A stretch of DNA of 35,366 nt from IMG/VR virus record IMGVR_UViG_3300032093_000430, positions 1 through 35,366 of that record, one strand, 5' to 3'. Below the pieces are notes generated by a model. It saw only the letters and a program-made list of their open reading frames with translations, was not told the origin of the DNA and did no database searches. The translations under genes and the position numbers were made by a program. Position 1 is the stretch's first letter. Each line of letters begins with the position of its first letter. This stretch comes from a virus. This document shows, piece by piece, positions 1 through 35,366 of the stretch.

Positions 1-2
1 TC

Positions 3-86
3 ATTGGTTCCCGGCAGGCGATGGAGACGTTCCTGTATCGACCCGAAGGCGGCCTCGTCGCCATGCACGTCGCGGAGCCAGCATGA
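3..86 (+). CDS. C-terminal end of an unidentified upstream gene (partial)
   Basis: An open frame enters from the left edge and ends at TGA 84-86, giving 27 residues that end in LVAMHVAEPA. The stop overlaps the ATG of the dCMP deaminase gene by four bases (ATGA), which is the standard junction between genes in this window and is the main reason to believe it. The neighbours suggest a nucleotide-metabolism or replication gene, but the remaining residues are too few to name a family. Confidence 0.55.
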   Translation: MGSRQAMETFLYRPEGGLVAMHVAEPA

Positions 87-586
87 TCGCCGACTCTCTC
101 GCCTACACGCCCGCCCAGTGGCTCAAGGTCGCCTGCGAGCAGGCCGCGTCGAGCCACGACCCACGCACGCAAAACGGAGCCGTCCTGGTGCCGGCCGGCG
201 CCGCCTACGTCGCCATCGGCGTCAACAAGGTGCCGAAGGGCGTCTACGCGGCGCCAGACAGGCTCCTCCGGCCGCTGAAATACAAATACATCGAGCACGC
301 CGAGCGGGCGGCGATCTACGCCGCTGCAAGGTTCGGCACGCCGACGCAGTCGGCCACGCTCTACTGCCCGTGGTTCGCCTGCACCGACTGCGCCAGGGCA
401 ATCATCATGGCCGGTATCAAGGAGGTCGTCGGCCATGTGAAGCCGCGGGCGGCCACGCCAGAGCGGTGGACGGCCGAGATCGTCCAGGCCGAGGCGATGC
501 TCCGCGAAGCCGGAGTATCGACACGCTGGCTCGCCGACGACCTGGGGGTGACGATTCGCTTTGACGGAGAGGAGATGCACCTGTGA
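83..586 (+). CDS. dCMP/cytidine deaminase family protein
   Basis: A 167-residue zinc-dependent deaminase. The HAE motif (H72, E74) supplies one zinc ligand and the proton-shuttling glutamate; the PWFACTDC stretch (C100, C103) supplies the other two ligands. In the family these convert dCMP to dUMP and so feed thymidylate synthesis. It starts at ATG 83 in an ATGA overlap with the upstream gene and ends in a GTGA overlap with a dNMP kinase, so the two are probably co-translated and jointly shape the dNTP pool during replication. The second motif is PxxxCxxC rather than the plain PCxxC of many deaminases, so substrate (dCMP or another cytidine nucleotide) is inferred, not shown. Confidence 0.88.
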   Translation: MIADSLAYTPAQWLKVACEQAASSHDPRTQNGAVLVPAGAAYVAIGVNKVPKGVYAAPDRLLRPLKYKYIEHAERAAIYAAARFGTPTQSATLYCPWFACTDCARAIIMAGIKEVVGHVKPRAATPERWTAEIVQAEAMLREAGVSTRWLADDLGVTIRFDGEEMHL

Positions 587-1128
587 TCATCGGAATCTGT
601 GGGACGGCGGGGGCGGGGAAGGGTTCGGTGGCGGCGATTCTGGACCAGCGCGGCTTCGCCACGCTGTCGTTCGCCGACCCCCTCTACGCCGCCGTCTCGG
701 CCATCACCGGCCTGTCGGTCGCGGAGTTGCAGGATCGGCGACTGAAGGAGGAGCCGATCGGTTGGATCGGCTCCTCGCCCCGGCGGCTCCTCCAGACCCT
801 CGGCACCGACTGGGGGAGGAACATGATCCACCAGGAAATCTGGGTCATGGCGACGATGCAGCGGGTGCGGGACGGCGGCGATTACTGCATCCCCGATGTA
901 CGGTTCGTGAATGAGGCAGCGGCTATCAAGGCTCGCGGTGGGGTGGTGTGGAGGGTAGATCGGCCCTGCCGATCTGCCCTCGACCCCGCCGCCGCGAGCC
1001 ACGAAAGCGAGCGAGGCATCCCGCCCGAGTACCTCGACGCCGTGATCCAGAACGACGGCACGCTGGCTGACCTCCAAGCCGCCGTCGATGCAACGCTTGG
1101 AACGCTACAGGCCATTACAATGAGGTGA
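583..1128 (+). CDS. deoxynucleoside monophosphate kinase (P-loop)
   Basis: A 181-residue P-loop kinase with the Walker A motif GTAGAGKGS at residues 7-15 immediately after a hydrophobic first strand. The length and the mid-protein stretch LLQTLGTDWGRNMIH fit phage dNMP kinases such as T4 gp1, which phosphorylate dNMPs to dNDPs in the cytoplasm. It begins at GTG 583, overlapping the deaminase stop. Two strong inverted repeats lie inside the coding region: a perfect 12-bp stem at 748-776 and a 14-bp stem with one G-T pair at 951-981. The second may add a hairpin to the mRNA around the codons for RVDRPCRSAL. Exact nucleotide specificity cannot be read from sequence. Confidence 0.85.
   Translation: MIIGICGTAGAGKGSVAAILDQRGFATLSFADPLYAAVSAITGLSVAELQDRRLKEEPIGWIGSSPRRLLQTLGTDWGRNMIHQEIWVMATMQRVRDGGDYCIPDVRFVNEAAAIKARGGVVWRVDRPCRSALDPAAASHESERGIPPEYLDAVIQNDGTLADLQAAVDATLGTLQAITMR
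748..776. repeat. 12-bp perfect inverted repeat inside the dNMP kinase gene
   Basis: Left arm GAGGAGCCGATC (748-759), loop GGTTG, right arm GATCGGCTCCTC (765-776). It is wholly within coding sequence, where such a long perfect stem is not required by the protein. Confidence 0.85.
951..981. repeat. 14-bp inverted repeat inside the dNMP kinase gene
   Basis: Arms at 951-964 and 968-981 pair over 14 positions with a single T-G wobble and a 3-base loop (CCT). This is the second intragenic hairpin in the same gene. It is not followed by a T tract, so it is not a typical terminator. Confidence 0.8.
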
Positions 1129-1191
1129 GCGACTTGTAGCACGCCACGAGCGGCCCATCGAGGCCCGCAACGCACAAGGAGGTGCGGTAGC

Positions 1192-1545
1192 ATGGAACCG
1201 AAGATTCGCAGGAAGTTCAAGGCCGTCCCGATCGCGCTCTCGACGGCCGTGTCTGCGGCCACGACGATTCGCTGGGACGACGTTGCCGGCGGGGCGCTGC
1301 TGATGGGGACCGTCAGCACGAACGCCTCCTCAATCCAGTTGTGGGCCAGCGGCACGACCGACGGCACGTTCGGCCGCGTCTACAACGCCGACGGCTCGGC
1401 GGCCGACATCACGCTGGCCCCGTCAGTGACGGAGGCTCGCGTCTACGCCCTCCCCGACGCCTGCTACGGAGCCGGCGCGATCAAGTTGGTGTCAGCCGGC
1501 ACGAACTCGACTGCCGCTGTCTGCATCGTCACGCTGAAGACGTGA
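1192..1545 (+). CDS. small threonine/alanine-rich protein, possible virion protein
   Basis: 117 residues preceded by the strong ribosome-binding site AAGGAGGTG. After a basic N-terminus (KIRRKFK) the protein is rich in T, S, A, G and V with alternating hydrophobic residues, suggesting an all-beta fold. There is no signal peptide or catalytic motif. Its position directly ahead of a holin-like protein and a LamG-like tail protein suggests a structural or decoration protein. I do not recognise a family; the structural role is inference from composition and context. Confidence 0.7.
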   Translation: MEPKIRRKFKAVPIALSTAVSAATTIRWDDVAGGALLMGTVSTNASSIQLWASGTTDGTFGRVYNADGSAADITLAPSVTEARVYALPDACYGAGAIKLVSAGTNSTAAVCIVTLKT

Positions 1546-1555
1546 GGGCAGGCAG

Positions 1556-1864
1556 ATGACATCGCAGGAGATTCGGGCTGGCCTGCTCGACGCATTCTTC
1601 AAGATCGCCGATCGGTTCGGCGTGCCGTGCGTCATTCTGGCATTCGTCCTGTATTTCGGCCGCGAGGCGATGGTCGCCCTGCACACGACCGTCCTCCAGC
1701 CGGTGGTGAAAAGCCATGTCGAGTTCCTCGACACGACGAGTGAGACGCTGCGAGAGATCGGCCAGGTCCAGCAGCAGCAGGCAGTGACGCTCCAAGAACT
1801 GTCGCACGGGCAGCGGGAACTGAAGGTTGTGGTCAAGGAACTGATCGACGGCACGAGGAACTAG
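1556..1864 (+). CDS. single-pass membrane protein, holin-like
   Basis: 102 residues. A hydrophobic segment at about residues 23-42 (VPCVILAFVLYFGREAMVAL) is followed by a polar, glutamine-rich region (roughly 55-95) with heptad spacing typical of a coiled coil. A short N-terminal membrane segment plus charged tail fits some phage holins or spanin-like inner-membrane components, and it sits next to a tail-type gene. It could also be a membrane-anchored tail accessory factor. No lysin is adjacent; the best candidate hydrolase is far away at 24461-25459. Confidence 0.72.
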   Translation: MTSQEIRAGLLDAFFKIADRFGVPCVILAFVLYFGREAMVALHTTVLQPVVKSHVEFLDTTSETLREIGQVQQQQAVTLQELSHGQRELKVVVKELIDGTRN

Positions 1865-1867
1865 CCG

Positions 1868-2638
1868 ATGGGCATGAACCCCCGCACCCTGCGTCCGTCC
1901 GCGAGCGGCTTCACGCCGCGTTCCATCTCTGGCCTCGCCGCATGGTGGGACGCAAGCGACGACGCCACGATCACGCTGGACACCGGCGTCTCGGTCTGGG
2001 CCGACAAGAGCGGCAACGGCCGCAATGCCACGCAATCGGTCTCAAACAACCGCCCCGCGAGAGACACCACAATCAACGGTCGCTCGGTGCTGACGTTCGA
2101 CGGGACGAATGACAGCCTGGACTTCACGGGCGTCGCCCGCACTGTCGAGACGATGTTCGCGGTTGTGCAGCAGCGCGACGCTGCGGCAGACACGGCAAAC
2201 GCCAGCCGCTACGGGACGATTCTCGGGGCGGCCTCAAACAGTCGCGGACTACTGGTACGCAATCAGTACAACAACGACAACTTCCTGTTCGACCCCGCGT
2301 TCAACGGATTCACGCTAGGCGTGAATCGTATCGTTGCGGTTGTTGCGTGGCTTGGCTCTAGCGGCGACGTACCTCTCGCCGTCTATGTGCTACGGCGTAA
2401 CGGCACCAGCGGAATGCAGGGATGGATCAACACGACCAGCCTTGGCACAGCGACTACATCGGAGTCGCAGACGCTTGACCGCATCGGCCGGTCGGCAACG
2501 TCAACGTCGTATTTCGTCGGACAGATGGCAGAGATTCTGATTTACGACCGCGCTATCTTGGACGCCGAGCGACTGCGAATCACCGACTACCTCATGCGGC
2601 GGTGGGCTGTGACGAACCAGACGTACACGGTGTCTTGA
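1868..2638 (+). CDS. concanavalin-A/LamG-like domain protein (tail or surface-binding)
   Basis: 256 residues. After a short low-complexity N-terminus the stretch AAWWDASD, then WADKSGNGRNATQ and FDGTNDSLDF, follows the pattern of LamG/concanavalin-A-like lectin domains seen in phage tail and receptor-binding proteins: an aromatic start, a DKSGNG turn and an FDG strand. The C-terminus (residues 220-250) keeps the family's EILIYDRAI and DYLMRRW elements. It starts at ATG 1868, three bases after the holin-like gene, and its TGA shares one base with the next ATG. It probably binds carbohydrate on the host surface; ligand unknown. Confidence 0.82.
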   Translation: MGMNPRTLRPSASGFTPRSISGLAAWWDASDDATITLDTGVSVWADKSGNGRNATQSVSNNRPARDTTINGRSVLTFDGTNDSLDFTGVARTVETMFAVVQQRDAAADTANASRYGTILGAASNSRGLLVRNQYNNDNFLFDPAFNGFTLGVNRIVAVVAWLGSSGDVPLAVYVLRRNGTSGMQGWINTTSLGTATTSESQTLDRIGRSATSTSYFVGQMAEILIYDRAILDAERLRITDYLMRRWAVTNQTYTVS

Positions 2639-2916
2639 TGCAACGCTTTTTCGTCGCAAGCGAAGCGGTCTACGAGCAGGTGCGGCTCACGCTTGATGCT
2701 GCGTGGGGGCATCCACGCGAAGGCACCGAAACCTGCGTGGAGCCAGCCGCCACCGCGCCGCGCGATGCAATGGGCCGTGTGTTGCTCGCCGTCCACGCGG
2801 AGTTCTGTGAGTACCCGGTCGCCAGCGAAATGCTCCCGCAACTCCTCGCCAGCGGTGCCGTTGAGGAACTGACCGAAGCCGAGTACCGTGCGGCACTGCC
2901 GCAGCAGGAGCCGTGA
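2638..2916 (+). CDS. hypothetical protein, 92 aa
   Basis: Starts at ATG 2638, sharing one base with the TGA of the LamG-like gene (TGATG), which is preferred over an in-frame upstream start that would overlap by 36 bases. It is acidic toward the C-terminus (VEELTEAEYRAALPQ) and has no clear motif. It is the last gene of the first rightward block and converges on the integrase gene with only three bases between the stops. Function unknown. Confidence 0.7.
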   Translation: MQRFFVASEAVYEQVRLTLDAAWGHPREGTETCVEPAATAPRDAMGRVLLAVHAEFCEYPVASEMLPQLLASGAVEELTEAEYRAALPQQEP

Positions 2917-2919
2917 ACG

Positions 2920-3771
2920 TCACCCAACCCTCGGCAGCACGTCCGGTGCCGTGGTGTCGGGCTGGACGATGCGAGGGTCAAGGTAGCGCCGGGTCACGGC
3001 CGGTGACGAGTGGCCCATCAGTGTCTGTGGATCGCCGCCGCCGCGCTTGTAGTACGACGCCGACGTCTTCCTGACGCGGTGGAACTTGCTCATCCGGTCA
3101 TTCGGCAGCCCCGCCCTGTCGCAAATGCGTCCCAGCCGATACCAGATCAGCGTATAGGAGCGGTCCCAGTCGAAGACCAGTTTCCGCTTCGTCTTGGTCG
3201 CCTGGATCGCGGCGTAGCACTCCGGCGGAATGGGCCGGTAGATGTCGGCCCGCTGCCCCTTCCTCGTCTCGGCGCGGAAGACGATCGCTTGCGGCTCGAT
3301 GTCCTGCCACTCCAAGGCCAAGAGGCCGCCGATGCGCTCGCCCGTCCAGTAGGCCGTCTGGAGGATCGCGCGGAACCACTTTGACGACGGCACGCCGACG
3401 ACCTCGCCGTGCTCGCCGTCGCAGGCTTCAACGAGGCGACGAAACTCGTCGATCAGCCACGCCCGCGGCACTCGCTCCGGCACGCGAATCGTCCGCATCG
3501 TCGGCCACTGGCAGAGGCCACGCTTCGCGGCGAACTGCGCGAGGGCGTGGAGTTGGGCGCGGTCCTTGGCTGCCGTCCCGACGGCGCGCGTCCGCAGCCG
3601 GTGAGCCAGGAACCTCGCCATCTCAAGTTCGTCGAAATGTTCTTCGACCGTCGGCTCACGGCCGACGAACTCGGCGTAAGCCTTGATGGTGAAGCCGTAG
3701 ATGCGGATCGTGCGGTCGCTGATGCCATGCAGCGGCGCGTAAAAATCGACCAAGAACTGGTGTATCGTCAT
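2920..3771 (-). CDS. tyrosine recombinase / phage integrase
   Basis: 283 residues with the full catalytic set: R146 (GERIGG), K171 (TRKG), H231 and R234 (HRVRKT), H254 (MGHSS) and the nucleophile Y263 (RRYLDP). Residues 1-95 form the helical SAM-like core-binding domain. This is the enzyme that would integrate or excise the element by cutting and rejoining DNA through a 3'-phosphotyrosine. The start at 3771 is supported by GGAGGAG upstream. It lacks the extra insert that marks integron integrases between patch III and the HxxR box, so it does not obviously explain the attC-like sites at 19.4-20.4 kb. No attachment site could be identified by eye. Confidence 0.93.
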   Translation of the reverse strand: MTIHQFLVDFYAPLHGISDRTIRIYGFTIKAYAEFVGREPTVEEHFDELEMARFLAHRLRTRAVGTAAKDRAQLHALAQFAAKRGLCQWPTMRTIRVPERVPRAWLIDEFRRLVEACDGEHGEVVGVPSSKWFRAILQTAYWTGERIGGLLALEWQDIEPQAIVFRAETRKGQRADIYRPIPPECYAAIQATKTKRKLVFDWDRSYTLIWYRLGRICDRAGLPNDRMSKFHRVRKTSASYYKRGGGDPQTLMGHSSPAVTRRYLDPRIVQPDTTAPDVLPRVG

Positions 3772-3811
3772 TGGTGGTTACTCCTCCAGATGGAGTACCA
3801 CATCCTTGCGG

Positions 3812-4018
3812 TCAGGCAAACGAGCGCATCATGCGTTTCGTGAGGATCAAGATTTTGGAAATCCGGCACGACGGCCACTCGGCACCCTTGGTGGCAGACC
3901 AGATGGCACGGGCCAACTCGATTGCCTTGGCCGGAGAGGCGGCACAGACCGCCAACTCGTCGGCATCGGCAATCTCCCCGTCTGTCCACTCCACGAGCAC
4001 CATGTAGTTCCGCCGCAT
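3812..4018 (-). CDS. hypothetical protein, 68 aa
   Basis: The start at 4018 is chosen because AAAGGAG lies seven bases upstream; an in-frame start 30 bases further up has no such site. The product begins MRRNYMVLVEW and contains an acidic stretch followed by an alanine-rich helix. It lies just upstream of the integrase in the same direction (41 bases apart), so it is probably co-transcribed and could be a small recombination accessory or regulator; no excisionase-type helix-turn-helix is visible. Confidence 0.6.
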   Translation of the reverse strand: MRRNYMVLVEWTDGEIADADELAVCAASPAKAIELARAIWSATKGAEWPSCRISKILILTKRMMRSFA

Positions 4019-4111
4019 TTCGGACTCCTTTCCGGGTGGTTTTGGCATCCTGCTTCCGCCGCCCCCTAGAATCCCCTATCCTCCACTCCAGGTCAAGCCG
4101 AGGTTTTTCAG

Positions 4112-4669
4112 ATGGCAAAGGCTTCCTATCTTGCCCAGGCTGTCGGGTCTGCCGAGGCGGCGGCCATTATGGGCATCCATTTCACGCAGCCGCGTCGGAT
4201 GGTTGAGAAGGGGCTGCTGACGGCCTACCAGCCGCCAATGTCGCTCTACACCGACTCGCCGAGCCGTCGCGTCGCCATTTACGACGGCGGCGAATGTGCG
4301 GCCAACTACGAGGCGTATGACGAGAGGTGCCTCGCCGGAGGCGGCAAGATAAACAGCCGGCCGCGGGAGTGGGTCCACACTCGGCCCGAAGCCCTCCGGC
4401 ACCTGAAGGCCGTCAAGACGCCGATAGCCTTCAAGGACGCCATCGGCATGGCCGAGGCGGCTCAGATTCTTCAAGTCCACGAGTCGTTGATTCCGCGAAT
4501 GGTCGCCAGCGGGAAGATCATCGGCCGGCGGCCGTGGAACCCGCGAGGCGGCGGCGGGCGCATTTACATCCTCTCCCGCGAGTCTTGCCAGGCAAATGTC
4601 CGCGAGATGAAAGCCCGCGAGGCGGCCGGCAAAAAGCCGGGCAGGAAGCGGTCCAGAAAAGTCTCTTGA
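4112..4669 (+). CDS. DNA-binding protein with two MerR/excisionase-like helix-turn-helix units
   Basis: 185 residues with two similar segments: residues about 10-40 (AVGSAEAAAIMGIH ... MVEKGLLTAYQ) and about 108-140 (DAIGMAEAAQILQVH ... MVASGKIIGRR). Each reads as a winged helix of the type that tests a site and then names a residue-specific helix (AEAAxIL...V). The C-terminus is very basic (KKPGRKRSRK). It diverges from the integrase block, the usual place for a lysogeny or excision regulator. Binding one site with two heads would suit a spaced operator. The target is unknown. A weak TAGAAT box at about 4068 may be part of its promoter. Confidence 0.7.
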   Translation: MAKASYLAQAVGSAEAAAIMGIHFTQPRRMVEKGLLTAYQPPMSLYTDSPSRRVAIYDGGECAANYEAYDERCLAGGGKINSRPREWVHTRPEALRHLKAVKTPIAFKDAIGMAEAAQILQVHESLIPRMVASGKIIGRRPWNPRGGGGRIYILSRESCQANVREMKAREAAGKKPGRKRSRKVS

Positions 4670-4695
4670 CCTGTAGCCTCGCCGTCCGATAGAGT
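4666..4695 (+). promoter_or_regulatory. sigma70-type promoter ahead of the SNF2 helicase
   Basis: TTGACC (4666-4671), an 18-base spacer and TAGAGT (4690-4695), 28 bases before the GTG start at 4723. It overlaps the end of the preceding gene, so the replication block can be started independently of the regulator. Confidence 0.6.
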
Positions 4696-4722
4696 CCTCG
4701 CCTAACCAAGGAGAGGACGCCA

Positions 4723-6114
4723 GTGTCGATCTGGACGCATCAAGAGGACGCGATTCAGTGGGCCATGTCGCGGCAGGCCGCGATCCTGCACCACGGCATG
4801 GGGTCAGGAAAAACCAGAACCTCGCTGGAGTTTCTCCGGCGAGTGGCCGCTAGCCGGACTCTGGTCTGCTGCCCCAAGGCCGTGATCGCCGCCTGGCAGA
4901 AACAGGTCGGCCTGTGGCTGCCCGAGGTCCGCATCGTCGCGCTCGACAAGGGCGACAGCAAGGCGAAGGAGAAGGCCGTCCTGGCCGCTCTGGCCGACAC
5001 CTCGCCCGTCATCGTGGTCTGCAACTACGAGAGCGTCTGGCGGATCAAGGGCATCGAGAAGGCGAAGTGGGACGTCCTGGTGTGGGACGAGATTCACCGC
5101 CTCAAGAGTCCCTCCGGCGTGGCGAGCCGCTGGGCCGCCAAGATGTGCAAAGCCAACCCGCAGGCCCGCCGGCTTGGGCTGACGGGAACGCTGATTCCGC
5201 ACTCCATTCTCGACGCATGGGCGATCTACCGGGCCGTCGAATCGCCGGAGTGTTCCACCTTTGGTACATCGTTCACGATCCACAAGGCTCATTTCGCGGT
5301 CTTGTCCAGCGGGCAGCAGCGATTCGTCGTGGGCTACAAGAACCTCGATGTGGCGAATCGTCGAATCGCCGCCACGACGCATTACATCAAGACCACCGAC
5401 GTCATCGACCTCCCGCCGATCGCGTTTCACGACGTCCCCTGCGACCTGTCGCCGGCCGAGGCCCGCCTCTACCGGGAGGTGGAGCGGGAGTTCTGCGCCG
5501 TATGCGAGACGGGCAACGTGACGCCGAAAAACGCCCTAGAGCAACTGCTGCGGATGCAGCAGATCACGGGCGGGTTTGTCAGGTTCGATGACGAAAAAAC
5601 TGCCCGCCAAATTGCCGAGCATCCCGCCAAGGCGGCGACGCTGGGTGATATGCTGGAGGACTTGCCCCTAGCCGAGCCTGTTGTGATTTTCTGCCGGTTC
5701 ACCAGCGATATTCAGGCGGCCACGGCGGTCGCGGAGAAGGCCGGGCGGAAGGTCAGCGAACTCTCCGGCCGCGTCAACGAACTGGCTGCTTGGCAACAAG
5801 GCAAGACATCGGTGCTGGTGGCGCAGATTCAGTCGGGCGGCATCGGCATCGACCTGACCCGCGCCGCCTACTGCTTTTTCTGGAGCCTCGGCTACTCGCT
5901 CGCGGAATACGAGCAGGCCGTGGCCCGCCTGCACCGGCCTGGGCAGGAGAAGAAGACGACGATCTACCACCTCGTCGCAACGATCAACGGGCAGTCCACG
6001 GTGGACGGCCGCGTCTATTCAGCCCTTCGTGAACGAAAGGACATCGTCGATGAACTCATCACAGGCTACAAGTCCCGACACGCAACTCTCTCCGGTGCTG
6101 GCCGAGATCGCTGA
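4723..6114 (+). CDS. SNF2-family DEAD-like helicase/ATPase
   Basis: 463 residues covering both RecA-like domains of a phage-type SWI2/SNF2 translocase. Walker A is GMGSGKT (25-31), motif Ia/Ib follows, motif II is DEIH near residues 123-126, motif III is LTGT, and motif VI is ARLHRPGQ in the C-terminal domain, with the SNF2-typical QKxxV-like tail (KKTTIYHLV). These enzymes translocate on duplex DNA and remodel protein-DNA complexes or replication intermediates. The GTG start at 4723 has AAGGAGAGG upstream. Its 3' end overlaps the next gene by 65 bases, an unusually long overlap here. Confidence 0.92.
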   Translation: MSIWTHQEDAIQWAMSRQAAILHHGMGSGKTRTSLEFLRRVAASRTLVCCPKAVIAAWQKQVGLWLPEVRIVALDKGDSKAKEKAVLAALADTSPVIVVCNYESVWRIKGIEKAKWDVLVWDEIHRLKSPSGVASRWAAKMCKANPQARRLGLTGTLIPHSILDAWAIYRAVESPECSTFGTSFTIHKAHFAVLSSGQQRFVVGYKNLDVANRRIAATTHYIKTTDVIDLPPIAFHDVPCDLSPAEARLYREVEREFCAVCETGNVTPKNALEQLLRMQQITGGFVRFDDEKTARQIAEHPAKAATLGDMLEDLPLAEPVVIFCRFTSDIQAATAVAEKAGRKVSELSGRVNELAAWQQGKTSVLVAQIQSGGIGIDLTRAAYCFFWSLGYSLAEYEQAVARLHRPGQEKKTTIYHLVATINGQSTVDGRVYSALRERKDIVDELITGYKSRHATLSGAGRDR

Positions 6115-6499
6115 CATCGACCGTCAGATGGTCGAGGCCAACGACCGGCTCGACGCGCTCAAGAGTCGTCGCAGCCACCTGGAGAAGTTGGCGGTCGAGG
6201 AAATCCTGACGCAAAGACTCGACGGAGTGAGGGCCGCAGGGAGGAGTTGGCGCATCGAATGGGAGCATTCGATGAGCGTGCCGGAGGCGCGCAAAGAGGC
6301 GGTCATGGAGGCCGCACGGCAGGCAGGCTGCCTGGATGCGTTGACCACCGTCAACACAGCCAGGCTCAAGAGCCTGCTGAAGGAGATGGCGAAGGAGGCG
6401 GGCAGGGACGCCCGCTCCTCGTTCTCCGACGGGACTCCGTTCGAGGGACTCGTCGGCGAGTTCGTCCACCCGAAGTTGCGGCACCTCACGGTGGGGTGA
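6050..6499 (+). CDS. coiled-coil phage protein of the replication block
   Basis: 149 residues from ATG 6050, chosen because AAAGGA lies eight bases upstream; an in-frame GTG at 6029 is possible. Residues about 15-55 form a coiled coil (EIADIDRQMVEANDRLDALKSRR). The second half, with EAARQAGCLDALTTVN, RLKSLLKEMAKEAGR and a final HPKLRHLTV strand, matches the pattern of small phage proteins often found beside SNF2 helicases, where a conserved VN-S/T-LK helix is followed by a short beta strand. The function of that group is not established; a DNA-end or nuclease-modulating role is only a guess. Confidence 0.75.
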   Translation: MNSSQATSPDTQLSPVLAEIADIDRQMVEANDRLDALKSRRSHLEKLAVEEILTQRLDGVRAAGRSWRIEWEHSMSVPEARKEAVMEAARQAGCLDALTTVNTARLKSLLKEMAKEAGRDARSSFSDGTPFEGLVGEFVHPKLRHLTVG

Positions 6500-6538
6500 C
6501 GCTGGTTTCTGGTTCGATTGGCTACATAGGAGGACATC

Positions 6539-7318
6539 ATGTCCACGACGATTTCCACGAACGTGAAGACGATTAACTATCCGGCTCTGGTGCCGGACAG
6601 CCGACAGGTGCGGATCATCGAGGCGAACCTCGACGGCGAGCCGATCCGCGAGCAAGACTTGGTGCGCGTGAAGACGCCGGCCGGCGGCGCGACCAAGTGG
6701 ACGGTGACTGTCGGTGGCAACGACGAGACGCACGACGAGATCGTCGGGCTGCTCGTGTGCATCTCGAAGCGGGGCGTCCTGTGGCCCCAGGAAGACCCGA
6801 CGGACCAGCGGCCGGTGATCGTGTCGAACGATCTCCTCGTCGGCTACCGCGTGTCGGACGACCTCGGGACGCTGGACCCGAAGGCTCTGGAGAAGTACCG
6901 GATCGGCGACCGTCGCTATGACTGGCACGCCCTCTCGTCGTCGCCAGAGTTCGGCTACAAGTCGGCTCGCGGTGGCGCCGGGAAGCGGGTCAAGGAGAGT
7001 CGCATCCTAGCGATCCTCCGCGACGGCGATGTCTGGCCGGTGCTCGTGACCGTCGGCCCCGGCTCGCTCCAGGCGTGGGCGACGTTCCAGAAGACCGGCC
7101 TGCCCTCGTTTCACTACGAGTGCGTGATCGGCCTGCGGCTGGAGAAGGCCAAGAGTTCGGGCGGCCAGCCCTACTCCACGATCGTGCCGCATATCGTCGG
7201 CACGATCAGCGAGGAGCAGGGCGAGGTCGCGCGGCGGCTCTACACCGAGCCGCTGAAGCGGATGTTCTCGGCCCCGCCGGTCGGCGCGGTCGTCGAGGCC
7301 ACGACGGACGAGGAGTGA
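6539..7318 (+). CDS. conserved phage protein, possible ssDNA-binding or recombination partner
   Basis: 259 residues with a near-perfect ribosome-binding site (AGGAGG, seven bases before ATG 6539). It is soluble and beta-rich with conserved-looking blocks: ARGGAGKRVKESRILAIL around residue 145 and GPGSLQAWATFQKTGLP around residue 180. There is no nuclease, ATPase or zinc motif. Proteins of this size beside a helicase and a primase in phages are often single-strand binding or annealing proteins, so that is my leading guess, with low certainty. The gene ends the first replication transcript: a strong hairpin lies 145 bases downstream. Confidence 0.75.
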   Translation: MSTTISTNVKTINYPALVPDSRQVRIIEANLDGEPIREQDLVRVKTPAGGATKWTVTVGGNDETHDEIVGLLVCISKRGVLWPQEDPTDQRPVIVSNDLLVGYRVSDDLGTLDPKALEKYRIGDRRYDWHALSSSPEFGYKSARGGAGKRVKESRILAILRDGDVWPVLVTVGPGSLQAWATFQKTGLPSFHYECVIGLRLEKAKSSGGQPYSTIVPHIVGTISEEQGEVARRLYTEPLKRMFSAPPVGAVVEATTDEE

Positions 7319-7462
7319 TCACAGCAGCCGGGCCGGCGGCGCTTAACCCACGACTCATCCCCGTGGGCCGGTCGCCCAGCCCGTCAGTGGCGAAGTAACG
7401 ACGGGAAGTCTGACTGACCCTCTGGTGTTTTCCCTTTCCCACCACGGCAGCGGGCGAACTTG

Positions 7463-7501
7463 CCCTCCCCGGCCCCAGCGTCACCGCGGGGCCGGGGAGG
7501 G
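7463..7501 (+). terminator. strong hairpin terminator after the SNF2 operon
   Basis: A perfect 14-bp GC stem (arms 7463-7476 and 7488-7501) with an 11-base loop, followed by GTTCTT. The U run is short, but the stem is the strongest in any intergenic space of the window. It lies in the 211-base gap 7319-7529; the rest of that gap shows no gene. It separates the 4.7-7.3 kb unit from the HNH/prim-pol unit. Confidence 0.75.
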
Positions 7502-7529
7502 GTTCTTAACACATCAAAGGAGTGGTGCC

Positions 7530-8378
7530 ATGCGATTTGAGAGAGTTCCGGTGCCTCCGTCCACGAGGCTGAAGGTTTTGGTGAGAGACGGATTCAGGTG
7601 CGTGTACTGCGGTGCGACGAAAGAAGATTCGCCCTTGGAGATCGACCATGTCATTCCAGTGTCGCGCGGAGGAACCAGCGACATTGGGAACCTCGTCGCG
7701 GCGTGCAAGCCATGCAATCGAGGGAAGCGTGCCAAGTCGCTTGTTGACGTCGAGGCCGCCGACATCGGCATCTACGTTTCGTCCTCAACCGAGCCAGCAA
7801 GAAACTTCATTCCGAGAGAGGCGGTCGAGTCGCAGGAGGCTTGCGCGAGCATGGAGAGCGAGTGGCTTGAGGCGCTGATGGCCTACTGGCCTCACGTTGA
7901 CGCATCTCCGAGTCCGCAGCGCGTTGGCTTTGGAGGCGAACTGACATTCAGGCCAGACTTCGTTTGTCGCGGGAGGTCAGGTTGCGACATAGGCGATGAA
8001 GTGCGAGTGCTTGTCATCCCGTGGTTTGATGTCGGCGAAGCGGACGCGAGGACCGAGCAGGAAATCAGGAATGCAGTCGTCTCCGGGTACGACGTTCCGA
8101 CGATGGTCCTCATGGGGCCGCCAGCGTTCTTCTTCGGCGTGCTTGTGAATGAGCGGTGGAAGGGAACGCCACGAGGACGGATTATCGACAGCCTTCTTCA
8201 GCCGCTGTGGGACTGGGAGAACACTGGCTGGTACCCCGACGAAGACCTCACGTTCCAAGACTTGCGAGAGCCTGTAAAGAGCCGCGACCTGTGTCCCATG
8301 TCGTGGGACTTTGAGTCAGAAAGGCTCTTCGGCGTCTACTCGTCGTTCTTCAACAGTGAGGTGCAGCATGGCTTTTGA
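7530..8378 (+). CDS. HNH endonuclease with an extra C-terminal domain
   Basis: 282 residues from ATG 7530 (AAAGGAG upstream). The N-terminal 65 residues form a classic HNH/McrA-type nuclease: C24xxC27, LEIDHVIPVSRGG with D39 and H40, N54, and C59xxC62. The remaining 215 residues are an unrecognised, acidic, tryptophan-containing domain. Codon choice is less GC-biased at third positions than in the SNF2 operon, shared with the downstream prim-pol, suggesting these genes arrived together or face different selection. It overlaps the prim-pol start by 11 bases. It could be a free-standing homing-type nuclease or a replication-associated nuclease; a cut site cannot be inferred. Confidence 0.85.
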   Translation: MRFERVPVPPSTRLKVLVRDGFRCVYCGATKEDSPLEIDHVIPVSRGGTSDIGNLVAACKPCNRGKRAKSLVDVEAADIGIYVSSSTEPARNFIPREAVESQEACASMESEWLEALMAYWPHVDASPSPQRVGFGGELTFRPDFVCRGRSGCDIGDEVRVLVIPWFDVGEADARTEQEIRNAVVSGYDVPTMVLMGPPAFFFGVLVNERWKGTPRGRIIDSLLQPLWDWENTGWYPDEDLTFQDLREPVKSRDLCPMSWDFESERLFGVYSSFFNSEVQHGF

Positions 8379-10167
8379 GTTCGACCCAGACGCAATGTTC
8401 AAGATGTGCGCCCTTTACCTTTCAAAGGGGCTTGTGCTTGTGCGTGTGCATGGGATATGGCCCGACGGCCGCTGCACATGCGGGCGAAAGGATCACGCAA
8501 TCGGCAAGTCTGGCGAGCGTAACTGCGGAAAGCACCCAGTCGGCGAAGACTGGATCAGCCGCGCCGCGCGAACAGAAGACGACATCCTTGAGTGGCTTGA
8601 GGACGGCATCCCGTTTAACGTGGGCTGCATCTTGGGGCCAGCAGGAAACGTGATCGACAGCGAGGACGACGACGAGGCTGCCAAGCAGTATCGGAAGTCG
8701 ATCGGCATGGAGGGGCTGGAGACGCCGACATGGACGAGCGGAAAATCGACACACCAACTGACGCTCTGGGACGAGAGGCTCGCAGAATGCAAAGGCACTG
8801 CGCGGCCTGGCGGCCTTGAGGTCCGCATTGGGGCCGGAGAAACGTCGATCCAAAGCGTCCTGCCGCCGTCGTGGCACAGGTCTGGAGTTCAGTACGCATG
8901 GAAGCCTGGTTTCGGGCTTGACGACGTCGAGATCGCAAAGACGCCAAGAGCGCTGCTTGTGGCACTTTGCAACGGAGCAGGACGCTCGGCAGGCAAGCCT
9001 GACGAGAAGCCGGCCTCGACAATGCTGTTTGGCGAGATACCGGACGGTCAACGGCACCGCGCAATCCTGCGGTGGTCGTGGTTCAAGATCGTGAACCAGT
9101 TGAACCCATTGAGCAGGCCCAATCAGGACATCACGACCAGGGAAATCCTCCTGCTGAATCAGCAGAACTGCAAGCCTCCAGCGCCGGACAAGGACGTCCG
9201 CGAGATCATCTCGGACTGCTACGAGCACTACAGGAGGAAGAGGGATTCCGGCTGGACGCCATCTGACCAGGACTCAACTGAAGAGGCTGTTGAAAGAGAG
9301 ATTCAGTCGCTGCCTCGTTCCAGCGAAGGGACGAAGCCGCCACCTGGAAGCGGCTTTGAGTTGTACGGCCTCAAGCGTGTCATGTACGGCAAGACGGAGG
9401 CTTACGAGCCTGGAGACTGGCGGATTGAAATGATCCACTCCGACCCGCCGGAGATCGTTTTGTGCGTCCCAGCGTGGGAGAAGACTCCATGCAAGGGACG
9501 CATCCACATGACGTTCGACACGTTTATGTCCGCGCAGAAGGTGGCGTCATCAGTCTTCTCTTCAACCAGGGCGTACATCCTCAACGGCGACTCTGGTCGC
9601 TGGCAGAAGATATGGAAGGGGCATGACGCATCGAAGTCGAACGGGTTCCAGAGCATCCCCGGACTCATGGAACTCCTCATGGCGAGGAAGCGTGAGGAGG
9701 ACGACATCGAGGTCGGCACATCGAGCCTTCGGTACGCCCAACTTGCGGCCTACGTCCTCCAGGTCTTCAAGAAGGCCACGCAGCCGCGAGACGAGGAGAA
9801 GCCGGAGCCGAACGAGTCCGGCAGGCCGTGCTGGGTGACTCCAGACGAACTATGGTTTCAGTGGGGGAAGGTCTGGGAAGACATCGGTCGCAGCCACGAC
9901 GTCGTGCCGGGAGAGCGGAACAGGGTCAGGGCCAGGCTCATCGACGCGATGGGCGTCAAGGACTTCGTCCACCAGCGGCACCGCTTTCACGGAGCCGGAA
10001 GGCTGGAATACGTCGTCTTCACCAGGGAGTGGCTGGCGGCGCTCGAAGCGATGGCTTCAGGGTCGGAGGATGATTGGACGGTAAAGGGGGATGCCGATGG
10101 GGGGGCAAGCGCGGACCCAAATCACTCACCGTCCACCGTCCATGCGTCTGAAGTCGTTGAAATCTAA
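8368..10167 (+). CDS. bifunctional primase-polymerase (prim-pol, AEP superfamily)
   Basis: 599 residues. The N-terminal ~200 residues show the prim-pol layout: ALYLSKGLVLVRVHG, a zinc-like CTCGRKD...NCGKHPVGEDW segment, NVGCILGPAGNVIDSEDDD holding the acidic metal-binding residues, then the RIGAG and LPPSWH strands. Such enzymes make primers and may extend them. The C-terminal half has no recognisable helicase motor; residues about 430-570 look like a winged-helix DNA-binding tail. Start ATG 8368 is preferred over an in-frame start 57 bases upstream because of GAGGTG spacing. It is the likely primase of the element, with the UvrD-like helicase downstream. Confidence 0.82.
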   Translation: MAFEFDPDAMFKMCALYLSKGLVLVRVHGIWPDGRCTCGRKDHAIGKSGERNCGKHPVGEDWISRAARTEDDILEWLEDGIPFNVGCILGPAGNVIDSEDDDEAAKQYRKSIGMEGLETPTWTSGKSTHQLTLWDERLAECKGTARPGGLEVRIGAGETSIQSVLPPSWHRSGVQYAWKPGFGLDDVEIAKTPRALLVALCNGAGRSAGKPDEKPASTMLFGEIPDGQRHRAILRWSWFKIVNQLNPLSRPNQDITTREILLLNQQNCKPPAPDKDVREIISDCYEHYRRKRDSGWTPSDQDSTEEAVEREIQSLPRSSEGTKPPPGSGFELYGLKRVMYGKTEAYEPGDWRIEMIHSDPPEIVLCVPAWEKTPCKGRIHMTFDTFMSAQKVASSVFSSTRAYILNGDSGRWQKIWKGHDASKSNGFQSIPGLMELLMARKREEDDIEVGTSSLRYAQLAAYVLQVFKKATQPRDEEKPEPNESGRPCWVTPDELWFQWGKVWEDIGRSHDVVPGERNRVRARLIDAMGVKDFVHQRHRFHGAGRLEYVVFTREWLAALEAMASGSEDDWTVKGDADGGASADPNHSPSTVHASEVVEI

Positions 10168-10209
10168 GGACTTAAGGTGGACGGCTTACCCATCTTAACA
10201 GACCGTCCA
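10075..10209. promoter_or_regulatory. cluster of GGACGG/CCGTCC half-sites at the prim-pol/helicase junction
   Basis: TGGACGG occurs at 10075-10081 and 10178-10184, CCGTCC occurs twice in tandem near 10129-10141 and again at 10203-10208. The last pair can form a 7-bp stem (10178-10184 with 10203-10209) with an 18-base loop just before the ribosome-binding site of the next gene. Possible operator or RNA regulatory hairpin; inferred from pattern only. Confidence 0.35.
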
Positions 10210-10240
10210 AGCGTCAGTTTTCACAAAAGGAGTTGCGAAA

Positions 10241-11902
10241 ATGAGTTTGCAGTGCCTGCGGGCGATTGGTGGGGCCGGGACGGGGAAGACGAGCCTGATG
10301 AAGCAGACCGCCGAGAAGGCTCTGGCGAGGCCAGAGATGGGCGGAAATCCGTTTGCCCTCGGGTACTCCAGTTTCACGCGGGCGGCCCGCCTGGAGGCAG
10401 CGGTGCGTTGTGGGACGGCTTGGGGCGTGCCGCCGCAGGAGTTGATGGAGCAGGGATGGTTTCGGACGGCCCACTCTGTCTGCTTCAAGCAGTTGGGCGT
10501 TAGCAGGGGGGAGATGATCTCTGGAAGCAAGGACGACCAAAAGTGGATCAGCGAGGCCGTCGGCAGCGACGTCGCCTTTGCTGTTGACGACGACGAGGAC
10601 GGCGGAATCGCCATCTACCAAGGCGATCCGGTTGCGGCGGCGGCTTTGAACTACTGGTCGCTGGCTCGGAATATGTGCCGTCCACTGCGGGAGGTCGTTG
10701 AGTCCGACTACGACCCGGAGGCACCGTCGGCCGGCGAGGTGATCAAGCGGATTGAGATGTATGAGCAGGCCAAGCGGCTTGACGGCCGGTTTGACTTCAC
10801 AGACCTCTTGGCGAGATTCGTTGGCATCAAGTTCGACCCAGAGGCAGGGCCGATTGAAGTGGCCCCACAGGGTGCTGTCCCAGATGAGGTTGTCGGATGG
10901 ATTTTCGACGAAGCGCAGGACGCCAGCCGGCTGCTCGACCTGGCTTGCAGGCGTCTCGTGACTGGTGACTCGTGCCGCTGGGCGTGGCTTGTGGGCGACC
11001 CGTATCAGGTTCTCTTTAGTTGGGCCGGGGCGTCCGCGAGCCACTTCATGTCGTGGGATGCGCAGAAGCAGCACATCATGCCAAAGTCATACCGCTGCCC
11101 GTCGGCGATTATGCGGGCTGGCGAGCGTTGTCTCCAGCGGCTGCCTGACTACTGGGACCGCGGCATAGCGCCGGCAGACCACGATGGCGATGTTGTGGAG
11201 AGCGAGAATTACGAAGACGACCTGGCTGACTTGCGGCCAGACGAAGACACCCTGGTAATTGCCACGACCAACAGAAACGTGTTCAAAATAAAGGCGATTC
11301 TTGAGGACATCGGCATCCCATACCGCTACACTAAGAACAGGCGTGAGGGGGCGACTTGCAAGGAACTGGGGATGGCTGGTTTGTGGAGCCTCCAGCACGG
11401 CGAGGGCGTTTCTGGGGAGGCTTGGGGTCGCATCATGGACATCCTCCCGTCAAAAACCAGGGACGGCGCAGAGATGCTCTCAAGGGGGAGCAAGGCCAAG
11501 TGGAAGAAGGGTCTGTCGGCCGAGTACGACCGCGTCTACCCCGAGGACTTGCCGTCACTCGGCGCATCGCCGGAGTTGTGTCAGGCCGTTGCTTCAGGCT
11601 CGTGGGCTGGCCTGCCGGACGGCGGCACGAAGTGGGTGCGGGCGGCGAAGAAGTGGGGCGTCGAAGCCGTCAGCGAGCCGAAGGTTCGGATCGGAACCAT
11701 TCACTCGGCGAAGGGGATGGAGGCGTCAAAGGTAATTGTCCTCACGGCAGTTTCCTACAGGTCAAGACTTGGTGAGGAAATGGACGATGAAAAGTTTGCG
11801 GAGCAGCGCCGCATCGAGTACGTCGCCTGCACTCGCGCAAAGCACAAACTGATTTTGGCTCACGACCCGCGGGCGAAGAGCCGGATGGAGGTTCCGCTGT
11901 GA
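10241..11902 (+). CDS. UvrD/Rep-like superfamily 1 helicase
   Basis: 553 residues with all signature motifs: Walker A GGAGTGKTS (10-18), DEAQD near 223-227, motif III GDPYQVLFSWAGA, motif V TIHSAKGMEASKVIVL and motif VI RRIEYVACTRAKHKL. This is a compact SF1A 3'-to-5' helicase; the pattern DEAQD...GDPYQ...F.WAGA is typical of phage UvrD-like helicases. Start ATG 10241 follows AAAAGGAG. It overlaps the next gene by four bases (GTGA). It probably unwinds DNA for the prim-pol or acts in recombination. Confidence 0.93.
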   Translation: MSLQCLRAIGGAGTGKTSLMKQTAEKALARPEMGGNPFALGYSSFTRAARLEAAVRCGTAWGVPPQELMEQGWFRTAHSVCFKQLGVSRGEMISGSKDDQKWISEAVGSDVAFAVDDDEDGGIAIYQGDPVAAAALNYWSLARNMCRPLREVVESDYDPEAPSAGEVIKRIEMYEQAKRLDGRFDFTDLLARFVGIKFDPEAGPIEVAPQGAVPDEVVGWIFDEAQDASRLLDLACRRLVTGDSCRWAWLVGDPYQVLFSWAGASASHFMSWDAQKQHIMPKSYRCPSAIMRAGERCLQRLPDYWDRGIAPADHDGDVVESENYEDDLADLRPDEDTLVIATTNRNVFKIKAILEDIGIPYRYTKNRREGATCKELGMAGLWSLQHGEGVSGEAWGRIMDILPSKTRDGAEMLSRGSKAKWKKGLSAEYDRVYPEDLPSLGASPELCQAVASGSWAGLPDGGTKWVRAAKKWGVEAVSEPKVRIGTIHSAKGMEASKVIVLTAVSYRSRLGEEMDDEKFAEQRRIEYVACTRAKHKLILAHDPRAKSRMEVPL

Positions 11903-12360
11903 CAACGCTGTTTGATGTGTCCCCAGAGGAACCGACGCGGTCGCGGAAGGCTCGACAGGCTCGGGCCGCCGTTTTGGATGCCGACAAAACGCCATCGACA
12001 TCCCCCTATATAGGGAAAGTGACCCTGGAGGCTTTGGGTAAGTACGACGACGAGGTCTGTGCTGACGAGGCTTGCAGGGGTACGGCCCATGACATCATCG
12101 ACGAGCATCGCGGCCAATGGCTACTGGAGTGCTGCTTCTGCGGCACAGGCCAGTGGGTGCCTGCCGTCGTGGGCCACCTAAAGCCAAGACAGGAGGAGTT
12201 CCGTTTCCGCGACGGCCGGTTTGCCGGCCTGACGATCGCCGAGGCCAGCCGCGAGCCGCGCGGGCCGGACTACCTGAAGTGGGCGGCCGAGAGCCACCCG
12301 CGGCCGATGGTTCGAGAGGCGGTGAAAACTTGGATTGCATCCCACCCAGCCTGCGTGTAG
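11899..12360 (+). CDS. zinc-ribbon protein with ExoX-C-like domain
   Basis: 153 residues from GTG 11899. A four-cysteine unit (CADEAC ... CCFC, residues about 53-82) looks like a zinc ribbon. The C-terminal part, FRFRDGRFAGLTIAEA...DYLKWA, follows the short domain attached to exonuclease X and many phage proteins (F-G-x-x-G-x-T-I ... YL-W), usually thought to be a nucleic-acid binding or partner-binding module. The nuclease domain itself is absent. Translationally coupled to the helicase, so probably a helicase accessory. Its TAG stop lies within a repeated 11-bp dyad (12356-12366). Confidence 0.72.
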   Translation: MTTLFDVSPEEPTRSRKARQARAAVLDADKTPSTSPYIGKVTLEALGKYDDEVCADEACRGTAHDIIDEHRGQWLLECCFCGTGQWVPAVVGHLKPRQEEFRFRDGRFAGLTIAEASREPRGPDYLKWAAESHPRPMVREAVKTWIASHPACV

Positions 12361-12366
12361 GCTACT
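12335..12366 (+). promoter_or_regulatory. possible csrA promoter overlapping a TAGGCTACT dyad
   Basis: TTGCAT (12335-12340), 17-base spacer and TAGGCT (12358-12363). The -10-like box is part of TGTAGGCTACT (12356-12366), which recurs at 15905-15915 and twice on the minus strand at 27149-27183. Confidence 0.4.
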
Positions 12367-12393
12367 CCCCACGACACCGGAAGGAGCCGTTTC

Positions 12394-12561
12394 ATGCTCG
12401 TCATCACCCGCCGCCGCGGCGAGAAAGTCCAGATCGGGCCAGACATCGAGGTCATGGTCACGCAGGTTCGCGAAGGCGCCGTTCGCCTCGCGATCAAGGC
12501 ACCGCCGGAGACGGTGGTCGTCAGGACGGAGTTGCTTGCTGGCAAGGAGGCTGGGAAGTGA
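12394..12561 (+). CDS. csrA: CsrA/RsmA-family translational regulator
   Basis: 55 residues beginning MLVITRRRGEKVQIG and continuing DIEVMVTQVREGAVRLAIKAPPETVVVRTEL, which matches CsrA from end to end (MLVLTRK.GE...I.I......V.RLGI.AP....V.R.E). CsrA dimers bind ANGGA in 5' leaders, usually at the ribosome-binding site, and block or modify translation. The key positions R44 (VVVRTE) and the L2-T5-R6 strand are present. Ribosome-binding site GGAAGGAG lies upstream. It overlaps the next gene by one base. A phage-borne copy could redirect host metabolism or control the element's own leaders, many of which carry AGAGGAGAG. Confidence 0.9.
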   Translation: MLVITRRRGEKVQIGPDIEVMVTQVREGAVRLAIKAPPETVVVRTELLAGKEAGK

Positions 12562-12707
12562 TGGAACGCCGAGACCTTCTGAAGTTCTTCCCGCTCGCTC
12601 CGCTGGCGTTTCGGGACGGCAAAGGCATCGTCGTCACAGAGCCGCCTGTGTTGCGGGCCGACAAGGAGTGCCGGAAGATCGAGCAGGAGGTGGCAAGCAA
12701 TGGTTGA
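12561..12707 (+). CDS. small protein with twin-arginine-like N-terminus, 48 aa
   Basis: ATG 12561 overlaps the csrA stop (TGATG) and the stop at 12705-12707 lies inside the RtcB start region. The product begins MERRDLLKFFPLAPLAF, which resembles the RRxFLK core of Tat signals but has a very short hydrophobic part. The rest is charged. Its tight position between csrA and rtcB supports translation. Function unknown. Confidence 0.55.
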   Translation: MERRDLLKFFPLAPLAFRDGKGIVVTEPPVLRADKECRKIEQEVASNG

Positions 12708-13884
12708 AGATCGAGCGTATGCCTCATTCGGCCCTGTAGACTCCGGTTCGTCGGAGCAACTTCGCCGATGCCTGGAAGTCTCTGGCGAGGAGTCTCGCGG
12801 CGTTTTGTGCGCAGACCACCACCTTGGCTATGGAATGCCAATCGGCGGCGTGGTCGCCTCGAAGACGCACATCATGCCAGCGGGCGTCGGATACGACATC
12901 GCCTGCGGGAATATGGCCGTCCGCACTGCGATTCTGGCCTCCGACCTCGATGTTTCGTCTGTCATGGACGAGGTTGCTGCGAAGATCAGTTTTGGCGTTG
13001 GCAGGTCAAACGAAGACCCGATTCGCGAGCACCCCGTATTCGACAGGATCGCGTCATGCAGGGTTCCAGTGCAGCGGAGAATGCTGGAACTTGCTCGGTC
13101 TCAGTTAGGCACGGTCGGTAGCGGAAACCACTATGTAGATCTTTTCGAGGACCGCGCCGACGGCCGGCTGTGGATCGGCGTGCATTTCGGCTCGCGAGGA
13201 TTCGGCCACAAGACGGCGACGCACTTCTTGCACGAGGCCGGCAGCACAGACGACTCGATGCACGCGGTCCCCGTTGCCATTCCGATTGGGTCGAACCTTG
13301 CCGAGCAGTACCTGGAAGCGATGGAGGTTGCCGGCGATTATGCCTACGCTGGCCGCGAGTGGGTTGTTGGCAAGGTTCTGTCCATTCTCGGCAATCCTGC
13401 TGTGGACATCAGCGTCCACAACCACCACAACTTTGCGTGGCGGGAGATTCACGACGGCGAGGAGTGGTACGTCACACGCAAAGGCGCAACTCCTGCGTTC
13501 CCAGGCCAGCGCGGATTCATCGGCGGCAGCATGGGCGACGACGCCGTGATCGTCGAAGGCGTCGATTCGCAGGCTTCGAGGGACGCCTTTTACTCCACGG
13601 TGCATGGCGCCGGCCGCGTTATGGGCCGCATGGAGGCTCGCGGCAAGTGGAAGAACGGCCAGTGCGTCCGCGAGCCGCGTGTTGACTGGAGGGCATCGCG
13701 AGGCGCAGTAGTAGGCAAGGGCGTCGAACTTCGCGGTGCCGATGCCGACGAGGCTCCAGAGTGCTACAAGCGGCTGCCGGATGTTCTGGCTCACCACGCA
13801 GGCACGATCACTGTTCTGCACACGCTCCGTCCTGTCGGGGTTGCTATGGCAGGCAAGGAAATCGTGGACCCGTACAAGGACTAG
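12700..13884 (+). CDS. rtcB: RtcB-family RNA ligase
   Basis: 394 residues. Motifs in order: GVGYDIACGN (D66 and C69, metal ligands), GTVGSGNHYVD (137-147), VHFGSRGFGH (161-170, H162), HNHHNFAW (240-247), TRKGATPA (259-266) and VHGAGR (301-306), whose H302 sits at the position that is guanylylated in RtcB. The family seals RNA 2',3'-cyclic phosphate to 5'-OH using GTP and Mn(II). The size fits the shorter RtcB branch found in many phages. The start overlaps the previous gene by eight bases. A likely job is repair of tRNAs or other RNAs cleaved by host toxins. A structured intergenic stretch follows the next small gene. Confidence 0.92.
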   Translation: MVEDRAYASFGPVDSGSSEQLRRCLEVSGEESRGVLCADHHLGYGMPIGGVVASKTHIMPAGVGYDIACGNMAVRTAILASDLDVSSVMDEVAAKISFGVGRSNEDPIREHPVFDRIASCRVPVQRRMLELARSQLGTVGSGNHYVDLFEDRADGRLWIGVHFGSRGFGHKTATHFLHEAGSTDDSMHAVPVAIPIGSNLAEQYLEAMEVAGDYAYAGREWVVGKVLSILGNPAVDISVHNHHNFAWREIHDGEEWYVTRKGATPAFPGQRGFIGGSMGDDAVIVEGVDSQASRDAFYSTVHGAGRVMGRMEARGKWKNGQCVREPRVDWRASRGAVVGKGVELRGADADEAPECYKRLPDVLAHHAGTITVLHTLRPVGVAMAGKEIVDPYKD

Positions 13885-13891
13885 CAATCCA

Positions 13892-13996
13892 ATGGACACC
13901 CTCCACACCTGGCTCAACGTAGCCTGCATCCTCGCGATTGTCGGAGTGGCAACGTGGTTTTCGTTGCTGCGGTACACGACGTGGTTCGAGGAGTGA
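13892..13996 (+). CDS. 34-residue single-pass membrane peptide
   Basis: ATG 13892, seven bases after the RtcB stop. The product is MDTLHTWL..., with a hydrophobic core (VACILAIVGVATWFSLL) followed by RYTTWFEE, giving one membrane helix with charged ends. No clear ribosome-binding site is seen, so translation may depend on coupling to rtcB. Unrecognised; possible small holin or membrane-associated peptide. Confidence 0.5.
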   Translation: MDTLHTWLNVACILAIVGVATWFSLLRYTTWFEE

Positions 13997-14001
13997 CCAC
14001 A

Positions 14002-14091
14002 GCCCCGATAGTTTGGACCCGGCGGCAGCCACCGGGCATCGGTAAAACGCGGCGATAAGAGCCGAGACCCCGTTCGATCCGGGTAGGGGCG
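14002..14091 (+). other. structured intergenic RNA candidate
   Basis: The 102-base gap 13997-14098 is rich in pairing. CCGAT (14005-14009) pairs with ATCGG (14038-14042) and encloses CCCGG/CCGGG (14018-14022 with 14032-14036); CGGC(GATAAGA)GCCG forms a 4-bp stem with a 7-base loop (14050-14064); then CCCCG(TTCGATC)CGGG resembles a tRNA T arm, and GCCCC (14002-14006) can pair with GGGGC (14086-14090). It is not a normal tRNA: no D arm, no T33, no CCA. It may be a leader structure, tRNA mimic or degenerate tRNA. Confidence 0.4.
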
Positions 14092-14098
14092 CTTTCTC

Positions 14099-14335
14099 AT
14101 GAACCTTCAAGGCCACATCAAAGGCAACAAGCGGCTTCGTCGTCGCGTCGATTCGTTGAAGCAGCGTGTCGGGCGGCTGGAGTACCTCATCGGCCGCCTG
14201 GTGACGGCGGCCGACATGAGGGGCTACGGCGACGACCCGATGGTGCTGGTGGCGGCCAGGACGATCGGCTGGCAGCGGTGGGCGGATGAGAAGCGGGAGA
14301 TGGTGGCGAGGCGTGTGGAGGAGATGCGGCCGTGA
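14099..14335 (+). CDS. basic coiled-coil protein, 78 aa
   Basis: ATG 14099 follows the structured gap; no canonical ribosome-binding site is close, GGTAGGGG being 13 bases away. The sequence is basic and helical: NKRLRRRVDSLKQRVGRLEYLIGRLV has leucine/valine heptads, suggesting a dimer. The stop overlaps the methyltransferase GTG (GTGA). Function unknown; nucleic-acid binding is plausible given the charge. Confidence 0.65.
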   Translation: MNLQGHIKGNKRLRRRVDSLKQRVGRLEYLIGRLVTAADMRGYGDDPMVLVAARTIGWQRWADEKREMVARRVEEMRP

Positions 14336-15051
14336 GCATCCACATCGGCGACTGCCTTGACGTCCTGCCGACGCTCGACCGCGAAAGCGTCGATCTCGTC
14401 GTCACCGACCCGCCGTACAACATCGGCATCGACTATGGCAAAGGCCGAAAGGCAGACCGCCGCGGCGACTACGACATCTGGTGCGGCCAGTGGATCAAAT
14501 GGTGCCATCGAGTGCTAAAGCCGCACGGGTCTCTCTGGGTCATCAGCGGCCAGGAGCACGGCGCCGACATAGACATCGCCATCCAGGCGACAGGCATGAC
14601 GATGCGAAATCGCATCACCTGGCACGAGACGTTCGGCGTCTACTGCCACAACAAGTTCGGCCGCACGAGCCGGCCGATCTACTACGCAGTCGAGAACCCG
14701 AAGCACTTCACGTTCAACAAGGCCGCGGTCACCGTGCCTTCGGCGCGGCAGGAAAAATACGGCGATCGGAGGGCCGCGGCCGGCGGGAAGATCATGGGCG
14801 ACGTGTGGACGATCAGCCGGGTGTGCGGCACGTTCAAGGAGCGTGTCGATGGCGTGCCGACGCAACTGCCGGAGGAGTTGGTGCGGCGGATCGTCTGCGT
14901 GTCGAGCAACCCAGGCGACGTCGTGCTCGATCCGTTCGCCGGCTCCGGCACCACCCCGGTCGTCGCCGCGAAACTGGGGCGCAATCCAATCGGCATCGAA
15001 CTCAACCCAGACTACGCCGCCATCGCAAGGCAGCGGATGGAGGCGGCGTGA
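14332..15051 (+). CDS. DNA methyltransferase, N4-cytosine/N6-adenine type
   Basis: 239 residues of the beta class: catalytic DPPY at 26-29 comes first, the SAM-binding DPFAGSGTT near 200-208 comes last, and NPDYAAIARQRM closes the fold. The family transfers a methyl group from SAM to an exocyclic amino group in a short DNA site. No restriction enzyme or specificity subunit is nearby, so it is a solitary (orphan) methyltransferase that may protect the element from host restriction or mark its DNA. Start is GTG 14332, overlapping the upstream stop; the end overlaps the next GTG. Confidence 0.92.
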   Translation: MSIHIGDCLDVLPTLDRESVDLVVTDPPYNIGIDYGKGRKADRRGDYDIWCGQWIKWCHRVLKPHGSLWVISGQEHGADIDIAIQATGMTMRNRITWHETFGVYCHNKFGRTSRPIYYAVENPKHFTFNKAAVTVPSARQEKYGDRRAAAGGKIMGDVWTISRVCGTFKERVDGVPTQLPEELVRRIVCVSSNPGDVVLDPFAGSGTTPVVAAKLGRNPIGIELNPDYAAIARQRMEAA

Positions 15052-15302
15052 CCCTCGACGACCTCCGCGAACTCAACCCAGAAGCCCTCCTCGCCGACGG
15101 CCTGGAGGCCGCTCTCATCGGCTACACGGTGAACACGCACCATGCCCACGTCGCCGTCTACGACATCGACAAGTGCATCGACGTCCTCGTTGAGCGCGAC
15201 GGCATGACGCCCGAGGAGGCCGACGAGTTCCTGTCGTTCAATACGATCTGTGCCTATGTAGGCGAGAACGGCCCGCTTTACATCCAGAGGTTTTGCGAAT
15301 GA
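15048..15302 (+). CDS. small conserved phage protein (DGMTPEEA family), 84 aa
   Basis: From GTG 15048. The run DIDKCIDVLVERDGMTPEEADEF followed by FNTICAYVGENGPLYI is a pattern I recognise from many phage and environmental small proteins (VL-RDGM--EEA-E---FN--GAYVGE--P-F). Its role is not established. It is coupled to the methyltransferase in front (GTGA) and to the GNAT-like gene behind (ATGA), so the three form one translated unit. Confidence 0.8.
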   Translation: MTLDDLRELNPEALLADGLEAALIGYTVNTHHAHVAVYDIDKCIDVLVERDGMTPEEADEFLSFNTICAYVGENGPLYIQRFCE

Positions 15303-15700
15303 ACTGCGACGTCCTGCCCCTCTGCGATCTCGACGATAGCGACCTGACCTACATTCGTCGCCGGCTGACGAAGCCGGGCAGCGACTTCCACAAGAAGTTG
15401 CGGCGCGGCGAACTCGAAGGCCAGATCGCCATCGTTCGCGACCAGGGCGAGATCATCGGCTGGGCCAGGACGGAGCCGTGGGTGGACTGCTCCGGCGACG
15501 GCTGGGACACGCTGGAGGCGTTCGTGGCCGAGGAGTACCGGCATCGAGGCATCGCCTCGTTCGCCGCCTGCGGGCTGGAGGCGACCGGCTGCCTGGGAAC
15601 GCTGGTCGCCGTGTTTCATCCGGCGATGTATATCGTCGGCACGCGGGCCGGCATCAGGGTGACGCTTTTCTCCAGGGGAGAGGCGTGGGTTCAGGCGTGA
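15299..15700 (+). CDS. GNAT-like acetyltransferase domain protein
   Basis: 133 residues from ATG 15299. The central GWARTEPW, then TLEAFVAEEYRHRGIASFAACG, corresponds to strands beta3-beta4 and the RxxGI/A acetyl-CoA loop (YRHRGIA) of GNAT enzymes. The rest is short for the family and the N-terminal helix is partly replaced. Phage GNATs can modify host or phage proteins; the substrate here is unknown. Moderate confidence in fold, low in activity. Confidence 0.68.
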   Translation: MNCDVLPLCDLDDSDLTYIRRRLTKPGSDFHKKLRRGELEGQIAIVRDQGEIIGWARTEPWVDCSGDGWDTLEAFVAEEYRHRGIASFAACGLEATGCLGTLVAVFHPAMYIVGTRAGIRVTLFSRGEAWVQA

Positions 15701-15909
15701 CCGAAGACGAGAAACTCGAAGTTGCGGAGCGTCTGCTGCGGATGCAGTCGATGCTTCGTGACGTCGTGGACGCCTGCAATGCGCACGCCGAGATATGCAA
15801 GACGCTTGGCGAGCCTGGCCTTGCGTTTGCTTCGTTTATGGTCGGCGAGTCGATCAGCGCCTTCTCGAAGGCTGTCGTGCGGTACAGCAAGACTGCCCTT
15901 GACGAGTAG
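15697..15909 (+). CDS. small helical protein, 70 aa
   Basis: Predicted from GTG 15697 (GTGA overlap with the GNAT-like stop); GTG 15685 is an alternative that has the better-spaced GGGGAG. The protein is helical (EKLEVAERLLRMQSMLRDVVDACNAH) with scattered cysteines and no known motif. Its TAG stop is the first half of the repeated dyad AGTAGGCTACT (15905-15915). Confidence 0.6.
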   Translation: MTEDEKLEVAERLLRMQSMLRDVVDACNAHAEICKTLGEPGLAFASFMVGESISAFSKAVVRYSKTALDE

Positions 15910-15971
15910 GCTACTGCCCCCGACAATCTGCCACCGTTGGTTCCCTTCCCTTCCCTTCTAGGAGTCCTGCC

Positions 15972-16256
15972 ATGAAGAGCATCCTGCTCGCCATTGCCTT
16001 GGCCGCGTCGGCGGCCACCGGCTACGCCCAGACGGTCATCGTCGTCCCCGCCCAGGTCGAGGCCGAGGAGATGGCCCGCACCGGCATCTTCGGCCACCGT
16101 GGCCGCCAAGGCCGCTGCCGCGAGGGCATCGGCTTCTCGACGAGGTCTGCGGACGACGCCATCCGTCGCTGCTGCTTCTTCGGCCAACTGACGCCGCGTG
16201 AGATCGGCGTGGCGCAGGGGCGTCGCGGGTTCTACGCCGTCATTCGCTACTGGTGA
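15972..16256 (+). CDS. small secreted cysteine-containing protein
   Basis: 94 residues. Residues 1-19 are a Sec signal peptide (KSILLAIALAASAATGYAQ) with cleavage likely after AQ or YA. The mature part contains RCREGIGFSTRSADDAIRRCCFFGQ and PREIGVAQGRRGFYAV, a pattern I associate with small exported proteins of planctomycetes and their elements. Four cysteines could form disulphides outside the cytoplasm. AGGAG upstream. TTGACG (15899) and GACAAT, 17 bases apart, may be the promoter. Exported small proteins in phages can modify the host surface; actual role unknown. Confidence 0.78.
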   Translation: MKSILLAIALAASAATGYAQTVIVVPAQVEAEEMARTGIFGHRGRQGRCREGIGFSTRSADDAIRRCCFFGQLTPREIGVAQGRRGFYAVIRYW

Positions 16257-16260
16257 ACAC

Positions 16261-16677
16261 ATGGACCGACGAGGATTCCTCGCTCGCCTGACTGCCGCAG
16301 CCGCCGGGATGGCGGCTGCGGCTAAGTCGGGCGGCATCGTGGTTGCGGCTCCGGCTGTGGCTCCGATCCGCAGCCGCCGTCTTCCTGATGCGCAGCAGCA
16401 AGTCATCGACATCTTGCGTGAGTGCCGCGTTGTAGGCGTAGGCCGAACGGGAGGATGCCTCGACGGGCCGACTCGGTACACGATCACCTATCGCCAAAGA
16501 GCCGCTGTCGGCCTCGACGATGGTGACGAACCGTTGCCGTACTGCAACCTGTCGCACCATCAGATTCTTGACGTCGGGTCGCCTGTTTCAATCGCCGTGC
16601 AGGACATCGGCTTGATGGCGGAATCGCCGCATATCGGCCGAATCCTCGAAGTGGAGGTCATCTGGTACTTGCCATGA
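16261..16677 (+). CDS. Tat-exported protein of unknown function
   Basis: 138 residues from ATG 16261, four bases after the previous stop. The N-terminus MDRRGFLARLTAAAAGMAAAA is a textbook twin-arginine signal (RRGFL plus alanine-rich h-region), implying export of a folded protein. The mature domain ends in EVEVIWYLP and has alternating beta-like segments and several histidines (LSHHQI). No known family. It overlaps the next membrane-protein gene by four bases, giving a three-gene envelope module with the secreted protein upstream. Confidence 0.75.
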   Translation: MDRRGFLARLTAAAAGMAAAAKSGGIVVAAPAVAPIRSRRLPDAQQQVIDILRECRVVGVGRTGGCLDGPTRYTITYRQRAAVGLDDGDEPLPYCNLSHHQILDVGSPVSIAVQDIGLMAESPHIGRILEVEVIWYLP

Positions 16678-16895
16678 ACAGCAAAGAAGACTTCGCCGCG
16701 CTGGTGTTCACGCTCCTGGCGACCATCCTGCTCGGCACGCTGGCGATCTTCGCCTCGGCGTTCATCGTGCAACTTGGCTGGAACTGGTCGATGCCGCAGT
16801 TGTTCGGACTGCCGGAGGCGTCGTTTCGCAGTGCAATTGGTCTGTCACTGCTCGCGTGGGCAGTGAGGTTGTCGGTGAAAGTCTCGAAGGAGTGA
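16674..16895 (+). CDS. two-helix integral membrane protein, 73 aa
   Basis: ATG 16674 in an ATGA overlap. Two hydrophobic spans, roughly residues 8-32 (ALVFTLLATILLGTLAIFASAFIV) and 53-68, joined by a short loop, give a helical hairpin. Holins of class II have this shape, but the gene sits with exported proteins rather than a lysin, so the call stays general. Confidence 0.7.
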   Translation: MNSKEDFAALVFTLLATILLGTLAIFASAFIVQLGWNWSMPQLFGLPEASFRSAIGLSLLAWAVRLSVKVSKE

Positions 16896-16899
16896 GAAG

Positions 16900-17250
16900 A
16901 TGCAGAAGTTGAATGTCGATGTCGTGGAACTGTTTCGCCTGTGGCGGTCGCCGCTTCGTAACGACGAACTGGCCGACGCCCTCGGTTGTCCGCGTGGGAG
17001 CCTCCACTACCTGGCGGCTCGGTACAAGTTGCCGAAGCGGACGCCGGAACTGTGGGCGAAGCGGACTGGCGCCAAGCAGGCGCTGCCGACGCCGCAGGAG
17101 ATCGCGGAGCGGTGTGCCGCCATCCGCGCCACCTGGAGCGAGGAGGAGACGGAGCGGAGGCGTGTCGGCAAGCGGACGAAGTCGTGGCAGATGCCGGCGT
17201 ATGCCTTTGCTCGTCGAGACGTCGCGTTCGTCGAAATTAATCTGGACTGA
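16900..17250 (+). CDS. helix-turn-helix protein with a PTPEEI...IRATWS motif
   Basis: 116 residues; AAGGAG is located a few bases before ATG 16900. Residues about 20-45 (NDELADALGCPRGSLHYLAARYKLP) form a helix-turn-helix. The second half, LPTPQEIAERCAAIRATWSEEETERRR, closely resembles the C-terminus of the protein at 22772-23104 (LPSPEEI--EC-KIRAGWS--ER--RR), where it also follows a helix-turn-helix-like segment. The shared module may contact a common partner, perhaps RNA polymerase. Candidate transcriptional regulator. Confidence 0.72.
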   Translation: MQKLNVDVVELFRLWRSPLRNDELADALGCPRGSLHYLAARYKLPKRTPELWAKRTGAKQALPTPQEIAERCAAIRATWSEEETERRRVGKRTKSWQMPAYAFARRDVAFVEINLD

Positions 17251-17279
17251 AGCCTACAGATCGGGATAATAAGCCATGA

Positions 17280-17570
17280 ATGAAACCGCCACTGGAAAAG
17301 ACGATTGTTGCCAAGGTCATCGCCGCCGCGAAGGCGCGGGGGTGGTGGGCGATGAAGAATCACGGGTCCGGCTACAGCGTTGCGGGGCTGCCCGACATCC
17401 TTGTGATCAAGGAGGGTCGGGCGGCCTGGATGGAAGCGAAGCGGCCAGGCGAGGAGCCGACGCGGATACAGGAGCATCGAATGCGGGAGTTGGCGGCAGC
17501 CGGCTGCCCCGTTGCGGTGGTCAGGTCTGCGGGCGACGCGATCGAGTTTCTGGAGCAGATTTCCGGCTGA
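17280..17570 (+). CDS. VRR-NUC domain nuclease
   Basis: 96 residues, the usual size of a stand-alone phage VRR-NUC. The catalytic core is visible: E6 in the first helix, GLPDILV with D39, and WMEAKRP with E52 and K54 (D...ExK). These PD-(D/E)XK-like enzymes cut branched DNA or act as partners of helicases. ATG 17280 is used; an ATG four bases earlier opens a different frame with no family resemblance. The ribosome-binding site is weak. Confidence 0.88.
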   Translation: MKPPLEKTIVAKVIAAAKARGWWAMKNHGSGYSVAGLPDILVIKEGRAAWMEAKRPGEEPTRIQEHRMRELAAAGCPVAVVRSAGDAIEFLEQISG

Positions 17571-17593
17571 CCTCCGACGAGGTGGCGGCGCTC

Positions 17594-17695
17594 ATGCACT
17601 TCGCCGGCGCCGAGTGGACGGTGCGGGTGTGGGAGCCAGACAAGGTCATCGGCCGGCTCATCGACCGGATGCCTGATTGGATGTTCGAGGAATGA
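17594..17695 (+). CDS. very small protein, 33 aa
   Basis: ATG 17594 (or in-frame GTG 17582) to TGA 17695. The product ends RLIDRMPDWMFEE. The stop makes a perfect ATGA overlap with the next, better-supported gene, and GAGGTGG precedes it, so translation is likely. Function unknown. Confidence 0.5.
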   Translation: MHFAGAEWTVRVWEPDKVIGRLIDRMPDWMFEE

Positions 17696-17904
17696 CGCTG
17701 CCGCAGCCAACGCCCAAGCCCGACTGGATGGACCGCCCGTACTGGGTCGATCCGCCGAGCGGCTGGCGTTACGGGTTCCCAAAACTGTACGACCCGGCGA
17801 AGGACGGCCCGATGCGGGCGTGGATGATCTCACAAGGCTACCCAAAGGCGCTTGCCGACAAGGGGCTGAACTGTACTTTCACGGCGACGGAGGGGACGGC
17901 ATGA
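17692..17904 (+). CDS. small conserved phage protein (WVDPPSGWRYGFPK family), 70 aa
   Basis: From ATG 17692. The stretch PYWVDPPSGWRYGFPKLYD followed by WMISQGYPKAL is a family I recognise from many phages and prophages (W-DPPSGWRYGFP). Its function is not established. A TGA at 17902 overlaps an ATG that opens only an eight-codon frame. Confidence 0.8.
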   Translation: MTLPQPTPKPDWMDRPYWVDPPSGWRYGFPKLYDPAKDGPMRAWMISQGYPKALADKGLNCTFTATEGTA

Positions 17905-17942
17905 CTGACCGCGACCACTTCGCATAACCGAAAGGACATTAG

Positions 17943-18167
17943 ATGCCCAACAAGACGCAGCCCGGAATCACAAAAGCCGACATTACATCGTTTCGCGTAC
18001 TGATCGACCTTCATCGACAAGCACATTCCGTCAGGCAGAAGGTGTGTCGCAAACTGAAATGCGACCTGTTTGACCTAGACGAATGGGCTGACCGTCTCGG
18101 CAAGCGACCGACCGTCACCGACGAGGACATCTGCTTTGCGATGGGGAGGCTGACGTATGACGAGTGA
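17943..18167 (+). CDS. hypothetical protein, 74 aa
   Basis: ATG 17943 after AAAGGA. Helical and charged; no named motif. It contains two cysteines (KVCRKLKC). It overlaps the next gene by 11 bases. From here the GC content drops relative to the replication block, marking the start of the accessory island. Confidence 0.65.
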   Translation: MPNKTQPGITKADITSFRVLIDLHRQAHSVRQKVCRKLKCDLFDLDEWADRLGKRPTVTDEDICFAMGRLTYDE

Positions 18168-19188
18168 GACGCTCCGCGACCACTTCTCCGCAGCGGCGTT
18201 GACGGGGTTTGCAAGCCAACTCCGTTCCAATTACGGCAGCGTGCTGACGCTGACGGCGAAGCAGTGCTACGAACTGGCCGACGCGATGCTCCGCGAGCGG
18301 GAGCGAACTTCGGTGGGTGTGGCCGGGATGGACCCGGTGGCTGATCGTAAATCAGCCGCTACTCCTGGGGCGTGCGCAAGCCCTTGTAGCCAGCCGTTCG
18401 ATTCGGCCCCCATCACTCACGACGCCGCGCCGGCGGCGAGAGCCGACTCGCCCGATGAACGTCCGCCACATGCGGTGTCAGCAGGGGGGACTCCGTCTGC
18501 TGCTAGTCGGGATGGCGGCACCGGCGATACACAGGAGATTGCGGCTTTCCGGCGGTTCGTCGGTGAGGTGATGAACTGGATCAGCGAGGCGACAGGCTTC
18601 CTGCACGACGACGTTTTGCGGACGGACGATGCGCGTGACATCATCACCGACGCCTGCTCGCGGTGTTGGGATGCGTTCGACCGCATCGCCCCCACAGACC
18701 ATGGAGCCTCGCCGGAGGCTAGAGCCAGCGGTGAGTCGGTCGTTCCACAACCGACACCGCGCGGAGACAGCGACCGCACAGATAAAGCGGCACCGCGACC
18801 CTCCGAAGGCACCGGCGATACACCCGCCACGCACGCTACACCTCCGCAGGGCAGTGAGCCGCGCGAGGGTACGGAGCCGGAGGCGTGGGCGGTCTGCACT
18901 CCAAACGATGGCAATTGGTCGCCATGTTTTTTCCATGAGCCGCACGCACAGCGTTGCGCAAACGCGATTTTTGGGTCGAAAAACATCGTCCCGCTCTACC
19001 GCCAGCCGCCGTGTCAAGGTGTGTCGCGAAAAAACTGGACGCTTACCGACGCGGAGGCTGAGACGCTCCGCGAGTTGCGAGACGAGGCGGCGCAGTACGC
19101 CGACGAGATTGGCCTGTGTGCGTCTGAGGTTAAGGTGAGGCAGCGAATTATCGACGGCTTGCTGGAGCGAATGGGAGGTGGGAGATGA
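18157..19188 (+). CDS. mosaic phage protein with disordered middle
   Basis: 343 residues. The N-terminal ~55 residues (LRDHFSAAALTGF ... CYELADAML) match a small domain common at the start of prophage and phage proteins. Residues about 60-125 and 185-250 are disordered, rich in A, P, T and G, and the second contains repeated TPPQG/EGTE-like stretches. Between them lies a helical cysteine-containing unit. Near residue 250, AWAVCTPNDGNWSPCFF ... NIVPLYRQPP matches a phage module of the form WAV...S.F...A...IVPLY. It looks assembled from several accessory domains. GGGGAGG upstream of ATG 18157. Function unknown. Confidence 0.72.
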   Translation: MTSETLRDHFSAAALTGFASQLRSNYGSVLTLTAKQCYELADAMLRERERTSVGVAGMDPVADRKSAATPGACASPCSQPFDSAPITHDAAPAARADSPDERPPHAVSAGGTPSAASRDGGTGDTQEIAAFRRFVGEVMNWISEATGFLHDDVLRTDDARDIITDACSRCWDAFDRIAPTDHGASPEARASGESVVPQPTPRGDSDRTDKAAPRPSEGTGDTPATHATPPQGSEPREGTEPEAWAVCTPNDGNWSPCFFHEPHAQRCANAIFGSKNIVPLYRQPPCQGVSRKNWTLTDAEAETLRELRDEAAQYADEIGLCASEVKVRQRIIDGLLERMGGGR

Positions 19189-19409
19189 GCGAGCGAATAG
19201 CGTTGGAGCAAGAGATCGCAGACCTGCGGTTCGCCCTGCGGCAGGCGACTGACCGCGCTAGTCTCGCAGAGGTTAAATGCAGGCAGTTGTTGGCGGCTGG
19301 GAGGCTCACCGACGCGGAGCGGGAGGCGATAGCGCTGGCGGCAGAGACTTGGGTGTGTAAGCCAAAACTGAGGGCCACGCTTCGCGGCTTGCTGGAGCGG
19401 ACGAAGTGA
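19185..19409 (+). CDS. short coiled-coil protein, 74 aa
   Basis: ATG 19185 (GGAGGTGGG upstream, ATGA overlap). Helical: IALEQEIADLRFALRQATDRASLAEVKCRQLL. Its GRLTDAEREAI...LLER segment echoes TLTDAEAETL...LLER at the end of the preceding protein, hinting at a local duplication. The stop is seven bases before attC-like site A. Confidence 0.65.
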   Translation: MSERIALEQEIADLRFALRQATDRASLAEVKCRQLLAAGRLTDAEREAIALAAETWVCKPKLRATLRGLLERTK

Positions 19410-19415
19410 CACCGA

Positions 19416-19463
19416 ACACGCAGGATCAGCGGCGGCGCAGCCGTCCGCTGCATCCGCTGGTTC
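19416..19463 (-). other. attC-like site A
   Basis: AAC (19416-19418) and GTT (19461-19463) bracket an imperfect hairpin. The right arm read on the minus strand is AACCAGCGGATGCAGCGGACGG; the left arm is the same but lacks the G in GATGC and the A in GGACGG. These two extrahelical bases occupy the same places in all three sites. The 7-mers adjoining AAC/GTT are degenerate. By the side carrying the extra bases the site reads in the canonical direction on the minus strand. Confidence 0.6.
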
Positions 19464-19497
19464 TGTGAGTGGTGATACGCAACTAAAGGAGTCTGGA

Positions 19498-19764
19498 ATG
19501 ATCTACAACGCAATCAAACGACGAGACTCTCTGATCGCTGGCTATGTCGAATCGCAGCGAGGGCTGGCGCAGTCTCTCAATCGGCAGAATGATGATTTCA
19601 CAGGCTGGCTGCGATGGCAGATTGAGAAACGGTCGATGCGGCTAGATACGATCCGGCTCATCGGCCGTGACGGCCTTGACGCGGAGGCGGCGAAGACCGC
19701 AGGCGAGGCGTCGGCGTTTGCCGAAGTGCTGGCCTACATCGAACGTGGTTGGAAAGGCGAGTAG
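19498..19764 (+). CDS. hypothetical protein of the first attC-bracketed cassette, 88 aa
   Basis: ATG 19498 after AAAGGAG. A helical protein with basic and aromatic residues (RGLAQSLNRQNDDFTGWLRWQIEKR) and an alanine-rich C-terminal half. No known family. It is flanked by attC-like sites A and B with 34 and 7 bases to spare, which is the arrangement of an integron gene cassette. Confidence 0.68.
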   Translation: MIYNAIKRRDSLIAGYVESQRGLAQSLNRQNDDFTGWLRWQIEKRSMRLDTIRLIGRDGLDAEAAKTAGEASAFAEVLAYIERGWKGE

Positions 19765-19771
19765 CACGCAT

Positions 19772-19851
19772 AACGCCAAAGATGAGCAGCGGCGAAACAA
19801 TGACTGACCACACCGAAGGACGACGCGAGCCGTCTGCTCCATCGTGTGGTT
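19772..19851 (-). other. attC-like site B
   Basis: AAC (19772-19774) within GCATAAC and GTT (19849-19851). Arms GATGAGCAGCGGC (left) and, on the minus strand, GATGGAGCAGACGGC (right) pair with one extra G and one extra A on the right arm, exactly as in sites A and C. The 30-base loop contains ATG 19800, the likely start of the next ORF. Length 80 bases. Confidence 0.65.
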
Positions 19852-20330
19852 CTCTCTTTTCCGCGATGGCAAGAAACACTGGAGACGAGATTTTCTTGTC
19901 GCAGAAAGACAAGGACGTTGCCGACATGGGCATGAAGGTGTCTTACGTCGGAAAGGTTTTTGTGGGCGTCCGCGAGCATCGCAAGGCCGTGGCTTCGATT
20001 GTCGCGGAGCGGAAAATCGGAAGAGCGTTGAAGAGTCGGGAGGCTATTGCGTTTCGTGATCGGAACCGGCTAAACCTGAGCCGCGAGAATGTGCTTGTGG
20101 TGTCGGTGCAGGCGCGAGCACGATACTCTGGGCCGCACAGAGGAACTTCTAGCCGCTACAAAGGCGTCTCGTGGCAGAAGGGCCGGCAAAAGTGGTACGC
20201 CCAAATAAGAATCGACGGGCGATCCAAGAACCTTGGGCGGTATGAACGCGAGGAGGATGCCGCAGCGGCCTATGACAAGGCGGTTCGGTCGCTGGGCATA
20301 GACATCGCGTACATGAATCTGGATCAGTGA
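19800..20330 (+). CDS. AP2-domain protein with degenerate HNH region
   Basis: 176 residues from ATG 19800; ATG 19866 is an alternative that would drop the part encoded by the attC arm (REPSAPSCGS). The C-terminal ~55 residues are an AP2 DNA-binding domain (SSRYKGVSW ... KWYAQIRIDGRSKNLGRYEREEDAAAAYDKAV). Before it, HRKAVASIVAERKIGRALKSREAIAFRDRNRLNLSRENV aligns with HNH homing nucleases (HR-VAE---GR-L---E-VHH-DG---NN---NL), but the catalytic HH is replaced by AF. So this is a homing-type protein that keeps DNA binding but has probably lost cleavage. Confidence 0.82.
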   Translation: MTDHTEGRREPSAPSCGSLFSAMARNTGDEIFLSQKDKDVADMGMKVSYVGKVFVGVREHRKAVASIVAERKIGRALKSREAIAFRDRNRLNLSRENVLVVSVQARARYSGPHRGTSSRYKGVSWQKGRQKWYAQIRIDGRSKNLGRYEREEDAAAAYDKAVRSLGIDIAYMNLDQ

Positions 20331-20333
20331 GAG

Positions 20334-20415
20334 AACGCCCGCGATCACCAGCGGCGAGGAGATGACATGAACAACGAAAACGAGACAGCCGAGCCGTCTG
20401 GTGCATCCGGTGGTT
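20334..20415 (-). other. attC-like site C
   Basis: AAC (20334-20336) and GTT (20413-20415, within GTTATGC, near the GTTRRRY consensus). Left arm GATCACCAGCGGC pairs with the right arm, which on the minus strand reads GATGCACCAGACGGC, again leaving one G and one A unpaired. The loop of about 40 bases includes GAGGAGATGACATG, the ribosome-binding site and start of the HNH gene. Length 82 bases, within the range of known attC sites. Confidence 0.68.
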
Positions 20416-20861
20416 ATGCCGCGCTGCTTCGCGACCCGCGATGGCAGCGGCGGCGGCTTCACATACTTCAGCGCGACGATTTCTGCTGCGCGGCCTGCGG
20501 CAACGGAGAATCGACGCTGCATGTTCACCACAAGAGATACAGCGGAAAGCCTTGGGAGGCTGCGGACGACGATCTCCAAACACTGTGCGAACAATGCCAC
20601 GCTGCGATTGGGCCGCACCCAAAGGGTGGCGTTTTCTACGAGTGGTGGATACTGGACGACGACAACAAAATGCTTTCCATCGCTTATGAGCATTGCCCGC
20701 TATGCGGCGATGCCAAGGATGCTAGCCACAGCGGGATCGTGGCGTTTTCGTGCGGCCACAGTTTCTACTTGTCAGAACTACACGGCACTGGGATTGAGAC
20801 GCAGTGGCAGGGAACACACCGGGACGCCGAGTGCGGACCACCTGCTTTTGTCATGGCATAA
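20367..20861 (+). CDS. HNH endonuclease
   Basis: 164 residues from ATG 20367, which lies in the loop of attC-like site C and has GAGGAG upstream. After an attC-encoded leader (AEPSGASGGY), YAALLRDPRWQRRRLHILQRDDFCCAACG and LHVHHKRYSG...LQTLCEQCH give a complete HNH domain: C41xxC44, H54, H55, C74xxC77, H78. A second part (HCPLCGD ... FSCGHSFYL) may be another zinc ribbon. It is a candidate homing or defence nuclease. The TAA stop runs into GCATAAC at 20857. Confidence 0.88.
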   Translation: MNNENETAEPSGASGGYAALLRDPRWQRRRLHILQRDDFCCAACGNGESTLHVHHKRYSGKPWEAADDDLQTLCEQCHAAIGPHPKGGVFYEWWILDDDNKMLSIAYEHCPLCGDAKDASHSGIVAFSCGHSFYLSELHGTGIETQWQGTHRDAECGPPAFVMA

Positions 20862-20949
20862 CCAGTAATTCTGCGGCCCCGTATAACACGCCGCGCCGCT
20901 TGCGATATTCACAACGTCCAGGCGGTTTCGCTGATTATCGGCTGCATAA
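20857..20949. other. possible degenerate fourth attC-like region
   Basis: The gap after the HNH gene has GCATAAC at both ends (20857 and 20943), GTATAAC near 20885, and a weak pairing of AACACGCC with GGCGGTT. The two-bulge stem of sites A-C is not present. It could be a decayed site; nothing else is seen in this gap. Confidence 0.25.
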
Positions 20950-20968
20950 CATGAAAGGATTATCAACG

Positions 20969-21298
20969 ATGCTAACTGTCGCAAGCGCACTCAACTGGCG
21001 GTGGAACAGCCTCGTCTACTGGATGCACGACGCTGCCACGCGCACCGGCATAGGCTGGCTGGTGAGCCTGAGCATTTGGGCCTACGACCACCTGACATGG
21101 CGGCTGCCCGATGCGTGGCAACTCGTCTGCGGCGTGCCGCTGGCGGAATACACGCTGCGGCATGAGTTGGAGATGGCGAGGCATCAGGCTCGGTGGTACG
21201 CGAACTATGCCTTTGATCTGCAATGTGAGTTGCTTGCCTCGAAGCCTGTCGGCGGCGAGCGCAAGAAGAAGAAGCACAAGCACTGGAGTAACAAATGA
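20969..21298 (+). CDS. hypothetical protein, 109 aa, basic C-terminus
   Basis: ATG 20969 is chosen because AAAGGA lies nine bases upstream; ATG 20951 is in frame. The protein is rich in tryptophan (NWRWNSLVYW, HLTWRLPDAW) with amphipathic segments that may sit at a membrane, and ends in a lysine-rich tail (RKKKKHKHW). No known family. Overlaps the methyltransferase start by four bases. Confidence 0.6.
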   Translation: MLTVASALNWRWNSLVYWMHDAATRTGIGWLVSLSIWAYDHLTWRLPDAWQLVCGVPLAEYTLRHELEMARHQARWYANYAFDLQCELLASKPVGGERKKKKHKHWSNK

Positions 21299-21918
21299 CT
21301 GAAGAGACCTGGCTTCTCCCGTACATCGAACAGTCGGCCGGCGGCCTGGCGTTCGACATTGGCGCGAACGTGGGCGAGGTGACGGCCGCAATCGCCGAGC
21401 ACTTCGAGGGCGTCCTGGCCGTGGAGCCGGACCCGCGGGCGTTCAAAGACCTCGCGTCCTCGGCGGCCAAGAACGTCCTGTGCCAGCATGGCGCCGCCGC
21501 GGCGAGGAATGGGGCCACCGACCTCCTGCTGCGACCTAACTCGGTGCAGTCGTCGCTTCTGGAGGAGCACCCGATCGGGGCCGGCGATCAGACGGAGGCG
21601 CCGGTGATCGAGCGCGTCGGCGTCAACACCTACACGCTCGACTTCCTGCTATTCATCGCCCGCCAGCGTTTCGGCGATCTGCCGTTGACGTTCATCAAGG
21701 TGGACGTCGAGGGCTTCGAGGGCGACGTGCTCGCCGGGGCTACAGACCCCGTATTCAGGAGCGTGCGGTGGCTGATTGAGATCCACGACCGCGAGCGTGA
21801 GGTCGGCCTGGAGTTGCAGCGGATGGGCTACGACGACATCGAGATCATCCCGCACCCGCACAAGGGGGCGCATCCGAAGCACTTCTGGGTGTATGCGGAG
21901 CCGATGAAGACCAAATGA
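21295..21918 (+). CDS. FkbM-family methyltransferase
   Basis: 207 residues. SAM-binding motif I is FDIGANVGEVT (about 18-28), motif II is VEPDPRAF, and FIKVDVEGFEGDVLAGA (about 136-150) is the FkbM signature. The family O- or N-methylates sugars and small molecules. It is coupled by ATGA to a glycosyltransferase-like gene, so the pair probably makes a methylated glycan, for instance on a virion protein or the host surface. Confidence 0.87.
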   Translation: MTEETWLLPYIEQSAGGLAFDIGANVGEVTAAIAEHFEGVLAVEPDPRAFKDLASSAAKNVLCQHGAAAARNGATDLLLRPNSVQSSLLEEHPIGAGDQTEAPVIERVGVNTYTLDFLLFIARQRFGDLPLTFIKVDVEGFEGDVLAGATDPVFRSVRWLIEIHDREREVGLELQRMGYDDIEIIPHPHKGAHPKHFWVYAEPMKTK

Positions 21919-22775
21919 CAAAAATCCGCCGCCCCGAAGACGTCTGGCTGGTCGATGACGAGTACGCCGAGGACTGCGCTCGGCGTGTCGCCGAAGGCCG
22001 GGCCGTCGCCAGGGAGCAGAAGGCGACCATCGTCGCCATCGCCAGGAATGCGCTGCCGCTGATGGCGAACACGTTCGACCTCCTGTGCGAAGTGCAGGCC
22101 GGCTTCGCCGACTGCAAGATGTTCGTCTTCGAGAACGACTCGACGGACGGCACAGATGCCGCTCTCGATAGAGCGGCATCTGTATTGCCTTGGCTCACCG
22201 TCGAGCACGCGACCCTCGGCGGCGAGGACAGCCGCGGCTTCGAGCCTGAGCGGACGATCCGCCTCGCCCACTGCCGCAACCGCTGCCTGGAGTGGGTCCG
22301 CGAGCACCGCAAGGCGACGGCGTTCACGATCGTGCTCGACATGGACCCGGAGTACGGGTTCAGCGTCGATGGCGTCTTCAATAGCATCTGCTGGCTGGCG
22401 ACGAAGCGGTCGAGCGGCTCGCCCCTCCAGGCCGGCGGGATGGCGTCCTACTCGCTCTGGCGGATGACGGACGAGAGTGGGCAAGTGGGATTTGCCCACT
22501 ACGACGCTTGGGCGGCCCGCCCGAACTGGTGGCGGGACCGGCGCGACGAGATCGGCTTCACTTGGTTCTCGCATTTCCTGCCGCCCGTCGGCTCGCCCCC
22601 CTGCCCCATGAACTCGGCCTTCGGCGGCCTCGCCGTCTACTGGACCGAGGCGTTTCTCTCCGGCGGCTACTCCGGCGGGGACTGCGAGCACGTTCCGCAC
22701 CACCGCCGGATGCAGCAGGCCGGCTGGCAGATGTACCTGAACCCTGGGAGCCGCTACATAGCCACCTGGAGATGA
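21915..22775 (+). CDS. GT-A fold glycosyltransferase-like protein
   Basis: 286 residues. ENDSTDGT (73-80) after KMFVFENDS is the nucleotide-sugar strand seen in CAP59/Anp1-like transferases, and LDMDPEYG near residue 140 holds a DxD-type metal motif. The C-terminal part with GGYSGGDCEHVPHHRRM supplies likely acceptor-side residues. Coupled to the FkbM methyltransferase. Two inverted repeats occur in the coding region: a perfect 14-bp stem at 22152-22183 and a 9-bp stem at 22476-22500. Donor sugar unknown. Confidence 0.78.
   Translation: MTKIRRPEDVWLVDDEYAEDCARRVAEGRAVAREQKATIVAIARNALPLMANTFDLLCEVQAGFADCKMFVFENDSTDGTDAALDRAASVLPWLTVEHATLGGEDSRGFEPERTIRLAHCRNRCLEWVREHRKATAFTIVLDMDPEYGFSVDGVFNSICWLATKRSSGSPLQAGGMASYSLWRMTDESGQVGFAHYDAWAARPNWWRDRRDEIGFTWFSHFLPPVGSPPCPMNSAFGGLAVYWTEAFLSGGYSGGDCEHVPHHRRMQQAGWQMYLNPGSRYIATWR
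22152..22183. repeat. 14-bp perfect inverted repeat inside the glycosyltransferase gene
   Basis: Arms ACAGATGCCGCTCT (22152-22165) and AGAGCGGCATCTGT (22170-22183), loop CGAT. It encodes GTDAALDRAAS. No T run follows. It is the longest perfect intragenic hairpin in the window. Confidence 0.9.
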
Positions 22776-23104
22776 CAACACGACGCCGGATGACACCGGA
22801 AGAATTGGCGGCGTCCAAGGAGCGGGCAAACAAGAAGCGGCAACTCCACCGGCTATGGGCCGGCGACTCGTCGCTCGACGAAATCTGCGATGACCTCGGC
22901 ATGACCGAGGACGAGGTGCTGGAGTTGGCCCTCAGTCTGGGCCTCCCGGCCCGGCAGGAGCCGGAGTTCTTCCTGCCCTCCCCGGAGGAGATCAGGCTGG
23001 AGTGCGCCAAAATCCGCGCCGGGTGGTCCCAGATGGAGCGGGAATCCCGCCGGTCGGCGGCATGGTCTGCTAGACTGGATAATGCTACAGGTCACGACAC
23101 ATAA
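22772..23104 (+). CDS. helix-turn-helix-like protein with PSPEEI...IRAGWS motif
   Basis: 110 residues from ATG 22772 (ATGA overlap). Residues about 30-55 (LWAGDSSLDEICDDLGMTEDEVLELALSLGLP) look like a helix-turn-helix. The C-terminal LPSPEEIRLECAKIRAGWSQMERESRR repeats the module found in the protein at 16900-17250. A basic N-terminus (TTRRRMT) adds to the DNA-binding character. Candidate regulator, partner unknown. Confidence 0.72.
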   Translation: MTTRRRMTPEELAASKERANKKRQLHRLWAGDSSLDEICDDLGMTEDEVLELALSLGLPARQEPEFFLPSPEEIRLECAKIRAGWSQMERESRRSAAWSARLDNATGHDT

Positions 23105-23298
23105 TGCCCTCCGAGGTCCGGCTGATCGTCGCGGCGAAGGAGGCCAGGCTCGTCTTGTCGAAGGACGGGGATGTGATCGAGGACGAACTGTGGCGGTTCG
23201 ATCGTCAGGTCGGCGGCAGCGAGGCCAAGCAGATGTGCCGCGTGCTGTTCGACATGGCCTTTGATTTTATGAATCAGACGGTGCATGGCGATTCGTGA
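23104..23298 (+). CDS. hypothetical protein, 64 aa
   Basis: ATG 23104 shares one base with the preceding TAA. Beta-strand-like first half (EVRLIVAAKEARLVLSKDGDVI) and a helical end. No motif recognised. Overlaps the next gene by 14 bases. Confidence 0.62.
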   Translation: MPSEVRLIVAAKEARLVLSKDGDVIEDELWRFDRQVGGSEAKQMCRVLFDMAFDFMNQTVHGDS

Positions 23299-23476
23299 CG
23301 ACCATATCGACGCAAGGGACTTGCCTCGTTACGGAGACGACACGCCGCCGCTGATGTCGATGGTGCCGGAGCCACCGCCCAGTCACTGGGGGAAGATCAC
23401 AAGCCAAGGACGGACGAACTCACCGCAATATCAGGCGTTTCTCAAGAAGCACAAGGAGGTGCGCGATGGAGAATGA
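23285..23476 (+). CDS. hypothetical protein, 63 aa
   Basis: ATG 23285 within the 3' end of the previous gene. Proline-rich centre (MVPEPPPSHWGKITSQG) and a charged helical tail (YQAFLKKHKEVRDGE). Overlaps the next gene by 11 bases. Function unknown; possibly an assembly or packaging-related small protein by context only. Confidence 0.6.
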   Translation: MAIRDDHIDARDLPRYGDDTPPLMSMVPEPPPSHWGKITSQGRTNSPQYQAFLKKHKEVRDGE

Positions 23477-23750
23477 AGAAGAGGTCTACGGGGCTGGAAT
23501 GCCCATCTTCGACAAGTTGAAGATGCTGGCCGAATGGGCGCCGATGATCGGCCGCCTTCAGGCCGTGATGAACGCCGAGACGCCGGAGGAGCGGGCGGTC
23601 GCGATCGTCAAGACGCTCCAGTGGGCGGCCGGGAAGTCCTCGACGGAACTGGACGACGAGGCGCTGTTTCACTTGGAGGCCGTGCTCAAGTCCGAAGAGG
23701 GCAAGGCGTTCTTCAACTGGGTCGTTGGAAAGGTGCAGGGGGCAACATGA
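23466..23750 (+). CDS. helical acidic protein, 94 aa
   Basis: ATG 23466 with AAGGAGGTG upstream. Mostly helical (FDKLKMLAEWAPMIGRLQAVMNAETPEERAVAIVKTLQWAA). No membrane span. Coupled to the following small membrane protein by ATGA. Unrecognised. Confidence 0.68.
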   Translation: MENEEEVYGAGMPIFDKLKMLAEWAPMIGRLQAVMNAETPEERAVAIVKTLQWAAGKSSTELDDEALFHLEAVLKSEEGKAFFNWVVGKVQGAT

Positions 23751-23986
23751 CCGCCGTTCAGATTGCTTCCCTCGTCGCCGCTGTGGCTGTGGCTGCCTGG
23801 ACGTTCCGCGATCAACTCAAGCGGTTGTCTCTGCCCATCATCTCGCGCGGCCCGTCGTACCAGCAGGCGATGGTGAGCCTCGCCTCGGTGCGGCTACGGC
23901 TCATCGAGACATCGACGCTGTCCCGCGAGGCGTCTGACGCGATTGAGGCTCTGACGCTGGCCCTGGTGGCCGGGAGCGACAAGTGA
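23747..23986 (+). CDS. small membrane-anchored protein, 79 aa
   Basis: ATG 23747. An N-terminal hydrophobic span (VQIASLVAAVAVAAW) is followed by a basic stretch and a helical domain with SVRLRLIET and EAIEALTLALVAGS-like segments. Linked on both sides by four-base overlaps. A holin or a membrane-associated scaffold is possible. Confidence 0.66.
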   Translation: MTAVQIASLVAAVAVAAWTFRDQLKRLSLPIISRGPSYQQAMVSLASVRLRLIETSTLSREASDAIEALTLALVAGSDK

Positions 23987-24468
23987 CCAAGAAGGTAGCG
24001 GGGGTCGTCGTGGCTGCTCTCCTGGTGTTCTTTGCTTGGAAGGGCGCGGACCTGTCGATTCCTTGGCCGCCCAACAAGGCTGAGGACATCGTCGCGCCGA
24101 AGCCTGCCCCGGATTTGCTGGCCTTGGCTTCGCCGCTCAAGCCGATCCTTCCGAAGATGATGCCGTCCGACCGGAAGTATCTGGCGAACTTCTACGAGGC
24201 TCTGGCGTTCGTCCTCCTCCAAGACGGCGAGCGCGATCAGCCGATCATCGGCACGACGGAGCAGTTTGTGGCACTCCATGCCGGCAGCCTGCGGCTGGCG
24301 ATCGAGAAGGCGAAGGTCGGCAAGTACGTCGGCCTCGGCGAGGCCATCGACCAGACGTTCCTGTCGGCGATGGGGGCTGACCAGAAGAAGGTGGACAAGG
24401 ACGCCCGCGGCCGTCTGATCGCCGCCTGCGGCGTGCTCTCATGGGTGTTCAACATCGGCCATGAGTAA
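23983..24468 (+). CDS. membrane-anchored/exported protein, 161 aa
   Basis: GTG 23983. TKKVAGVVVAALLVFFAW is an N-terminal anchor or uncleaved signal, then proline-rich linker (PAPDLLALASPLKPILPKMM) and a helical outer domain ending VFNIGHE. It overlaps the peptidase-like gene by eight bases, so both may act in the envelope; a role in lysis or in tail-tip function is inference. Confidence 0.68.
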   Translation: MTKKVAGVVVAALLVFFAWKGADLSIPWPPNKAEDIVAPKPAPDLLALASPLKPILPKMMPSDRKYLANFYEALAFVLLQDGERDQPIIGTTEQFVALHAGSLRLAIEKAKVGKYVGLGEAIDQTFLSAMGADQKKVDKDARGRLIAACGVLSWVFNIGHE

Positions 24469-25459
24469 CTTCGACCCGCTGAAGGCGTATTCGAGCGGCC
24501 TTGTTGGCTGCCGCTCAAACCCTCGCGCCGACGAGGAGTTCGCCGATTTCATCATTCGCTGTGGCGGCGACCCCGACGGCAACAGCGTGGCGCATCAGTG
24601 GGAGTTCGCTGACGCCGGCAAGGGCAAACTGGTCATGCTCTGGCCGGTCGTCGAGAAGGTCTTCCCCGGCTGTTGGCCGGGGCCGACGCAACTCTGGGGT
24701 GACTGTGTCGGGCGCGGGTGCTCGAACGCCCTCCTGACGTCGCTTGCGCTGGAGATCGACTCCGGCTCGCCTGACGAGGTGTCGGGCCTTGTTGAAGAGG
24801 CGCCGCAGTTGCCGGAGATGGGCATCCGCCACTCGGTTATCGCTGCCGAGAGCGTGTTCGCGTGGCGAGGCTTCGACGGGGACGGGTGGTTCTGCTCCGA
24901 GGCCGCGAGGGTGGCATCGAAGCAGGGGTTCCTTGTGCGAAAGCCCTACCCTGATCTTGGCATCGACCTGACGCGATACACCGAGCAGACGATCCGCCTC
25001 GGCGGCGCGAAGGCGCCGGGGGCGAAGTGGCTTGCGGAGTCGAGCAAGTACGTTGCGAGGACGGCGACGTTCCTCAAGGGCCGGGAGGCCGTGCGCGACT
25101 TCCTGTTTCAGGGCTATGGCATCTTCAACTGCTCGTCGATGGGCTTCGAGCGGACGAGGAACGAAGACGGCTTCAGCCGGCAGATCGGCACCTGGCAGCA
25201 CAGTCAGTGCTACATTGCCTATGACGATCGCCCAGAGACGCACCAGAAGTATGGGCAGGCATTGGTGGCCTGGCTGAACTCCTGGGCGGTGTGGAACAGC
25301 GGGCCTCGACGAGTGCGCGGCACCGACATCGACCTCCCTCACGGTGCCTTCTGGACCCTGGCCTCGACGATTGATCGCGCGCAGAACATCGCGATGTCGA
25401 GTGTCTCGGGCTGGCCGCGGCGGAAGCACGCGACCTATGGAGCCGCTGGGAATGTGTAG
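24461..25459 (+). CDS. papain-like cysteine peptidase candidate
   Basis: 332 residues. QLWGDCVGRGCSNAL with C82 preceded by Q77 (oxyanion-hole position), WQHSQCYIAYDD with H247, and ALVAWLNSWAVWNSG with N272 give the Cys-His-Asn order of C1/NlpC-like papain-fold enzymes. The N-terminal 75 residues precede the catalytic domain. It follows two membrane proteins and precedes a lipoprotein, so it may be a peptidoglycan-cleaving lysin or a processing protease. No signal peptide of its own. Fold assignment is moderate; activity unproved. Confidence 0.6.
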   Translation: MSNFDPLKAYSSGLVGCRSNPRADEEFADFIIRCGGDPDGNSVAHQWEFADAGKGKLVMLWPVVEKVFPGCWPGPTQLWGDCVGRGCSNALLTSLALEIDSGSPDEVSGLVEEAPQLPEMGIRHSVIAAESVFAWRGFDGDGWFCSEAARVASKQGFLVRKPYPDLGIDLTRYTEQTIRLGGAKAPGAKWLAESSKYVARTATFLKGREAVRDFLFQGYGIFNCSSMGFERTRNEDGFSRQIGTWQHSQCYIAYDDRPETHQKYGQALVAWLNSWAVWNSGPRRVRGTDIDLPHGAFWTLASTIDRAQNIAMSSVSGWPRRKHATYGAAGNV

Positions 25460-25742
25460 GTTCTTCGTAGTTGCGATGGTAGTTGTGTTCGTGGGCTGTA
25501 AGCCCACGAACCACGACGACCTTCGCCCACTGGTTGCCGTGGCGGGCTATTACTCGCTGATGACGCCGCCGCCTGCGCCGCCGAAGCCGCCGCAGGGGCC
25601 GGTGAAGTGCGAGAATTGCAACGGCCTCGGCTATTTGACGGACGGCACCGTTCGGACGCTTTGTCCTGTTTGCCGCGGAAATAAGGTCACGCAAGGAGGC
25701 GTCCAGTGTCAGACGGGAACGTGCCGACCTACCGGCCGCTGA
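25452..25742 (+). CDS. lipoprotein with DnaJ-type zinc repeat
   Basis: 96 residues from ATG 25452, overlapping the peptidase gene by eight bases. N-terminus RFFVVAMVVVFVGC is a lipoprotein signal with lipobox VFVGC (Cys16). The middle is proline-rich (MTPPPAPPKPP). CENCNGLGYLTDGTVRTLCPVCRGN matches one pair of the DnaJ CxxCxGxG zinc motifs. The signal-peptide codons form a perfect 11-bp inverted repeat (25487-25511). Envelope-attached; role unknown. Confidence 0.72.
   Translation: MCRFFVVAMVVVFVGCKPTNHDDLRPLVAVAGYYSLMTPPPAPPKPPQGPVKCENCNGLGYLTDGTVRTLCPVCRGNKVTQGGVQCQTGTCRPTGR
25487..25511. repeat. 11-bp perfect inverted repeat in the lipoprotein signal codons
   Basis: Arms GTTCGTGGGCT and AGCCCACGAAC with loop GTA, spanning the codons for the lipobox Cys. 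It could hinder translation just after initiation, i.e. act as an early-codon structure. Confidence 0.85.
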
Positions 25743-26053
25743 AGGACTACGTTCGTCGCCGCGGCGGCCTACGGCTTTCCATCAACGGGGGGCTGCGCGA
25801 CCGCATCGTCGATGAGGTCGTGGCCTCTTGGCCTGCCGACTGCCCCATGGAGCGGCTGGAGGAAGTGGTCCGCGCTCGCGTGACTATGAAAGTCAGGCAG
25901 AAGTATGGGTCGGTGATCGCGACCTTGCTACTTTCTGCCTTTATCAACGTGATTGTGAAGTTGATCGTGGACTGGTGGCGTGAGCGCAACAGTCATCGCG
26001 TTCTCATGCACGGGTGGTCAAGTGCCGCGCAGAATCCCGACGTTCCGTCCTAG
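25706..26053 (+). CDS. C-terminally anchored membrane protein, 115 aa
   Basis: GTG 25706 after AAGGAGG. Basic, soluble first half (RPLKDYVRRRGGLRL) and a membrane span at about residues 78-96 (VIATLLLSAFINVIVKLIV). Overlaps the lipoprotein gene by 37 bases. Unrecognised. Confidence 0.65.
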   Translation: MSDGNVPTYRPLKDYVRRRGGLRLSINGGLRDRIVDEVVASWPADCPMERLEEVVRARVTMKVRQKYGSVIATLLLSAFINVIVKLIVDWWRERNSHRVLMHGWSSAAQNPDVPS

Positions 26054-26333
26054 ATTCGCGTTCCCCCGCAGGGCGCCTGCACGCCCCAGTTCACACGAAC
26101 GGGGGTACGGCTCGGCCGCCTGGCAGCGGGTGCGGCTGGCCGTGATCGCCCGCGACGACGCGACCTGTCGCTCCTGCGGCCTGGTTCTGCACAAGCCCGG
26201 CGACTGCCATGTGGATCACATCCACAGGAAGCCGGTGAACGAGGCCGCGGAGGCCACGCCGCTGTCGGGGCTACAGGTGTTGTGCCGGCGATGCCACGCT
26301 AAGAAGACTGCCGACGAGACTTCCGGCGATTAG
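25980..26333 (+). CDS. HNH endonuclease (packaging-associated type)
   Basis: 117 residues: RLAVIARDDATCRSCG, HVDHIHRK and LCRRCHAKK, with C63xxC66, D79, H80 and C102xxC105-H106. The short basic N-terminus and YGSAAWQRVRLAVIARD resemble the HNH proteins that precede terminase genes in many phages, where they assist genome packaging. No terminase follows here: the coding strand switches and a leftward gene overlaps the stop by 35 bases. The start is uncertain; GTG 25980 overlaps the upstream gene by 74 bases. Confidence 0.85.
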   Translation: MSATVIAFSCTGGQVPRRIPTFRPRFAFPRRAPARPSSHERGYGSAAWQRVRLAVIARDDATCRSCGLVLHKPGDCHVDHIHRKPVNEAAEATPLSGLQVLCRRCHAKKTADETSGD

Positions 26334-26589
26334 CGGCCTTGGTCGCGCCGCCCTGGCTCCCCCACTGCTTCGCCATCTCCGACCGCTTGTCGGAGCCAAA
26401 GGGATAGTAGTGCTTCTTGATCACGGGGATGGCTGACCGGAGGATGAGCCGCCGGCCCAGCACCTCCTGGGTCACGACGGCCCCCTCGTCAGCGGCTCGC
26501 TTGATTGCCCGGTACAACGCCCGCCTGGAGCAGTCCACGACGGCCATCGCCTGGGCAACGGTCAGGAAATCTTGTGTCTCGATCTTCAT
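26299..26589 (-). CDS. helix-turn-helix DNA-binding protein (excisionase/MerR-like), 96 aa
   Basis: ATG 26589 with GGAGTGG upstream. DFLTVAQAMAVVDCSRRALYRAIKRAADEG is a winged-helix/excisionase-like reader, and the tail is lysine- and arginine-rich (ATKAANRRKSRR). It is the last gene of the leftward array and converges on the HNH gene. It could be an excisionase or a repressor of the array. Confidence 0.74.
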   Translation of the reverse strand: MKIETQDFLTVAQAMAVVDCSRRALYRAIKRAADEGAVVTQEVLGRRLILRSAIPVIKKHYYPFGSDKRSEMAKQWGSQGGATKAANRRKSRRQSS

Positions 26590-26840
26590 CGCACCACTCC
26601 TATCACGCTGTCGCCTAGTTCAGTCAGCGCCGCGGCCACGCGCCGCAGCGGTCGCTCCTGGGGTTGTGTCACTACGATCGGTGTCGGCGCCGGTTGCCAC
26701 GCACCGGGCGCCGGTTGCCACGCACCGGGTTGTGCAGGCCACGACGGCACCGCCGGCCGCTCCGAGAAGCCTTCTCGGAGCAGCACGACCACGACAACGA
26801 TCAGCACCGCCCTCCAGGTGTCACGCACGATGCCGATCAT
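26586..26840 (-). CDS. small membrane protein with proline-rich tail
   Basis: 84 residues. A hydrophobic anchor (VLIVVVVVLL, residues 12-21) is followed by PAVPSWPAQPGAWQPAPGAWQPAPTP, where PGAWQPA is repeated twice; the DNA repeat is GCACCGGGCGCCGGTTGCCAC. The distal half resembles a helix. ATGA overlaps on both sides. Possibly a membrane-anchored tether; unknown function. Confidence 0.6.
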   Translation of the reverse strand: MIGIVRDTWRAVLIVVVVVLLREGFSERPAVPSWPAQPGAWQPAPGAWQPAPTPIVVTQPQERPLRRVAAALTELGDSVIGVVR

Positions 26841-27121
26841 ACGCTCACCACACGCGGCTCGGCAAGTTCGTCGGCCTGCCGCATGAGGCTTTTGGCCGCC
26901 GCGCGGATGGTGGCTGCGGCGGCCTCGCGTGCCTCCTGCCGGGTCTGGAAAATCGCCTCGGCAAAGTACAGTGTCCTTGCCACGCCGTCCTCGCCGCGGA
27001 CGATGCTGTCCGCGGGCAGGACAAACTCCACCTCACGCAGATGCACGACAGCCTTGGCGGCCTCGAAGTACACCGCACAGGTTACAACCTTGTCTCCAGC
27101 CTTGTATTCCATCTCTGTCAT
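26837..27121 (-). CDS. hypothetical protein of the leftward array, 94 aa
   Basis: ATG 27121, with AAGGAGG directly upstream and a start-associated element 9-25 bases upstream. First half beta-like (GDKVVTCAVYFEAAKAVVHLREVEFVLPADS), second half a long alanine-rich helix. No family recognised. Confidence 0.7.
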   Translation of the reverse strand: MTEMEYKAGDKVVTCAVYFEAAKAVVHLREVEFVLPADSIVRGEDGVARTLYFAEAIFQTRQEAREAAAATIRAAAKSLMRQADELAEPRVVSV

Positions 27122-27130
27122 CCTCCTTGG

Positions 27131-27146
27131 GTTTCTACACTCGGGG
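27131..27146 (-). repeat. start-associated element, gene 26837-27121
   Basis: On the transcribed strand CCCCGAGTGTAGAAAC, lying immediately upstream of the AAGGAGG ribosome-binding site. One copy. Confidence 0.85.
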
Positions 27147-27148
27147 TC

Positions 27149-27183
27149 AGTAGCCTACACAAACTATCGGCCAGTAGCCTACT
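27149..27183 (-). promoter_or_regulatory. two TAGGCTACT dyads, 24 bp apart
   Basis: Transcribed strand: AGTAGGCTACT (27173-27183) and TGTAGGCTACT (27149-27159). The first begins with the TAG stop of the upstream gene. Same element as at 12356 and 15905. Operator or promoter part; function unknown. Confidence 0.45.
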
Positions 27184-27706
27184 GGTCTTTACGCTTCCTC
27201 TTCTCTCGACGTTTCGCCGCTCGTCGAGCCATCAGTTCATCGACGGCCGCCCGTGCCACGCGGGCCTGTGCCTCGCGGAGGTCTTTCTCGTCCGCGAGGC
27301 CGCGGTCGAGGAGCATCTGAAGCCAGCCGGCTTCGTAGGGGGTGATGCGGTTGGTCATTTGGTCAACCTCCGTTTCGCCGGTCGGATCATCTGCCCGCCG
27401 CACCACAGCGGCTTTTTCGAGCCATCCGCTGTACCGGGCGCGGTTCTTCCTGCCGTGGTACGAATCAAGCATCGCAACTGCCTCGCGCCGCGTTGCGGCC
27501 TGCCCGGCAAAGTTCCAGGCCGCCGTATAGACCTTGATCACGCCTGGACGGCTCACAACTGCGTACCCAATGTGACAGGCAGATCGGTCGCCCTTTGCCT
27601 TGAGGTAGTAAGTGTCCCCGTCGTGCGGAACCTCCACGGCCATGCAAGTCGCCATTGTTCGCTGCCTTGTGAACGCTATGGAGAATGCGTTCTTCGGTTT
27701 CGTCAT
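27179..27706 (-). CDS. hypothetical protein, apparent fusion of two array genes
   Basis: 175 residues from ATG 27706 (GAGGAGAGG upstream). Residues 1-116 contain MTKPKNAFSIAFTRQR and a DGDTYYLKAKGD beta unit. At residue 117 an internal ATG (27358) is preceded by GGAGG and by a degenerate start-associated element (GTTTCGCCGGTCGG at about 27373-27386), all in frame. So the coding sequence reads straight through what looks like a gene boundary; the C-terminal 58-59 residues (MTNRITPYEAGWLQMLLDRGL ... RRAAKRREKRKRK) may also be made alone. Confidence 0.65.
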   Translation of the reverse strand: MTKPKNAFSIAFTRQRTMATCMAVEVPHDGDTYYLKAKGDRSACHIGYAVVSRPGVIKVYTAAWNFAGQAATRREAVAMLDSYHGRKNRARYSGWLEKAAVVRRADDPTGETEVDQMTNRITPYEAGWLQMLLDRGLADEKDLREAQARVARAAVDELMARRAAKRREKRKRKDQ

Positions 27707-27721
27707 CACGTTCCTCTCCTC

Positions 27722-27753
27722 GTTTCGCCGCTCGGGGTTTCGACGCTCCGGGG
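27722..27753 (-). repeat. tandem start-associated elements, gene 27179-27706
   Basis: Two head-to-tail copies: + strand GTTTCGCCGCTCGGGG (27722-27737) and GTTTCGACGCTCCGGGG (27737-27753), sharing one G. Confidence 0.85.
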
Positions 27754-27779
27754 TGGCGGCGGGCCGCCGGGGCGCGGGT

Positions 27780-28007
27780 TCACCAACGGATGACAGGCTC
27801 GACACGAACCGTCGTTTCGACCTTCAGGCCGAAGCATAGGCCGCACCCTTCGCACGTTTCGTCGTGCCGGTCAGCGTCCTGCAATACTTCGGCGGGAGCA
27901 TCGTGAATCGTGTAGTGCGACCCACTGCAATCGCCACCCTTGCTTTGGAAGTAGGTAGTCTTGCCGCACCTTGGACACGGCACCTCAACGCAGTCGTACA
28001 TTCCCAT
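27780..28007 (-). CDS. zinc-ribbon protein (MGMYDCVEVPCPRCG family), 75 aa
   Basis: ATG 28007 with AAAAAGGAG upstream. CPRCG ... FQSKGGDC and CEGCGLCFGL give two Cys pairs of a zinc ribbon. The opening MGMYDCVEVPCPRCGK-T-FQSK is a small phage/environmental family I recognise, of unknown role. It is the one array gene whose leader has no start-associated element. Confidence 0.8.
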   Translation of the reverse strand: MGMYDCVEVPCPRCGKTTYFQSKGGDCSGSHYTIHDAPAEVLQDADRHDETCEGCGLCFGLKVETTVRVEPVIRW

Positions 28008-28021
28008 TGTCGTTCTCCTTT

Positions 28022-28297
28022 TTATTGTGCTGCCTGACTGTCAATCCACTGCCGCCACTGCTCTCTCGCCCTCGCCGTGTCCTCTGTCCAGTCGCGTGAC
28101 GGCGCCCCCCAGCAGCACCTCTCGGTCAATTCGTCGCGCCTCGCCTGCCTGTCGGCACGCAATTTGTCGATCTCATCGGCCATGAGCCGCATCAGCCTGC
28201 TGACCGCAGGCTCGCCGGCTAGGTTGTCGGCGTAAATGCGGCCCGCCGCCGCAACGTCGTCCCAGTCGATGCCGTACTCTGGGTCAAGTCTTGCCAC
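28022..28297 (-). CDS. hypothetical protein, 91 aa
   Basis: GTG 28297 after AGAGGAGAGAGACG. Helical and charged, with DWDDVAAAGRIYADNLAGEPAVSRLMRLMADEIDKLRADRQ. The tail has several tryptophans. No known family. Confidence 0.68.
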   Translation of the reverse strand: MARLDPEYGIDWDDVAAAGRIYADNLAGEPAVSRLMRLMADEIDKLRADRQARRDELTERCCWGAPSRDWTEDTARAREQWRQWIDSQAAQ

Positions 28298-28312
28298 CGT
28301 CTCTCTCCTCTG

Positions 28313-28328
28313 GTTTCGCCGCTCGGGG
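28313..28328 (-). repeat. start-associated element, gene 28022-28297
   Basis: One copy (+ strand GTTTCGCCGCTCGGGG), followed on the transcribed strand by CAGAGGAGAGAGACG and the start codon. That leader is nearly identical to those of the next two genes. Confidence 0.85.
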
Positions 28329-28346
28329 CCGGCTGGGATTGGTCAT

Positions 28347-28742
28347 TCACCTGTTCTTGAAGTACCCGCCAGCCGACCGCGGCACTTGCCGCAGATAGTC
28401 CCACAAGCCGTCGAGCGTAGTCTTGATCTCGTCGCCCAGAAACTGCTCGCCGTCTGGCGTCTTGATGGTGTACGAGATCGTCACGCCGTGCGCGGTGACC
28501 TTCGCCCAGGTTTCGCCGTTCGGGTTGCCCGGATCGTCGATGTCCACCGTGAAGAACGGTTCCTCCTCGGGATCATAATCATCCGCCTGCGGCTGCGGCC
28601 CTGCCGACTCACCGCAGATCACATCCTCGAACGGCAGGAGCGTAGCCCGCGCCATGACGAGGCCGGGAGCGAACTCCCGGCAAAACTTCGTGGCCTCGTT
28701 GATACGGTCGGCCACGGCCCTCTTCTTCTTGCTCATCTTCAT
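28347..28742 (-). CDS. hypothetical protein, 131 aa
   Basis: ATG 28742 with AGAGGAGAGACG upstream. Basic start (KMSKKKRAVADRINEATKF), a very acidic middle (DDYDPEEEPF), then a beta-rich part (TVDIDDPGNPNGETWAKVTAHGVTISYTI). No enzymatic motif. The acidic stretch could mimic nucleic acid, as in some phage anti-defence proteins, but this is only suggestive. Confidence 0.68.
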   Translation of the reverse strand: MKMSKKKRAVADRINEATKFCREFAPGLVMARATLLPFEDVICGESAGPQPQADDYDPEEEPFFTVDIDDPGNPNGETWAKVTAHGVTISYTIKTPDGEQFLGDEIKTTLDGLWDYLRQVPRSAGGYFKNR

Positions 28743-28755
28743 CGTCTCTCCTCTG

Positions 28756-28794
28756 GTTTCGCCGGCCGGGGCCGGCTGGGGTTTCTACGGACGG
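28756..28794 (-). repeat. start-associated elements, gene 28347-28742
   Basis: GTTTCGCCGGCCGGGG (28756-28771) and a diverged copy GTTTCTACGGACGG (28781-28794) on the + strand. Confidence 0.8.
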
Positions 28795-28798
28795 CCCA

Positions 28799-29233
28799 CT
28801 ACCAACGGTAGTGGCAACCGTTCATCGCCATGTAGTCATCGGTGCTATCCACACCGCCGTCGATCATCTCGGCCTCGATCTCCTCGCGGATGGATGCGGG
28901 CAACTCATCGCCGCGGACGAGCCGCCAGCAGTGTCCCTGGCCTCCGCTGGCGTCCTCCTCGACATTCCGGCCACAGACGAGGCCGGCGACCGCCAGGGCT
29001 TCGTCGGCATCGCTGCTCTCCCTCCACGCTGCCACGGCGGCTTCGGCCTCACGGGTGGCCGCTCGGGCCTGCTCCGCGAGCGCCTCGGCCTGCTCCGCTG
29101 TCATCGGCTCGCCGGCCGTGTCCATCGGGGCCGCCAGCCATCCTGCCGCCGTCAGGTGGACGTAGCCGTCCAGGTCGCGGGGCAGGCTGCGCCCGTAATC
29201 ACCATACACGCTGTAGTGATATGCATCGGCCAT
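28799..29233 (-). CDS. hypothetical protein, 144 aa
   Basis: ATG 29233 is chosen because AGAGGAGAG lies just upstream; the frame stays open further. Aromatic start (MADAYHYSVYGDYGRSL), a long alanine/glutamate helix (residues 48-72) and an acidic C-terminal part with EEIEAEMIDGG. Unknown. Confidence 0.68.
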   Translation of the reverse strand: MADAYHYSVYGDYGRSLPRDLDGYVHLTAAGWLAAPMDTAGEPMTAEQAEALAEQARAATREAEAAVAAWRESSDADEALAVAGLVCGRNVEEDASGGQGHCWRLVRGDELPASIREEIEAEMIDGGVDSTDDYMAMNGCHYRW

Positions 29234-29248
29234 CTTCGCTCTCCTCTG

Positions 29249-29296
29249 GTTTCGCCGGCCGGGGCCGGCTGGGGTTTGGGTTTCTACGATCCGGGG
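29249..29296 (-). repeat. start-associated elements, gene 28799-29233
   Basis: GTTTCGCCGGCCGGGG (29249-29264) and GTTTCTACGATCCGGGG (29280-29296). About 30 bases of leader around the first copy are identical to the leader of gene 28347-28742, indicating a recent copy event. Confidence 0.85.
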
Positions 29297-29297
29297 G

Positions 29298-29540
29298 TCA
29301 CGCACTGGCTGCGGCAAATCCTTCGGCCGCCAGCCAAGTCTCCTCGGGGATGTTCGGCCGCGTCCGTTGGTTCTCCGTCACCCGCACATGCTCGGCCGCC
29401 GCGAACATCGCCTCACGCACGGTCGGGTAGTTGCCGACGAGCCGGCCGTCGCAGCCGACAGAGATGTAGCCGCTCGTCGGGATCATCTTGAACTCGACCG
29501 TGTGATTCAGAACCTTGCAACTGGTGTACTTGTTCATCAT
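29298..29540 (-). CDS. hypothetical protein, 80 aa
   Basis: Starts at the double ATG (29540 or 29537) after GAGGAGAGAG. Small beta domain (KVLNHTVEFKMIPTSGYISVGCDGRLVG) followed by an alanine-rich helix. This looks like a compact phage accessory domain; no name. Confidence 0.68.
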   Translation of the reverse strand: MMNKYTSCKVLNHTVEFKMIPTSGYISVGCDGRLVGNYPTVREAMFAAAEHVRVTENQRTRPNIPEETWLAAEGFAAASA

Positions 29541-29559
29541 CTCTCTCCTCATCTCTCGG

Positions 29560-29622
29560 GTTTCCACTCTCGGGGCCACGACGGCCCGCTCCACGCCCCC
29601 GCGCCGGTTTCGCCGGCCGGGG
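29560..29622 (-). repeat. start-associated elements, gene 29298-29540
   Basis: GTTTCCACTCTCGGGG (29560-29575) close to the start, and GTTTCGCCGGCCGGGG (29607-29622) further upstream. Confidence 0.82.
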
Positions 29623-29638
29623 GTCGGGGGCGGGTCGG

Positions 29639-30232
29639 CTAGGCTTTCGCCTTCTTCTTCCGCATGTGCCGGCGGGCGGCTCGCCGCAGATCGGCTTCGA
29701 CGGCTGCCTCGGCCCTCGTCTCTTCATGGTCGAGCGTGAACGTCACGCGGGCGGTGCCGCGGTAGACCTTCACCTCGGGAATCGCCAGGAGCGATTCCCA
29801 TCCATCGCGGAATCGGAGGTTGCCGGCCGCTCCGTTGAGCCGCTCGACCTCCAGGTATTCGGCCACACGCTGCGGCAGATCGCGCAGCGGCACGACCTTG
29901 CCGCCCCGCCGCACCGCGACCAGGGCAGCGCCGAGGATCGACAGGCGGAAGGCCGCGGTGTAACGCTCCTTCCGTTTCGTCGTGCGGGGGACGTTGAACT
30001 CGCCCAGCGGGTCGCAGCCGGTCGCGGCAACGTGCCGCGAGTAGTCGAGCCACGCAGCCTCCTGCTCTCCGATTGTCGGAACGTCGCCGGCATCGCATCC
30101 GTCGTGATTGCCGTCCGAATCGCAGACGCTGTAGGTGCCATCGCCATACGCCCAGTAGTGGGCGAGGTGCCAGCCGACAGGGCAGTCCTTCTCGCCGCAG
30201 GCTTCCGGCACGGTGCAGATAATGTCTTCCAT
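29639..30232 (-). CDS. hypothetical protein with cysteine-rich N-terminus, 197 aa
   Basis: ATG 30232 after GAGGAGAGAGACG. Residues 1-60 hold five cysteines (TVPEACGEKDCPVGW ... SVCDSDGNHDGCDAG). The remainder is helical with SILGAALVAVRRGGK and ends in a basic tail (RRAARRHMRKKKAKA), so nucleic-acid binding is plausible. No family recognised. Confidence 0.7.
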   Translation of the reverse strand: MEDIICTVPEACGEKDCPVGWHLAHYWAYGDGTYSVCDSDGNHDGCDAGDVPTIGEQEAAWLDYSRHVAATGCDPLGEFNVPRTTKRKERYTAAFRLSILGAALVAVRRGGKVVPLRDLPQRVAEYLEVERLNGAAGNLRFRDGWESLLAIPEVKVYRGTARVTFTLDHEETRAEAAVEADLRRAARRHMRKKKAKA

Positions 30233-30245
30233 CGTCTCTCTCCTC

Positions 30246-30268
30246 GTTTCTGGTTCCCCCGCTCGGGG
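30246..30268 (-). repeat. diverged start-associated element, gene 29639-30232
   Basis: GTTTC is followed by an insertion before CGCTCGGGG; the transcribed strand reads CCCCCGAGCGGGGGAACCAGAAAC. A second GAAAC lies about 15 bases upstream. Confidence 0.6.
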
Positions 30269-30292
30269 GTCTGTAGTTTCGCTCAGTCCACG

Positions 30293-30315
30293 CCCGCCGG
30301 CAACGTGCCGGCGGG
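30293..30315 (-). terminator. hairpin CCCGCCGGCA-ACG-TGCCGGCGGG
   Basis: A perfect 10-bp stem with 3-base loop, seven bases after the stop of gene 30322-30594. No T run, so termination is uncertain. The core GCCGGCA-ACG-TGCCGGC recurs at 31991-32007 after another array gene, and partly at 31441-31463. Confidence 0.5.
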
Positions 30316-30321
30316 GGATCG

Positions 30322-30594
30322 TCAGGCGGGGCAGCAGTCGCCCCAGTATTCCACGAACGCGATGATCTCGTCGTTCGCCAGCCCCTCGGCCACAAGCCGG
30401 CGAGCCGACTCCAGCGTGATGCAGTCGTGCGAGACGAGCAGGCCGCCAAGGGCGGGGTAGTCATGCTCGCAGTAGCCGATCCAATCGAGTTGGTGGCGGC
30501 ACTCAACGTCATCCAGGTGGTCGAACGTCTCAACCGACAGCGGCACTCGGTTCGCCTCGGCGCAGTCCATGTAAAACGCTTTCACCGCACCCAT
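30322..30594 (-). CDS. hypothetical protein, 90 aa
   Basis: ATG 30594 after GAGAGGTGAGACG. Acidic, with conserved-looking CRHQLDWIGYCEHDYPALGG and EIIAFVEYWGDCCPA. Several cysteines and aromatics; no named motif. Transcription may start from a promoter 76 bases upstream (30670-30698). Confidence 0.68.
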   Translation of the reverse strand: MGAVKAFYMDCAEANRVPLSVETFDHLDDVECRHQLDWIGYCEHDYPALGGLLVSHDCITLESARRLVAEGLANDEIIAFVEYWGDCCPA

Positions 30595-30607
30595 CGTCTC
30601 ACCTCTC

Positions 30608-30638
30608 GTTTCTACTCTCGGGGTTTCTATGCTCGGGG
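30608..30638 (-). repeat. tandem start-associated elements, exact 15-bp period, gene 30322-30594
   Basis: GTTTCTACTCTCGGGG (30608-30623) and GTTTCTATGCTCGGGG (30623-30638), sharing a G. The cleanest head-to-tail pair in the array. Confidence 0.88.
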
Positions 30639-30669
30639 CCACGCTGGCCGCGATGTCGTGTTCAGAAGC

Positions 30670-30698
30670 ATACTAAGCATCGGCACGGCGAGTGTCCA
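30670..30698 (-). promoter_or_regulatory. sigma70-type promoter within the leftward array
   Basis: Transcribed strand TGGACA (30693-30698), 17-base spacer, TAGTAT (30670-30675). The spacer ends CCGTGCCGATGCT, which also occurs in the promoter at 33632-33659. Confidence 0.6.
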
Positions 30699-31002
30699 GC
30701 CCACAATCTTTCCGCCGGGGTTTCGCCCCGACCCGTTTCACCCGGTACGGTCTGGCGACGAGGCCCGGCACCCGCGACCGCCGCCGGCCGGCAACGTGCA
30801 GCACCGCATAGCCGCCTGTGCCGTAGGCCAGGAGGGTCACCCGCCCCCGTGCCGTCTGCTCGACGGCCAGGAGGGTGAACGTGCCGCGGGCGGCCATCGC
30901 CACCCGCTCGCCGCTGGCGAGCCGGTAGTAGGGGCCGCCGGCCACGCGGAAGCGGTCGCCAGGGTGGAGCGTGACGCGGGGGCTGATCTGGTATCCGGTC
31001 AT
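30673..31002 (-). CDS. small beta-barrel-like phage protein (PGDRFRVAGGPYY family), 109 aa
   Basis: ATG 31002 after GGCAGGAGG; overlaps the upstream gene by four bases. LHPGDRFRVAGGPYYRLASGERVAMAARGTFTLLAV and VARPYRVKRV form a run of beta strands. I recognise the PGDRF-V-GGPY...G.F.FL pattern from phages and their hosts; function not established, an SH3/Tudor-like RNA- or DNA-binding fold is possible. Confidence 0.74.
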   Translation of the reverse strand: MTGYQISPRVTLHPGDRFRVAGGPYYRLASGERVAMAARGTFTLLAVEQTARGRVTLLAYGTGGYAVLHVAGRRRSRVPGLVARPYRVKRVGAKPRRKDCGLDTRRADA

Positions 31003-31403
31003 GCGGCACCTCCTGCCGCCTCGGCGGCTGCGGTCACCTGGGCGGCGAAGTCTCGGACGATGGCGGCAACGTCCATCTGCCGCAGTTGCTCGTTCGCGAT
31101 GCTGTCGAGGTGCGCATCGTTTCGGTATCCGTCATCGACACAGTCGATCCCGCCCAAGACGTATGCTCGGCGGATGACGAGGCCGCCGACTTTCACGGCG
31201 ATCCACATATCCCAGAAATGCCACTCGTCGCGCTCCCAGGCCGCGATATCGGCAGCGTTGTAGACCTCTGGGTCAGGAATCTCGCTCGGGTCGCTGGTTA
31301 GGCCAGCGATCACGACCAAGCCGCTGCCGTAGTCCTTCGCGATCTCGTACCCGCCGCTCGCGAAACTGGTATCGAACTGGTTCTCGGTGTTCGTCGCATT
31401 CAT
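30999..31403 (-). CDS. hypothetical protein, 134 aa
   Basis: ATG 31403 directly after AACGAGAGG. Begins MNATNTENQFDTSF, close to the start MNATKTNTVLVD of the next gene upstream. Middle part is aromatic (WERDEWHFWDMWIAVKVGGLVIRRAYVLGG), end is an alanine-rich helix. Unknown. Confidence 0.68.
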   Translation of the reverse strand: MNATNTENQFDTSFASGGYEIAKDYGSGLVVIAGLTSDPSEIPDPEVYNAADIAAWERDEWHFWDMWIAVKVGGLVIRRAYVLGGIDCVDDGYRNDAHLDSIANEQLRQMDVAAIVRDFAAQVTAAAEAAGGAA

Positions 31404-31409
31404 CCTCTC

Positions 31410-31450
31410 GTTCCTCCACTCGGGGTATCCACTCGTTCCGCCGGCCGGGG
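31410..31450 (-). repeat. two start-associated elements, gene 30999-31403
   Basis: Variants with GTTCC in place of GTTTC: GTTCCTCCACTCGGGG (31410-31425) and GTTCCGCCGGCCGGGG (31435-31450). Both carry the same substitution, suggesting local copying. Confidence 0.75.
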
Positions 31451-31478
31451 CAACGTGCCGCCGGCCGGGCATCGTCAC

Positions 31479-31712
31479 TCACTCTGGCGACCGCCAGTTC
31501 TCCTCCTCCATGTCCATCGTGCCGCTGGGCAGCGGCGTCATGTTGCTGAGTTCGCCGGCCACGGTCGTGTCGTATGCCTTCGCCATGCCAAGGAACTCCA
31601 GCATCGCGAGCCGCCGCACCTCGGCCGGCGAGGTGCCGGCCGGCACCTCCAGGGTCACGCTCGACCGCAGGTAAACGTCCACCAGCACCGTGTTCGTCTT
31701 CGTCGCATTCAT
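31479..31712 (-). CDS. hypothetical protein, 77 aa
   Basis: ATG 31712. VLVDVYLRSSVTLEVPAGTSPAEVRRLAMLEF suggests two strands and a helix, a layout common in small phage proteins. The codons for EVPAGTS contain a perfect 20-bp palindrome (31630-31649). The ribosome-binding site is weak; GGAG lies 12 bases away. Confidence 0.66.
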   Translation of the reverse strand: MNATKTNTVLVDVYLRSSVTLEVPAGTSPAEVRRLAMLEFLGMAKAYDTTVAGELSNMTPLPSGTMDMEEENWRSPE

Positions 31713-31713
31713 C

Positions 31714-31754
31714 GTTTCCACGCTCCAGGGGTTCTCGGGTTTCCATCCTCGGGG
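31714..31754 (-). repeat. two start-associated elements, gene 31479-31712
   Basis: GTTTCCACGCTCCAGGGG (31714-31731) directly abutting the start codon region and GTTTCCATCCTCGGGG (31739-31754). Confidence 0.8.
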
Positions 31755-31759
31755 GCCGG

Positions 31760-31951
31760 CTACTCGTCCTGCTCGACGCAAAACGGCTCGACCATGAAGT
31801 CGATGCCAGCCTCCGGGTTGTCGAGCATCTCGCGAAACTTCGCGACGGCCGCGGCCTTGATCACCTCCAGGCCGGCGTCGGTGCTGGCGTCGGTGCCACG
31901 CGGCACCGACACGCACACTCCCGTTTCCATCCACACATCGAACTTGGGCAT
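31760..31951 (-). CDS. hypothetical protein, 63 aa
   Basis: ATG 31951 after ACGAGAG. MPKFDVWMETGVCVSVPRGTDASTDAGLEVIKAAA is similar in layout to the previous protein (strand, strand, PxGT, helix), so the two may be distant paralogues. The codons for SVPRGTDAS form a 9-bp perfect hairpin (31889-31910). Confidence 0.64.
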   Translation of the reverse strand: MPKFDVWMETGVCVSVPRGTDASTDAGLEVIKAAAVAKFREMLDNPEAGIDFMVEPFCVEQDE

Positions 31952-31956
31952 CTCTC

Positions 31957-31973
31957 GTTTCCTCATTCCGGGG
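31957..31973 (-). repeat. start-associated element, gene 31760-31951
   Basis: GTTTCCTCATTCCGGGG on the + strand, six bases from the start codon; followed upstream by the GCCGGCA-ACG-TGCCGGC hairpin (31991-32007). Confidence 0.78.
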
Positions 31974-32028
31974 GTCATCGATCCGCGGGAGCCGGCAACG
32001 TGCCGGCCCCCGTTGGCACGGGCGGGGG

Positions 32029-32292
32029 TCAATCGACGTTGTTCATCGCCAGCCAATCGCCCCAATCCATGCCCTCGGGGCATGGGCCGGGGTAGCCGGG
32101 GCCGCCGGAACACTGGAGCCATTCGTCGGCGGTTGTGGTCGGCTCGCCGGCCACCTCCACGATTTCGTAGTGGCAGAAGCACTCCATGTCGTGGACCCAC
32201 TCGGCCACGCATTCGGCCTGCTCGCGGCTCGGGAAGGTTTCGCAGGCCAGGGCGCTGTCGATCTCGGGGCATTCAATGCGGTAACTGGTCAT
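32029..32292 (-). CDS. hypothetical acidic protein, 87 aa
   Basis: ATG 32292. Beta strand then helix at the start (TSYRIECPEIDSALACETFPSREQAECVAEWVHD), a pattern of small phage domains, then a cysteine- and proline-containing tail ending MDWGDWLAMNNVD. No classical ribosome-binding site: the start-associated element itself sits 3 bases from the ATG (GAGAGGAAACGCG). Confidence 0.68.
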   Translation of the reverse strand: MTSYRIECPEIDSALACETFPSREQAECVAEWVHDMECFCHYEIVEVAGEPTTTADEWLQCSGGPGYPGPCPEGMDWGDWLAMNNVD

Positions 32293-32295
32293 CGC

Positions 32296-32311
32296 GTTTC
32301 CTCTCTCGGGG
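32296..32311 (-). repeat. start-associated element, gene 32029-32292
   Basis: GTTTCCTCTCTCGGGG. The transcribed copy, CCCCGAGAGAGGAAAC, contains GAGAGGA that may double as the ribosome-binding site. Confidence 0.82.
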
Positions 32312-32346
32312 TTTGGTGGTTGGGGGAGTCTCGACTTGTGGCCTTC

Positions 32347-32982
32347 TCAGCGTGGCATCGGCCCCAGGCCGCAGGCGAGGCCGACCGCCTCCGCGACCAT
32401 GCGCTCGCTGGGCAGGGGGGCGTGGCCCATGACTGCCCGGTACAGACGGCGGTTCATCGAATGCCGGCCGATCCCCTCCAACAGGATCGACCGCCGCAGT
32501 TCTGCGGGGATCGTGCGCCACTGCCATTTGGCCGACAGAGCCCGCCGGATGCGACGGCAGACCGCCATCACCGGCTCGGCGCAGTGCATGCGATCAACGA
32601 CCCGCGCGACCCCCTCGGCGTCGGTGCTGGTGAAATTCATCACGGGCAGGCGACCGACCGCGCCGATCATGCCATGCACCGGAACCGCGATGCGGTAGGT
32701 CATCTCCAGCCCGTCAGGCAGCGACCAGGGCCGCGGGGCATTCGCGGCGGCCCGGCGGGCTGCGGCCTTGATGAGCCGCACCCGCTCGGCCTCCGCGGCA
32801 TCGCTGCCGGGGATCGGCCGCAGTTTCGCGGCCGACGCCTTGATCGTGCGCGCCGTGTCCTGCGTCAGGCAGGTGAACCGCCGGCCGGAGCCGCCGCGGT
32901 CGCTGACCACCTTCACCAGGGCGAGCCGGTCACCGACGCGGCACTGGTAGGTCGATCCGATCTGAACGTCTTTTGCGAGCAT
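32347..32982 (-). CDS. hypothetical protein, 211 aa
   Basis: Start set at ATG 32982 (eight bases from GGAG); a second ATG six bases upstream is too close to it. First 60 residues are beta-rich (IGSTYQCRVGDRLALVKVVSDRG ... RFTCLTQDT). The rest is helical and basic (RRIRRALSAKWQW, EGIGRHSMNRRLYRAVMGH). One of the longer array proteins; no family recognised. Confidence 0.7.
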   Translation of the reverse strand: MLAKDVQIGSTYQCRVGDRLALVKVVSDRGGSGRRFTCLTQDTARTIKASAAKLRPIPGSDAAEAERVRLIKAAARRAAANAPRPWSLPDGLEMTYRIAVPVHGMIGAVGRLPVMNFTSTDAEGVARVVDRMHCAEPVMAVCRRIRRALSAKWQWRTIPAELRRSILLEGIGRHSMNRRLYRAVMGHAPLPSERMVAEAVGLACGLGPMPR

Positions 32983-33008
32983 GATCATCTCTCCAGGGAT
33001 TGTGGCCG

Positions 33009-33024
33009 GTTTCGCCGGCCGGGG
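33009..33024 (-). repeat. start-associated element, gene 32347-32982
   Basis: GTTTCGCCGGCCGGGG, identical to copies at 28756, 29249 and 29607. It lies 27 bases from the start codon, further than usual. Confidence 0.82.
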
Positions 33025-33049
33025 TTGTAGTGTCGTGGAGCCTATAACG

Positions 33050-33295
33050 TCAAACACCAGCCGCGGCGGCCCGAAGGGACGCCACTGCACACTCCAAGCC
33101 ATTCCGCCCGTAGTAGGCGCCGCGGTGCCGACCGTCCGCGTCATCCGCCTGCCACGGGCAGGCGCCGCGGTACTTCTCCAGTGTGCCGATGATCGCATTG
33201 TGCAGCCGCACGACATAGCGGGCCTGGCTGTTTCGGCCAGGGCCGGCTTTCGCATACATCGTCACCTCGCATCCGTTCACGATCTGCGTTTTCAT
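33050..33295 (-). CDS. hypothetical protein, 81 aa
   Basis: ATG 33295. Beta-strand rich (MKTQIVNGCEVTMYAKAGPG, ARYVVRLHNAIIGTLEKYRG) with a C-terminal helix (LECAVASLRAAAAG). Leader GAGGAAACGCGACG. Unknown. Confidence 0.67.
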   Translation of the reverse strand: MKTQIVNGCEVTMYAKAGPGRNSQARYVVRLHNAIIGTLEKYRGACPWQADDADGRHRGAYYGRNGLECAVASLRAAAAGV

Positions 33296-33301
33296 CGTCG
33301 C

Positions 33302-33332
33302 GTTTCCTCGTTCGGGGTTTCGATGGCCGGGG
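33302..33332 (-). repeat. tandem start-associated elements, gene 33050-33295
   Basis: GTTTCCTCGTTCGGGG (33302-33317) and GTTTCGATGGCCGGGG (33317-33332), exact 15-bp period. Confidence 0.86.
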
Positions 33333-33335
33333 GGG

Positions 33336-33575
33336 TCAGATGCCGTCGATCAGCCGCTGGACGGTCATGCGGGCGCTCCAGGCCGCATGCTCGACTGCCT
33401 CCAGGTGCTGCGTCAACTGCTCCAGGCTGGCGGCTCCGTTGACCGCCGTCAGGATCGCGGACTGGATCGCATCCCGCGTGGCCTGCGGCAGGGGTTCCTG
33501 CCGGCGGCGCTCCAGTCGGTGTTCCCGGTCGATGAAGATGGCATTAAGGGCGTCGTGCATGGTCGGGGTGGTCAT
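33336..33575 (-). CDS. hypothetical helical protein, 79 aa
   Basis: ATG 33575. Helical throughout: MHDALNAIFIDREHRLERRRQEP, DAIQSAILTAVNGAASLEQLTQHLEAVEHAAW. Its leader (element plus ACGCG) is the same as that of gene 33050-33295. A promoter lies 57 bases upstream. Unknown function. Confidence 0.67.
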   Translation of the reverse strand: MTTPTMHDALNAIFIDREHRLERRRQEPLPQATRDAIQSAILTAVNGAASLEQLTQHLEAVEHAAWSARMTVQRLIDGI

Positions 33576-33578
33576 CGC

Positions 33579-33610
33579 GTTTCCTCGTTCGGGGTTTCCA
33601 TGATCCGGGG
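33579..33610 (-). repeat. tandem start-associated elements, gene 33336-33575
   Basis: GTTTCCTCGTTCGGGG (33579-33594) and GTTTCCATGATCCGGGG (33594-33610). The first copy is identical to the one at 33302. Confidence 0.86.
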
Positions 33611-33631
33611 CGACCGTCGCCCGCTGTGACA

Positions 33632-33659
33632 AAAGTAGCATCGGCACGGACTAAGTCAA
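33632..33659 (-). promoter_or_regulatory. sigma70-type promoter within the leftward array
   Basis: Transcribed strand TTGACT (33654-33659), 16-base spacer, TACTTT (33632-33637). Spacer contains CCGTGCCGATGC, as in the promoter at 30670-30698. It would serve gene 33336-33575. Confidence 0.55.
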
Positions 33660-33679
33660 ACCTAAAATCTTTTTCTCGG

Positions 33680-33781
33680 GTTTCGCGGGGGTTTTCACGA
33701 TCCGGGGCTGGGTGGACAGTTGGTTTCGTGAGAATCGGGGTTGCTAGGGGCGGGGGTTAGTTCTCGTTTCCACGGCCGGGG
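33680..33781 (-). repeat. four diverged start-associated elements between genes
   Basis: GTTTCGCGGGG (33680), GTTTTCACGATCCGGGG (33691-33707), GTTTCGTGAGAATCGGGG (33723-33740) and GTTTCCACGGCCGGGG (33766-33781). The last overlaps the final codons (PGRGNEN) of gene 33757-33972, so an element has become coding. Confidence 0.7.
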
Positions 33782-33972
33782 CGGATGTCTTTAACGTCCG
33801 CATGAATCGTCAACGTGTTCGCATCGTCGCCGGCCGGCTCCAGGGAGAGTTTCACCCGCCCGGTTTCAGTGTCGATGTCATATGCGATGCCTACAGTTTT
33901 TCCGATCCACGCCTGCTCCAGGTGATCGAGCGCCAGCGCCAGCCGCTGCGCCATTGTTTCTGTCGGTTTCAT
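33757..33972 (-). CDS. hypothetical protein, 71 aa
   Basis: ATG 33972. KPTETMAQRLALALDHLEQAWIGKTVGIAYDIDTETGRVKLSLEP reads helix-strand-strand. Its leader is the seven-copy repeat tract, and its C-terminus is encoded by a further copy of the element. Weak ribosome-binding site (CCGGAGAAACCATCG). Unknown function. Confidence 0.66.
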   Translation of the reverse strand: MKPTETMAQRLALALDHLEQAWIGKTVGIAYDIDTETGRVKLSLEPAGDDANTLTIHADVKDIRPGRGNEN

Positions 33973-33977
33973 CGATG

Positions 33978-34101
33978 GTTTCTCCGGGTTTCTACGGTCG
34001 GGGTTTCTGTGGTCGGGGTTCCGGTTTCCACGCTCCGGGGCCGCCGGTTTCCACGGTCGGGCATCGTATCGTTTCCACGGTCGGGGTTTCTATTGTCGCG
34101 G
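33978..34101 (-). repeat. iteron-like tract: seven start-associated elements
   Basis: Consecutive + strand copies: GTTTCTCCGGG (33978), GTTTCTACGGTCGGGG (33988), GTTTCTGTGGTCGGGG (34003), GTTTCCACGCTCCGGGG (34024), GTTTCCACGGTCGGG (34047), GTTTCCACGGTCGGGG (34071), GTTTCTATTGTCGCGG (34086). Spacing 10-24 bp, all in one orientation. The density suggests a multi-site operator or replication origin iterons. Confidence 0.85.
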
Positions 34102-34273
34102 CCGGCGGGTCGATCTCCTCGGGCTGGTCGGCGCCCTCGCGAGACCGGCACCAGCGGCGCACCAGGGCGGCCGGCGGGTCGATCTCCTCGGGCTGGTCGG
34201 CGCCCTCGCGAGACCGGCACCAGCGGCGCACCAGGGCGGCCGGCGGGTCGATCTCCTCGGGCTGGTCGGCGCC
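34101..34273. repeat. 69-bp perfect tandem direct repeat, 2.5 copies
   Basis: Units begin at 34101, 34170 and 34239; the first two are identical and the third matches for 35 bases, ending at the stop codon of the DUF7227-like gene. The minus strand keeps a frame open through all copies, reading GADQPEEIDPPAALVRRWCRSRE as a 23-residue repeat, but no convincing start or ribosome-binding site is seen, so coding is unproved. With the iteron tract it fills the gap 33973-34272. Confidence 0.88.
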
Positions 34274-35079
34274 TAGTTCAAAATCGGCAGCACCGGCGCC
34301 CCGGAAAGCACCGGATTGGACTTCGCCGCATGCATCGTGCCGAACCCACCATGGGTTCCGATCACGACCGAGTGTGGGAGCCGGGCGCCGACCGCCCGGG
34401 CGCCGGCGCCCTTGCAGGCCTTGCAGGAATTACAATCGGCTCGCCATCCGCCCTCGGCCGACGCGGGGCAGACGATTTCACCGGGCGCCGGTGTCGCATC
34501 ATTCGAGGCCCGAAAGTATCGCCACCCCCTCGCGTTCGCGTCGGCGCCCTCGGCCACACTGTGGACGCTCGCCATGAAATAGGCGCGAAACCCTTGAAAC
34601 TCCGGGCGCCGGTGCTGGTGAGTGTATCCAGTCCACCCATCGGCAATCGCGGAAAGATGCGACACGATGGCGAGCGGGATTAGCACCGGCTCGCCATAGG
34701 CGCCCCAGCGGATGCGGCGCCCCACGAAGTATCGGTCGTGCTGCGCCGCATCGTATGCGACATAGCGCCCACGATGGTAAGCCTCGTGGACGGCTCGCGG
34801 GCCTTGCCCGAGGTTGACGTAGCACGTTCGCGCCTTGCCCATGAGACCGCGCAGCGGGCAATCTCCGCACACTGTCGCATCGTCGCCCGTTTTGAGGGTT
34901 TCGGTCGGTTTCGCGAGGGTATCGGCCAGTATGTAGACCTGGAGCATATCCCCTGTCTTGGAGTTGGACGAACGCGACAGGCACGCGATCACGACGAACG
35001 GCTCGCCGGTGAACGGCGAGCGCCCCCGATGCAAAATCACTCCAAGGGGGCGATGCGCGGCCTTTTGGATGCGGGGCAT
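34273..35079 (-). CDS. DUF7227-like conserved phage/plasmid protein
   Basis: 268 residues from ATG 35079 (AAAGGATTTACC upstream). Conserved blocks: TGDDATVCGDCPLRG with a cysteine pair, CYVNLGQGPRAVHEAYHRGRY, YGEPVLIPL, DGWTGYTHQH, FMASVHSVAEG, GWRYFR and a cysteine cluster ICPAS...CNSCKACKG ending VIGTHGG. This combination is shared by a family in phages and plasmids, often in early or plasmid-maintenance regions. The cysteines suggest metal binding. It is the first gene of the leftward array. Function unknown; its 3' end abuts the 69-bp repeats, and the last residues (VLPILN) may reflect a rearranged C-terminus. Confidence 0.82.
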   Translation of the reverse strand: MPRIQKAAHRPLGVILHRGRSPFTGEPFVVIACLSRSSNSKTGDMLQVYILADTLAKPTETLKTGDDATVCGDCPLRGLMGKARTCYVNLGQGPRAVHEAYHRGRYVAYDAAQHDRYFVGRRIRWGAYGEPVLIPLAIVSHLSAIADGWTGYTHQHRRPEFQGFRAYFMASVHSVAEGADANARGWRYFRASNDATPAPGEIVCPASAEGGWRADCNSCKACKGAGARAVGARLPHSVVIGTHGGFGTMHAAKSNPVLSGAPVLPILN

Positions 35080-35139
35080 GGTAAATCCTTTTGAACTTGT
35101 GGCACAGAATCCGCGGCCGACGCTCGGCCGCATGCGATC

Positions 35140-35168
35140 ACTGTACACTCGGCACAGTCTCGGCACAA
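35140..35168 (-). promoter_or_regulatory. putative early promoter of the leftward array
   Basis: Transcribed strand TTGTGC (35163-35168), 17-base spacer, TACAGT (35140-35145), 61 bases before ATG 35079. A direct repeat TGTGCCGAG overlaps it twice, suggesting a repressor site. The rest of 35080-35366 shows no convincing gene. Confidence 0.5.
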
Positions 35169-35366
35169 GTACCCTATCGGCAATCGGCCCGAAAGAATGT
35201 AACGCGGCCGGGCTAGACACTTAGCACTTGAGACTACGCGCACGATCCCCCCACAATTCCCGCACGAGCGGCGCCCCGCATTCAATCGGCCGCAGGATTC
35301 TAGGGCAATTCGATAGCCCCCCCTCCAGTAGGGTATCCCACGGCCGGGGGGATCGGGCAAGCAGAC

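Follow-up and report, generated by a model that had tools for sequence, protein, structure and literature searches.

Cluster A mycobacteriophages, such as L5 and TipsytheTRex, carry more than 20 short asymmetric operators and stoperators oriented with transcription. These sites are placed at promoters and within short gaps between genes, show genome-specific motif variants, and are recognized by a regulator acting as a monomer with two DNA-binding domains (PMC9283540, PMC6550527). The start-associated sequences (SAS/ESAS) of cluster K mycobacteriophages are short, asymmetric and of one orientation, and are found a few nucleotides before the starts of non-structural genes only. They follow the consensus GGGATAGGAGCCC, number 11-19 copies with a fixed Shine-Dalgarno (SD) sequence inside, and are absent from host genomes (PMC3203893, PMC12699233). 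In phage T4, a single factor, RegA, acts on about 30 mRNAs at sites that overlap the start codon or lie just 5′ of it and have no clear sequence conservation (PMC3014915). Oriented arrays of start-linked sites are known mainly from mycobacteriophages, and the SAS there are still without a function.

The window analyzed here (the whole 35,366-nucleotide stretch of IMG/VR virus record IMGVR_UViG_3300032093_000430) appears to carry an independent start-linked array system, with a candidate two-domain regulator, in phages whose host is likely a planctomycete. The 16-bp consensus is CCCCGAnCGTGGAAAC, with a 17-bp form that has an extra G after CCCCG. Two invariant blocks, their centres 11-12 bp apart, flank a variable core. 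This is a better consensus than the form given in the original prediction, CCCCGRN{5,6}GRAAC. The window matches the latter 28 times, where shuffling predicts 0.33 (sd 0.59; maximum of 3 in 100 shuffles). All but one of these are on the minus strand (27 matches, 27131-34086), with a single stray plus-strand match at 9657. At ≥14 bits a position weight matrix (PWM) placed 36 copies in the array and on its strand, none elsewhere, and one on the opposite strand, which is a chance hit; at ≥12 bits the numbers were 40, 0 and 1. The predicted total of about 35 copies and their common orientation with the genes were thus both upheld, the latter also across the 15 fully scored contigs, where array-strand copies outnumber those of the opposite strand by 500 to 13. 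Strong copies occupy the proposed interval of 27.1-34.0 kb, but weaker near-matches run on to about 26.0 kb (26693-26730, 26089-26105 and 26000-26016), and a few copies are intragenic. The proposed 15-16 bp tandem period was seen, although copy-to-copy spacing is bimodal; a second class of 21-25 bp, commoner across relatives, had been missed. Spacings within this class are flat, without helical phasing.

The array (minus strand throughout) is headed by a cluster of five copies scoring 17-26 bits (33988..34086; individual copies at 34071-34086, 34047-34062, 34024-34040, 34003-34018 and 33988-34003), and multi-copy head clusters also occur in relatives G001, G003, G008, G012 and G014. One copy (33766..33781, 22.8 bits) lies near the 3′ end of gene 33757-33972, and another (33691..33707, 23.8 bits) about 30 bp upstream of the −35 box of the array promoter, a placement that is the same in G003, G005, G008 and G014. 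This promoter, TTGACT-N16-TACTTT preceded by TTTTAGG (33632..33659), is supported by conservation: its sequence TTTTAGGnTTGAC is common to the window, G003, G005, G008, G014 and L187, and G010 and G012 have TTGACN with a 16-bp spacer. Several copies of the element lie upstream of this conserved sigma70-type promoter and two downstream. A second, internal promoter, TGGACA-N17-TAGTAT, was identified by sequence (30670..30698), and G012 has a comparable one before the orthologue of the gene downstream. Among the promoters predicted earlier, those at 33632 and 30670 are backed by conservation; that at 35140 is weak.

Downstream, the leader of gene 33336-33575 contains a tandem pair (33594-33610 and 33579-33594, i.e. 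33579..33610; 24.7 and 23.4 bits), the proximal copy of which includes GAGG. The remaining sites were located with the PWM. Tandem pairs precede genes 33050-33295 (33302..33332), 30322-30594 (30608..30638) and 27179-27706 (27722..27753). Two elements are found before genes 31479-31712 (31714..31755; copies 31739-31755 and 31714-31730), 30999-31403 (31410..31450; 25 bp apart), 29298-29540 (29560..29622; copies 29607-29622 and 29560-29575) and 28799-29233 (29249..29296). Single elements precede gene 32347-32982 (33009..33024, the GGCCGGCG hairpin form), gene 32029-32292 (32296..32311, with GAGG, 3 nt before the gene), gene 31760-31951 (31957..31973, a 17-bp copy, 5 nt before the gene), gene 29639-30232 (30253..30268, CCCCGAGCGGGGGAAC, with a perfect CCCC/GGGG stem), gene 28347-28742 (28756..28771), the GTG-initiated gene 28022-28297 (28313..28328) and gene 26837-27112 (27131..27146). 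Two weaker copies of the GTGGCAAC form, with a 21-bp period, lie upstream of the terminal HTH gene (26693..26730).

The association with gene starts was corroborated. In the window, a non-coding copy is found no more than 150 bp from the start of 17 of the 19 array genes. Of 144 intergenic gaps, 133 have their nearest copy ≤30 nt from the start, and elements are nearer to the start than to the stop by 177:65. An SD sequence lies inside the variable core in 43 of 56 proximal copies versus 6 of 169 distal ones, and 154 of the distal copies (91%) are followed by a separate SD before the start. In all 27 copies that overlap a start codon, this codon is embedded at positions 9-11 (or 10-12), and the MT-PTVET genes have in-frame copies just after ATGA. 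The element resembles the cluster K SAS in its single orientation, its closeness to starts (over a broader range of distances) and its restriction to non-structural genes, and so the anticipated likeness in logic, not sequence, stood. The consensus is different (CCCCGAnCGTGGAAAC versus GGGATAGGAGCCC), the SD is present only in proximal copies instead of being fixed, with most copies upstream of a separate SD, and, unlike SAS, copies cluster at promoters and 27 carry the start codon. As with RegA operators, many copies overlap or sit just 5′ of the AUG; unlike them, the element is strongly conserved in sequence and also placed at promoters. No RegA homologue was noticed in the course of the general analysis.

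The element was found in at least 25 related virus contigs besides the window, a family of uncultured phages with approximately 20-40 copies each. It persists where flanking genes diverge, coding DNA is not equally rich in copies, and its orientations are not balanced; none of the refuting conditions named in the original prediction applied. The base at position 7 is genome-specific (z = 6.9). In a sister lineage the variants GACCCCGGTGTAGCAAA or GACCCGTCCGATGCAAA form 17-bp tandem arrays (three exact copies in G435 and G436; seven in G441, five of them identical) directly upstream of TGGCAC-N5-TTGCA/GTGCA sigma54-type promoters. The genes upstream of the G436 cluster are divergent, and thus this cluster is probably untranscribed. 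The claim that the element is mostly transcribed as 5′ leader is therefore true only in part, given this cluster and the several copies upstream of the array promoter.

We favour, with a probability of roughly 45%, a DNA-level reading in which a phage regulator, most likely the product of gene 4112-4669, would recognize the element as an oriented, asymmetric site of the operator/stoperator type. Of the two predicted winged helix-turn-helix (wHTH) units of this protein, one would contact CCCCG and the second GAAAC, a helical turn further on along the same face. Where copies cluster around the array promoter, they would be operators; those at the gene starts, one or two each, would affect read-through transcription, so that a single factor could switch or tune the entire array. 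In cluster A phages, repressor bound at stoperators halts elongation in an orientation-dependent manner. The strict orientation noted above, the two invariant blocks, the clusters at sigma70-type and, in the sister lineage, sigma54-type promoters, the co-occurrence of the candidate protein and its structural matches (below), and the position-7 dialect, which resembles stoperator dialects (PMC6550527), speak for such a site. Against it, placement at the SD or start codon and after ATGA is not required of a DNA site, the 21-25 bp spacings show no helical phasing, and the dialect can also stem from within-genome copying. Tightly packed genes leave few start-linked copies in the sister lineage, so it is chiefly the main lineage that speaks for a stoperator role.

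The resemblance to cluster A extends to the 36-40 asymmetric copies in one orientation, their promoter and intergenic placement, the genome-specific variants, and a candidate regulator with two predicted DNA-binding domains. For the promoter-upstream layout, this set is a closer precedent than SAS; it was missing from the original prediction. The differences are in sequence, in length (the cluster A site is 13 bp), in distribution (one array and none elsewhere in the window, versus genome-wide sites), in the anchoring to starts, often in tandem, and in the candidate itself, a duplicated Xis/MerR-type wHTH instead of a repressor with HTH and Stoperator domains. Among the scanned proteins, Pfam and PHROGs pointed to no repressor of the latter type.

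Gene 4112-4669 (plus strand) encodes a 185-aa tandem winged-HTH protein with an internal duplication and two wHTH units in its predicted structure. Foldseek matched it to the transcriptional repressor TraN (probability 1.00) and to phage Xis (0.99), with weak E-values (≥0.005) and low-probability KH proteins as the top-ranked hits; TraN was the best DNA-binding structural match. The TraN of plasmid pIP501, a monomer containing two winged-HTH motifs, regulates transcription and has its binding sites upstream of promoters (PMC10877727). The candidate shares the two predicted units, whereas TraN has few sites, in a plasmid transfer operon, with no evidence of many oriented ones. The tandem-wHTH protein is encoded in all element-bearing records with a replication module (n = 12) and in three sister-lineage records with a variant element, and the element-lacking relatives G024-G028 do not have it; this co-occurrence may mark lineage only. 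The other regulator proposed earlier, a winged-HTH protein encoded by the terminal and most conserved array gene (26299..26589, minus strand; 12/15 contigs), occurs in element-bearing relatives and is missing in L203 and L205-L209. The tandem-wHTH protein fetched 19 records, four of which have element arrays, and these same four are the ones that strongly match this array-end HTH protein; a single-protein scan with the HTH protein itself returned nothing. Its AlphaFold model comprises a wHTH and a long helix. Although this array-end protein co-occurs with the element, we rejected it as the binder, and 4112-4669 fits better, because the recognition helix of the array-end protein varies (two invariant residues; identity to the window protein 16-47%) and the element does not. 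Control of the array by a shared regulator, as suggested originally, is supported. We infer that 4112-4669 binds the element, represses rather than activates, and acts through start-proximal copies at the level of transcription.

A close rival, tentative but quite possible, follows the logic of SAS and RegA: the element would be a single-stranded mRNA site at the translation start of about 20 genes, where an RNA-binding factor blocks or helps the 30S subunit. The proximity to starts, the SD inside proximal copies, the fixed position of the start codon, the in-frame copies after ATGA and the single orientation all agree with it, although these SD and start positions are perhaps the sole places where the consensus tolerates them. 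Copies clustered ahead of promoters, some of them in sister-lineage DNA that is probably untranscribed, argue against it. The element RNA has no fold of its own: the consensus folds no better than shuffles (z ~0), an Rfam search gave no match, and a structured RNA element was discarded; stems form in subsets only (CCCCnnnnGGGG, GGCCGGCG). CsrA, proposed earlier, is the sole RNA-binding candidate, but its ANGGA motif is missing from most copies (tail ATGG, i.e. AUGGA, in 10/169 distal copies; G at position 11 in ~53%), and it was rejected as the binder. The candidate regulator, the sister-lineage variants and the copies embedding an SD or start codon make DNA or RNA action of such arrays testable. 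That one 16-bp site serves at once as promoter operator, roadblock and SD/start-codon control point for about 20 genes, through a duplicated Xis/MerR-type wHTH monomer and with sister lineages retaining site and protein while swapping the sigma70-type for a sigma54-type promoter, is possible but less likely than not.

We regard it as improbable that the repeat is a gene-junction cassette, kept mainly for recombination or spread of small genes and with little regulatory role. The variable content of the small-gene array, a 15-bp in-frame insertion at one gene start that some relatives have and others lack, and the genome-specific dialect, which fits copying, would suit it. Strict orientation and start anchoring, clusters at promoters, the lack of copies at the genome's other gene junctions, and retention at orthologous starts (genes 30322-30594, 7/7; 29298-29540, 6/6; 32347-32982, 5/5) do not. 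It is very improbable that each copy is its own promoter or an extended ribosome-binding site, as its position upstream of nearly every array gene and the GAGG of proximal copies might suggest, given the separate SD of most distal copies, the copies 0-10 nt from the start that leave no room for a −10 box and leader, the separate real promoters and the genes outside the array that do without the element. ECF/sigma or T7-like promoters were rejected on the same distances and on the presence of distinct promoters.

Phage specificity was supported. In GTDB species genomes, a tandem pattern gave 25 matching stretches but no array, and one planctomycete genome gave 50 and 46 matches by strand, i.e. 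background; a host element was rejected on these searches. Blastn against phages returned nothing, and relatives of protein 34273-35079 (L001-L029) had no strict copy. The element provides a sequence signature for spotting this phage group in metagenomes.

The start-associated element is a 16-bp word with the consensus CCCCGAnCGTGGAAAC, and a 17-bp form carries an extra G after CCCCG. The element includes two invariant blocks, with 11-12 bp from centre to centre, and copy-to-copy spacing is either 15-16 or 21-25 bp. The pattern CCCCGRN{5,6}GRAAC is matched 28 times in the window, where 0.33 matches would be expected, and 27 of the 28 lie on the minus strand between 27131 and 34086. A position weight matrix (PWM) trained on 15 contigs recovered 36 copies at ≥14 bits, all on the array strand and inside the array, and none elsewhere in the window scan; one match at this threshold is recorded for the opposite strand. 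The copy at 30253-30268 keeps a perfect CCCC-nnnn-GGGG stem with a variable loop. Other copies differ in this, and stem-forming copies also occur in six related contigs (G003, G007, G008, G009, G010 and L198).

The window comprises an entire IMG/VR record (35,366 bp), and no match to its array was found among isolated phages by blastn. A scan with the tandem form of the element revealed 13 viral contigs with single-strand arrays of 5-24 strict copies each, and the same work yielded a fourteenth (G011, 8 strict copies). Searches with the protein family of array gene 30673-31002 added about ten contigs (16-49 copies), and those with a tandem winged-helix-turn-helix (wHTH) protein four more. At ≥12 bits, the array strands of 15 contigs hold 500 copies and the other strands 13. 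The arrays are restricted to one small-gene block of 5-12 kb per contig; copies are lacking at genes for structural proteins (those matching terminase, portal, protease and capsid) and at the replication genes on the opposite strand. Orthologous genes of three families retain the element (7/7, 6/6 and 5/5). A tandem-pattern search of GTDB species genomes detected no array. The host is probably a planctomycete, since homologues of one array protein are encoded in 4 of 392 genomes of this phylum, a lead from a search made within it.

Gene starts were assigned with our own simple gene caller, which was erroneous in contigs G007 and G005, so both were excluded from the gap statistics. Intergenic gaps of 60-220 bp contain the element in 144 of 159 cases, the nearest copy being ≤30 nt from the start in 133 of these 144, and copies closer to a start outnumber those closer to a stop by 177 to 65. 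Three placements were distinguished. Distal copies (11-60 nt from the start) are followed by a separate Shine-Dalgarno (SD) sequence in 154 of 169 cases. GAGG or GGAG falls within the variable positions of 43 of 56 proximal copies (≤10 nt) but only 6 of 169 distal ones (raw counts, relatedness ignored). In all 27 start-codon-overlapping copies, ATG or GTG occupies positions 9-11 of the 16-mer or 10-12 of the 17-mer. Where genes overlap at ATGA, leaving no gap, several relatives carry an in-frame element directly after the start (MT-PTVET...), which is missing in the window, G005 and G010. This anchoring to starts, with SD sequences and start codons embedded in the copies, speaks for a site acting in mRNA, as with the Start-Associated Sequences of cluster K mycobacteriophages or T4 RegA, a close rival reading to which we give a somewhat lower probability than to the DNA site considered next.

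We tentatively favour an operator- or stoperator-like DNA site (probability about 0.45), because of the orientation of the copies, their clustering at promoters, a base at position 7 that is characteristic of each genome (z = 6.9), the presence of a predicted two-domain DNA-binding protein and the probably untranscribed copies of a sister lineage. Eight contigs share a conserved promoter at the second transcription unit (TTTTAGGnTTGAC-N16-TAnnnT or a similar form); copies lie on its upstream side, and two more separate it from the first start. The sister lineage (L203, G435, G436 and G441), tied in by a diverged homologue of the array protein noted above or by the shared tandem-wHTH protein and neighbouring genes, carries the variant GACCC(C)G-n5/6-GCAAA. 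Three exact 17-bp tandem copies in G435 and G436, and seven copies (five identical) in G441, lie directly upstream of a sigma54-type promoter (TGGCAC-N5-TTGCA/GTGCA); in L203, some six less regularly arranged copies precede TGGCACGGCCTTTGCA. The genes upstream of the G436 cluster run in the opposite direction, and therefore the cluster is probably not transcribed. No other observation argues as strongly for action at the DNA level, at least for the copies linked to promoters. Both lines of evidence can be reconciled if the site centre simply tolerates variation, which would let start-near copies incorporate an SD or ATG, but this would not account for the start anchoring itself.

Sigma54-type promoters of this form appear at L203:128 and 1804, L268:158, L269 ~3247 and L370 ~289; such a promoter in a phage early array seems unusual. 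In the window, the element cluster is separated from the array promoter by a conserved TTCTCACnnnnCCAAnTGTCC (33710-33742), which recurs at the same place in G003, G005, G008, G012 and G014; TGTCCACC resembles a DnaA box. Long GC-rich tandem repeats (34098-34273; 69-bp unit) immediately precede the cluster, and the array heads of G004, G008, L268, L269 and L370:1-130 share this layout with different sequences; the repeats are possibly an origin or terminus.

The candidate regulator (4112-4669, plus strand; 185 aa) is a tandem duplication of an HTH_17/excisionase-type wHTH, modelled by AlphaFold as two wHTH units (mean pLDDT 83). Top-ranked structural matches were KH-domain proteins at low probability, and the best DNA-binding ones were TraN (probability 1.00, E 0.016) and Xis of phage Pukovnik (0.99). 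The block spacing would suit a single chain that places both of its wHTH domains on the same face of the DNA. The protein occurs in all element-bearing records that contain the replication module and in three sister-lineage records, and is missing from the element-lacking relatives G024-G028. Among 19 records fetched with it and tested, the four with a strong array-end HTH match are the same four that carry element arrays; the others seem to lack that genome end. The terminal array gene (26299-26589, minus strand) likewise co-occurs with the element, but the recognition helix of its product is highly variable. CsrA (12394-12561) is encoded beside an RtcB-type RNA ligase (12700-13884) in the window and is present in 8 of 15 contigs.

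The stoperators of cluster A mycobacteriophages (PMC9283540, PMC6550527) follow a similar logic, with numerous asymmetric sites in one orientation and a monomeric two-domain regulator (here a candidate), but the sequence differs, and the present copies are confined to one array and have a putative function. Start-Associated Sequences of cluster K mycobacteriophages (PMC3203893, PMC12699233) share the position logic, although their sequence differs and the present element has no fixed SD inside it. T4 RegA (PMC3014915) offers the idea of one factor serving some 30 starts, with a site of another nature. The element is filed as a variant apart, a member of none of these systems.

Other recurrent sequences were noticed near array genes. 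Palindrome-like GGCACGTTGCC follows array stop codons of the window (intergenic, ~32000, 31460 and 30320), with GGCGCGTTGCC in relatives. The distant relative L206 (900-5650) has its own cassette, CCCCTTGCAATGCACCGacatCGGTGCTATACTTGGGGC, before many array genes: a promoter whose boxes, TTGCAA and TATACT, flank a palindrome, near-identical from copy to copy. Instead of the element, contig L205 carries a 20-nt CGATCGGCTTGTAGTTCTGG-like sequence at several array-gene stop codons, and GC-rich hairpins stand in the gaps after array genes in L205 and L208.
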